From the NCBI GenBank assembly GCA_021234155.1, contig JAJEKV010000031.1, positions 7,826,748 through 7,890,747 on the forward strand: 64,000 bases of DNA, in the 5' to 3' direction. The translations under genes and the position numbers were made by a program. Source of the DNA: Isoetes taiwanensis (taxonomy: Eukaryota > Streptophyta > Lycopodiopsida > Isoetales > Isoetaceae). Shown in pieces: positions 1 through 64,000 of the stretch. A model generated the notes under the pieces. It was not told the DNA's origin. It saw nothing but the letters and a program-made list of their open reading frames with translations, and ran no database searches. Positions within the stretch are counted from its first letter, which is position 1. Each line of letters starts with the position of its first letter.

Positions 1-1930
1 ACTTTAATCCGACTATGAGACAAATACTGAGTTTTTCCCTCCACTTGCATATCGACAACCATTCTACACTGGTCGTAAAGGATTGATGTAGTGCTGAAGA
101 TACGTTGGGGTACATTAGGTCTCAACAGGATTGAACTACATATGCAACCAACACAACCTTGAAACATTCTCGCATGATCTGTCCCAAGTTACTATAAGCT
201 TGGAAGCCAAGGCGATCTATATGTCTTAGCGATTCATGATCTTTTTATGTAGCACATGCAAGCCCAATGGCACGGCCACTAGGCTAGTTATGAAGCACCT
301 AACTATATGTTATTGCTAGTTAACATCCACTTAACTGGTTATGTTAAACGCACCCCATGGTTTCATTCCATTTTTAATGGTTCTCAATTGCAGAATGCCT
401 ATTCTGCACCTAAATCACTGCATGGAAGGTGTTATGACTCCCATCCATGGACGTCCCTTAAGATCTAGCATGCAGATGTGACACGCCTAACCCCTAATAC
501 TTGTATGAATGAGGCAAATTTTAAATGAGAAAAAAGGATATTTGGTTCATGGATAAACAATGCAACTTTTAAAGAAGCTCCCTTCTTCGATAAACTATGT
601 ATGTATCTACCTGCTTAGATTATAAATACCAAGATGATAGACCATGATGATAATAAGGAGACCATGATGCTAATAAGGAGCTAGAACAAATGCGTTACAT
701 GCTTCAAAAACCGTGTATTTTAGCCAATAAGATGAGCCTATAATAAATTATCATCATGACCTTCATCCATCAAAGGACAGCTGGAGATTTCTTAAGAGAC
801 AAGTACTGAGTTTTTCCCTCCTTCAAAACGACAACCATTTTACACTGGTCGCGAAGGATTGATGCAGTGCTAAAGGTATGCTAAGTCACGAAATTACGTC
901 CATTAGCACATAACATCATCATATATTGTGTGAGCAACGTGCACATAAATCCATTCAACCTCCTCCAAGGATAACAAATTATGATATACTATTTTCAAAA
1001 CTAGACATGAAACCAGCCTGTAGCAAAACCAGTTGAATGTTAGCACAGGGCATCCTACCCCATGGTTTCATGCCAAGTATATTCTTAATGGTTCTTAAGT
1101 GCAGAATGCCAATTTTGCACCTAGATTACTCCATGGTAAATTTTATGACTCCAATCAATGACATGCCAACCCCCATTACTTGTACAAATTATGCAATTTT
1201 AAACACTAAAAAGGATACTTGTTTCGTGGATAAACAATGCACCTTTTAAAAAAACATGTTTTTAGACACATCATCATGTTTTCATCCATCACGTTTTGAG
1301 ATAAATTATCATCACTCATCGACTCAGTACTTGTCTTTTAAGAAGTCTCTAGCTTGCAGAACGACAACCATTCTACACTGGTCGTGAAGGATTGATGCAG
1401 TGTTAAAGGTATGCTAGGTCACAAAATCACGTCTAGTAGCACATAACATGATGTATTGTGTGAGCAATGTACACATAAATCCATTCAACCTCTTCCAACG
1501 ACAATAAACTATGATACTATTTTCAAATCTAGACATGAAACTGACCTGTAGCAAAACCAGTTGAATGTTAGCACATGGCATCCTACCCCATGGTTGCATG
1601 CCAAGTATATTCTTGATCGTTTTTAAGTGCAGAATGCCAATTCTGCATCTAGACTATCCATGATAAATTTTATGACTCCAATCCATGACATGCCCAACCC
1701 GTAGTACTTTTACAAATTATGCAAATTTTAAACAATAGATCGAATACTTGTTTCATGGATAAACGATGTAACTTTTAAAGAAAACACGTTTTTAGATACA
1801 CTACTAAATACATCTACCTGCTTACATTATAAATACCAAGATGATAGACTACGATGATAATAAGAAGACCACGATGGTAATAAGGAGCTAGGACAAATGT
1901 GTTACGTGCTTCAAGAGACCAAGCTTGGCT
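1..1930 (-). repeat. Tandem copies of a gypsy-LTR-derived repeat
   Basis: Three partial copies of one sequence lie in a row. A shared core reading CGACAACCATTCTACACTGG (with small changes) starts near 53, 829 and 1362. A second shared block around the words GTTGAATGTTAGCACA occurs near 1031 and 1563. Read on the minus strand, the block beginning CAAGTATTAGGGGTTAGG matches the LTR-like sequence at 38251-39690 and the one ending at 8094. The copies are therefore relatives of one gypsy LTR family, rearranged into an array with spacings of about 777 and 533 bases. No coding sequence is evident. Confidence 0.6.
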
Positions 1931-2973
1931 ACCACAAAACCCACTGGGTTCCCCCTACTCCTTTAATTCCCTAGACTCCCCACCCAAAACCATAGTGATC
2001 CCCCCGATTAAGACTGCAATCCAACAACATTGACGCACAACAACATTGACGCACGACCTAATTTTAACGCATTTTTTTCGCCAGTTTTAACGCGAAACAG
2101 GGCCCATTTTTTACGACTAACTGTGCCGACATTTAACGCAGACGTGGTTTGTGCGTGACGCAGCTCCAGCGAGAAGCGTTGTCGGAACATAGAGATTTGA
2201 GAGGAGTGGGCATCGGAATGGCGGTTCCACATGTTGCCAGAGGTAAGATGACTGTTTCTTGTATGCTAGATCTGTAGACTTACTTTCTCGATGCAATTTC
2301 ATGTAATCTGTATGCTTGCCAAATGGCTTAGAAGGTTGAATTGGAGTTCTTAAAGATCCAGACAATCCATTTCCCGCATTATTTCTCAGATATTCCTTAA
2401 CACCTTCAAGCTTTTGAATGCTCAATCAAGCATATTTCTGGAGATCTTGAAGCTGAATATAGTGCCATTTATGCTGGACGGCATAATTGGTGTCAGAGCA
2501 GACATACCTCCAGATATACCTCCAGGGTTTAATGCAACAAGAACATTTTTCACAGTCAGAGCATCAGTGAACAGGGCCACAGATGACGTGAGGGCTAATG
2601 CAGACGTTGAGAATATTATTGGCATCACTCCTGAGATGTTTATCTATCGGTATCCCATGAGGATACAAAGTAAGAAGCTTATCAAGTCCACTGAGAACTA
2701 GTTCAGTATGACCTTGCATTAAAAAAAAGCATTCCCACCATGGAGTAGCTAATTATGAAAATGGGAGAGTTGCAAGTAATGTCTATCTATACTACTTGTA
2801 CAATGGCAATGTGACAATTAAAAGCATTCTTCATGACTAAGAAGAGAAACTAGCCCGAACTGAATGCTGATGCATCCTATAGCATGTCCATGACACTCTA
2901 TGTGCCTGCTCAAGATCATTTTCCATAATTTCAAATTTGTTTCTATTCCACTAAATTATGAGTATACATTACC
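1931..2973. other. Stretch without a recognised gene
   Basis: The sequence holds a short direct repeat (CAACATTGACGCAC twice near 2024-2054) and a region rich in GACGC words. A 95-codon plus-strand reading frame (2414-2701) and overlapping minus-strand frames exist, but none resembles a family I recognise. An ATG near 2218 followed by a GTAAGA donor could be a first exon, but nothing else supports it. Confidence 0.3.
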
Positions 2974-3388
2974 TTAAAGGGAAGATATGCTGATCTTTGA
3001 AGACCTTGATGCATAATTGATGGGAATTTTCCTTTCAGATTCCTGCTTGGGTAAGATGGTAAAATACATATGAAACTGAAAAACAAAAATCGAAAAGGAC
3101 AAGCTAGCTGCAAGCTTATTCACCTGTATGTATATGATTCCCAGAACAAGCAAAAAAAATGAAAGCAAAATTGCAGCCAGTCCCGCATAGTTGTCATTAG
3201 ATATCGCCTGCTGTATTGTCCTCCCAAGGGATGCCGGTATTAAGAGTAAAGTTCCATTCCCAAGTTTGATATCTGAAATTTTTTTCACCGATGTATGTTG
3301 TTGCAACTGCACCTAAGGTGAGAGCAGAAACTGAGGCTATCACCCAACCAATGCTGAAGTCGTCTACGTATGGTTTGATATATGAGAC
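2974..3388 (-). pseudogene. Exons of an unrecognised two-helix membrane protein, one frame break
   Basis: On the minus strand a reading frame opens after a plausible acceptor near 3388 and encodes a hydrophobic helix (WVIASVSALTLGAVATTYIG). It continues, if one base of an A7 run near 3280-3286 is ignored, into IPASLGRTIQQAISNDNYAG and a second helix (LAAILLSFFLLVLGIIYIQ). It ends at a good donor (CAG|GTGAAT) near 3115. A short last exon ending SKISISSL with a stop may lie at 2974-3045. The layout suggests a small membrane protein, possibly organellar, but I do not recognise the family. Either the gene is decayed or the A7 run is a base-calling error. An upstream exon carrying the start was not found. 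Confidence 0.35.
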
Positions 3389-3709
3389 CTGTCCAATTGC
3401 CTTTTATTTCGATTATTTTGATTTGTAAATGCATTTATTAGTAATTATGACCCTTTTCTTGTCTTGACAACCTTCTGTGATTGGAACGAAGTTGATAGAA
3501 CTAAATTAACAAACATGTATGTTTCTAAACCCCTTTCTCTAGTGCAGCTCTATGTCCGAACCATGAGTTTATTTTCAGCCTGATGAAGGCACTTTTCCTA
3601 TTGAGGCATATACTCGTTATGGGATTGGAAGACAAGTGGTGTAGCAACAACTTCTGTATATACTTCCCTTTTAGATGATCTGTACAAAATTAGAAGAATC
3701 GATCGGGCC

Positions 3710-3854
3710 AATCATTTATCAGAAACTATGATTGCGAATGGCCCTCCTCCGATATAGTGATCTATAATTCTATTTTGAATGAATCATTTACTGTAAACTA
3801 TGATTGCGAATGGCCCTCCTCCAGATATAGTGATCTATAATTCTATTTTGAATG
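3710..3854. repeat. 72-73 bp tandem duplication
   Basis: The block starting AATCATTTA and ending TTTTGAATG occurs twice back to back (3710-3781 and 3782-3854) with only a few differences. It lies in non-coding DNA. Confidence 0.85.
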
Positions 3855-6500
3855 ATGGGCGGGTAAGTCAAGCACTCCCCGGTTTGGGAAGAAATGAAGC
3901 AAAAGGGGGTTATTCCTAAGGGTTTTGTTTTTTTCCCGGGCTTTAACACTAGAACGGAAATAACAATCCATGGGATAGAGCTTCATAAACGATGTTATTC
4001 CCTCTTGCTAGGTGTAGCCATTCAAGATTCAATTGAGAATGTCATGTTTTCTCTACGCACTTAAGATGCCCAAAAATCAAATGCATTATCTAGGTGAATT
4101 ACAAGTCTCAAATTGAACCCACAGATGTTGCAGGTCGATGTCTTGTCAATGGCGATTATCTAGATCATCATGCTTCATGGAACCTACGTAGATCAATGCT
4201 TGCCATACATCGTAAGGGGAATAGGCTTCTATAAACTTCTGATCCTCCTTGTAGCTCCCATTTGTCGCCAGCGGTGAGTAAAACGATTGGGATTCTTAAT
4301 GAAGTCGGAGGTGTCGATGATCTTCAAGAGGCACTCAAGCATTGACATCAGCCATTGCAACAAGAATTTGCTCTTTATGTTTTGAAGCAAGTTAAATGTC
4401 ACTCAAGTAGCCATGAACTTTTTGACTAGGCCGGACATCAAACGGGTTTTATAGTATGCATGTTGATTTCCTAACATGTGACACATAGTAAATTGAGCGA
4501 GCAAGTAAGTGATATCAGCCATTTTTTGCTGATATTTTTACATGCAAGTGCTTTCTCTAATCTTCTAAGCAAGAGCGAGAATTTATTGGTCTTTGGGCAC
4601 TTTTCTAGAATGCAATGCCATGATTACCCTTACGATCGTCAATTTTACAAAGCATGTACAACCAAGAAATGTTCTATATCTATTAAGGATGCAGTATATG
4701 GGTGCCCATATGATTGAAATCAAATTCCAAACTCTCAATGGGTCTCAAGGCAAGGAAGGCAAATTGAAATTTCAAGGCAAGGAAGGGAGCTGAAATTTCA
4801 AACCCCAAAACCTTGTAGCTTTCGGTGTAATGACTCATTTACTAGAAATTCAGATAAAAAGGATATAAGCACAAACGTACATTGGTACCACCAACAAGGA
4901 GGTTGAAAAATCAAACCTCAAGGTCAGTCTTCCCTTTGTACGGTTGTATTACCTTGTTTGTGAAAATTCCAAAAGAAAAAAACGTATCAAGTATGGATAT
5001 GAGAGAGCCTACATTGTGCGGGGCATCCATAAAGTATTGCTACCATAAAGAGAGAAAATTCAGTCTTATTTCAACAAAGAGCCTAAGTACAACCGCCCAT
5101 ATCCCGAATATGTGGTGTACTCAAACATGGCAACAGATCTGAAATAGTGTAGTGTGAACTCATCTTGAGATAACACCAAACCCATTTCAGATTGAGACAA
5201 TGGTTTTCAAAATTGTTTTTCGCTTTTAATTTTTGATACATTATATAGTTCCATTAGACACATATAATAGTCTAGATGGTTTAAGGTTACGCATGCCTCT
5301 ATTTCTCTGTTTGTGATGATTTTGTTCTGAGTAGATAAACCATATAGTGACATGTCCGACAAAAACGATAGATGATATGTCCGACAAAACAAGTGAGGCG
5401 AAATTACTCATATAGCGCTTCTTCATGTGCGGTCATTCCGGCTGGATCGGGGAGCTCGGTGTAGGGGAGAGGTCTCGCTTCACGGAGGATCAATTGTGAG
5501 AATAATTTTTTGCATTTTTTCATTTTGCAAGTTGCATTTTAAAGCTTGGTGCGGATATATTAGTATTTGTTGTAGAACCCATCTTATTTTACTCTTGTGA
5601 TATCTTATTTGGCTTGTATAATATCTAATTTTGCATTTATAAGTTACATGTCTTGTGTCGTTTGGTTGCTTTCCTTTTTCACGTAGAGTTTCATGTTGAA
5701 CTAAGTTTCGGATACAAGAAACCTAGGCAATTCCTTGTATTCCTCCTATGAAACAGTCTAATGCACATCAATATACTTGCTTTAATGCGGGAAGGAACGC
5801 GTGGCGTAGGCACATGCAAGTTTCGAGAATCTAAGTGAAGTAGTCGATTGTTATTGATCGTTACATGTCGGATCGCACAAGTGGAACTGTGACATTTAAG
5901 TGTTTGGCCAACATTTGGATGGAGTTTATTTGTGTTGGTCAACTATTAACAAGGGATCTTGACCCTAGTCCATTCTCCTGAGCAGGGAATGGATTATCTA
6001 AGCATTTGGAAATACATAATCTAGAAATATGAATAGACGAGTTTGGAAATATCTTAAATAATATCCACAATTTCAAGGGCGTTTACGTTTCTATCCCACA
6101 AGGCGGTTTACATTTCAAGGGCGGGTTTACGTTTCTATCCCACATCAGTTTACGTTTCTTATCTATATGGATAAGATGGCGTACAAACATGAAAGCAAAC
6201 TTGGAGAGAAGTGAATCTAATCTAGGTAAAAGAATATTACTTGTAAAACCCAATTTGTCCCTTGCATATCAAAATTTTATAGTGCAAACACTCTTGTTGT
6301 TCGTGGATTCATTGCTTGACATTTTTTCAATCTTTGGTGTGGCTATTGATATAATGTATATGCCGGTAGATATTCATTTCAATATCATCTTTGCCGATAG
6401 ATATTCATTTCGTACATGCTGCATAATGCTCTAAATAGGAAGATCAAAGTGATGAAAAGCTAGAGATCAAATCAAAGGACAACCAAGATAATTGACTATG
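3855..6500. other. AT-rich stretch without a recognised gene
   Basis: Only short, unrelated reading frames are present. A small local repeat around the words TTTCAAGGGCG and GTTTACGTTTCTATCCCAC occurs at about 6070-6160. I see no domain, RNA gene or clear transposon end. Confidence 0.4.
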
Positions 6501-7360
6501 CTACATATTCTAAACGAGGTGCACCCTGGACTACCACAGTCGTCGGATATGTCAATCCGATGGCCCAGACTGTATGTTGGAGCTTCTGGACACCTCTCGT
6601 TTCGATTATGCTCAATTATGATTGGGGACGTCTATGATTTTAAGATGTCGAATACGAGTTTGCCTAAGGTTTTGATGGTATATCGAGCCTCTATCACGGT
6701 TTTAAGCTTTTTAAGCTTTTAGAATATGAAATACGGGGGATTCAACCTCTACCAAAATAACTCAATGTCCTAATAAGACGACTTTAACCAATCTAACCAG
6801 TGAGCTAATGTGACTATTTTTTATCTTAAATCTATGTTTTTTTTTATAATAACCCATTGAATTGTTTTAGGGATATGGTCTATGGTTTCAAGAATTATAT
6901 CTATATGAAATCCCCGAACCCCCGTTATTTTGCTACATATTCTAAACGAGGTGCACCCTGGACTACCACATTCGTCGGATATGTCAATCCGATGGCCCGT
7001 GGCGTATGTTGGAGCTTCGACACCTCTCGTTTGATTATGCTCAATTATGATTGGGGGCGTCTATGATTTTAAGATGTCGAATACTGAGTTTGCCTAAGGT
7101 TTTGATGGTATATCGAGCCTCTATCTGGGTTTAAGCAAGCTTTTAGAATATGAAATACGGGGATTCGAACCTCTACCAAAATAACTCAATGTCCTAATAA
7201 GACGACTTTAACCAATCTAACCAGTGAGCTAATGTGACTATTTTTTATCTTAAATCTATGTTTTTTTTTATAATAACCCATTGAATTGTTTTAGGGATAT
7301 GGTCTATGGTTTCAAGAATTATATCTATATGAAATCCCCCTGGAACCCCCTGTTATTTTG
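6501..7360 (-). repeat. Tandem duplication of a tRNA-related (SINE-like) repeat
   Basis: Two copies of a unit of about 430 bp (6501-6932 and 6933-7360) lie head to tail, and a third begins at 7361. Read on the minus strand, each has an A-box-like TAGCTCACTGG and, 45-55 bases later, a B-box-like GGTTCGAATCCCC. This is the spacing of an internal RNA polymerase III promoter derived from a tRNA. The body ends near CTCGTTTAGAATATGTAGC and an A-rich run lies upstream. A diverged third copy occurs in the opposite orientation at 14640-15010, so the repeat is dispersed. It is either a tRNA-derived SINE or a degenerate tRNA gene embedded in a larger repeat. Confidence 0.6.
7157..7235 (-). promoter_or_regulatory. 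Internal pol III-type A and B boxes in the SINE-like copy
   Basis: On the minus strand the A-box-like TAGCTCACTGG lies at about 7220-7235 and the B-box-like GGTTCGAATCCCC at about 7158-7172. This copy has the better B box; the neighbouring copy (6737-6815) has lost one base there. A full tRNA cloverleaf is not evident. Confidence 0.5.
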
Positions 7361-7370
7361 CTACATATTG

Positions 7371-7699
7371 GCATGGATAATTGGCAAATGTGGAGTGCTA
7401 TTAATAAGAGGCTAGAAATATGCGGTACCATCAATGGTAGGCTAGTGCGGCATTAATAGAACTCGGGGTCAACAAATAGTTCTTATAACCTCCATTCAAG
7501 GTACACAAGTGCACCAATGATGGAACATTATGTCAACAATTGGGTGCAAAGACCCCCTTTCATTCAAAACGGAATTGCTAAAGCTAGGCCCATCAGATGG
7601 GGTAGGAGAGGATATCATTAGAAAGCCTAGAATCTAAGGTTTCTAATGATATACAATATGGCTATAGTTAGGATGTATTTCAATGTTTTTATAATGGTT
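7371..7699. other. Stretch without a recognised gene
   Basis: AT-rich sequence between the SINE-like tandem and a gypsy fragment. Nothing recognisable apart from a short local repeat around GAAAGCCTAGAATCTAAGG. Confidence 0.35.
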
Positions 7700-8200
7700 T
7701 AACCTTAAGTGGGCCAAATATGGCGCTCCTCCCATGCCCTACGCAATTCAATCATTGTGGCTTGTAGAATATGCTCTTGCCTAGAGAACCATAACTCCAA
7801 TTCCATTAGAGCTTTTCAATAGGGTTGGACTGCATATGCTACTGACACAACCTTGAATTTTCAACAAATCTGTCCCAATATATCATAATCTTGAAGCCAA
7901 CGCAGTCTATCCCTCTTAGAGATCCATGTCCTCTTACATAGCACACCCAAGCCCAATGGGACTGCCACTTAGCTGCATAATGGCCATCCTACCCCTGGAT
8001 TACTCCATGGTAGGTTTTATGACTCCTCATCCATGGACGTCCCTTAGGCCTAGCATGCATATGTGACATGCCCAATCTCTAATACTTGTAACAATTTTCT
8101 CCCTTTCTACAGGGCCTCATCCTCAAAGGTGTAGGGATACAACTTAGGAAACATGTTGTCTCTAATGGCCACTTAGAAAATCGGCCTCTTCCATAAAATC
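7700..8200 (-). mobile_element. Ty3/gypsy 3' end: integrase tail, polypurine tract, partial LTR
   Basis: On the minus strand, degenerate sequence resembling the C-terminal end of a gypsy polyprotein (words like FPKWPLE and EDK) runs from about 8190. It is followed by a purine-rich tract (AAAGGGAGAAAAT) near 8095-8110 and then an LTR start TGTTACAAGTATTAG at about 8094. The LTR-like part continues to about 7700, where the similarity fades. The same arrangement is seen on the plus strand at 38100-38251. The element is a fragment with no other polyprotein domain left. Confidence 0.6.
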
Positions 8201-11200
8201 TTGATATTCTTTGAATGTCAAACAACATTCAAATGTATTTAACACTAGACCTGTCCCTGGAACCATTGCTGATCCATGGACCAGAACTGGCCCACATGAC
8301 CTCTGCCACTTAAATCCATGTAACTCATAACAGAAATTTCGATTTTGAACTATACCGCCACTATTTGAGTCTTCACTTGTTTCTTAATGACCTCTGAGAA
8401 TTTCAAGACCAATGGGGTCACCTCTACCATGTGGTGATTGCTCAAACATTACAGAATTTGGTAGTTTTTGCACCAGTCCAGAACTGCCTTCTTCAATTTT
8501 TCTAGTATAATTTGACCTAAACCTTGCTAAAGTTGGAGGTATTTGCCTGTTTATCATAGAACACATTGAGTTTTATGTTCCCATGTTTTCTTGCTATTAT
8601 CTGACATTGGTGGAAGCCGCCAAACCCTATTTTGGTCAAAAAAGCTGCTTGAGGTTCGAGAATTATTTTTCTCTTATTATAACAAGTTTTAACTTAATTC
8701 TTGTGGCCATGAGTTGCTAACTATACGAGCTATAGTCTCATGATTTTTTGGAGTGTTCATAAGCCATGTTAACCTCACAATTTACTAAAAGAATCTACGA
8801 TACAGAATTCAGGACACAAGTATATGTTAAAATGCTCAAATAACAACCATCCATAATACCATGAGGGTAATAAGTGATGCATTCTACTTATATCTACATA
8901 GAATATAACTCTTATCAACTTACATATAGGGTAACTAGAGTGTAACCATGCAATTTTTGGGATTAAAACATGATGTACAGCTGCAGGATTAACACATTAG
9001 AGTATAAAAGTTGAGTTAACTCCACAATTATAGCTCCAAAACTCCACAATGGTCATATTTAGTGATGTTCATTGATGAATTAAGTGAATGTTGTGAAGTT
9101 TAGCCATGACAATATGTAATTAGACCATATAACATTATATGTATGGTTCTTTAGTTCATGGAAGGGACACTACCTTTTCCCATATAAGCCTATAAAATAG
9201 TTGAAAATGTGAACATTGACTTATATGGAGATCTCTTATATAGGTTGTATGTGCTTATTGAAAAAAAATACAAAGAAATCTGTTTATTTCTTACTAGCAT
9301 AAACTTTATATCTGTGTTGCTGCTATAAAGCATTGTCATCTAAGTAGAATAATGTTACATGTAGGTTATCTTTCATGTATATTATATTTTTCATGGATGC
9401 ATACCTTTCTTGGCAATATAAATCTCTAGTTGCATGTTAAAGTAGCATGTTATTTCTAAGGTTTTAATTTATATAAGCATGCATCACCAATTTTGATCCA
9501 TGAGACCAATTGTATAGAGCATATATCTCTCACTAGCCTTATCCATTTTGCCCCATAGAATGATACTATGGCTTTTTAGCTTCGATCACCTAATTTTTGA
9601 AAGGTGTAAGTGGAGGTCCATGTAGGTTCAATTGGTCATAAGTACCTCATAAATTCTCAATTCTTTGTGCTTCAATCTTACCCTTAAATTACGCAAGCTC
9701 ACATAGTCAACTAATTTTCTCCTACAGAGAATCATACAAGTAAACTATATGCGAAAGTTGAGATCAAAATTGATTAAAGTGATGCCATTATTGATTTTTA
9801 AACTTTCAATCATTTGGACCAATGATGGTCTGCAACTGGACTGCAGATAGCAGTCTATCTTGATGTTTTATAGAAAAAGTTTTTCATATTTTTCCTTGGT
9901 TCTTTTTGCATTTGTTTCTTGATATGAGATACTTCGAGGATGTGATTTTGTAAAGTCACACCTTTAAGGCACAAATCTAGAATAAACATGGAAGACATAA
10001 TATAATTGATGCTAATGACCAACAGATATTTTTTGTGAATAAAGTGGTTCAGGAGCTACTCATGTCCCAAAACTCAACGTGAGATGGACTAACATAAGTA
10101 TATTATTGATTTTTAAATGGACTATGGACCAAGAATGGGGAATACATGTAAATCGTTTTTGATTTTTATTTACCATGTCTTTTACTCTTTTCACGAGCTT
10201 GTTTTTGCATTGGTTTCATATTCCTATAAACTTTCATAATGTGAGTTTTTTGGAGGACAACCTAGAGTCATATGTATCAATGTTACCCATTTGTATAAAT
10301 TCCCTAAAATTAAAATTCGAAGTAAAAGTCAAAACATCAAATTCAAACTCAACAAACATTTTTCTAGGATGGAGGACCTCGTGAACTACTTATATGCCAA
10401 ATTTGAGCTCAAAATTTATCTCCTTCCAAAAGTTGTTGTTTTTATACCACAAGCCGCTTTTAAGGAACCAATCTTGGTTCTCGAAAAGCGTAAAACGGTC
10501 GACCTCGCCTTGTTTGAATGGCTATATCTTCCTTCACAGACTTTGGATTGAGATGCAGTTTTTTGTGTCTTGCGCTATATCTCGTGTAGAAAAATCACAT
10601 TATAGCCAAAAAAATCAAAAAAAAATCTTTTTGTTAAGATAGTTTTACTTTGTGTGAACATGAAGCTTTTGGTACTTGACCCCCTTGGGTTTGCTAGTGC
10701 ATAACTCACAAGTCCCCTTGGTACTTGACCCCCTTGGGTTTGCTAGTGCGTAACTCACCATAACTGCCATATATGAATTCCTAGAAAGGCTTTGGCCAGT
10801 TTTTGTGCCCTTGATTTTATATGATTTTTTTTGTGCCCTTTAATGGTCCATCATGGGACAGGTCTAGTGTTAAGTTCGGGTTATAGTGGAGTCTAGAGGA
10901 ACACGTGAAATTATCATCATCTTATGTTTTAGTATGGTTTGTCAAGTTAGTTTTCACACCCATGGCAATAGATCTATCCTTTCAACAAAGGTAACTCACA
11001 TAATCTCTTCCCAACCTTTTCCTTATTCTATTCTATTCTTAAAAAGGATCATCATTGTAGCACACCCATGTTACAGTGTTACGCAGTCTATCAGCCATTA
11101 GATGGTTACAGAACGTCCTATCACCCTTTCATGGGTATACAAGATTCTAATATCAATATTGTAATGGTTATACATGGTCCCGTTATCACCATTTAATGAT

Positions 11201-11303
11201 ATACAAAATTCCATATCAACATTTGAATGGCCATATCTGGCACAATAATAGGGGGTTCCGGAGGGGATTTGATATGGTGATTTAAAACCCTCCCCCCCTC
11301 ACC
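8201..11303. other. AT-rich stretch without a recognised gene
   Basis: Three kilobases of low-GC sequence with only short reading frames that do not resemble known families. A 49-base tandem duplication starting GGTACTTGACCCCCTTGGG begins at 10671 and again at 10720. The segment near 10870-10900 (reverse complement) resembles 36585-36620, so a dispersed repeat is present in both places. Confidence 0.4.
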
Positions 11304-11653
11304 TTTTTTGAGGACAAAAAGGAAGTTTATTAAGCACAAGTAAACATTACAAGATGTACAAATCTCCACTAATTGTGCAAGCACAAAACAATGCTCCCGA
11401 AGCACGAGCTCGAAGTATTATGTACTCACTCCAGCATATGAGACTAGTGATAAGAATTAATTTGAATATACTCAATCCAAATACAGTCTCTTACTTCTTT
11501 CTAAAGGGAGGAAGAGTTCCAAGCCATCAGTATCTTAGCCTGGGCTACATCAATAGCACTGCGAGCAGTTGAATAAATGCCTTAGAAAATGTGCAGCCTA
11601 CGATGCTCCCAAATTGACCATAGTGACCAACCAGACCAGAGATGAAATGCCTT

Positions 11654-11920
11654 CTATTTATCTTGGGCCCATGCACCTGGGTAGGATGCCAGAAGAATAG
11701 ATTGGCAACCCAGTGTAGTATTAAATAACGGTTGAAGGCAGGACCATATTAGTTGAACTTCTGGATAAGAAAAGAGGCAATGCTCAAGTATTTTGACATC
11801 TGAAAGGCAAAATGGACATACTGTAGAGTTATGAGGATTATAGTAATGCCATAAGGCATTTACACACAAACACCTATGTAAGACTTGCCACCAAAGTACA
11901 GAAACTTTAGGAGGGTGCAA
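11654..11920 (-). pseudogene. LINE C-terminal zinc-binding domain (zf-RVT)
   Basis: This segment encodes PPKVSVLWWQVLHRCLCVNA followed by CPFC and an EHCLFSYP-type ending, the pattern of the zinc-binding domain at the end of plant LINE polyproteins. It is the C-terminal part of the LINE at 11304-14480 and closely resembles the domains at 21347-21829 and 34507-35322. It is open over 88 codons but separated from the upstream part by frame breaks. Confidence 0.75.
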
Positions 11921-12689
11921 CTTATCCCAAAGTCAGTGCTATGTACGAGCCCGCGTAGGTTCTGGAATCTGTAATTGCTATCCATTTGGCAATGGGAGAG
12001 GACATGGAGCTAAGAGAAGATGGTATATTGAGCGGACAAAGTACGTGCCTTTGGAATATCCTCGTGACAACCCCATGGCACCCTTTCCATAACACCGACT
12101 TCTACTAGAGACAAGTTCTCTGCTACCTTCTCCCGTACATTTACATCCCAATGCAAGAGTAAGAATTTTGCTTGAAATGCCAACCATGACAAAAAGCGAC
12201 CACCTTCATACCATGCTTCAATAGAGACGACACCTGCTCGGGCCCACCATCTCTGCATAAGGGGATGAACAGATGGAGCAAGTGGAGGTGCTAAGGGGTT
12301 TGGTGGCAATGGGACCCACTATCATGGAATATCTAAGAGAGCATGGGTGGATGGACATGGCCAAAATAAATGTTTAACCACATCCTATACTGCTAGTAAT
12401 CCTTGTACAAAAGAAGATGCATTTGGAAAGGGCTCAAAGGGGTGAAATAGAGGTCAGAAAAGAATTGGTTTGACTTCCTTCTTGCGTAGAAGAGGGAGTA
12501 CAATGACCAAGCAATTGTTTGAGAAGGTGAAGGCCAGGAGAGCCGTCTTCACCATTTAGGAGCCTCCAAATGAATTTTGAGTTGAGGACCTTACTATGCA
12601 GTAAAAACTCCAATATACCCATGCCATCTGCCCACTTATAGAGGAGATCAGGCCACCATAATCACAACATCCTCTTCTGCCCATATGGA

Positions 12690-14040
12690 ATTTCAAACTA
12701 TTGTAATGAGCTCCCGTACTTTAACTTGTGGGGCTAGCAACAAGGAAGCCTTGTAAATATGGATCAATGATTTAACAACTATAATACGACCAGCAAGAGA
12801 TAACCTTGTAGTTGACCACCAGAATAAGTGTTTCTCCAAACCCTTAATAATTTCTTCCCATGTTGCTTTTGCACCAACATGAATGCCAACAGAAATTCCA
12901 AGTAACTTTGTGGTCTGTCCATGCGCAAGAAGCTCCCATGGATAATCATAAAGAAAAACCGGAGAGTCCAATGTCCATAAGGTCGTACACTTTTTCCAAT
13001 CCACCAACACACTGAAGGTCAAAGAGAATGTATCTAAGAGCAATTTTGCATCTTCAAGGTTCTCAGAATTAGTGACCAGAAAGAGGAACGTGTCATCAAC
13101 ATATTTATTGCAAACATCTTGTGTACCACCCTCCATAGCTAAACCTTGAAGGATCATCTCCGCTGATGCAATAGCAAATAATTGCGACAGGGCCTCCACG
13201 ACAATCATGAAAAGGGCATTCTTGACGAATACCTCGGTCAAGCGAGAAGGCCGCTGATGGCTCATCATGAAAGAGAACAATAGTTCAAGCAGTGACATGC
13301 AACTTCATGACGTCTGATGTGAACTATTGGCTAAATCCCAATCTGGTCATACACAAGCGCATCTCCCAGCTGACTGTGTCATATGCCTTTGCAAAATCAA
13401 GTTTAAGGTATGCAATAGAATGATTTCACCAACGTTCCCAATAGACCCTGTCATATGCAGCAACCACACTATTAATAATGCGTCTACTCGAAATAAATCC
13501 TGACTGAGTTTTTGAAATGGACTCCGCTAAAATATCCTTCAACCTCTTTGCAAATGCCTTGGCAGATATTATATATCTGATAATAATAAAGTGATGGGTT
13601 GTCAATTTGCAATAGTCTGGGGATCTTTGATCTTAGAGATCAACGAGATGACACCTATATTCAAAATTTTCTCCAAGGCAGAATCGAAGAAAGGCACAGA
13701 AAGCGTCAAATACATTTGGCTCCTCCCAATGTTCTTAAAAGAACTCAATTGATATACCATCCAACCCTCTGCACTTTCCCATTTTAAGTTCAAATACTGC
13801 CAAACTCAGATCAACAACATTTATAGCAGTCTCTACCGATAGACGTTTCCCTTCAAAACTAATGGGAGATTTTCTAGACAGGACTGCGTCTTGTATTTCT
13901 GACTGAAAGAGCACATGTTTCTTAGCAAAGAATGCTTGAAAGTAGTCATGTAGATGCTGCTTGAGCTCTGTTGGTGACGAGAGTACTGAGCCATCTGACA
14001 GACGCAAGGCATTATACGACATGCTTAGCTACACGAAAGA
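12690..14040 (-). pseudogene. LINE reverse transcriptase, broken
   Basis: Reverse transcriptase motifs appear in order on the minus strand but in shifting frames. They are KCRGLDGISIEFF near 13740-13780, GVISLISKIKDPQTIAN near 13602-13650, FISSRRIINSVV and YLKLDFAKAYDTVSWE in 13380-13500, RGIRQECP near 13220 and the catalytic YVDDT at 13090-13103. The segment TRLSLAGRIIVVKSLIH at about 12780 is typical of the palm-thumb end of plant LINE enzymes. The active-site YVDD is intact, but frameshifts near 13740 and 13600 and stops near 13300-13400 prevent a complete protein. Confidence 0.8.
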
Positions 14041-14639
14041 AGAAGCCTGTACAACGGTCTCCGTGATGGAACCACTGCAAGCCTGCTTTAGTGTTTTCCC
14101 GTTAGATTTGTTTCTCCTCCAAAGCTTGAATTTGTGCTAGTATATGATGCTCATGAATACCTGGGAGAAGACTCTACTGAGAGAGAAGGAAATCTTCATA
14201 ACATATCTAGTAAAGCACGATCTGCTGCTGCGGGTTGTTGGCCCCACTGTTTCGCAAAAGATTTGACTATTGCAAGTGTGTCCGCTATGTCGGCCAACCC
14301 TCGATGTCAGCTAAAGGCAGTTGTTCAAATGCCTTTGCAAGGTTCTTGGAAGACTACGTCCTTCAAGTACATTACATTTAGGCAAAAGCATGTCCGCCCT
14401 GGGTGACGTTGTAGTAGAGGTTCATATGAAAGGAACTATGGATGATGATCTGAAACTGAGTTGTCTCTAAGGCAGGACCGAAAAAAACTTGGAAATGCCA
14501 AAACTACATTCACATTCTAGTAATCCTTATCCAGCTGAGATCTTGCACGACCCCCACAATTTGACCATTGTGCTAAGTGAAGGCACCTTCACCATCAAAC
14601 TCCAACAGGTTGCAATCATAAAGAAGATGATGCCATTGC

Positions 14640-15010
14640 GGACGCTTAAATTCATAGACCATACTTCTAAAATAAATGAATGGGTTATTATAAAAAAATA
14701 GAAAAAAGAAAAAAAGAAAAAGAAAAACATGGATTCAATAGAAAAAATAAGGGCATTTGTTTGTTAGTTGCATTGGTTACATCATTCTTATTAGGATATT
14801 GATTTATTTTTTATTTTTTATTTATTTTTGTGGAGGTTCAAGTCTCTGCATTTCATATTCTAAAACTATAGGCAAACCCATATAGAGATGAGTCCCCGTA
14901 TTTTATATTCCAAAATCTTAAGCAGACCATAATTGAAAAGAACATATGTGGGCCGTAGGATAGATGGACAACCGAGATAGTCCATGGCGTACCTCGTTTA
15001 GAATATCTAG
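14640..15010 (+). repeat. Diverged SINE-like copy
   Basis: On the plus strand this sequence follows the unit at 6501-7360 from GGGTTATTATAAA through an A-rich run, a B-box-like GGTTCAAGTCTC near 14836 and CTCGTTTAGAATAT near 14995. It is expanded by A- and T-rich runs and has a weak A box. It lies between two LINE fragments. Confidence 0.5.
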
Positions 15011-15228
15011 CACTTGTGAATTGCCTTTCTGACATGTAATAGTGATACATGAAGACAAAGTCAAACATGAGATATACTTGAACTACTTCCCTGCAGAAAA
15101 GCCTGACCCAAGCTGCTTTCCCATCCGAGTATTCCTTATCCATACTTAGTCTTTCCATTAGTCCATTAAGATTCATATCTTCTCCTTTTCTTATGAAACT
15201 GCCTTCCAGATCCCCTTCTCCATTTCCT

Positions 15229-16387
15229 TTACATTGTTTGAGATAGGCTATCATGATCAAGAAAAGTAGAATTAGAATTAATGACATTTAGATTAGAAAT
15301 AAATAAACCAAAAGAACCCTTGACTGCACCAATGGAATTCCAATTCATGTCATATTTATCAGCATACTTCCTCTTGTGAGCAGTAGCAGTGGCTTCAACA
15401 TCAAGCTGGAAGTGCATTTTAATCCAAAAGATAGAAAAAATCTTATTGCCATACACAATCCTATTCCTAGCTTTCCAAATATTCCATAGAGCAATAAACA
15501 TGATACTATTAGCAAAAATGCACTTATTCCGAATGCAAGATAGTAAATTTCCAACAACTAAAGTAAATCCCTAAACTAAGATCAAAAGGGTGCCAATTTG
15601 GGAGAGAAAAAAATATGATCAATACTTTCATCTTGCAAGCAGCCTGAGTGACATAAAGCAGAAATATTATTAAATCTCCTTCAGATAGTAAGAAGATTAG
15701 AGATACTCTTTTGAATGAAGAAGCTAACATTAGGGGGACAGAAAGAGTTCCAAACTTCTCGAAAAAAAGATTTTACCTTCTTCCTCAGAAATAGACCATT
15801 TAGAGATAGCTTCAACTAGAAGGTTAGATCTGTTAATGATGGAGTATACCTTACTAACCTTATATATGCATTTGCCATTCAAACTCCAATTTATAAACTT
15901 AGGAATATAATGATTCAACCAGATATCAGGGAGAATAGACTTGAGATGAAGATAGATTTTCTTGTCACTAGAGGTACCCTGAATAATATTTCTCAAGGAA
16001 GTCCAAGACATAAGTTTATTATTGATGTAGAGATCATTTATAACAAGTAAATCTTTCTCAGATTATTTTTTATAAATTCTAGGATGTCTCAAAGCTAAAA
16101 CTTTATTGTGATGGTTCTTGAGAATTGATGTCCAGAAAATATCATTTTCAAATTAAGATCCTCAAGAGTAGCATGATCAAAACAGGTGTAAGCTATATTC
16201 CAACCCATGATAATATTTCGCATCAAAGGAGATGTATTAGAACCTGGATGTAACTCATTAAAACAGGAGTTAGGAATAATATGAGCAATCGAAGGATGAC
16301 CATCAGGATAAGAGCAAGATAACCAAAATCTGATAAATTGGGAAGAAGAGCTGGTATTATTGATAATAGATCTCTAGATGTATTTAC
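15229..16387 (-). pseudogene. Second-family LINE fragment (zinc-binding domain and C-terminus)
   Basis: In shifting frames the minus strand encodes ILKNHHNKVLALRHPRIYKK, then SWTSLRNIIQGTSSDKKIYL and YKVSKVYSIINRSN. A zinc-binding domain follows (PPNVSFFIQKSISN with CHSGCLQDESIDHIFF) near 15620-15760, then ALWNIWKARNRIVYGNK near 15450-15500. This order is the end of a plant LINE polyprotein. The sequence is AT-richer and distinct from the LINE at 11304-14480, so it is another family. It is cut at 16387 by the copia 3' LTR. Many stops and frameshifts are present. Confidence 0.6.
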
Positions 16388-16926
16388 TGTTAGTTTTGAA
16401 ACAACTTGTTTTCAATCAATACAATGATGTGAAATTATCCCTTGACAATGAACTAGCCAAATGAAATATCAATGGTCCCTTGAACCTTTAATTTCAATGG
16501 TGCTAATATATTCAAATCATTATGCAATGAAGAAATACAACTGGGTTTTCGCGATCAAATTCTTCTGGTCTGCTCCGCTGCTCCTCCGATCTTCTTCACA
16601 CCATCTAATAATCATTGGGTCCTTTCTTTATTTGAATCACACAGATCCAGGCGGTTAGCAGTTGGTTTCGGGCTTCGATGCCGGATCGGCCGGAGATTTT
16701 CTTCAGAAAAACTTCTTCGATATATCCCACATTCATATCTGCATAAGTTGGCCTTTCGACCATTGAAATATAATTTCATATAACCTTAATGAAACAATAT
16801 ACCATTGTCCCATAAGGTTTATTGTTCAAGAGAAATAAGGCAACCTTCGACCTAATCTTTCATCAAGGATCTGCATATGATAAGCTGATAATCTAACATA
16901 TATGATAATCACTCTGAACATTAACA
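16388..16926 (-). repeat. Copia 3' LTR, complete (539 bp)
   Basis: The repeat begins TGTTAG and ends TTAACA, giving the perfect 5-base inverted ends TGTTA/TAACA. Its first 138 bases match 21202-21339 with one difference. The purine tract TAAAGGAGGAA of the minus strand lies directly inside it, fixing the border at 16926. Confidence 0.88.
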
Positions 16927-16937
16927 TTCCTCCTTTA
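16927..16937 (-). other. Copia polypurine tract
   Basis: The minus-strand sequence TAAAGGAGGAA abuts the inner border of the 3' LTR. This is the usual position and composition of the plus-strand priming site. Confidence 0.8.
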
Positions 16938-16999
16938 TCATATATGTTGATGATCAGAGAAGAACTTCCACCTACTGTTCAACTATTTAAACTATAATT

Positions 17000-19012
17000 T
17001 CAACCTGCTATCCATATGTTTAAACCATTTCTAAACTTTGTAAACTTGCCTTCAGTTAATGCCTTTGTGAACACGTCAGCTAATTGATATGAGGTGCTAA
17101 TATATTCCATCTGAATATACTTCCTGCTAGCTAGTTCTCTGATAAAATGCTTGTTCAGTTCTATGTGTTTGGTCCTTTCATGATCAACAGGATTTTTCAC
17201 AATTGCCATGCAACTTTGACTCAGTAAAAATCTTTGTTGGCTCTGTTTGAATACATCCAAGCTCTTTCAGCAATCTGCTGAGCCACACCACTTCTTTAGA
17301 AGCAAGGGATGCAGCTGAATATTCTGCTTCAGCAGAAGACATTGCTACTGCACTTTGTTTTTTTGTTCTCCAAGATATAGGTCCACCTGCTAACATAATG
17401 GCATATCCAGAGGTTGACTTTCTCGTGCTTAAGTCCCCTCCCCAGTCAGCATCACTGTATGCTTCCAATTTTAAATTTGAATTGTTAAATTTGATTCCAA
17501 GATCTCTGGTTCCCTTTAAATATCTCAGAACTCTTTTTCCTGCTATCCAATGGGCTTTGCTAGGATTATAACACCTTCTACTAAGAATGTTCACTGCATA
17601 TGCTATATCTGGTCGAGTATTGTTGGATAAATACAAGAGGCAACCTATGAGAGCCCTATATGGTATATCCTGCATTTCTTTTATTTCAAAATCATTCATC
17701 TCAATGTCAGCAGTTAGATTATGTCCTGGAACCATAGGAGTTTTTACAGTATTGGCATCAACCAAATTGAATCTAGTCAGCATATTTTCTATATGCTTGC
17801 TCTGCTTTAGACATAATTCCTGCTTGTTTCTATTTCTCACCACCTCAATGCCTAGAAACTTCTGCAATTCTCCAAGGTCTGTCATGTGAAAACGCTTCTT
17901 CAAGATATCTTTACAATGACCTAGAATATCTAGACAATTTGCACCTATAATGCAATCATCAACATAGAGAGCCATAATGCAGAATTTTGAGTCAGCCCTG
18001 AAAATATACATGTTCCCATCATTTCTGAGTTTCTCAAAGTTTTGTTCTCTGAGGAAATTATCTATGTAGAAATACCATTCTCTAGGTGCTTGTTTGAGAC
18101 CATAAACAGCACGTTTCAACTTCCATATTTGTTGTTTTCAATTTCAATGCCAGTTGGTGGTTTCATGTAAATGTCTTCCTCTAATTTGGCATTTAAAAAG
18201 GCAGTTTTGACATCCATGTGATGCAATTCTAGATTCCAAGCTGTACCCAAAGCCAACAATAGCCTTACACTTGTAAGCTTAACTATTGGAGAGTAGATTT
18301 CATCATAATCGCTCCCTTTCTTTTGAGTGAAGCCTTTTGCTACTAGTCTTGCTTTATATTTGTGACTTCCATCAGCACATGTTTTAATTTTAAATATCCA
18401 TTTTCTTCCAATAGCTATTTTTCCATTTGGCAATTCTCCTTCCTCATAGGTTTCAGTGGTTTTGAATGAGTTTAATTCCTCCTGAAATGCAGCCATCCCT
18501 TTATCCTTTTCTTCAGATTCTAATACATCCTTATAAGTTTGTGGAGTCATTTTATCTTCAAGTATTGCCATAACTTGCTCGATTTCCTCCTCAATTTCCT
18601 CTTCCTCGATTCTGTCTAGTCTTTTGCTTCTTCCAGTATTGTCTCTGCCATATGCATTTGTGTCAATTCCAGCTTCTTCCAGAAGTTTCTCTGCTTGAGT
18701 CTTTCTCCTTTTTTGAGCATTGCCCTCAGTATTAATAATGTCTGGCTCTTCAATCTGAGTTTGCTTTTGACTGTCATTTTGTTCCTCATCAGTGTCATAG
18801 TCTGTTGTTTGTGTTGTTTGTTCAGAACTATTTTCTTCCCTTTCCTTTGGTAAATCTATTTTGTAAATATTCTTGTCTTTGTATAGCACTTCTTCCTTGA
18901 AGATAACATCTCTGCTAATTACTATGGACCTGTTCTCTGGAATATAGATCATGTACCCTTTAGATTCACTATCATATCCCACCAAGTAGCCAATTTGAGC
19001 TTTGTCATCCAA
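17000..19012 (-). pseudogene. Copia reverse transcriptase and RNase H, frameshifted
   Basis: The frame from 19012 encodes the linker and the start of the RT domain (WIFKIKTCADGSHKYKARLV, then MDVKTAFLNAKLEEDIYMKP). A one-base loss near 18118 moves the frame into KRAVYGLKQAPREW and the catalytic LYVDDCIIG (YVDD at 17955-17966). RNase H follows with EAYSDADWGGD, RKSTSGY and MSSAEAEY. A second frameshift near 17210 moves it into RTKHIELNKHFIRE and QLADVFTKAL, where the protein ends at 17000. Catalytic residues are present but the chain is broken twice in this part. Confidence 0.9.
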
Positions 19013-19020
19013 CTTTTTCC

Positions 19021-20196
19021 TTAGTTCAGTAGGAACATGTACAAAGGCTGAACATCATATGTTTTAAACATATTGAAATCTAGTTTGCCATTATAATTTG
19101 ACCATAGAAGTTCAGGAATATTACCTTTGAGGCTTGCTATAGGGAGCTTGTTTTGAATTAGTATAGCAGCCTTGAGAGCTTCTTCCCAAAAGAAGTTTGG
19201 TAAGCCAGAGTGTTTAATCATGGATCTCACAGCATCCATAACTATTCTATTTTTTCGTTCAGCAACTCCATTTTGTTGTGGGCTGTACCTACAAGTCATT
19301 TGTCTTTTGATGCCATTAGCAACACAATACAATTTAAATTTGGTTGAGAGATATTCTCCCCCCTGTCAGACCTGACACATTTCACCTTTTTGCCAGTTTC
19401 TCTTTCAACTTCATTAACATATTGTTTGATGGCAGTGAGAGCTTGAGATTTCCTTTCTAGACAGTAGACTTTGCAAAATCTACTAAAATCATCTATAAAA
19501 GATATAAAGTATCTTTTATTGGTTCTTCCCCTGATATTCATTGGTCCACATAGATCTGTGTGTATTAACTCTAGTGGTCCATTTGCTCTTTTTTTGCTTT
19601 TTGAAAATGGGAATCTATTCAATTTCCCAAGAAGGCATCCCTCACACATGAATTTCTCTGGATTGATCTCTTGGCATTCCAGCCATCCTTTCTTAACCAT
19701 AAAGTTAATATTATTGCAATGAGTATGTGCCAATCTGTTATGCCAATTTTTAGATTTCTGGAATATGCAGATCATTAATGCTTTGGCATTGCACATTGTC
19801 CATTTGGAATAAATTCCCAACATGTTTAGCATAAAACTTCAATTCATTTCCTAGAAAAATGGTACATGCTTTTGAATCAAAGGTGATTCTGTATTCTAGA
19901 TCTACTAGCTGGCTAACTGATATGAGATTCTTGATAATAGTGGGAACACACAATACATTTTCAATGTCTACAACTTGACCTTGCAGATCAATCAATTGCA
20001 GCAATCCTTTGCCTTCAATTTTCTGGAGTTCTCCATTACCTACTTGAATGTTTTTGGAATGTGTGCGTCCAATGTTCTTGAGCAGATCAGTAGTTTGGAC
20101 TACTGATCTTTCAGCTCCACTATCAACTACAAGTGCATTAGACTTGAGATTAGATTCATTTTTATCAAGTACTGCAAATGCAAATTTTACCTCATC
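19021..20196 (-). pseudogene. Copia protease and integrase, frameshifted
   Basis: The protease active-site DSGA is at 20113-20127, in the frame that follows an in-frame TAA at 20195-20197. A frameshift near 19770-19830 leads into the pre-integrase zinc finger (HNRLAH, then CEGCLLGK) and the integrase core (LIHTDLCGPM, then FIDDFSRFCKVY). The core breaks at VRSDRG near 19370, inside a run of six G, and resumes in another frame with YSPQQNGVAERKNR. A further break lies near 19060. The D, D and E catalytic positions can be followed across the breaks. Confidence 0.88.
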
Positions 20197-21180
20197 TTAT
20201 TCTTCCTTTTCTGATTCTTTTGTCATATATGTGCCTGCAGGTTTCTTTCCTCCTCGACCCCTATTTGATTTTCCTCCTTTGTTAGAACCTCCAGACCCTC
20301 TTGTTTTGTTATAATCATTTGGAGTTGGACATTTGGCAGTTATGTGTCCCTTTCCTCCACATGTGTAGCAATTGAATTCTTTGCTTAACTTTGGACAATT
20401 GCTTTTATAATGGCCTGATTCTTGACAATGAAAACATGCCCCTTTTTCATTTCTTTTGTTTTTCCCAGCAAATAATATTTCTGATGCTTCAGTATCTTCT
20501 TTTTTTGTCATTTTTCTTTGCTCAGCCTCTATTCTCAAGATATTCTCTGCTTCTTCTCTAGTTTTGGCCATATTTCTAATGAACATGGTCACGCTGTTCA
20601 TTTTTCCCTATAGATCTAGCAATTGCAAGCACTTGATACCTTTCAGTCAGGTTAACACCAGCTCCACTAAGGTCTGCTACTATATTGTCAAAGGTATGTC
20701 CTCTCTCAGCTTAAGATTTCTCAGTTCATTTTCTAGAAGATCTATTTGAGATTAACTCTTCTCTTCATAATGTTTGAGCAAAAATTTCCACATTTCTCTA
20801 GGACTCATGTTCCTCAATCTTAATCTAATAGTAGGACTAACCTTGCATGTGATAATCCCTTGTGCCTCCTTTGTCCTGGCATAAATTGATCTTCCACTGC
20901 TCACAGCCAAAGAGGTTCCCCCAGAGGTCGTGTTGCCTGAGCTTCCTGAGCCTGCAGCCACAGCATAAGATTGGGTAGCACCACCACCTGTAGCAGACCT
21001 AACAGGTGTGCTACTATCTGCACCAGTTTGAGCATAAGCTCCTTCATTTGGATCCACCAGATCCCATAATTCTTCCACCTCTAGGATGTGTTTAACAGCA
21101 TCCTTCCAAACTTGAAATCCAGGCCCCCCTTTGTAGACCTCTACTGTGCTGAGTAGATTTGCTCCAAATCTACTAGCCAT
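20197..21180 (-). pseudogene. Copia gag with two zinc knuckles, broken
   Basis: The first ATG (21180) follows the primer binding site by seven bases and opens 142 codons, including YKGGPGFQVWKDAVKHILEV. A TAA follows at about 20750. Two further frame changes near 20700 and 20600 lead to a frame with two CX2CX4HX4C knuckles, CFHCQESGHYKSNC and CYTCGGKGHITAKC (about 20330-20445), which bind packaging RNA in this family. The frame ends at an in-frame TAA directly before the protease. Confidence 0.88.
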
Positions 21181-21187
21181 TATTCCT

Positions 21188-21199
21188 GCTCTGATACCA
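21188..21199 (-). other. Copia primer binding site
   Basis: The minus strand reads TGGTATCAGAGC, the usual complement of the initiator methionine tRNA 3' end. It lies two bases inside the 5' LTR border. Confidence 0.88.
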
Positions 21200-21201
21200 A
21201 A

Positions 21202-21339
21202 TGTTAGTTTTGAAACAACTTGTTTTCAATCAATACAATGATGTGAAATTATCCCTTGACAATGAACTAGCCAAATGAAATATCAATGGTCCCTTGAACC
21301 TTTAATTTCAATGGTGCTAATATATTCAAACCATTATGC
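21202..21339 (-). repeat. Copia 5' LTR, truncated to 138 bp
   Basis: The sequence from TGTTAG to CATTATGC is identical to 16388-16525 except for one base. After 21339 it changes abruptly to LINE sequence, so about 400 bases of the LTR, including its promoter region, are gone. The element could not start normal transcription here. Confidence 0.88.
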
Positions 21340-22110
21340 TGACTAGTCAAGACCACATGGAAGAGAGAGAGTAACCATGACCAAATTGGCTGAACTTGGT
21401 CACATAGAAAGACGCAGTGCTCGAGACTCTCAACTTGCCGCTTACACAGTGGGCAGAGTTCTGAAATGCGGGGATAAGACTTATGAACCAGCACATTAAC
21501 CCGCAGACATCGTGAAGGAGTTGCCACCATAAGGTAGAAACTTTGGGATGCAGCAATTTATTCCAGACCCAGGACCACATATGCTTCCACTGAGGAGGGG
21601 AAATGCGGAGCTTCCAACTAGCCCGAAGGGGGTCAATGTCAACATCAACCATCTTTTGATATAACGAATGCACAAGACGTTGTGCATTAACAATTTGGAA
21701 ACCAGTCCAAATAGGCACATCAACTGATTGTGAAGGAGCATCTGGCAGAATGTCAGCCAGCTTTTGCCACAGAGCTCTATCCCATCGAGATAGCATAAAC
21801 TTAGTCTGAAAAGCATCCCAAGTCAACAAGTGTCCTGCCTCATATCAAGCACCAACTGTGAGAATACCAACAAGCTTCCAACGCCGCAGAGTCAATGGAT
21901 GTACAGTAGCACACAGAGGCATGTGATTATCCAGTTGAATTCACCAACACAGAGAACCTACCTGTGGACACACACCTGGATTAATCTTAAATAGCACACG
22001 AACTGTCTCCCAAGAATCAAGCAGTCCCTTCAAGAAGGGGGGGGAAACTAGGGAGATGTTATTGAATGCAACCTCAAAACAAAAATCTAAAGCATGCCTT
22101 TTATCCTTAC
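21340..22110 (-). pseudogene. LINE C-terminal fragment
   Basis: The minus strand encodes SWETVRVLFKINPGV near 21990, then LTWDAFQTKFMLSRWDRALW from 21829 and a zf-RVT segment (HPKVSTLWWQLLHDVCGL) with a Cys-rich continuation in another frame at 21267-21530. It belongs to the same family as the LINEs at 11304 and 34362. It is cut at its 3' side by the broken copia LTR and at its 5' side near 22110. Confidence 0.7.
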
Positions 22111-23288
22111 AAGATCTCCTTCATGTTGTTTTGAATAGGTGTTCCTGTTAGAAAAAGCAAACCCCTTGCCTCTAAGGGCATAAGTTGTTTTGGAGTCCTT
22201 GACTTTTGCCTGTCAAAAGAAGAGAGTGTAATTTCGCAACAAGCTAAATACATTATAATATATCTATGAGCCTCATCAAGCACCAAATACTACCATTTCA
22301 ACTTCAGAAAGATATAAGATCTTACATCAATATCTCAAAAGTTGTCACTAAAACCTGTAGTGCAATAGAATCAACTCTTTTAATTTGGGATTTTCCGGTC
22401 TGGAGGAAAAGTTTTTGGATTTTTTATTAAGTTAGTTTTCTAAGGTTGGGGAGGGTTTTAGCGACGGAAAATTTTCTCGGTGTTCCAAAAATTGGGCCTT
22501 GGCCTTTACCACGAAATTCAATTTTGAGGCATCCCCAATTTTTTGGCGTCATGGGCACGGAATGAGAGCCACATTTTGTTGCGCTATGAGCAAACCTACT
22601 GCTGATGCCGATTCGGTGTGGTATTGGAGGTGCAGAATAGCTATGCTTGAAATAGATGGATTATATCCTTATTGTAAGATATTGCTGTTGGATTCTCATG
22701 ACTCCTACTTCGATTTTTTCAGGTTAGAACAAGTTTGGGTTCCAAATATTCAAGGGATTCTGTCTGTCTATGCACAACATGATTGCTCAATCTCTGCGTT
22801 TTTATGTGGTGAAGAACTTCAACCAGGTAATACAAAAAAACTTTACCAGATTATGTATTACTCAAGTTCTATTAGGATTACGGGAGCTCTTATCGGGATT
22901 GTTTATTATTAGCTGTGTTAAGGTAAGTCCAGACTGCGTGATCCAATCATTGTTGTAAAGTTTTCTTGGATTACCATGTCTCTGTCCTTCTTAGGTTTAA
23001 TTGAACAAGCTCAGCCTCCATGTCTGTTTCCATGCATATCATGCATGTCATGATTGCTTAGACTCTGTATGTATGCTTTCCAGCTCTTTTCTATATTTTA
23101 TCCAAAAAGATTCTGATGCCGCGGTCAAATGGTTGGTCTGACGATCTTAGAGTCTCATGGCTCTGTGCATTGAATGCTAGAGCACGGTTTACTCAGAAGC
23201 CTGAGGTAACTATTTTCTTCAGCTATTTTTTTGCATTCATCATCATTACTTACAGATCAGCTTTGAATAGCTAGGTTCAGGCCGAAGC
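22111..23288. other. Stretch without a recognised gene
   Basis: A 137-codon plus-strand reading frame (22499-22912, starting MAFTTKFNFEAS) is the longest here and is not recognised. A short open stretch at 23100-23200 ends at a possible donor (GAG|GTAACT). These could be decayed host exons, but there is no family match to support it. Confidence 0.25.
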
Positions 23289-23550
23289 AAGCTCAGTTCA
23301 GCTACTATGATTAAGGTTTTATTTCTTTGCTGATGGAAGAGGCCACTTGCATGCACATGGATGATTCAAGGTAAAGCCTCTCTATCATATGCAATATCTC
23401 TTTTTAGCTTACTCCAGATACAAGCTCAGTTACTTGATTAAGGTTTTATTTCTTTGCTGATGGAAGAGGCCACTTGCATGCACATGGATGATTCAAGGTA
23501 AAGCCTCTCTATCATATGCAATATCTCTTTTTAGCTTACTCCAGATACAA
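23289..23550. repeat. Recent tandem duplication of about 130 bp
   Basis: The block from CAAGCTCAGTT through TTAAGGTTTTATTTC to ACTCCAGATA occurs twice in succession (about 23289-23420 and 23421-23550). The copies are almost identical apart from a short indel near the start. Confidence 0.88.
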
Positions 23551-26500
23551 GTAGGCATGGTACTTGGGTCATGCATAATACTGGGCCATGCATAAAACCT
23601 GCAGTAGTACGATTTTAAAGATGATTGGTAAAAGAAAGCTGCGTACTGTTTAGGTGCCACATTGAAGTTATAGCTATCCTCCTTTTCTCCTACTTTTCGT
23701 AAGTTATACATTCTATGTTATGCACTCAGCATTGGGACATCACACGTGTTGCATTTCAGTTTTTGGATGTTATGAAGGTAGACATGTACCTTCATAGAGT
23801 GTAAAAATGCCTCAGAATTAGGCACTGGTGGGAATTGTGCATTTCAGAATGTATTGAATGGAAGAAGGGTTATATTTTGTGATTTTTAGGTCCGTGATTC
23901 TTTTATTGGAGCTGTCTATGGTGCTGTAGAATTTATGTTTATAGTTATGCAAGACCATGATTTACATCTGCCTTATTATGTTTATTTCTAAGATCAGAAA
24001 ATATCGATTACCTTTTACAGAACTGCAATAACATGTAAGTAATAGCGTCACAGTATGTTGTGGAGCTTTGAAGTTCAAGGCTATGGGAAAGTTTATATCT
24101 TCGTATTTTACCATCAGCTCAACTTTGTAGTATGTGTAGGAACTTTTTAGAAGGTACATATATCATTATGCATAATCATGCGTTGGAACTTCCACTTCTA
24201 TTGTTGCTGATCTTATCTATCCAAGCATTCAAGATGAGTCAGAAGCAAATCAACTTGAATCTTCAACAGCAAAAAAATCTCGTATATATGTTGCTGTAGC
24301 CTAATCATGGCGTGCCCATAGGCGATGCATAAGGCGTAAAAATAATGTCCTCATTTTGTATCCCAACTGGCTAATGCTACAATGCAATGGAAAACTGCAC
24401 CCTTTTGCCATTCTTCTAGAGATAACACATTTTCTGTAATTGAATTAGAGAATAGGCATTAATATAGTGATAACACCATAATGCAGGCCAGGTTCTTTGA
24501 GATATTCTTCTAATTAAATTTTGAGCAGACGCCTCAGACCTAGCATGGCACATTCTTTAGCCATTGCAATAAAATTGGTCACCTTTATTTGGTTGCTTGA
24601 TGTAACCACCTCCATGGGCATCTCTTAAACAACACAAAACAGAATACATGCTGATGAATACATGCTGATAGTGAAACCATTATAATCGGGATTAAAAAAC
24701 CTCGCCCTTCCGGGTTTTCGAGGAAAAACCCTGACCATAATAGAATCACTAACCAGGGTAGACTTCCAAAGATGAAAACAAAATACCCTCAGGCCTACCA
24801 GCCTTGTTGGGATGGCACATAGGTATAGCACATGCAAGTTGGCAAGAAGAAGAGAATAATGCTCGCGCCAAGATCAACCGCAACGACCTTGTAACAAGAG
24901 ATGTAAGCTCCCTTCCCAACTTAGTAGCTTAACTATCACGTCCCTTCAGCTTGATATCTGCAAAACAACAAGCAAATGAGGTAAAAGGCCCATCGGGCTC
25001 ATCCAGGCTCTAGGGCCTTCCACAGGCACAAGGCCCACCATGACTCTAGGGTCACCAACCAGGCGCGGGGCCTCCATTCAGGCACTAAGGCCACCAACTA
25101 GGCATGAAAGCCTCCAATTGTCACTAGGTGAAAAACCAAGAAAACTCTACATAAGGCTTAATGGTAAAACAAAGGGTGGGTGGGTGGGTGGGGCTAGACA
25201 CTCCAAGAAGAAAGAGATGCTCGTAAAGGAAGCTGATGGAGGAAAACCTGCGAGACAAGGAAACTAAATAGGAGGATTTCACAAAGGACAAAATAACTGT
25301 CAAGCAACTACCTAGTAGTTCAAGAACTTCATTTACCTTCAATTCCTTGAAAATGAAGGTAAATGTCACCTATTGTGTGACTTACATTTGAAATGATGTC
25401 TTATTATGTGGCACCCAATAAATGAAACATATAACCATTTACAAAATAAATATTGCTTTCTCGAGATGAAAGAAGTTGAAGTTAGGCTATTAACTAGGCC
25501 TGAGGGATCTGGGATGGACACAGTTCGTTTACTCTTTGAAACTCAACATGATCTGTCTCAATGTAGCTAAAAGGGAATATACAGAACAAGACTTTCACTT
25601 TCAGCTATAATGTGGTCATCCTTTTCAGATTCATAGTTAATTACATGTAACTGTGCATCCTTTCCTGATCTGACTTTGGAATCATGTTATAGAGAGATGT
25701 CTGGACTTGGAACATTTCATTGGTGCTGGACCCTGTTGTCAAATTTCGTGTAAATGTGTATTGTACATGCAAAATCATTTATCATGTTTATGTATCATTT
25801 TTATGTATTAGACGTTGGAATGACCTGTCCGCCTCTTTCCCATCTATAGATCTTATATATTTAATTGAATCTTCTTACTTTGGGTATTTCTGAGGCCAGG
25901 TAATTGCTCTAAATGGGTCCATGGCAAGGGCTTAAAAACATGATTAAATTCAGTTAGGTGCACAACAACGTATTTAGTGTATTTGGCATGGAATGCAGAC
26001 AACTAAAATATTATGTTGTGTTCAAATCTGAGATAGAAACTTTCTGATTCTGTTGTTTTGTAGTTTAGAAGTTGGCATGTGTGCACATCATGAGTTTTCT
26101 AAATGCCACATGTTCACGATATGATGGTGATAGATTCTGACCTTAACTTTTGTTGCTTTTCAATATACTTTCACAATAACAATGTGTAGCTAATAATAAT
26201 GGTTGTTTAAAGAAGAGTCTAGCCATTATGATCACCACATATTCTTCAATTGTTGTTTTGCAATGCAAACATATATTGTGTTGAGAAGGACTTGAATATG
26301 TGGCTTCTATGTGCATCAATTTTGATGTCTAATGCACATCTTCAACAGACACATGTACTTTAAATGGAGATTTGAAGCGGTGGACCATTGAGATAACTAT
26401 GTCCTTATGGTTTATCCTAAATCCATGATGCACTATAGGACATTCTAATCTAGATGACTAAATCTACCACCATGCATTACGGAACAACTCACAGTGGCAA

Positions 26501-27292
26501 CCATTATACTGCAAAGAGATACCATATTTCTAGGAATGCTTATGTAATGGTAGCTGCCACCAATGCATATGACGTAGTTGCATTAGACAGAAGGTGGCAA
26601 ATACTCTAAATTAGCTATTTTTTATAGGGTATGCAGCCATGGATTAATATGTTTTTTGTGTCTTCCAATTCTAGACTACCTTTTTGAACCTTTCAATGTC
26701 TTATGTGAATAGATAGGCTTTCATCACCGTTTGCAATCCTTATCCTTATACTTCTAATAAAAAAATGTAGGCCAAATCTATGCACCTTTATATTTATACA
26801 AGTCGAAGTGAACGTCCATAGGACTTCTAGAAGAATCAATAATTAATTATCCAAAATGCAAGAAGAGACAGCATCATCTGCAAAAGCAAGAAGTTAAGTT
26901 CATTTTCTAGAACAGAATAGTATCTATGCCCGGCAACGCCGGGCACCCGTTACTAGTGAATATTTGTTTCATGAATGACACATGCATAGTAATTACAGAT
27001 TTCGCATTAAATTTTGAAGCCAGAATTCATGTTGCTGGACAATTGATATATCATGATGATTCCCAGCATACCATACAGTTCATGTCAATCGGGGATTCTA
27101 TCTCCTGTTGCCGATGCCCAAGCGTTGACACTGGAGCAATTACCAAAAAATAGGCCTTCAATTCTCCATGTATGACATAAGTTCTTCAACATAGCAATAC
27201 TGCATCAAGAAACAATTTTCAATATAAAACTTATAAATCAACCACGACTTTGAAAAAAAGTTTGCTGCAATTGTGGCGCAAATAAAACATAC
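23551..27292. other. Long AT-rich stretch without a recognised gene
   Basis: No domain is recognisable. A plus-strand open stretch at 24183-24303 (ending KKSRIYVAVA and a stop) has gene-like codon content but no known relative. Minus-strand sequence at 24680-24725 contains a GGTTTTTCC...GGTTTTTTAATCC hairpin that recurs at 27810-27858. A run of GTGG words lies near 25170-25190. A small GC hairpin (GCCCGGC...GCCGGGC) is at 26928-26945. Confidence 0.35.
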
Positions 27293-27579
27293 CTGAATCT
27301 TTTTACCAAGCCCCATGCCATCAGCAAGAACGCAGTTCATTTTGATTGAAAAATTGTGATGCAACTAAGAAGGCTTGTATTCTGATAATCATGAAGCATT
27401 TTTCCATTTTTAAACGGTGAATTTGGCTTTCGAGAACCATCCAGAGATATGAAATTATAAGCATTGGACCTTTCATAAGCTTTCTCATTTTTAACATCTT
27501 CCAGTGTTTCCAAGCTAGATTCACTATAGGGAAGTCCCTTCCACTTAACGAAAAAATTGCTTAGAATTGCCCCATTGTT
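27293..27579 (-). pseudogene. CHD-type chromatin remodeller exon, frameshifted
   Basis: On the minus strand a chromodomain-like segment (SNFFVKWKGLPYSESSLE) is followed by MLHDYQ and, after a frameshift near 27350, by CVLADGMGLGKKIQ. The last resembles the Walker A region of SNF2 helicases (usual form DEMGLGKT). The order chromodomain, DYQ, Walker A is that of the CHD family of ATP-dependent nucleosome remodellers. The segment is bounded by a plausible acceptor (CCACAG) at 27579 and a good donor (CAG|GTATGT) at 27293, so it looks like one genomic exon and not a processed copy. Downstream helicase exons were not found. The G in place of the usual E in ADGMG and the K for T in GLGKK also suggest decay. 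Confidence 0.6.
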
Positions 27580-27599
27580 CTGTGGCAACAATCTTATCT

Positions 27600-27969
27600 A
27601 TTACTAACTACTGGGAATCTAAATGCAGGTCCATTTTTTGTCATCTAAAACACAGATCTACTCTTTATAGACTCTCTGTAGGCTTGTTGGGATCGTACCT
27701 CCGGGAGGTAATGGATACGCGGACTCAGTTATGCCCCCCTGTCCGACATTAACCTCAGCTGTACTTGTGATTATGTATATAACTGTGCAGTATGTCAGCA
27801 TCCTTATTGCTACTAAGGTTTTTCCCCCGAAAACCCTTCGGGGCGGGGGTTTTTTAATCCTGGTAGTAATACGCCTGCTGCTCTCTCTTTGTACTTGGGT
27901 CCCATAGGCCAGTTGGTCTCCGTGGACGATAAAATCATATTCTATTCTATTCTATTCTATTCTATTCTA
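27600..27969 (+). repeat. Probable retroelement 3' end with (TATTC)n tail
   Basis: The sequence contains a GC-rich stem-loop (CCCCCGAAAACCC...GGGGCGGGGG) at 27823-27848 and ends with six or seven TATTC units at 27938-27969. A related stem-loop occurs on the minus strand at 24680-24725. A hairpin close to a short tandem tail would suit a LINE or SINE 3' end, but no coding part is attached and the family is not identified. Confidence 0.4.
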
Positions 27970-29109
27970 ATTGCTTGCTAAAGCAACGCAAAAGCTCTAT
28001 TGCATGCTTCTACACTACGTGCTCTTCATTGTTCAGTGCTCACTACGTTCTGATAGCCTTCCCATTCTCTTTATCCAATAAATAATGCTCTTCACACCCA
28101 TAAATGGCACAATGTGAGATCTTTCACAATGACCCATCCATATATTTTGTACCGAGGTAATTTTCATCAAAATTTTTTGGAGCCTTCAGATACGTGATCA
28201 GATGCATGATGTATAACCTGGGAGCGCCTACGGATCGACCCGCAGCAAACAAGATTGGCGGGAATCAAGAAACAGGGAGCATTTTCGGAATAATTTTATA
28301 GCGAGGCCGCGAAAATCAAGAAAAAGAACAATTTCAAAATAATTTTGTGACGCGTCTGAGCCACTTATGATGCGTTACAAAATTTCCCATTTTTTCCTTA
28401 GCTTAATAAATCTAGTTTGTGAAATTTACCATATTTTAAATCATTTTGATACAATAGATTCAGAACAGAGTGTCTAATGAAGAACAGTTACATTCTACAA
28501 AAACCAAGGTAGAACATGGAATTTTAAACTAATTCCCCTAAGTCATAGTGGATGTTAAGGGAATAATATAAAGAACGTAAAGACAAGGTAGGCTCAATTC
28601 CACCCCGATAGCCAGCAAGACTAATAAGGACAATTGGATATTTATGATTGTCCTTAGATACGGTTATAGAAAAAATTCTAAGAACTGGCTCGAGTTAGGA
28701 TAACTTCAAATAACTAGGAAAGCATAAATACTAACCACAATGGGGACAAAGTCGTAATGAGCCTGCGCCCACGACTAGATATGCATTAGCATACACGAGT
28801 TAGATACGAATCCTAAATCTCACCCCTACATCCACTTCGATATAAATGTTGAATCAACAATCATTGTTAAAGCATTAATATTTGAAAAAACATATTGAAA
28901 AGAATAGTTTTTTGACATTCTTGTAGGTTTACACATACATCTTGATCAATACAAATTTCTTGCTCTAGAGTGCCATCATCCCCATCAAAATCAAGAAAAA
29001 CACCACCATTACTTATGTCCCCCCCCCCCACACACACACGTCATCCTCTTCATTTGTCAATGTTACTTCCACCGAGGGTACTACTTCTTTCGCAACGATG
29101 CCGTCACTC
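27970..29109. other. Stretch without a recognised gene
   Basis: AT-rich sequence. A C run followed by CA repeats occurs at 29019-29039. The words GATGCGTTACAAAATTT near 28368 resemble the CACTA subterminal repeats at 36180-36450, and the transposase fragment at 29110-29680 lies just downstream. This may therefore be the eroded end of the same element. Confidence 0.35.
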
Positions 29110-29680
29110 TCATCCTCCATACATGCAATATGATCGCCAAGTGAAGTAGAAGGGTGCATCATAATGTACTTTAGTAAAATTTATAAAGTGAAGCTCTAAC
29201 ATTTGTTGTATCTTGTACTCAATGTTAGTCTCAATCATATTTCTGTCTTTTGCACTTGCACGACTTTCAATGATGAAAGTAGACAACATAACTTCATAGT
29301 CAAAGGTGACACAAATTTCATCCCTTTTTTGCACACGAAAATGTCGTCTATTGCAAATGTATTCGTTGTATATGAAACCTACATATTGCACAAATCAAGT
29401 TAAATTATTTTTAAGAAAGTATTTTAACGATGAAACTATCTTATCCATGTCGAAGTCCCATATGCAATCTGCCTTCCCTTGTCAGTCATAGAACCAACTT
29501 CATCTCTTGTTGAAGCCAAGATTATATTTAGTAGCCCATCTTCGAGTATATGATCTGGTTGTCTCTCTAGCTCAGGAGGATATGTGGCTTGTGAGTGTTG
29601 CCGAGATAATTGCCGATCTATTTCCCTCGCTTGCATTAAGTCATTGTACCTTTGTACCCATTTGGACATGCATTGCATTC
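29110..29680 (-). pseudogene. CACTA transposase fragment (DUF4216-like)
   Basis: The minus-strand frame from 29391 encodes GFIYNEYICNRRHFRVQKRD, later ASAKDRNMIETNIEY and MLELHFINFTKVHYDAPFYF. The family pattern is a Y-x-NGY-x-F-x-T-x-KRD start, then SFASAKDRN, then EL-x-F-x-KV-x-F-x-C-x-W, which defines DUF4216 at the C-terminal end of En/Spm-type (CACTA) TNPD transposases. The upstream frame at 29436-29678 (QAREIDRQLSRQHSQATYPP) is probably the linker before it. The catalytic Transposase_21 part is not seen. This is a fragment. Confidence 0.6.
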
Positions 29681-30385
29681 TGTACTATATACAATTTGAT
29701 CGCAGTAAAGTCATGGGGTTTTAGTTTGTAAGTGCATTAGTGAGGAAACCTCGTTTTGTAAAAACTTGTCATCTTACTACAACGGCAATGTAGTCTTCGA
29801 ATTGCCATCCCATCCAGATGCATGGTCTACAATGGCTGGTATGCAACAAAATATAGATTCCCATTAATAGATCGATCCATCACATACTATCATTCCTATA
29901 TTCTGTGGCATTGTAAGACTTTAATATTGTTGTGGGCATTTCTATCTCTCACATGTGGAAGAGAATGAAGTTCATTGGTAGGGAAGCTTCAAAACCAGGC
30001 TGCATGTAAATCCAAATCAACATGGTATACAAGATACAATCACATGATCAGCATGTGAACCTACCTTGATGATCATGATCTTTTTAGTCGTAGTTCGTTG
30101 AATTCAACTAGCAGTGACAACAATTCTTCTTTGATTTATGAAAGTTGAAAATATAAAATGTCAACGATCTTTGAAACTAACAAAAGCAAATGATTTCTTC
30201 ACCTGCATCATCTTTAGCTTCAGTTTGAGCGAGAATTCTAATCCATATGAATTGGTTCAAGATGGCCTTTCACCTGTAATGTTAATATGTCCCTGGATTA
30301 TGAAGTTAAATACAAAATGATGTAATGGTAATATGTCTCAAAATTTATAGTCAAAATGCATAATGTTCTTCTGCCATGCAAAGAA
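29681..30385. other. Stretch without a recognised gene
   Basis: AT-rich non-coding sequence up to the left border of a gypsy LTR. Nothing recognised. Confidence 0.4.
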
Positions 30386-32686
30386 TGTGACATCCCTTGC
30401 TCGTACCATCGTATAAAAACAGGAGGTTCCCTCCTGCTAGCCATACTGCCAACACGAGGCCTGTCCACCTGACGTCGGTTTCTTGGCGTGGGCGGAATGG
30501 ACGTCTCAGGGCCGCTTCACACTGGCCGTTAAAGTGCCGCTAGGTTAAAAAAACTAACTTAACTGTGCTTCACATTTGCTTTCGTTAAAAAATTCCATTG
30601 AGATTATGGGGTTAAAAAATAATGGCACAATTAAGGTAACTGTGCAAGATAACTGGGGTTCACACTATATTCCGTTAGGTTAAATTTTAGCGAAGGACTT
30701 AATGGGCCATAATTTTTCCCTTAAAATTTAAGGGTAGGGGGACCCCATCCCTTAAGCTCCATTTGCAATTCAATTTTTAACTTAACGGCGTGACAATCAG
30801 TGTGAAGCAATATTTAACTGTTTCCGTTATGTTAACTCTTAACATAACGGCGTGTCAGTCAGTGTGAAGTAATATTTAACGGTTTTCGTTATGTTAATTT
30901 TTAACCTAACGGCATGACCATCAGTGTCAAGCAAGATTTAACGGTTTTTGTTGTGTTAAATTTTAATCTAACGGCGAATGTGAAGTGAAACCTTTATGTT
31001 ATGTTACCTAACATAAAGGGCATCCCGTTATGTTAGCAATTTAACCTAACGTAACGGCCAGTGTGTAATGACCCTCATTCATCCCGTCTCCCTCGGGATC
31101 AACCTAGCTGCGGAAGCGCACAAACATAAGCACATAGCATCATAACAAATACATAATCACCTCGAAGGGTGGAATCACCATAACATAATCATACATCAAA
31201 AGAGATAACAACATCAATACGGATGAATCCCTTCGGGATAGACTGACGGCTTGGTCCTCTAGAGGTCATTGCAGATAGAATTCATGGCAAAATGGATTTG
31301 GATGGCAAAGGAACATGGCCTTGGGTAATCCACTCCATCCGCCCCTCCTGTACATACTTTGCAGATAGGCTAATAAGTCTTGGGGGCGGGTTGTAGTCTG
31401 CCGGGGGCATAGCCGAAGGGACTACTCCTGGGTTGCATCTCCTCAGTCCTGATGAGGCAGGAGGAGATCACTCTCTCCTCCAGGGGATCCATGCCAATAG
31501 TAGGCAAGCTAGAGAGCCACTGCTCATATATGACTTCAACCCCATTGAAGGTGGCTCACCACCCAAGAGATGTCGAGCCCATACCAGAGCCGCACACAAT
31601 GCATAAGGTATTAGGCCTAGCCCACAACGTCTCCCGATAGACGTTACACACCATAGGGATCAACTACTACTGGACAAGTCCTCCTTTGTCAGCCAGTCTG
31701 GCCCCGCCACCCACAGTGCAGGGGGGGCCTCTTATGCACAGGCCGCAATTAATTGGAAATTAATAAGGTTGTTCTAGAATCATCTTCTAAGAAGGCTCTA
31801 GATCTCTACTCCCCTTCCCAATACACAAGAGGTGCGAAACAGAGATAACGTCCATCATACCATAACAGAATGAATCGAAATAACAGAAATCATAGATCTA
31901 ATCTAACTAATCCAATCAACATGATTAGGGTTCATTCGTTGGTCCAGGTTACAGATATGGGTTCTTGGGTTCTAACGATCATCTAGGACTAAGAACATAT
32001 ACTAATCCAGCTTAAGAACAGACGTAAAGCTTGCGTTGACTGGCAGAATCGACACCAACCGGATCCTTGGATGCCTCCAATGCCTTGGAACTCGTCCATG
32101 CCACTGAAACAGATGCAAATGGATGAAGATCTTGGAATTGTCGGGCATAATGATCTTTGCTACTGCTATAAGACTGGATTATGTCTGGCATTGCTCCAAA
32201 CGCTCCTTTGATCACTTACCGTCACCTCTAAAACCCAAAAGGCAGCTTTTAGGGTTCTTGCCCTTTTTCCCTTATGCCTTAGGGTTATTACTTGATTGGC
32301 CCACTTGGCAGTTATGGGTTATATTCACATGTTATATTAACATGTGCAATATAATGGCCAATAATAATTGCACGAGTCATAAATACAATGTTATTGGATT
32401 TATGGCATCATGTGCAACTCAACGCTAAGTGGCTCATGAGTTATATTATATCATCACGTATAATATAATGGTTCCTAATGGTTGCATGGAATAAGTACAT
32501 GTCAATGTATTTATATGTCCATAGAGCAACCCCTTACAATATATTAACATGCTAGCTATCTAGGTGGCATGCATGTGTGTAGTATATTGACATATCCTAC
32601 GCTTGACATGTCAATCTGCTTGACATTGTACTGTGATGTGGTAGTATAATATAGGTATTTATACTGTATAATATACTGGAACATCA
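30386..32686 (-). mobile_element. Long gypsy-type LTR carrying a nested inverted-repeat element
   Basis: The plus-strand sequence starts TGTGACATCCC and ends GGAACATCA, so on the minus strand it runs TGATGTTCC...GATGTCACA with TG/CA ends. Immediately inside it (32687-32702) the minus strand has the purine tract AGGTGGGAAGAATT, and before that GACATCATCAATCC. These resemble the end of the gypsy polyprotein plus polypurine tract of plant elements. The LTR is about 1.75 kb without the 548-bp insertion at 30518-31065. No internal domains follow beyond 32760, so this is a 3' fragment or a rearranged copy. Confidence 0.55.
30518..31065. mobile_element. 548-bp non-autonomous inverted-repeat element (MITE-like)
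   Basis: The ends are a perfect 14-base inverted repeat, CACACTGGCCGTTA at 30518-30531 and its complement at 31052-31065. The interior is AT-rich and contains a 62-base tandem repeat built around TAACGGC...CAGTGTGAAG (starts 30783, 30845, 30907 and 30969), in places also inverted. There is no coding sequence. The CACTGG word at the ends and the repetitive subterminal parts suggest a CACTA-related non-autonomous element. The bases flanking the inverted repeat (CTT and TAA) do not form an obvious target duplication. Confidence 0.65.
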
Positions 32687-32702
32687 AATTCTTCCCACCT
32701 TG
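32687..32702 (-). other. Gypsy polypurine tract
   Basis: The minus strand reads CAAGGTGGGAAGAATT next to the LTR border at 32686. Plant gypsy elements commonly end in such a GGTGGG-type purine tract. Confidence 0.5.
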
Positions 32703-34131
32703 GATTGATGATGTCAGCGTCATGCGTCTTTCCATCTTGAATCCTGCATCAACCTTATAAAGTCTATTTTTATACTCAAGACATATTAAGATTTATGCAA
32801 GATTGAAGCGATAAATCCTTATACTGTTATGTTTAATTCAAGGTTCTAACAAAACTTTAAGGCCTTTAAGATATGCCTTAGTACAATTATCAAAGGAATA
32901 CTTATAATAATATTTTAATTCTATATCACTTTAGCTAGTGTTTTTTTTTTGTTTGTTTTTTATCTTCACACATAATAATTAGACATGTGGCTCTTATTCT
33001 CCACCTTAGTAGAGATGCATCAACCTTACACATATATAGACTTACAATTTCTATGTTTAAAATAAAATAATTTACTGATTCCTATTTACAAGTACCTTAA
33101 AGGTCATTTACCTATCCTTAACCACATGCCCTTGCAGATTAACTTAATCCAGCCATTGCCCACTGTCCGATCAAAGGATGGTTATATTGCATAACCTTCA
33201 GAATATTCGTTTTCTAAAGAATATTCGAGTAATTATCATAGTAATCTCTAGAATATGCCATAATCGTCGAATATTCTATTGCGATGGGCACTCATCCTCA
33301 ACTCCGGTTCATGGATCTCTATTGCCTTAGTTCTTTGCTGCGATGGACGCTCATCCTCAACTCCGGTGCATCAGAGGTCCGTTCTAACCATTTTTTTTTT
33401 GTCTTCCTTCACATATTCCATCAAAGCAGTTCATAATGTCCATGGCCCAGAACAGAGCAAATGAGCAAATGGCATTGGGGGCTATGGCTACCGCTGCTCT
33501 CATCGAGCTAGAAAAATGGAGTAGAAATGATACAAAACATTTTGCAAATGGGTTCTACAGCTTGACCGGATTTGAATCAAGGCAATACATTGACCCAATC
33601 GGCCCCTTCGACCACAGCATTGCTACAAGATCTACAGAGGGCGCTTCAGAGGTAGCCATTCATCCACGATTCATATCAGAACTCCGCTTTTTCCCATCCA
33701 GTCTACTCGTTCTCGCATCAAACAGCTTCGGAAATGGGATTGAACATGCATGAAATGAAACCCAGATTGCTCCAGCCAGGGACTTTTTTTTTTTCTGTGG
33801 ACACCCATTTAGCGTGGAGCCCAAATATGTTGGTTTCTGGCATGGCCAGAAATCACAGCAGAGTCCGGAGGCAGAAGAAACGTGTTTAATTTGTTGTCTT
33901 CTTATCTGCTCGAAAGTTGGAATGCATGCAGAAATGACATTCCTGGAACCCAAATTCTTCCATTCACTTCCAGAATCCAGATTTCTTGTTTCTGAATCGC
34001 TAATTCCAGTCTTTTCATCCAGATTTCTTATTTCTGAATCATTAATTCCAGTCTTTTCACTGGGATTTGGCATGTTTTGGGCAATTTTCCTCCGAAATTA
34101 TCCAGTTAATCTGCGCGGGCATGTGGTTAAG
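32703..34131. other. Stretch with small duplications, no recognised gene
   Basis: Two local direct repeats stand out. CTCATCCTCAACTCCGG occurs twice with a 66-base offset (33290-33365). TTTCTGAATC...AATTCCAGTCTTTTCA occurs twice with a 46-base offset (33980-34060). A 106-codon frame (33436-33753, starting MSMAQNRANEQMALGA) looks protein-like but is not recognised. Confidence 0.35.
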
Positions 34132-34234
34132 GGAGGTCAACCTCCTCCTCTCGGGGGTATGCAAACTAACCCTCTCGGCCTGCCGGCCTCGAGGGTTATT
34201 TTGCATAACCCCCTTGAGAAGGAGGTTAACCTCC
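34132..34234. repeat. 103-bp near-perfect inverted repeat (hairpin)
   Basis: Two arms of about 49-50 bases (34132-34180 and 34185-34234) are complementary with roughly seven mismatches and a gap, around a four-base loop. The arms start GGAGGTCAACCTCC and GGCCTCGAGGGTTATT. The outer GGAGGTTAACCTCC is itself a palindrome. No coding frame depends on it. It could be a small foldback transposon, a palindromic insertion or a small-RNA precursor. Confidence 0.75.
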
Positions 34235-34361
34235 TCTTAGAGTGAAATATATCCTCACAAGCTTTAATCGTATATTTATGTAACATTATTATCTTTAATA
34301 TTTAACATATCTCAACCAACATTTATAGACAAGACATAACTTTATGTACTTAACATTAACT

Positions 34362-36008
34362 TTTTTTTTTTTTTTTTGAAGAACTGTGTCATCAATATAT
34401 TAAAAGTATGGTAATGTTACAAAACAAGTGAGGAGGAAGGAGAACTGCCCCAAAGAGACAGCGATACCTCGACACTCCATAACAAACTCACAGAAAAACT
34501 GCAACTCTACTGCTGTACAAACTGACCACCACCATCTACAACACCCAAGAAGTCCCGCCAAATGGCAAACTTCCGCTCTACTAATCCCGGGAACACCAGA
34601 AAGCTTTGAAATAGCTTGTATCTGAGTCGAGGAATCAGAGAGGCTGCAGGCTGCTGAATCCCCTGCAAGATCCACAACCGCCGCCGCTTCCAAATCAGCC
34701 ACACCAACCAAGCCACGCACAGATGCAAGGCTTGCTGCCGCAAGAGCGGCCAAGCACCAGGATACACATGAAGCAGCAACTGCTGGCTAGTCAATCCCAC
34801 CTGAAACAGAGCCCTAACCCAATCCCAGGCAGCCTGCAAATGAGGGCATAAAACCAGACAATGCTCCACAGTCTCACGATGAAGGCCACAACAAGGGCAA
34901 AGAGGGCTCACACCCGGCCTAAACTGACTCACAAGGGCATTCACCCTGATACAGCGGTGCACCACCTGCCACAGAAGCACCCTAACCTTCGGCGGGGGAA
35001 GTGAGCTCCATGTCCACGTCCAAACCGAGCGCCATCGAGAACTCGGAAGCTGCAGAGACCACTTGCCTGAAGGGGGCAGTGTGTCATGAATAGCCAGCAC
35101 CCGGTAACAAGACTGCACAAAAGAAGAAGACACAACATCCGGATGAACCTTCCAAACCTGCACCACCACATCATCCTGAGGGACTATAGGTATGTGTAGC
35201 GGAATACTCCCCGCCACTTGTTCCCAGATAGCCTGGTCACTGCCCCTCATGCGAAAGTGAGCTCGAAAGAACTCCCACGAAGCTAGCTGACCACCCCAAT
35301 ACCAATCCTCCAAGGTGAGCACAGCAGCTCACCTCCAACGGGCCTGCGTCCGAGCATGCACAGTGGCAGCCAAGGGCAAGTGCGCAGGGGGTAGAGGAAC
35401 CCACAAGAAAGGAGAAGAGTGGTGATAAACTGAGGCATAATCTATCTGGAAGAGCACACGCACATGATCCCAAGCCCGCAGCACCCCCGTGAGAAAAGGG
35501 GATGCATGTGGAAAAGGCCGGAGACCATACAACAGTGCCCAGGGCAACTCCACATGCACAGACGGCTTCCCAAATGCCACACAATGATGAAAAGACTGCA
35601 ACAATAGCGTCGCACCAGGAGAAGATGCTCCATCCTGCATAATGCTCCAAACAAACTTGGAGACCAACACCTTACTATGCAGTGCCAAATCCAGAATGGC
35701 CACTTAGACAACCGCCCCTTCATCATCCCCGCCCCACACAAAATTTCGAACAATCTTATCCAAAGCCTGTATCTTACTCTCAGGAGCTAACATCGCAGAT
35801 GCTGTATACACATGGGTGCTACAAAGTACTGACTTGGCAATAGTGATCCTACCTGCCATGGACAACTTGCTACCCTTCTACCAATTGAGGTGTTTCTGCA
35901 ACCCCTGCAAAATCTCATCCCACACCCTCCACATGGAAATATCCCCTCCAAAGGGAATACCCAACAGCTTAGTACACACATTACCTGGAAGCACCTTCCA
36001 AATGACTT
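34362..36008 (-). mobile_element. 5'-truncated LINE with poly(A) tail
   Basis: The minus-strand element ends in a 17-base poly(A) (T run on the plus strand at 34362-34378). It begins inside the reverse transcriptase near 36008, with TKLLGIPFGG and SKLSMAGRITIAKSV. It belongs to the family of the LINEs at 11304-14480 and 21340-22110. 5' truncation with a retained tail is the usual outcome of LINE insertion. Flanks CATTAAC (left) and TATTAAC (right) hint at a decayed target duplication. Confidence 0.82.
34507..35322 (-). pseudogene. LINE C-terminal region with zf-RVT domain, open over 271 codons
   Basis: This is the longest transposon reading frame in the window. It encodes WYWGGQLASWEFFRAHFRMR, a central region, and the zinc-binding domain PPPKVRVLLWQVVHRCIRVN with LCPCCGLHRETVEHC. 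It ends in LIWKRRRLWILQG and a short tail. A separate frame upstream (35329-35703, LALHSKVLVSKFVWSIMQDG) continues the polyprotein towards the RT, separated by a frame change near 35325. Its relative intactness suggests it is the youngest of the three same-family LINE copies here. Confidence 0.78.
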
Positions 36009-36174
36009 GTATGCATGCAAATATATTAACCTTATAACGCTACTACTGGTATGGGGTGCTTGCAAATGCATCCCACAATAATATACTTAGATTATAATTA
36101 ATATGGTTTAAAGGATCCACCTCCCTAATTACTTTAGCTAAGAGACGGCGTGAGGGATGGCAAAATTCCTGTCA

Positions 36175-36477
36175 TGGCCACTGACGCATTACAAAACCTT
36201 TAATATTTATCACACGCTACAAATTGCATATGTAACAGGTTGCAAATCTTAATGTTTGTCACATGTTATAAATTTCATTTGTAGCGCAATTCAAAATTTA
36301 TTGTTTGTCACATGTTACAAATGAGTTCGTATAAATCTTAATAACGTGTTACAAGTATTTGCCACCCGTTACAAATTTCATTGCTTTTTGTCATGTGTGA
36401 CAAAACTAAAATAGCGTGGCAAATCAATATGCGTCACAAATCAGTATGTTACAAACCCCCATTAGCCCTTGTAGTGT
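36175..36477. mobile_element. CACTA transposon terminus with subterminal repeats
   Basis: The plus strand ends at 36477 with CCCTTGTAGTG, the complement of CACTACAAGGG, the start of a typical CACTA terminal repeat. The preceding 300 bases carry many copies, in both directions, of words such as GTTACAAATT and GTCACATGTTA, the subterminal transposase-binding pattern of this superfamily. The matching left terminus was not found, so the element is partial. Confidence 0.6.
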
Positions 36478-36825
36478 TATCTTTATAGTCTATCATCTTG
36501 GCAAGTGTAATCTAGATAGGTACATTATCTCGTAGTGTATCTAAGAAGGGAACCATACTCAAACATAAACTAAGGATAATTCCATGTGTTCGTTTAGACT
36601 CCACTCTAACCCGAACTTAAATATGTAGCATAATAACAGGGGGTTACTTTTAGATTTTTATACGCTTTTTCACATGGTTTTTCTATGATTTCGTTGTTGT
36701 ATTCGTTGAGGTGTACTAAATAGTATTTCTAGAGTGCACCCTTTATGGGCCGTTGATTTTCGTTGGTTGGAACAATCCGAGGGTTGTTGTCTTTCTCTGC
36801 ATGTGTTTGTGCATGAACACTGCGC
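36478..36825. other. Short repeat fragments, no gene
   Basis: A piece near 36500-36560 (GTAGTGTATCTAAGAAGGGAA) matches the LTR-like sequence at 38960. Another near 36590-36635 matches the reverse complement of 10870-10900. Confidence 0.45.
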
Positions 36826-36972
36826 ATGTGTATGCATGTGCATGTGTGTGCATATGCATGTTCATGTGCATGTGCATGTATATGCATGTGCATGTGGATT
36901 GTGCATGTGCATGTGCAAGTGCAAGTGCAAGTGCATGTGCATGTGTGCATGTGTGTGCATGTGTGCATATGC
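36826..36972 (+). repeat. (GCATGT)n-type microsatellite
   Basis: About 150 bases consist of GCATGT, GTGCAT and GTGCAA units. The alternating Cys/Met/His reading frames across it are artefacts of the repeat. Confidence 0.9.
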
Positions 36973-38099
36973 ATGTGTACTTGCCCTCTTGGATTCTTAT
37001 TGCGGAGTGGATTTTACTACCACGGGATGGATTTTTTGCTCACACTTACAAAGGTATTTGTTTTTTAATGTTTCTTCAGTTAGCATAATGTTTTTTTTTT
37101 TTTTTTTACAAGGTATTGGTTTCTGATTCTACAATGTAGTCTTTGCAAAACCTCCTTTTGTTTCCTTCCTAAGATTTCTTTGCAGATTCAAGTTTAGGCC
37201 CTCTGTTTGCTTCCAACTCTTGGATATTCTTGGCTTCCGGATTGTTCATAGCAGCCAGCCTTTAGCTTCAATCAACAAACGGATTCTTATGCACACAACA
37301 AAAGGTAGGGATTATTCCACGCCTTTTTCCATGTCACGAGATCGGTCAAACGGTGACCACAAGAATGCATTTATATTGTAGGAATGGAACTTTAATCGAA
37401 CCATAAGGTGAATCATGCATTACCTTTAAGCTAGAGATGGAGCATCCAAAATCATATGGATTGATAAACAATGGTGTCATTGTGAAAGAGAAATAGTTGT
37501 AGCGGAAGTAACAATATGTAGCATAATAATAGGGGGTTTTCTTTGTGTTGCAAACTTTATGACTTTCAGAATAATGGATCAATCTGCTCTATCTTTATGG
37601 TAACTTTTACTTATGTTCTATTTGTTTTATTGTGATCAAATTCAAAAGCTACAGGTGATGAAAGCCTCAAATGAATTCTAGTTTTTTTCTGGTTTGAATT
37701 CTAAAAATTTTATCACACCCAAGATTGGCGTCCCTAAGGCCCCGAAGGGGCCAAAAACTTTTTTTTTGCAACACAAACCATTAACATCCAACATATAAAA
37801 ATTAAATCCCCCAACACATAACAACCATTGACATTAACAACCAACACATAATTACCATTGACATTAATTAACACAACCATTGGGTCCAACACATTTAAAT
37901 TAAAATCCCCCTTAAACCCCCTTTGGTTTGGGTGCATATTCACACGGGGGTGACGTAGGGCAGCGAGAGCCCTCATAATTGTATTTTGCACGTATGAAAT
38001 CAACACCATATAGTATTCCGCTTGAAATCTTATAGTATTTTGTGAATCTTAGTATACAGTATAGCAAATTTTGTACTTGCATACCCCACAAACGAGGAA
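36973..38099. other. Stretch without a recognised gene
   Basis: Contains a T run at 37090-37107 and a copy of GTAGCATAATAATAGGGGGTT near 37508 that recurs near 36625 and, inverted, at 7340. Short A-C-rich direct repeats (AACACATAA, CCATTGACATTAA) lie at 37820-37875. No gene seen. Confidence 0.4.
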
Positions 38100-39700
38100 C
38101 TTTACGTACGATATAGATTAAGGAATAAGGAGTGAATATTAAGGTCTTATGGGGAACATTGATTTTCCTAAGTGGCCATTAGAGACAACATGTTTCTTAA
38201 GTTGTATCCCTTGACCTTGAGGACAAGGTCCTATAAAGAAGGGAGGAAATTGCTACAAGTATTAGAGGTTGGGCATGCCACATACACATGCTAGACCTAA
38301 GGGACATCCATGGATGAGGAGTCGTAAAATCTACCATGGAGTAATCTGGGGGTAGAATAGCATTATGCACTTTAGAACCATTAATCATACACTTGGCATG
38401 ATACCATGGAGTAAGATGCATGTGCTTAACACAACCAGTTAAGTGGTTGTTAACTAGCAATAACATCTAGTTAGGTGCTTGTAACAGAACTATCTAAGTG
38501 CCAGTCCCATTGGGCTTGGGTGTGCTATATAAGAGGTCAGGGATCTCTAAGAGTAATAGATTGCATTGGCTCCAAGCTTATAATATCTTGAGACAGATTT
38601 GTTGAGAATGATTCAAGGTTGTGCCGGTCGCACATGCAGTCCAACCCTGTTGAAAAGCTCCAATGCAATTGGAGTTATGGTTCTCTATATTCTGCAAGGC
38701 CACAATGATTGAATTGTGCAGGGCATGATTCTGGATTGTAGTCTTGGTCGGGAGGATCAATACAAGTTTGGGTAGAGAGTCTAGGAATTCAAGGGGTGGG
38801 AAGAATCCAATGGGTTTTGTGGTAGATAAGTTTGGCCTTTGAAGCATGTAACACATTTGTCGTAGCTCCTTATTAGCATCGTGGTCTCCTTATTATCATC
38901 AGGGCCTATCATTTTAGTATTTATAATCTAAGCAGGTAGATGTATCTAGTAGTGTATCTAAGAAGGGAATTTCTTTAAAAATTGCATCGTTTATCCATGA
39001 AACAAATATCCTTTTTATCATTAGAGATTTGCATCATTCATAAAAGTATTAGGGGTTAGGCGTGTCACATATGCATGCTAGATCCTAAGGGACGTCCATG
39101 GATGGGAGTGCAGAATAGACATTTGGCACTTAAGAACCATTAAGAATATACTTGGCATGAAATGGTGTAGGATGCCATATGTTTAACACACCCAGTTAAG
39201 TGGTTGTTAACTAGAAATCACATATAGTTAGGTGCTTCATAACTAGCAGGTGCCATTGGGCTTGCATGTGCTGCATAAAAAGGTCATGGATAGCTTGGCT
39301 CCCAAGATTGTGATAGCTTGGGACATATCACACGAGAACGATTCAAGGCTGTTTTGGTCGTATAAGCAATCCAATCTTGTTGAGAAGCTTTAATGCATTT
39401 GAAGTTATGATTCTCTAGCCAAGAACATATTCTGCAAGCCACAACCATTGAATTGGGTAGGGCATGATTCAGGCTTGCAGTGTTGATTGGGGGACCAATA
39501 TAAGTTTATGGAGTGTAAGTAACTCAAGGAGTGGGGAGAGCTCAATGGGTTTATCACAATAAAGCTTGGCCTCTTTTGAAGCATGTAACACATTGTCCTA
39601 ACTACTTGTCGTCATAGTCTATAATCTATCGTAGTGTATCTAAGAAGAGAATTTGTTTAAAATTTGCGTCATTTATCCATGAAATTAAACCTTCTTATAT
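38100..39700 (+). mobile_element. Ty3/gypsy 3' end with two tandem LTR-like copies
   Basis: Degenerate polyprotein-end sequence (FPKWPLETTCF-like, then LDLEDKVL-like) runs from about 38140. It is followed by a purine tract AAGAAGGGAGGAAAT (about 38236-38250) and the LTR start TGCTACAAGTATTAG at 38251. A second related copy starts near 39046 with AAAGTATTAGGGGTTAGG and runs to about 39690. The same family, in reverse, is at 1-1930 and 7700-8200. Two LTR-like copies without an internal region may come from unequal recombination or nested insertion. Confidence 0.6.
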
Positions 39701-39935
39701 GCAAACCCAAGAACACTAACAAGATTAGAAAAATGGAACTAAATCTTACTTGTCACATAAAGCTTATACCCAAGTCGTAGTATCATAAATAGATGAGTAA
39801 ATTTGGAAGACTTTTATTCCTTGATAAAGATGTGGTACATGGAGTGCAAATGCATTTCATAGTTGAAAAAAGTCAAGCTATTTCTAGTTAATCATTGGAC
39901 ATGCAATAGCAATCTAACAAGCATATTTGATGCAA

Positions 39936-41775
39936 TCAACGACGACAAACTATGCCTGCACCAGTGGAGAGGTCACCCATACCACATCGAATAGCTGGGA
40001 AGTCCTTTTTGTTAGCATAGGAATTCTCCAGCGGGAGCCCAAATTGTGAGACTTCGCAGTCAGTTGCAAAAAGCGAGGATGTGGCATACAATCTCTCGCC
40101 GCCCATGATGGGCATAGCAGACGTGCGCTTCACATGAGTAACAAAGCCTGGTGCATATGTCTGCCCAAGGACTCCTTGCACCTTGCTAGAGAGATGGAAG
40201 AACCTAAAATGAAGCTCAAGATGGGCAAAGCAATCATCGTCAGTAATACCATATTTATGCACGCGAGACTCCTCCGCAGTGATGGGGACTACAGAAGCTT
40301 CAACGGCAAATAATCCTTGGACTTCCACAGAAATTGAATTGGTGGCTTTTGGAGGCCGATCTCAGGAGCCTCAAATGAGGATCTGGTAGCCAAAGGCAAC
40401 ACTACTGGAGTGGAATCAAATGCAATGCTTAGCTGATCCACATCATCATCCCATTTGGCAACTTTGTTTGCGCCAACATAGAGTTTGTGAGAACCAAAGG
40501 CGATTCCCAAGGACTTGACCCATGTGAAGTCACGTTTGAGTCCTCCCTCACGCTCTTTACCAATGAAAAGGGCATTAATATGTAGGCCAGAGTCAGAGAC
40601 GAGGCAGAAGGTAGAATCCCTCTTGCCATGGAAGTAGAAGACCACACCATCTCCACCAACAAAGCGAGGGTCTTGGCAAATACCTCCAATCATATGGCAT
40701 CCTGCAATGTTTGTATCAAAAAAATTTAAGTTAGCTCTCATAAAAATACAATGTGCGACAGGTTAGATATCATCTATGCATCTTACTACAGTTGCTCGTG
40801 CAAGTGCGGCAGTTGTAAAAGCAGTTAGTCGGACATCCAGGTGGACAACCTATGTGGTGGTTCCGACAGCTACTAGAGAGGTCGTGTTCGCATGGATAGG
40901 GTCCTTGAGGGGCAGGGCTATGGGAGGGAGGATTGCCATCTGGATGAGGAGAAGGATTAGAAGATGGAGAGGGAGGAGGTGGAGAAGGATCAGAGGGAGG
41001 AGGTGGAGAGTGAGGATTACCATGAGAGGGAGGAGGTGGAGAAGGATCCGAGGGAGGAGGTGGAGAAGGATCTGAGGGAGGTGGAGAGTGAGGATTACCA
41101 TGAGAGGGGAGGAGGTGGAGAAGGGTCCGAGGGGGGAGGAGGTGGAGAAGGATCTGATGGAGGAGGTGGAGAAGGATCCGAGGGAGGAGGTGGAGAGTGA
41201 GGATTACCATGAGAGGGAGGAGGTGGAGAAGGATCTGAGGGAGGAGGTGGAGAAGGATCTGATGGAGGAGGTGGAGAAGGATCCAAAGGAGGAGGTGGAG
41301 AGTGAGGATTACCATGAGAGGGGAGGAGATGGAGAAGGATCCGAGGGAGGAGGTGGAGAAGGATCTGATGGAGGAGGTGGAGAAGGATCTGAGGGAGGAG
41401 GTGGAGAGTGAGGATTACCATGAGAGGGAGGAGGTGGAGAGTGAGGATTACCATGAGAGGGAGGAGGTGGAGAAGGATCTGATGGAGGAGGTGGAGAAGG
41501 ATCCGAGGGAGGAGGTGGAGAGTGAGGATTACCATGAGAGGGAGGAGGTGGAGAAGGATCCGAGGGAGGAGGTGGAGATGGAGAGGAGGATTACCATGAG
41601 AGGGAGGAGGTGGAGAAGGATCTGAGGGAGGAGGTGGAGAAGGATTTGAGGGAGGAGGTGGAGAGTGAGGATTACCATGAGAGGGAGGAGGTGGAGAAGG
41701 ATCTGATGGAGGAGGTGGAGAAGGATTTGAGGGAGGAGGTGGAGAAGGAGGATTACCACCAGATGGAGGAGGTGG
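39936..41775 (-). pseudogene. Root cap/LEA-related gene with proline-rich N-terminal part, frame-broken
   Basis: Exon 2 (39936-40701) encodes CHMIGGICQDPRFVGGDGVV, FYFHGKRDSTFCLVSDSG, DFTWVKSLGIAFGSHKLYVG and, in another frame, YGITDDDCFAHLELHF, MPIMGGERLYATSSLF and GAGIVCRR with a stop. This is the plant Root_cap/LEA-related family. A one-base loss near 40340-40350 separates the halves. An 85-base intron (40702-40786, GTAAGA...TTGCAG) joins it in frame to a Cys-rich end of exon 1 (CPPGCPTNCFYNCRTC). Before that lies a long SPPPP tract (SHGNPHSPPPPSDPSPPPP repeats, 40960-41770). The tract changes frame near 41104, 41318 and 41580. No signal-peptide exon was found upstream. The family is secreted or wall-associated and expressed in root tips; that role is inferred. 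It is either a recent pseudogene or a gene with base errors. Confidence 0.85.
40960..41775. repeat. Minisatellite encoding the proline-rich tract
   Basis: About 800 bases of repeats of GGAGGAGGTGGAGAAGGATC and GAGTGAGGATTACCATGAGA units. On the minus strand one frame gives SPPPP repeats and the others Leu/His-rich runs; on the plus strand a frame gives EEVEKD repeats. Only the SPPPP frame fits the adjoining gene. Confidence 0.92.
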
Positions 41776-43305
41776 AGAAGGGGTGTAAAATCGCTAGTGG
41801 GGTACAACTTTTGGCGAAGCGTTTAAGCACTTTAAGTGCTGAAACTCGCGGACGCCGGGCTCGGCCACTTCTCCCTCCTTTTCCCCTGGGCGCGAAAACT
41901 CAGATCAGTGTTTCAATGTTGACGATGGAGGCATGGAGCACGGATGATTTTCACACCATCAGAGGTCTGTGCAATTCGGGGGTGAAGCCCCACGAGGAAG
42001 AAGCTTGGTTGGAAAATAATGTCACGGATCGAGATTGGGATTCTGTTTGGACAAAGAAGTTGAACAAGGGAAAGATAAAATGGCACTGTGCAAAGGAGCA
42101 TCTTCAAGAGAAGTTGGAAACACTTTGCGAAAAATCTACAAGAATTGTCACAACAAAGAAGTAAGAAAGCAACCGCCCCTTGCTTTTGCGTTTGAAAATT
42201 GCATTAGATCAATACTTGCACCCGAGGAACACAAAGTAAATGGGCTGCATTTGCCGTGGCAATGTCAAAGATACCACAACAATAGACAAGTAAAAACAGA
42301 GGCGTATGTTGTAGCACATGTTAGGAAAATGAAATGAAGGCAAAGCCAAAGGTGGCAGCTGGATCAAATGAGGTCAGTGCATGTGATGAAAACATAAAAA
42401 CCTTAGAGAATGCAGTACAAGAGATTGGAAAATCAGTTTTACTTATCACAAAGAATCTGGAAGCAGTAGGAAGTGAGCTGAAAGGCAATGAGAAGGCCTC
42501 TGAATTACAGAAAATGATGTTGGAAGAGGCTGAAAAACGCTTTAAGACAAACCCACGATGATTTGGCTACAAAACAGGAGGAGTTCAAGCTTAATCCAAC
42601 ATGTGAGTTGGAGGCAGAAATTAAAGATTTGGAGCAGACTGTCCAGATGGAAACTTGGCACAGGAACAAGGTACAAAAAGCAATGAACCCTACATCTGTT
42701 AATGAGCAGGTCAAACGTAAACTCAAACTTGAGGAGGAGTTAAAAAGTTCTCGAAGAAGAACGAGAGACTTCTCGCATTTCTACATAAACAATTTGTGGA
42801 AGCTGAAAATGGATACTCAAGCAACATTTAGCATCTCTACTATTATACGAGATAAGTTGCTAGTGGAAGATCCATTTTATACATGTTCTAAGATGTGGTC
42901 CGAATTCACTAAAGCTTACAGTTAAGTTTAGCACTGAATTGCCAACATGAGTATCATATAGCTTGTTGTTCATTGTTGAGAGGAGGACAATGTATTCATG
43001 GTTGCCCTGGAAAGGTGCCAGAGGGTGTATTTGACGAGCTAGGTTTTGGCCATGTTGCGTGGTGCTTCAAATAGTACACCAAAAAGGATGTGTTAATCCG
43101 TCCCTCGCAATTGAGGTCTCACCGTTGAGGGTTCAAAGAAGGACAATGGTGCCATTTGAAGATGCACAACACCCAAAAGTCCTATAGGAGTACAATCAAT
43201 TGTGGATCGATTTGAATGCAAATGAGAACCACCACCACCACCCCAAGAAGTCCCCCAAGAAACTATAGAAGAAGTCAGAAAACAAAGACCGGTTGTAAAC
43301 ACAAA
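41776..43305. other. Coding-like but unrecognised plus-strand segments
   Basis: A chain of plus-strand frames covers 41910-42925. The first, starting MEAWSTDDFHTIRGL, ends KIKWHCAKEHLQEKL...TTKK. The next contains CIRSILAPEEHKVNGLHLPW. Two Lys/Glu-rich segments look like coiled coils (42334-42561 and 42563-42925, for example ELEAEIKDLEQTVQME). Codon content looks genuine, but I recognise no family. They may be remnants of a single unknown gene or transposon protein. Confidence 0.35.
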
Positions 43306-43329
43306 GACCAAACAACAAGAAAAAGGCCA

Positions 43330-43860
43330 TTTAGCGACGCCAATAGCGACTCTGCGCTGACGTCTGGCTGACGCCCGACGGCAACGCCGTGACGTCGCCT
43401 AGAGACGTCGTTAGACATCGCCGCGATCGCGACGTCGCCGCGATCGACGCATGGTCGGCGTTTAAGCAGACGTCAGCGTCTGTGACGCGTCGCAGACGTC
43501 GCCGAGCGTCGCGCAGACGTCGCATGGCACGTGACACGTGAAATATACACGTGGAATATACACGTGGAATATACACGTGGAACATCACCAAAATCCACGC
43601 GTCTTGAAAAAGCCGCGTATCGTCGCATCGCGACGTGACATCGTGGAAGACGCATTACATGGAAAATTCAAAATCCGGCGTGTAGAAAAGCCACGTGAAA
43701 AAAAAAAAGCCGATGGATACGTCGCATGCGACGTGAAGGGGAAAAAAAATATATATATATATATATTTATATAAAAAAGCCACGTGGCAAAAAAAAAAAG
43801 CCACGTGGATACGTCGCATGCGACGTGAAGGGGAAAAAAATAAAAAAAAAAAAAATAAAA
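43330..43860. repeat. CACTA subterminal palindrome block
   Basis: The block contains many GACGTC, GCGACGTCGC, CGCGATCG and CACGTG words. Three direct copies of ATACACGTGGA lie at about 43546-43580. Two copies of a block from ATACGTCGCATGCGACGTG to AAGGGGAAAA lie at about 43717-43748 and 43809-43840. Such clustered short inverted repeats are where CACTA transposases bind. Confidence 0.6.
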
Positions 43861-43875
43861 ATATATTTATATAAA

Positions 43876-44006
43876 AATATTTTTAAATAATCACAAAAGT
43901 GTTTTTATATTCATATTTTTAAATAGTCACAAAATTATTTTTATATTTATATTTTTAAATAATCACAAAAGTGAATTGTATTTATATTTTTAAATAATCA
44001 CAAAAG
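43876..44006. repeat. 36-bp tandem repeat, four units
   Basis: The words TAAATAATCACAAAAG or a close variant start at 43884, 43920, 43956 and 43991, giving a 35-36 base period in AT-rich sequence just downstream of the transposase gene stop. Confidence 0.85.
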
Positions 44007-44043
44007 ACTCGTTAAGAGGAGTATCCACCCTTTTAGCCTAGAG

Positions 44044-46176
44044 CTACTCTCTCTCAGATTCAGTGGAGTAGTCATCCGAGTACGTAGTTAGAGGACGCAC
44101 GGTACGGTTGCGATTGGATGGCTCTCCATCGACGTTTGCAGATCCCTCGCCGCGCCCGAGCCTTATGTCATGCTCTAGACCTTCATTCATATCCGCCACT
44201 GCTTCCTATAAAAACCAAAAGAATATGGCGTTAATGTAGTTCATAGAATTATAATAATTTTCTACAACGCACCCCCGCATTCCCGCGAATTGGGAGAGTT
44301 CCCTCGTCGTATAACTGTTGATACAGATAAACAGCTCCACGTTCCGTGGCTACTTGTACCTGCTGCTTGTTAGGGGCAAACCCGTATAGATGTTCCTATG
44401 ACAATATAACGAGTATTAGCTAGTGACATTTAAAGTTCTTATTAAAATTAATGTGAACTAATATAGCTCTTACGAATCTATGGAAAAACCCTTTTCGACC
44501 GCCGGAGCCCAAATGAGACGCCTTTCGATCACTTTTAGTTGCTTTGTCGGTCCGAGCTCTATGTTTGCTTTCTGGATCCTTTGCACGTTCGAATGCAATC
44601 TGATTGCAAGGCACACAACATTATCACAAGTTAAAGTGAACGAATGACAAAAAAAAATAAGAAATACCTTGATATCTTCCTTGTGGAGATTAAGTGGTTT
44701 AGGGACTTTTGACCAATCGCCTCCTTCTTTTTCGCAAGTCTGCTTCAGTTCCTTGACCACATGGTGCCTTTGACATAAATCGATAGATCAACGCCATATC
44801 AAAATAATAAAAACAAGACTATGACTAGGTCATGTACCTCCTTTTTCAGATAAGCTCGCCCATCATCGTGAGCTTCTTCCGCTTAAACGCCTTTGCTTTT
44901 TCTATCTCCTCGAAAAACTCTGTTTCATTTTATTTTTGACGCTCTCTATTTCAAGGCGTTGGTCATAAGCGCCGTGCCACTCCCCTATACCGCTGGGAGG
45001 CCATAAACGAGAGATATTATTTGTGACCGCGTCCCTCGGTGTAGTATAAAAGACACTTCCCTCATCATCCTTCTTAGGAAGAGCGTCCCCTCAAGCATAA
45101 ATGGTGGGTATATAAAAGCGTGTTTATGTCTCACCAATCAATATACATATCCCGTCCCCCCATTAAGAACCTTTTGAGCACTTTGCAATGTATTCTAAGT
45201 GAAGAGAATGAACAAAACAACAAATTTAGATGACAAAGTACTAATATTTAAGGTTGATATCTTAAATAATATGTTCACATAACTTACATCAAAAAATTAT
45301 TATTAATATGATAGTCGGGTATATTCGGGGCCAAATCACCCGCAGACTTACGTGTCTAAAACAAAGCGAAATGGACGCTCTTCTTCGCATGACACGTGGG
45401 CGCCGTCGGGATCCTTGCCTCTCCAAGTCGGAAATGCGACCATGTTCTTCGGATCCCGAACCCCGGATGATCGTCGCGATCTTGAAGGTTGTGAGTCTGT
45501 TGCTCCACTACTTCTTGACCTGGGAAGTAATGAGAGAATGAGCATCTTTAACATGCTGCAACCAAAGAAATGTTTGGTACGTAGTGGATATATATTTACC
45601 TGTTGAAATCTTCCTCCAAGTTCCTTGCATTAGAAAAATCTGTTCCCGTCTCTTGCCTAGAACGGGAGTCCATACTACGTCTAGCATTCTCAATATTCTC
45701 GCGAGAACGTGGAGGCCGATAATCAACACTATGTCGTTGGGGAATAGGAGCGGGAGGCTGCCTAACTGGCGTTGGTGTCAAAGAGGCAAAATATGCTGCA
45801 ATTTGGTCTCTCTCGGCGGGAGACATGTTTGCGAGGAAGGCGGGGAGCGGCGGAGGAGCTGCAGAAGCACAAATATCATGCAAAAAACAATTCATTTATT
45901 TATTATTTTTATAAAAAGCTATCTTAATACCCAAACCTTTGGGTGTAGTGATAGGTGGAGGTTGGCGGCTTGGAGGACCATCAGCACGATTGCCCCTACC
46001 TCGTGGAGTCCTCCTCCTATTTTCTCTAAACTCGTCCCTTTCCTCTACACAACAAATTAAAACTCCATGCATAAACTCACATACCTAATTAGAGGGTAAA
46101 GCGTATAATAAAAACTATATAAATACTTACCTTCGTCTTGCTCATTCTCCGTACGATTGCGATTACCTCTATTCAT
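44044..46176 (-). CDS. Ptta/En/Spm-type plant transposase-like protein, multi-exon
   Basis: Exons on the minus strand with GT-AG borders: 46176-46131 (ATG start, MNRGNRNRTENEQDE), 46044-45937, 45858-45600 (FLANMSPAERDQIAAYFASL), 45555-45352 (KNMVAFPTWRGKDPDG), 45194-45135 (IHCKVLKRFLMGGRDMYIDW), an unresolved middle part at 45090-44830, then 44767-44668 (CEKEGGDWSKVPKPLNLHKE), 44599-44474 (KATKSDRKASHLGSGGRKGF), 44395-44273 (TERGAVYLYQQLYDEGTL) and 44205-44044 ending STESERE and TAG. All junctions among the first five exons and among the last four keep the frame. The [KR]-rich stretch before SHLGSGGRKGFF matches the KxxR...HTxGSKSF signature of the Ptta/En/Spm transposase family. The middle exon (FYTTPRDAVTNNISRLW, EFFEEIEKAKAFKRKK) needs one more frame change. 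An N-terminal hydrophobic ORF at 46302-46460 may be an earlier exon. Function, probably DNA binding of transposon ends, is inferred. Confidence 0.6.
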
Positions 46177-46803
46177 CGCCGAGAAAAAGAGCACACCTAG
46201 ATCAAAAAGAAATTGTGAGAGAAACATTTGATAACCATGAATGATATTGGTTGCAATAATAGAATGATACTTACAAACCATAGAGATGAAAAATAGTATT
46301 TTTATGGTTCGAAATGTGCCACTAATGAGCCCCGTGCAGACTTACTCATAGCCTTGACCGCCTTGACCGGGGCGGAGGGGAGACGCGAATGCCATGAATA
46401 TTGCATCAGCGTAAAGAGGGCCACAATGAGGAAAACCGCTAAGAATTGAGCCTCCGCCATGACTATATATATTAATTTGAACATAACGAGAATTAGCGAG
46501 AGAAAAGCTTTGAACAAGTGTCTTTGAATAAATACCTAAATTTATATTCTTATCTTCTTATTTATATTAGAAAAGTATCTCGTATATATGTATGGGGTGC
46601 ATATCGAACTCTAGGTTGCCATATTATCGGGCCATGTATCATGTCATACAATCAACCCTAAATTATCCCACATGGCATTTTTAGTGCCACATCATGAAAC
46701 CCTACGCTATGCGTGGCACATCATCAAACCCTAGGTTGTGTCACGTCACGACTTCCTATTGCCACATCATAGTAAGTGCCATGTCATCAAACCCTAGCTT
46801 AGC

Positions 46804-46875
46804 GTGTGCCACATCATCAAACCCTAGATTGTGCCACATGGCATTTACAATCTAGGGTTTGATGATGTAGCACAC
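46804..46875. repeat. 29-bp arm inverted repeat with AAACCCTAG words
   Basis: The arms 46804-46832 and 46847-46875 are complementary with a single mismatch around a 14-base loop. The arms include ATCATCAAACCCTAGATTG. Neighbouring sequence (46660-46800) carries further direct copies of CATCAAACCCTAG and CACATCAT. It lies upstream of the transposase-like gene. Confidence 0.8.
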
Positions 46876-46999
46876 AAAACCTAGGGTTTGACGTCTATGC
46901 AGAAACACTTTATCTACAAGTTATGATTAATAATTTATTTACCATTAATAATAATTTTTTTTGATTAATAAATTACTTTTTTCATTAGTAATTTTGACT

Positions 47000-48603
47000 A
47001 AAAAACATTTATTGGTTGCAACAAGCCTCAAATAGGAAGACAAAATTATATTAATCACTTCTTGCAAGCATTTAACAAAGAGCTTAGCCATCTCAAGTGG
47101 ATCACCACACTTCATATGTCGCTCTCTCTCACAACTATATCGGAAGAAAGCCCCTGCTGCTTTTGAACACATCGACGACCTTGAGCAATAGATGGGCGAT
47201 CCATGTGCACTAGCTCTCTATCCATCATCATTTGGACCTTCATATGTTGGATGATGTCCAATGTGCTAGAGTATCGGTCGGTTGGGTTTATCTCAACACA
47301 CAACCCCATAAGCCGCATTGCCCGGACAAAACAAGGAGCATCTCGTAAATGTAGCCCAGGGGAATATATGTCGATATCTCATGCCCCATGATGCTTGGTC
47401 ATCCGATGATGATGTAAAAACTCTCTTCTCCCACCAAGGATATCGCACTGCTTCCATCTTGTAGTGTATAACGGCTCTTCAATTTGGGCATTCGCTCCTT
47501 GCAAAAAAAACGGAGGGGCCGTGTCCCAATCACCAATAGCCACCCACACATTTGTAAGGAGTCATCAAAATGGAGTTTGACCCTTTTGCAATTGAGCTTT
47601 GTGTGTGTCCAACCTGAGCGTGGATGGCATAGACTCCTTCCGCAAGAGCGAGAGCTATTTCGGGACGTACTTATACACGAGTCTCATTTTTTGGCTTTCC
47701 ACTCGCACTTATCTTCATATCAGCCCTTCTTGGAGCACTATGCATTGCATTTGACCATCTCCTATAAGAAGAGAATTGGCTCTCGAAGATGGTCAAGTAA
47801 TTACGCAAAGGTTCCTCCATTCATGAATGGCGGGACTACCATTGGTCCCCTCGTGGCTCATCTCCACAAAGACCTCGGGGGGCAAGTCCAAGGGTGTGGC
47901 CAATGCTGGTCTTGGGCTCTTGAAACGGATATACTTGTCGTACCAACAACCATGATGCAGCTCTATCTTGGCCTCTCCACACAATGCCGATAATAATAAT
48001 CATCTTGATTAAAGTCACGTGGTTCCCAAGATCCGGATTTGGTATATTTGGCGCCTTTGTTTACTACCAATGCACTTTTTAAACTCCAAATGTTCATCCA
48101 CAGGAATGCTGTCAATAAATGCAGCACATTTATCATGAGCATGTAATGATAATCTAGCCCCTGCACCAATAGAGCTCCCACCATGGATAAGACTATCTAA
48201 CTCCTTCACCTGCTCATCATTGAGACTGCTACTGGCCATCTTGTGATCTTTGCGTCGAACCTTTGCACTTCGCCACGAATTAGCCCATCGTCCCACGTAT
48301 GCCTCAGCATAGGGGCTCATAAGTGGCACTTTATACTTAAGTAGCATCCTCAATTCTGGCTCAGGATTGCAAACCCAAGACTTTAAGTTCTTTCTCATCA
48401 TATCTTCCAACTCAGACTCATGCTCTGGCCACCTCCCACATAATTCAGACCGACATTCTTTCTCAACTGATGCTACAAAACGGTTAATTCGATCATCAGT
48501 TTGCATATGTCGTTCCGGGTCGGTCTGTGCGCATATTTGATTGATGAGGATGCGCCTAATTTCACTAAGCATCTCTGTCCCATCGAGGCCATTTTTTATG
48601 CCT
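47000..48603 (-). pseudogene. Unrecognised coding-like region (possible transposon cargo)
   Basis: An exon-like frame starts after an acceptor (TTTGTAG) at 48603 and encodes about 195 residues. It includes EIRRILINQICAQTDPERHM, RWPEHESELEDMMRKNLKSW, PYAEAYVGRWANSWRSAKVR and SLHAHDKCAAFIDSIPVDEH, and ends at a stop near 48015. Further pieces follow in other frames: FNQDDYYYRHCVERPR, WYDKYIRFKSPRPALATPLD and, at 47112-47318, MRLMGLCVEINPTDRYSSTL. The last weakly resembles the end of a receptor-like kinase domain (CV-x-NP-x-DRP). I do not recognise the main part. It could be a captured host gene or a second transposon protein. Confidence 0.35.
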
Positions 48604-48704
48604 ACAAACAAAACAAAATAATGAATACAAAAGCCAAGCATGCACAAAGTAAATGCAACATAATACGATACAATATCAAACATGTATGCGGACCATATAA
48701 TCAT

Positions 48705-49230
48705 TACTTATAACACGCCCTATGGCGACTAATACCTTATCCGACCCCCAGCCCCAAAAGCAAGAAAAAAAAAAAGAAGAAGAAACAAGAAAAACTAAAT
48801 AGGTTAGATTAGGGTATTCGGACCCACGGTCAATTTACATTCAGATTACTAGTTAATTAGTTAGCGGATAGTCCCAAATTTTAGTTAACTTTTTAACCAA
48901 AAACACTACCTAAACTTATCTTCGCACCTTGTTCGGATTAGTTAGCAAAATTAACTAAAAATTAACTAAATTAGAAATTAGCACTATAGAGGTCACTTTA
49001 AGTTTAGTTAATTGTACATATAATTTTTATGCCTTTGGCTAACTTTAACTAGACATGTTGAAATAATTTAGTTAATTAGTTAAGTTATTTTTTTTACCAA
49101 CGCTTTTAGTGCGAATTAGTACTACATTAAGTTAGCCTAACCTATTTTTTTAACTAGCACGGGTGTGAAGGGAATCATCCGATTCTCGTTAACTTAACCT
49201 AGCCCTAGCTACCTCTAGCTAAAATCGACA
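48705..49230. other. AT-rich stretch inside the CACTA-like element
   Basis: Rich in TTAGTTAA and TAACTAAA words in both orientations (48850-49130). This could be a small nested inverted-repeat element, but ends were not defined. No coding sequence. Confidence 0.35.
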
Positions 49231-49625
49231 ATAAACGTGAACTAAGGCCCAACACCTGGTCCTCCCCACTTTCAAGCGGAGCCGACCATGTCCTTGCCGT
49301 AGCCACATCTACCTAAGAATGAGAAGAAAAGTGGACTTGGACCCGGACACCTAGTCCTCTCCACGCAAGGTGGAGCCGACCGTGACCTTGAACAAGCCAC
49401 TACAATTTTATTTTAAACCTAAAAATAACAAGTGGAACTGGAAGTGGACTTGAACCCGGTGCGTGGTCCTCTCCACTCTAGGTGGAGCCGGCCGCGCCTT
49501 GAACAAGCCACTCATTAACCTAGGAAACATTTATGATTGTAGTGAAAGTGGACTTGAACCCGGGTACATGGTCCTCCCCACTCTAGGTGGAGCCGACCCG
49601 TGCCTTTGAACAAGCCACTCCATCA
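49231..49625. repeat. Tandem repeat of about 105-115 bp, four units
   Basis: GTGGACTTG...CCCGG...GGTCCTC-CCACTC...GGTGGAGCCGACC...TTGAACAAGCCACT repeats with starts at 49331, 49444 and 49548. A more diverged first unit begins near 49231. Confidence 0.82.
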
Positions 49626-49744
49626 ATTTTTTTAACCTACTTAAAACTATAAAAATAAAATGCAAGTGCGATCAACTACTTACCAAAATAAGGACGCGTG
49701 TACAAGATCCTGTCGGGTCCAAATCGTAATAGAAAGCTGCAATA

Positions 49745-50575
49745 GAAGTAACAAAGCATTAGAGGAATAAGAACAAAGAAGAAAAAAAGATCAAGAAGAA
49801 AGAAAGGAAAAAAAGGGGGTAGAAAACAAGAGATAGAAATAAAACAAGAGAAAGAAATAAGAGAATAGAAGGGAAGAAATAAGGATAGAATAGAGAAGAA
49901 ATAAGAGAAGAAACAAGAAAGAATGAAGAAAAATAAGAGGAAATAAGAGAAGGGAAGGGAATAGAATGGAAGGAAGAAATAAGGGAAGGGAAAGAAAAGG
50001 ATCGAATGGAAAGTGAGGAAGAAATGTGAAGAATAAGAAACAAATGAAGAATGAAGAAATGAAATTAAAAAGAATGAAGAATAAGAAATGAAAAAAATGA
50101 AGAATAAGGAAGGGAAGAGAAGAAAGAAATGAGGGAAGGGAGGGGAAAGAATTAGGAATGAGAAAGCATGAGAAAGAATGGAAATGAGAAACAAATGAGA
50201 AAGCATGAGAAAGAAATGAGAAAGAAATGAGAAAGCATGAGAAAGAAATGAGAAAGCAAGAAATGAGAAAGAATGAGGAAGAATGAGAAAGAGAGGAATA
50301 AAGAATGAGAAAGCATGAGGAAGAAAGAAATGAGAAAGAATGAGGAAGAAAGAATGAGAAAGAAATGAGGAAAGAAGAAATATGGGAAGAAAGAATGAGG
50401 AAAGAATGAAGCATGGAAGAAGGAGGAAGAAATGAAGCATGAGGAAGAATGAGGAAGAAATGAAGCATGAGAAAGAAAGAAGGAGGAAGAATGAACGAGG
50501 CATGGAAGAATGGGAAGAAAAAAAATCAAGAACAAAGAAGAAGAGGAAGGAAAGGAAACCAAAAAAAGAGGAAGG
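49745..50575. repeat. 830-bp purine-rich tract
   Basis: Almost all bases are A or G, in loose repeats of GAAAGAATGAG, GAGAAAGCATGAG and GGAAGAAATAAG. The long Phe/Ser/Leu-rich minus-strand frames across it (for example 49676-50590) are by-products of composition and should not be called genes. Confidence 0.88.
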
Positions 50576-50879
50576 TTGGGCATGCACCATTCAATCCAAA
50601 AAACCTATTCAATCTAAAAAACATGATATACTAACCTTAGAATAGTTGCTTGCGTGTAGATCGAGGTACTAGCCATCCATGGATCGCCCAAGAACCTCGA
50701 AGAAGTAGGGCAAAAAGAAGTTCCGAAAAGCCGGCCGCGGTTTCAAGGAAATATTACGAGTGTCGCATCCGGCGTCCACGCCGCATGCGACGTTATTTCA
50801 AATCTGCGTCCGCACGCGGCCCCTTAAACGTATTTTGTTATAGCGACGTTATTGTTTTTGCATCTTTTTTTTTTTTAAT

Positions 50880-51380
50880 GTGAAGCTCATTAAAGTTTGT
50901 CCCTAGGCTTATTTGAACAAAGAGGTCGGATCCTTGAACGGAGGATTCAACGGCCGAATATATAGGGAACTGAAGCTCGAGGGTGTTCATTAGCATACAG
51001 TCCCCAGCGGTGCCTTCTACAAAGCAGCCCCTCGAAAACGTTTTTGGGGTCCGCCTCTTACGGGGGCGGGACTCTCCCCTCTTGAGGTGGCCATTCAAAG
51101 TCGCCTTGTTTGACTTGGGGAAGGGTGCCGACCATGCTTGCCCAACAACGGCCTGCGGACCGTTCTAACCCCAACGCTTTAGGTCTGGACCTTTATCCTC
51201 AAAATTTTGGAAATTTTCATGTATCTTTACGGTGATGACCATAGAAGCCGGTGACCAAAACCATAATTTAATTCCATGCCATGCATTAACTACGAATTTA
51301 TAAACCATAAATGCAATAAAATGCATAACTAAAAGAGTGTGCATCGAAAAAAGGCGAGTCTTTGACCAGGGGGGCAACAA
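50880..51380 (+). repeat. Degenerate edge unit of the 1.12-kb satellite
   Basis: The sequence follows the B-type unit in order: GAACGGAGGATTCAACGG, GGGTGTTCATTAGC, GACTCTCCCCTCTTG, TTTGACTTGGGGAAGGGTGC, then a diverged GGTCTGGACCTTTATCC and CATGCATTAACTACGAATTT. Compare GACCTAGACCTTCTCC and AATGCATTAATTGCGAATTT in the array. It is far more diverged than any internal unit, as expected at a satellite border. Confidence 0.7.
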
Positions 51381-51468
51381 GGCGGTGCGGACACATTAAA
51401 AAAAATTTCACTTGGAAACTATGAAGCAATCTTTCATCAAGGTACAATTGTTTCTGAGAAACAAAACC

Positions 51469-53848
51469 AGTTCATTACAAGTTAGTTATGCCATCCATGT
51501 CAAATAGCTTTAGGGAGCAGAAAAACCAAAACAAAAACCCTTCTAGAATCTGGCAAGTCACAGGGTTTACGTCCAATGCAATCTTAGACCAAGTATAACG
51601 TCCAGCGAGCCAAGGTCAACCCCAAGTACAACGATCCCACAAACTCCATTCCTTTGACCTTAGCTAACCCTTTGACCTAGACCTTCTCCGAAAATTTCGA
51701 AAATTGGGCTGTGTGATGGAGATGGATTAGGAATCCAGCTGGCAAAAAATCAGAATTTATTTTCAGTTACAATGCATTAATTGCGAATTTATGAATGTCT
51801 TGCCACCAAAAAGCGCCCCCGACTTCTACTTGCCACATCGGAGGAGGACGGACCCCAAACTCCGCTCCGTCCGTTCCCCTTGCTCCCGTATTCTCCGGCT
51901 CTCGCTTCTCCGGCCAGGTCCCAGTGCAACAGACCAAGTCTCGCCCCCAAAAACGCAAACCCTTCTAGAACACGGCAACCCACGGGGTTTACGTTTTGGA
52001 GGCCCTCTCCTTGTCGATTAGGGGGGACCTTGGGCGCCGTGACTTGACGTGGAGTGAGGGTGTTGATGCTAGAGCACGGACCCTAAAATCCCAAGAAGCT
52101 TTGCCCCGAATTTCCCTCCCCAAGGCCACGGGGGCCGGACGGGCGACCTCCCTCTCGAATCGCGATTTGACTCTGCGAATGGATTCGAACGCCGACGTTG
52201 CCCTAGGGACCAAGTTACGTGGCGGAAGACCAAAACTCGGCCCCCAAAACAAAACCCTTCTAGAATCACGGCAAGTCCGGGGTTTACGTTTGGGAGGCCC
52301 TCTCCTTGTCGATTTGGTCGGGACCTTGCAACGGTATCTTGACATGGAGTGGGGTGTTGACGCCTTGAGGGGACCCTAAACTCCCCCTGGAAGTTGCTTG
52401 CCCCGAATTGAGTTCATTACAAGTTAATTATGCCATCCATGTCAAATAGCTTTAGGGAGCAACCGCTGAACAAGGGCATTCTCTCTATCCATATGCCTTG
52501 ATATTTTGAAACACAACCATCATCACAAGCAACCAAATCTAACCCCCAACCCTAGTCTTTTGCTTTTCTCAGAATCATTTATCTTCATTCTAGTAGTTAT
52601 GATGCTTTTCCTCGTAATCATTTATCTTCATTCTAACAGTTATGATGCTTATATTCTCAATGCAATCTTAGACCAAGTATAACGTCCCAATGAGCCAAGG
52701 TCAACCCCAAGTACAACGATCCCACAAACTCCATTCCTTTGACCTTAGCTAACCCTTTGACCTAGACCTTCTCCGGTAAAATTTGAAAATTGGGCTGTGT
52801 CTTTGAGATGGGTTAGGAATCCAAGCTGGCAAAAAATCAGGATTTATTTTCATTTACAATGCATTAATTGCGAATTTATGAATGTCTTGCCATCGCCAAA
52901 AGCCCCGATTTCTACTTGCCACATCGGAGGAGGACAGCCCAAACTTTCGCTCCGTCGGTTCCCCTTGCTCGTATTCTCGGCTGCGGCTTCTCGCCAGTCC
53001 CAAGTGCAGCAGACCAAGTCTCGCCCCCAAAACGCAAACCTTTCTAGAACCCGGCAACCCACGGGGGTTTCGTTTTGGAGGCCCTCTCCTGTCGGTTTCG
53101 GCGGGACCTTTAGCGTGACTTGACGTGGAGTGGGGGTGTTGACGCTTGTGAGCACGGACCCTAAAATCCCCCTAAGCTGCTTGCCCTGATTTCCTCTCCC
53201 CAGGCCACAGGGACGGGCCAGAGGCCTCCCCTCTCCTCCAAATCGCGATTTGACTACGCCAATGGACTTCGGAACGTCGACGTTGCCACAGGGACCAAGT
53301 TCCGTGGGCAGAAGACCAAAACTCGGCCCCCAAAAAAAAAAAAAACCTTCTAGAACTGCAAGTCCACGGGGTTTACGATGTGGAGGCCCTCTCCTTGTCG
53401 ATTTGGTCGGGACCTTTTCACCTTATCTTGACATGGAGTGGGGGTGTTGACGCCTTAGCCGGGGACCCTAAACTCCCTCTAAGTTGCTTGCCCCAATTCA
53501 GTTCATTACAAGTTAATTATGCCATCCATGTCAAATAGCTTTAGGGAGCAAAATTGCTGAACAAGGGCATTCTCTCTATCCATATGCCTTGATCCTTCAA
53601 AACACAACCATCATCACAAGCAACCAAATCTAACCCCCAACCCGCACTAGTCTTTTTGCTTTTCCAATCATTTATCTTCATTCTAGTAGTTATGATGCTT
53701 TTCCTCAAATCATTTATCTTCATTCTAATAGTTATGATGCTTATATTCTCAATGCAATCTTAGACCAAGTATAACGCCCAAATGAGCCAAGGTCAACCCC
53801 AAGTTGCGATCCCACAAACTCCATTCCTTTGACCTTAGCTAACCCTTT
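51469..53848 (+). repeat. Satellite, A-type units
   Basis: Units contain the block starting AGTTCATTACAAG (51469, 52411 and 53500) through CAATCTTAGACCAAGTATAA and CTCCATTCCTTTGACC into the common head GACCTAGACC (51674, 52759 and 53849; periods 1085 and 1090). Each A unit carries two diverged copies of an internal block of about 300 bases (CCAAAACGCAAACCCTTCTA...GGAGGCCCTCTCCTTGTCG). The first unit lacks the 150-base TATGATGCTT segment. No conserved reading frame. Confidence 0.88.
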
Positions 53849-54999
53849 GACCTAGACCTTCTCCGAAAATTTCGAAAATTGGGCTGTGTCTTTGGAGATG
53901 GGTTAGGAATCCAGCTGGCAAAAAATCAGAATTTATTTTAGCACAATGCATTAATTGCGGTTTATGAATGTCTTGCCATTGCAAAAGCCCCCGACTTCTA
54001 CTTGCCACATCGGAGGAGGACAGGCCCAAACTCCACTCCGTCAGTTCCCCTTGCTCAGTATTCTCGGCTGCAGCTTCGGCCAGGTCCCAAGTGCAGCGGA
54101 GCCTGTCTCGGCCCCAAAAACGCAAACCCTTCTAGAACACGGCAACCCACGGGGTTTACGTTTTGGAGGCCCTCTCCTTGTCGGTTCAGGACCTTGACCT
54201 GCGTGTGACTTGGCGTGGAGTGGGGTGTTGGCGCTTGAGCACGGACCCCTAAAATCCCGGAAGCCGCTTGCCCTGCGAATTTCCTCTCCCCAAGGCCCGG
54301 GGGCCGGACGGGCGACCTCCCTCTCCCAATCGCTGATTTGACTTCTCGCCAATGGACTCAAGCGCCGACATTTGCCACAGGAGACCAAGTTCCGCGGTGG
54401 CCAAAGACCACCCGGCCTCCAAGAAGCCAAAGTAGCTCACTTCCATCACACTCGTGAGTCAATTGGCCTAGGATGTGGATCTCGCGGGGATACCGGGTCG
54501 TGGAGGGCGTGAGTGTTTCTTTCTTTTGCAAAACCGACCTTGTAACTTGCTCCCTAGGGTAATTTCGCCATTCCGGACGATTTGGCGGGTCGGTTTGCCA
54601 TTCCCGAGGCTCCCGTGCCGGAGCGACAAGACATCTGCGGTTTCTACAAGGCCGACCTCCTCGGGCGCCCCCGCCAATTTAACAAGTTCTCCCTTCTCTC
54701 CGATCCAAATCTTTTGGGCCTTCCCCAAGAGGGGCCCCCCTCAATCGGAGGATCCAACGGTCGGATAGGGGAACCGGGCTCCGGGAGGGTGGTCATTAGC
54801 GTCCAGCGGCCCCTTCAGCGGCCTAGGGAAGAGCTGCCTGGGGAACTTTTTTGGATCCCAGCCTCTTGGGGTCCTGACTCTCCCCTCTTGTGAGGGATCC
54901 CCTGCAAGGTCCTGGCCTCGTTTGACTTGGGGAAGGGTGCCAGCTCGCCAAAGGTTGCCACAACAAGCGGCTGCCCGGCCGTTCTAATGCTAACCCTTT
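53849..54999 (+). repeat. Satellite, A/B hybrid unit (1151 bp)
   Basis: The unit starts downstream of an A-type block and has the common head. From about 54430 it continues into the B-type tail (TAGCTCACTTCCATCACACT, CAATTGGCCTAGGATGTGG, TGTAACTTGCTCCCTAGGG, TTTGACTTGGGGAAGGGTGC). It marks the switch between the two unit types. Confidence 0.85.
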
Positions 55000-57900
55000 G
55001 ACCTAGACCTTCTCCGAAAATTTCGAAAATTGGGCTGTGTGCTGGAAATGGATTAGGATTCCAGCTGGCAAAAAATCAGAATTTATTTTCGTACAATGCA
55101 TTAATTGCGAATTTATGAATGTCTTGCCACTGCAAAAGCGCCCCCCGACTTCTACTTGCCACATCGGGAGGAGGACAGGCCCAAACTCCGCTCCGTCAGT
55201 TCCCCTTGCTCCGTATTCTCGGCTGCAGCTTCTCGGCCAGGTCCCAAGTGCAACAGACCAAGTCTCGGCCCCCAAAACGCAAACCCTTCTAGAACCTGGC
55301 AACCCACAGGGTTTACGTTTTGGAGGCCCTCTCCTTGTCAGATTCGGCCGGGACCTTGCGTTGTGACTTGACGTGGAGTGGGGGTGTTGACGCCAGAGCA
55401 CGGACCCTAAAATCCCCCCGGAAGCTGCTTGCCCCGAATTTCCTCTCCCCAAGGCCCTGGGGACGGACGGGCGACCTCCCCTCTCCGGAATCGCGATTTG
55501 ACTCTGCCAATGGACTCAGAACGTCGACGTTGCCCTGGGGACCAAGTTCCGTGGCCAGAAGACCACCCGACCTCCAAGAAGCGCCAAAGTAGCTCACTTC
55601 CATCACACTCGTAGTCAATTGGCCTAGGATGTGGATGCGGGATACTGTCGTGGAGGGCGTGAGTGTTTCTTTCTTTTGCAAAACCGACCTTGTAACTTGC
55701 TCCCTAGGGTAATTTACGCCATTCCTCGACGATTTGGCAGGTCGATTTGCCATTTTTGAGCCTCCCGGTGCGAACGACAAGACAACTGCGGTTTCTACAA
55801 GGCCGACCTCGGGGGCCCCCGGTTTGACAAGTTCTCCCGACCGATCTGGAATCTTTTGGGCCTTCCAAGAGGGGCCCCTGAACGGAGGATCCAACGGTCG
55901 GATAGGGAACCTCCCGGAGGGTGGTCATTAGCGTGCAGCCCCCCGGGGGAGCGCTGCCAGGAAGGGCTGCCTCGGGAACTTTTTTGGATCCCGCCTCTTG
56001 GGGTCCGGACTCTCCCCTCTTGTGAGGGATCCCTGCAAGGTCCTGGCCTCGTTTGACTTGGGGAAGGGTGCCTGGCTTCGGTTTATGCAACGGGCTGCCC
56101 CGACCGTTCTAATGCTAACCCTTTGACCTAGACCTTCTCCGAAAATTTCGAAAATTGGGCTGTGTGCTGGAAATGGATTAGGATTCCAGCTGGCAAAAAA
56201 TCAGAATTTATTTTCGTACAATGCATTAATTGCGAATTTATGAATGTCTTGCCACTGCAAAAGCGCCCCCCGACTTCTACTTGCCACATCGGGAGGAGGA
56301 CAGGCCCAAACTCCGCTCCGTCCGGTTCCCCTTGCTCCGGTATTCTCGGGCTGCGGCTTCGCCGGGTCCCAAGTGCAACAGACCAAGTCTCGCCCCCAAA
56401 GCAAAACCCTTCTAGAACACGGCAACCCACGGGGTTTACGTTTTTGGAGGCCCTCTCCTTGTCGGTTCGGGCGGGACCTTGCTGCGTGACTTGACGTGGA
56501 GTGGGGTGTTGGCGCCAGAGCACGGACCCTAAAATCCCCGGAAGCGCTTGCCCTGAATTTCCTCTCCCCAAGGCCACGGGGGCCGGACGAGGCGACCTCC
56601 CCTCTCTCGAATCGCGATTTGACTCTCGCCAATGGACTCGAACGTCGGCGTTGCCACTGGGGACCAAGTTCCGTGGGCCAAGACCACCCGACCTCCAAGA
56701 AGCCAAAGTAGCTCACTTCCATCACACTCGTAGTCAATTGGCCTAGGATGTGGATCGCGGGATATCTTGTCGTGGAGGGCGTGAGTGTTTCTTTTCTTTT
56801 ACAAAACCGACCTTGTAACTTGCTCCCTAGGGTAATTTCGCCATTCGGACGATTTGGCGGGTCGATTTGCCATTCGGAGCCTCCCGGTGCCCGAGCGACA
56901 AGACAACTGCGGTTTCTACAAGGCCGACCTCGGGGCCCATGGTTTGACAAGTTCTCCTCGGGCCGATCTGGAATCTTTTGGGCCTTCCGAAGAGGGGCCT
57001 GAGCGGAGGATCCAGCGGTGGGATAGGGGAGCAGGGCTCGGGGGGTGGTCATTAAGCGTCACAGCCCCGGGGGCGCTGCCGAGGAAGGGGCTGCCTCGGG
57101 AACTTTTGGATCCCCGCCTCTTGGGGTCCGGACTCTCCCCTCTTGTGAGGGATCCCCCAAGGTCCTGGCCTCGTTTGACTTGGGGAAGGGTGCGGCTCGG
57201 TTGCCACCGGGCTGCCCCGAACCGTTCTAATGCTAACCCTTTGACCTAGACCTTCTCCGAAAATTTCAAAATTGGGCTGTGTCTTTGGAGATGGATTAGG
57301 AATCCAGGTGGCAAAAAATCAGAATTTATTTTAGTACAATGCATTAATTGCGAATTTATGAATGTCTTGCCACCTTAAAGCCCCCGACTTCTACTTGCCA
57401 CATCGGGAGGAGGACAGGCCCAAACTCCGCTCCGTCCCGGTTCCCCTTGCTCCGTATTCACCGAAATTTTGCGGCTTCTCGCCCAGTCCCAAGTGCACCT
57501 TGAGACCAAGTCTCGCCCCCAAAGCGCAAAACCCTTCTAGAACACGGCAACCCACGGGGTTTACGTTTTGGAGGCCCTCTCCTTGTCGGTTGGTGGGACC
57601 TTGCGCGTGACTTGGCGTGGAGTGGGGGTGTTGGCGCCCGAGCACGGACCCTAAAATCCCGGAAGCTGCTTGCCCCGAATTTCCTCTCCCCAGGCCCCGG
57701 GGCCGGGCGGGCGACCTCTCCCTCTCGGAATCGCGATTTGACTCGCCAATGGACTCGAGCGTCGACGTTGCCACGGGGACCAAGTTCCGTGGCGAGAAGA
57801 CCACCCGACCTCCAAGAAGCGCCAAAGTAGCTCACTTCCATCACACTCGTAGTCAATTGGCCTAGGATGTGGATCACGGGATCTTGTCGTGGAGGGCGTG

Positions 57901-60900
57901 AGTGTTTCTTTCTTTTGCAAAACCGACCTTGTAACTTGCTCCCTAGGGTAATTTAAGCCATTCCGGACGATTTGGCGGGTCGATTTGCCATTCCCGAACC
58001 TCCCGATGTGCGAGCGACAAGACAATGCGGTTTCTACAAGGCCGACCTCGGGGCGCCCAGCGGTTTGACAAGTTCTCGGACCGATCTGGAATCTTTTGGG
58101 CCTTCGAAGAGGGGCCCTGAGCGGAGGATCAACGGTCGGGATATAGGGGAACCGGGCTCGGGAGGGTGGTCATTAAGCGTCACGCCCCCCGGGCTGCTGC
58201 CGGGGAAGAGGCTGCCTCGGGAACTTTTTGGATCCCGCCTCTTGGGGTCCCGGACTCTCCCCTCTTGTGAGGGATCCCCTGCAAGGTCCTGCCTCGTTTG
58301 ACTTGGGGAAGGGTGCCAGCTTCGGTTGCCACTACAGCGGGCTGCCCCCACCGTTCTAATCTAACCCTTTGACCTAGACCTTCTCGAAAAATTTGAAAAA
58401 TTGGGCTGTGTGCTGGAAATGGATTAGGAATCCAGGTGGCAAAAATCAGAATTTATTTTTCGTACAATGCATTAATTGCGAATTTATGAATGTCTTGCCC
58501 TTTGCAAAAGCCCCCCAGACTTCTACTTGCCACATCGGGAGGAGGACAGGCCCAAACTCCGCTCCGTCAGTTCCCCTTGCTCCGTATTCTCGGCTGCAGC
58601 TTCTCGGCCAGGTCCCAAGTGCAACAGACCAAGTCTCGGCCCCCAAAACGAAAACCCTTCTAGAATCTGGCAAGTCACAGGGTTTACGTTTCGGAGGCCC
58701 TCTCCTTGTCGGTCAGGCGGGACCTTTATGCGTGACTTGGCGTGGAGTGGGGGTGTTGGCCTTGAGCCTGGACCCTAAAATCCCGGGAAGCTGCTTGCCC
58801 GAATTTCCTCTCCCAAGGCCACGGGGGCCGGACGGGCGACCTCCCCTCTCGGAATGGCGATTTGGCTCTGCCAATGGACTCGAAGCGTCGACGTTGCCAC
58901 GGGGACCAAGTTCCGTGGCGAAGACCACCCGACCTCAAGAAGCGCCAAAGTAGCTCACTTCCATCACACTTTCGTAGTCAATTGGCCTAGGATGTGGATG
59001 CGGGGATCTTGTCGTGGAGGCGTGAGTGTTTCTTTCTTTTACAAAACCGACCTTGTAACTTGCTCCCTAGGGTAATTTAGCCATTCCTGACGATTTGGCG
59101 AGTCGATTTGCCATTCCGAACCTCCCGGTGCCCGAGCGACAAGACAACTGCCCGGTTTCTACAAGGCCGACCTCGGGGCGCCCAGCGGTTTTGACAAGTT
59201 CTCGGGACCCGATCACGGAATCTTTTGGGCCTTCGAAGAGGGGCCCTGAGCGGAGGATCAACGGTCGGATAGGGGAACCGGGGCTCGGGAGGGTGGTCGT
59301 CATTAAGCGTCACGACCCCCGGGGCCTGCCGGAAGGGCTGCCTCGGGAACTTTTGGATCCCGCCTCTTGGGGTCCGGACTCTCCCCTCTTGTGAGGGATC
59401 CCTGCAAGGTCCTGGCCTCGTTTGACTTGGGGAAGGGTGCCAGGCTCGGTTGCCCCCTGCAGCGGGCTGCCCCGGCCGTTCTAATCTTAACCCTTTGACC
59501 TAGACCTTCTCCAAAAATTTGAAAAATTGGGCTGTGTCTTTGGAAATGGATTAGGATTCCAGGTGGCAAAAAATCAGAATTTATTTTCGTACAATGCATT
59601 AATTGCGAATTTATGAATGTCTTGCCACTGCAAAAGCGCCCCCCGACTTCTACTTGCCACATCGGGAGGAGGACAGGCCCAAACTCCGCTCCGTCGGTTC
59701 CCCTTGCTCCCGTATTCTCCGGCTGCGGCTTCTCGGCCCGGTCCCAAGTGCAGCAGACCAAGTCTCGGCCCCAAAAGCGCCAAACCCTTCTAGAACACGG
59801 CAACCCACGGGGTTTCACGTTTTGGAGGCCCTCTCCTTGTCGGTCCGGGCGGGACCTTGCGGCGTGGAGTGACTTGGCGTGGAGTGGGGGTGTTGGCCTT
59901 GAGCCGCGGACCCTAAAATCCCGGTGCTGCTTGCCCCGAATTTCCTCTCCCCAAGGCCACGGGGCCGGGCGGGCGACCTCCCTCTCGGAATGGCGATTTG
60001 GCTCGCCAATGGACTCGAAACGTCGACATTGCCACAGGGACCAAGTTCCGTGGCGAAGACCACCCGACCTCCAAGAAGCGCCAAAGTAGCTCACTTCCAT
60101 CACACTCGTAGTCAATTGGCCTAGGATGTGGATGCGGGATCTTGTCGTGGAGGCGTGAGTGTTTCTTTCTTTTGCAAAACCGACCTTGTAACTTGCTCCC
60201 TAGGGTAATTTAAGCCATTCCGGACGATTTGGCGGGGTCGATTTGCCATTCGGAGCCTCCCGGTGCCCGAACGACAAGACAATGCGGTTTCTACAAAGCC
60301 GACCTCGGGGCCCCAGCGGTTTGACAAGTTCTCCCGGACGATCTGGAATCTTTTGGGCCTTCGAAGAGGGGCCCCTGAGCGGAGGATCAGCGGTGGGATA
60401 GAGGAACCGGGCTCAGGAGGGGTGGTCATTAAGCGTCTGCGGCCCCGGGGCCGCCCGGGGAAGAGCTGCCTCGGGAACTTTTGGATCCGCCTCTTGGGGT
60501 CCGGACTCTCCCCTCTTGTGAGGATCCCCGCAAGGTCCTGGCCTCGTTTGACTTGGGGAAGGGTGCCAGCTCGGTTGCCACCCAGCGGGCTGCCCGACCG
60601 TTCTAATCTTAACCCTTTGACCTAGACCTTCTCCGAAAATTTGAAAAAATTGGGCTGTGTCTTTGGAGATGGATTAGGAATCAGGTGGCAAAAAATCAGA
60701 ATTTATTTTAGTACAATGCATTAATTGCGAATTTATGAATGTCTTGCCCTTTGCCAAAAGCCCCCCCGACTTCTACTTGCCACATCGGAGGAGGACAGGC
60801 CCAAACTCCGCTCCGTCGGTTCCCCTTGCTCCGTATTCTTCGGCTGCGGCTTCTCGGCCGAGGTCCCAAGTGCAACAGACCAAGTCTCGGCCCCCAAAGC

Positions 60901-63900
60901 GCAAACCCTTCTAGAACACGGCAGCCCACAAGGTTTACGTTTTGGAGGCCCTCTCCTTGTCGGTTGAGGCGGGACCTTGCTTGGCGTGACTTGGCGTGGA
61001 GTGGGGGTGTTGGCCTTGAAGCACGGACCCTAAAATCCCCGGAAGCTGCTTGCCCCGTTTCCTCTCCCCAAGGCCACGGGGGCCGGGCGGGCGACCTCCC
61101 TCTCGGAATCGCGATTTGGCTCTGCCAATGGACTCGAGCGTCGGCGTTGCCACAGGGACCAAGTTCCGTGGCGAAGACCACCCGACCTCAAGAAGCGCCA
61201 AAGTAGCTCACTTCCATCACACTTTCGTGAGTCAATTGGCCTAGGATGTGGATCACGGGATCTTGTCGTGGAGGCGTGAGTGTTTCTTTCTTTTGCAAAA
61301 CCGACCTTGTAACTTGCTCCCTAGGGTAATTTAGCCATTCGGACGATTTGGCGGTCGATTTGCCATTCGAGCCTCCCGGTGCCCGAGCGACAAGACAACT
61401 GCGGTTTCTACAAGGCCGACCTCCGGGGCCCAGCGGTTTGACAAGTTCTCCCGGACCGATCTGGAATCTTTTGGGCCTTCCCAGAAGAGGGGCCCTGAGC
61501 GGAGGATCAACGGTCGGATAGGGGAACGGGGCTCGGGGAGGGTGGTCATTAGCGTCTGCGGCCCGGGAGGCGCTGCCCGGGAAGGGCTGCCTCGGGAACT
61601 TTTGGATCCCGCCTCTTGGGGTCGGACTCTCCCCTCTTGTGAGGGATCCCTGCAAGGTCCTGGCCTCGTTTGACTTGGGGAAGGGTGCCAGCTCGGTTGC
61701 CCTGCAACGGGCTGCCCCGCCCGTTCTAATCTTAACCCTTTGACCTAGACCTTCTCAGAAAATTTGAAAATTGGGCTGTGTGCTGGAGATGGATTAGGAA
61801 TCCAGGTGGCAAAAATCAGAATTTATTTTTAGTACAATGCATTAATTGCGAATTTATGAATGTCTTGCCAGCGCAAAAGCCCCCGACTTCTACTTGCCAC
61901 ATCGGGGAGGAGGACAGGCCCAAACTCCGCTCCGTCAGTTCCCCTTGCTCCGTATTCTCGGCTGCAGCTTCTCGGCCAGGTCCCAAGTGCAACAGACCAA
62001 GTCTCGGCCCCAAAACGCAAACCCTTCTAGAACCTGGCAACCCACGGGGTTTCGTTTTGGAGGCCCTCTCCTTGTCGGTCGGCGGGACCTTTGCGTGACT
62101 TGGCGTGGAGTGGGGGTGTTGGCCTTGAACCACGGACCCTAAAATCCCCCGGAAGCTGCTTGCCCCGAATTTCCTCTCCCCAAGGCCACAGGGGCCGGAC
62201 GGGGCGACCTCCCTCTCTCGGAATCGCGATTTGGCTCGCCAATGGACTCGAGCGTCGGCGTTGCCACAGGGACCAAGTTCGTGGCGAGGAAGACCACCCG
62301 ACCTCAAGAAGCGCCAAAGTAGCTCACTTCCATCACACTTCGTAGTCAATTGGCCTAGGATGTGGATCGCGGGGATCTTGTCGTGGAGGGCGTGAGTGTT
62401 TCTTTCTTTTGCAAAACCGACCTTGTAACTTGCTCCCTAGGGTAATTTAAGCCATTCGGACGATTTGGCGGTCGATTTGCCATTCAGGAGCCTCCCGGTG
62501 CCCGAGCGACAAGACAACTGCGGTTTCTACAAGGCCGACCTCGGGGCGCCCGTGGTTTGACAAGTTCTCGGGACCGATCACGGAATCTTTTGGGCCTTCG
62601 AAGAGGGGCCCTGAACGGAGGATCAACGGTCCGGATAGGGGAACCGGGCTCCGGGAGGGTGGTCATTAGCGTCACGGCCCCGGGGGCTGCCGGGGAAGGA
62701 GCTGCCTGGGAACTTTTTGGATCCCGCCTCTTGGGGTCAGGACTCTCCCCTCTTGTGAGGATCCCCGCAAGGTCCTGGCCTCGTTTGACTTGGGGAAGGT
62801 GCCAGCTCGGTTGCCACCTGCAGCGGGCTGCCCGACCGTTCTAATGCTAACCCTTTGACCTAGACCTTCTCCGAAAATTTCGAAAAATTGGGCTGTGTGT
62901 GTCTTTGGAAATGGATTAGGATTCCGGTGGCAAAAATCAGAATTTATTTTAGTACAATGCATTAATTGCGAATTTATGAATGTCTTGCCAATGCAAAAGC
63001 CCCCCGACTTCTACTTGCCACATCGGGGAGGAGGACAGGCCCAAACTCCGCTCCGTCGGTTCCCCTTGCTCCGTATTCACCATTGCGGCTTCTCGGCCGG
63101 AGTCCCAAGTGCAGCAGACCAAGTCTCGGCCCCAAAGCGCCAAACCCTTCTAGAACACGGCAACCCACGGGGTTTACGTTTTGGAGGCCCTCTCCTTGTC
63201 GGTCGGTAGGGACCTTGCGCAGTGACTTGGCGTGGAGTGGGGGTGTTGGCCTTGAACCGCGGACCCTAAAATCCCGGGCTGCTTGCCCGAATTTCCTCTC
63301 CCAAGGCCACGGGGGCCGGACGGGCGACCTCCCCTCTCGGGAATCGCGATTTGACTCTGCCAATGGACTCGAGCGTCGACGTTGCCACAGGGGACCAAGT
63401 TCCGTGTGGCCAGAAGACCACCCGACCTCCAAAGCGCCAAAGTAGCTCACTTCCATCACACTCGTAGTCAATTGGCCTAGGATGTGGATCGCGGGATCTT
63501 GTCGTGGAGGCGTGAGTGTTTCTTTCTTTTGCAAAACCCGACCTTGTAACTTGCTCCCTAGGGTAATTTAGCCATTCGGACGATTTGGCGGTCGATTTGC
63601 CATTCGGAACCTCCCGGTGCCCGAGCGACAAGACAACTGCCCGGTTTCTACAAGGCCCGACCTCGGGGCCCCAGCGGTTTGACAAGTTCTCGGACCCGAT
63701 CTGGAATCTTTTGGGCCTTCGAAGAGGGGCCCCTGAGCGGAGGATCAGCGGTTGGGATAGGGGAACGGGCTCAGGGAGGGTGGTCATTAAGCGTCTGACC
63801 CCGGGAGGCTTGGCTGCCAGGAAGGGCTGCCTCGGGAACTTTTGGATCCAGCCTCTTGGGGTCAGGACTCTCCCCTCTTGTGAGGGATCCCCCGCAAGGT

Positions 63901-64000
63901 CCTGGCCTCGTTTGACTTGGGGAAGGGTGCGGCTTCGGTTGCCACAGCGGGCTGCCCGGCCGTTCTAATATCTAACCCTTTGACCTAGACCTTCTCCAGA
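55000..64000 (+). repeat. Satellite, B-type units, running past the window end
   Basis: Eight complete units start (at GACCTAGAC) at 55000, 56125, 57243, 58371, 59497, 60619, 61742 and 62857, with the next start at 63982. Lengths are 1115-1128. The head is shared with A units; the tail (TTGCAAAACCGACCTTGTAA, ACAAGGCCGACCTCGGGG, CTTTTGGGCCTTCGAAGAGG) is specific. The sequence is clearly GC-richer than the rest of the window. Differences are substitutions and many 1-3 base indels that shift every long reading frame between copies, so no protein is conserved. Confidence 0.93.

Follow-up and report, generated by a model that had tools for sequence, protein, structure and literature searches.

A satellite array of 1.12 kb units, probably carried inside a CACTA/En-Spm-type transposon, in the genome assembly of Isoetes taiwanensis

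The DNA analysed here, referred to as the window, is a stretch of 64,000 nucleotides (positions 7,826,748–7,890,747 of contig C1036, which is 17,402,236 bases long) in an assembly of 1,658,258,908 bases and 1,110 contigs that was searched for related sequences. The right part of the window is occupied by a tandem array whose units share the head GACCTAGAC. By exact pattern count this head occurs 12 times, always on the plus strand, from 51674 to 63982; in shuffled windows it occurred 0.29 times on average, and none of 100 shuffles reached 12. Successive heads are 1085, 1090, 1151, 1125, 1118, 1128, 1126, 1122, 1123, 1115 and 1125 bases apart. The first two units, of type A, match the later B units over roughly their first 560 bases, but their second half is distinct and AT-rich. 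Self-BLAST of the window gave parallel diagonals spaced about 1.12 kb apart, as far as an offset of 9 kb, with identities of 85.7–90.3% in the B part. The array extends 7.3 kb beyond the window to L001:7273 (contig position C1036:7,898,020) and measures 19,700 bases from window position 51574, with 18 exact heads and 17 complete intervals. Its GC content is 0.564, compared with 0.412 and 0.427 in the element DNA to its left and right. With 17 complete and similar units laid head to tail, it has the form of a satellite; it is absent from the Tandem Repeats Finder output because the longest period searched was 500.

These results bear out the initial annotation, made from the letters of the window, in its description of a satellite with kilobase units that changes from an A to a B type, is GC-rich in AT-rich surroundings and leaves the window. 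A self-comparison of the window, in line with the dot-plot it had proposed as a check, produced the expected diagonals, and its contrast between the kilobase unit and the common short plant satellites also holds. The start it gave, 51469, does lie at the array edge, but this position belongs to a fragment of an A-type second half at a diverged edge. The features of the array and of the surrounding element within the window are as follows.

43311..64000, minus strand: part of the transposon lying in the window, placed by its termini and by a match to the C952 copy from 43507 onwards
43311..43339, plus strand: left terminal inverted repeat (TIR), with first base A instead of C (in other copies, CACAACAAGAAAAGGGTCATTTAGCGACG)
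43311..43830, no strand: subterminal CGTCGC / GCGACG repeats, with 12 motifs within 500 bases of the element's left end
48018..48707, minus strand: 230-aa open frame of the left arm
49758..50573, no strand: purine-rich GAA/GAATGA tract, common to the left arms of other copies
50928..51304, plus strand: diverged unit remnant at the edge, about 69–76% identical to units
51469..51673, plus strand: incomplete second half of an A-type unit where the array begins to diverge at its edge, from the sequence, with BLAST support from 51574 onwards
51674–52758 and 52759–53848, plus strand: two A-type units, from self-BLAST, sequence and spacings
53849..64000, plus strand: B-type units, nine of them complete in the window (53849–63981), the array continuing to C1036:7,898,020
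55605..55629, plus strand: one occurrence of ACACTCGTAGTCAATTGGCCTAGGA, a 25-base stretch on which the majority sequences of six unit groups agree

The remnant at 50928..51304 is also present in L011, L050, L057 and L060, and such array-edge remnants are the most diverged copies of the unit. On contig C985 (19,889,064–19,893,317), five A-type markers lie about 1 kb apart, a spacing that would fit arrays composed mainly of A units.

Several further features were observed elsewhere in the window. An apparently young Copia-type retrotransposon occupies 16388–21339 on the minus strand (RVT_2 match), with direct repeats of 138 bases and 99.3% identity at 16388–16525 and 21202–21339, which are very short for LTRs. 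A remnant of a non-LTR retrotransposon with a zf-RVT domain lies at 34510–35328. The region 40770–41790 is strongly repetitive, and its minus strand reads as SPPPPSDPSPPPPSHGNP-like repeats, which we take to resemble extensin or another proline-rich protein. Two duplications, at 6499–7369 and 821–1800, have offsets of about 424–432 and 528–532 bases, respectively.

Three other identities for the array were considered and rejected. An array of RNA genes (rRNA, tRNA or snRNA) was not supported, with no Rfam match up to an E value of 1 in 48000–64000 and no tRNA in the window. A coding array was not supported either: single units contain long minus-strand frames, but indels of 1–5 bases vary between units. 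As for an LTR retrotransposon as carrier, retroelement Pfam matches were obtained only in window frames outside the element, in scans of 19 frames (9 + 10, with one frame in both) that were a subset of those listed.

The array is very probably internal cargo of a DNA transposon of the CACTA/En-Spm type with CACAA ends. The element spans 38,859 bases, from window position 43311 to contig position C1036:7,908,916, and the array makes up about half of this 38.9 kb. Its termini are inverted, CACAACAAGA...TTTAGCGACG; the right terminus reads CACAACAAGAGAATGGACTTTAGCGACG in reverse complement, and the left, at window 43311, is of the same type with its first base changed. The TIRs are inverted 29-base ends beginning CACAACAAGA, in which CAC is kept and CACAA replaces CACTA; the ends of CACTA/En-Spm elements vary after CAC. 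The 29-mer has 637 exact matches in the genome (319 + 318) and its reversed control none, and both TIRs of the window's copy differ from this pattern. Homology of the flanks to other copies stops at the TIRs on both sides: the left flank is 92.6% identical to the C952 copy over 7.5 kb, and the right flank aligns with the C1034 copy over 8.5 kb at 92.9% identity, additional matching pieces extending as far as the element end. The motifs CGTCGC and GCGACG occur 35 times in the 38,859 bases, in both orientations, and cluster subterminally, 12 copies falling within the first 500 bases and 10 within the final 360.

A Transposase_21 domain (PF02992, tnp2) was matched in the window's copy with an E value of 1.8e-17 (L019:528-860, corresponding to C1036:7,901,275-7,901,607) and in the C1034 copy with an E value of 9.3e-13. 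Both matches are above the curated cut-off, and tnp2 is present as fragments only. Because these fragments sit between the array and the right end in minus-strand frames, the right end was taken as the 5' end of the element, which places the array 3' of the domain and means that the window contains the 3' half of the element. The 230-aa frame of the left arm, a candidate for the second gene, gave no Pfam match over the cut-off. No target duplication was found around the window's copy (CCA versus AGT), and the C1034 copy has lost its left end. A search of the genome for the tnp2 family, in which 150 of 2,311 candidates were scored, gave at least 167 matches; the genome thus contains further tnp2 elements. 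The observed/expected ratio of CpG is 0.81 in the array, 0.95 and 1.02 in the arms and 0.44 in the window left of the element, values that would fit recent arrival or little methylation and do not amount to a dating.

Complete copies were selected by both TIRs being exact and a size of 5–23 kb, a selection that smaller array-less forms would escape. An exact 3-bp target duplication was found at 8 of 12 distinct TIR-paired copies (C104, C116, C136, C150, C197, and C907 at 37.57, 43.34 and 43.51 Mb). The flanks of the remaining four (C778, C503, C908 at 13.66 Mb and C907 at 23.4 Mb) are not identical, and two of these match in two of the three bases. Eight of the 12 were compared in full: C104, C197, C907:23.4, C907:37.57, C116, C136, C150 and C908. 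The array was present in all eight, with about 2 to 10 units: about 2 in C104, 3 in C150, 7 in C136, 4 each in C116, C197, C908 and C907:37.57, and two arrays of about 6 and 3.5 units in C907:23.4. In seven of the eight the first array piece begins at unit position 817, the exception being C197. Their units are about 69–77% identical to the window B unit (80–82% in C197), and about 8.6 kb of C197 and 4 kb of C908 were without match in the BLAST comparison. The C907:23.4 copy (C907:23,408,033-23,424,641; L046-L047) is TIR-bounded and contains left-arm sequence plus array twice in tandem; it looks like an internal dimer.

The tnp2 (right) arm gave no BLAST match in the eight complete copies beyond its last few hundred bases, and among the copies examined none combined intact ends, a target duplication and tnp2. 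The arm together with its terminus was found in the window's copy and in C1034; C79 showed the distal portion, up to and including the terminus. The array is found in copies that have the tnp2 arm as well as in shorter, complete copies that lack it.

Exact markers were counted across the genome, giving 3,581 occurrences of the head, 2,294 of a B-type 26-mer and 267 of an A-type 34-mer, and 0 for each control. Multiplied by 1.12 kb, the head count corresponds to about 4 Mb, or 0.24% of the assembly, a lower bound for units like these; the marker counts are themselves lower bounds that cover exact patterns only, and the DNA search of the genome scored just 3 of 4,803 candidates. Among the first 100 places listed for each marker, the matches form short arrays on many contigs and in both orientations. 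Element flank was identified on at least one side of 11 of the 14 arrays inspected (window, C1034, C952, C484, C79, C14, C31, C35, C50, C63, C80, C90, C96 and C1), a non-random sample in which C1034, C952 and C484 are the best DNA matches and C31, C35, C50, C63, C80, C90, C96 and C1 were taken from the first clusters among the matches listed. The right flank of C31 consists of only 165 bases, at which the contig ends. At C14, C50 and C96 no element flank was detected within the 1–3 kb of non-array DNA compared. In the C50 array (L054/L055), which has no transposon flank in the DNA compared, the two ends lie within about 30 bases of one unit position, the kind of pattern that insertion of an integral number of units, from a circle for instance, might leave. 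Of the TIRs on C1–C89 (n = 10 among the matches listed), eight lie no more than 30 kb from a listed head. In each of these eight, strand and end type relative to the nearest head agree with expectation from the window's element; the TIRs on C5 and C80 have no nearby head among the matches listed.

Divergence between units was examined in 28 units with exact heads 1000–1250 bases apart, with C50 and both C907 elements contributing none. B units of the window array (n = 15) differ by a mean of 8.4% substitutions (105 pairs). They differ by 8.9–9.3% from the units of C79, C35, C484 and the left part of C1034, and by 10.0% from those of C1; one of the 28, C1034_01, is an A unit and raises the means in which it is involved. 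In the small subfamily, pairs from the same array (n = 43) differ by 11.4% and pairs from different arrays (n = 257) by 11.9%, and the nearest unit lies in the same array for 5 of 25 units, with 3.6 expected and 29% of shuffles as high. This test omits the gapped C908 units and the C197 units and counts the two arrays of C907:23.4 separately. There was thus no sign of homogenisation within the small-subfamily arrays as a whole; the second array of C907:23.4 is uniform (5.9%), and private errors of the Nanopore assembly could hide some likeness within arrays.

The substitution frequency at CpG is 2–3 times that of C or G positions in neither a CG nor a CHG context. Deviations of G and C peak at CpG, where C>G (52) exceeds C>T (35), and A also deviates often; given this excess and the frequent A deviations, neither deamination nor base-calling error alone is shown. 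Many small indels separate the units, and a stretch at about 595–720 appears conserved in the 15 B units of the window array. When diverged groups are compared, conservation is confined to a 25-base run and a few shorter, partly AT-rich ones. Over all 32 units, ACACTCGTAGTCAATTGGCCTAGGA contains two unbroken runs of 9 and 15 columns, compared with 32% invariant columns overall. Substitution rates clearly differ along the unit, and conservation of ACACTCGTAGTCAATTGGCCTAGGA is offered as a lead only.

We propose that the array began in an ancestral element, where a 1.12 kb segment lying 3' of the transposase was turned into a tandem repeat, that unit number would then have changed through unequal exchange or slippage between fixed edges, and that transposition would have carried the arrays to new sites in the genome. 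A units may have arisen when a B head was joined to array-edge sequence. Against unequal exchange, which predicts likeness within an array, stands the near-chance placement of nearest neighbours (5 of 25 against 3.6 expected). By default the array is read as tolerated cargo. It is unlikely, though worth stating, that the unit is a working cis part, multiplied into a platform that may have ACACTCGTAGTCAATTGGCCTAGGA at its core and that would aid mobilisation or escape from silencing, the array being kept after loss of the transposase arm; if so, selection on transposition would maintain a satellite.

An independent satellite may instead have existed first and been captured by the transposon, perhaps repeatedly. 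The three of 14 arrays without element flank, the C985 markers with their hint of A-only arrays, and a Chenopodium case interpreted as capture (PMC8978399) are consistent with this order of events. It is nevertheless improbable, since the left edge of the array lies at one unit position in seven of the eight complete copies and the left arm and the unit occur together in diverged subfamilies, which speaks for single inheritance. Less probable still is multiplication or joining of copies by the assembler. The assembly is Nanopore-based, short-read polished and gap-filled (PMC8566536), many small indels separate the units, and unit numbers in it could be wrong; however, the same junctions of array and flank are seen at several independent loci, and substitutions of 5–13% separate the units, which mere duplication by an assembler would not yield. 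That the array is a chromosome-landmark satellite with transposons merely nearby is scarcely credible: long GC-rich units in an array might suggest a knob, centromere or subtelomere, the settings raised by the initial annotation, but the arrays appear to be not long and confined to a few landmarks but short and dispersed over many contigs among the matches listed, and here transposon arms bound the array, with transposon flank at 11 of 14. Cargo of a CACTA/En-Spm-type element thus remains the preferred reading, and a kilobase tandem array need not mark a chromosome landmark.

A small open-access literature search agreed with the initial annotation in finding no described family that matches the unit. 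In that search, the satellite-DNA literature on Isoetes treated only centromere drive, no Isoetes transposon papers appeared by title among the matches listed, and the word CACTA is absent from the main texts of two Isoetes genome papers (PMC8566536, PMC10541799). The closest system described is the Jozin-type CACTA-like element of Chenopodium quinoa, with 32.5 copies of a 171 bp satellite near its 3' end (PMC8978399). Both are CACTA elements with Transposase_21, almost complete ends and a long internal array near the 3' end, several elements carry the array, and the Jozin satellite is dispersed by FISH (PMC8978399). In Jozin the unit is 171 bp, the array 5.55 kb and the element 16.5 kb, and four elements are interpreted as having captured the array (PMC8978399); here the corresponding sizes are 1.12 kb, 19.7 kb and 38.9 kb, and the array is in all eight complete copies read. 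The Chenopodium satellite CficCl-61-40 likewise has a CACTA element as its source, but its 40-bp unit derives from a piece of the tnp2 coding domain (PMC7320549), whereas the present unit is set apart by its position beside the recognised domain. Atenspm/ENSAT1 of Arabidopsis is an En/Spm-like transposon linked with satellite arrays (PMC9659126, PMC7320549), listed with '5' UTR' (PMC9659126) and compared here with the Isoetes element by description only. Tgmt*, a soybean CACTA element of 20.5 kb, is similarly large, with a tnp2 gene and subterminal repeats (PMC2613891); it is about half as long as the Isoetes element, and the passages covered describe no internal array.

The varying unit number and fixed left edge make this family a natural series for the study of array growth and of any benefit of arrays to transposons, and it offers a clear case in which transposition explains the spread of a satellite, in what is most likely a lycophyte. 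A satellite array within a CACTA element is already known from Chenopodium; new here are the lack of any sign of greater similarity between units of one element than between those of different elements, the 1.12 kb unit, the retention of the array in every complete copy read and the probable lycophyte host.
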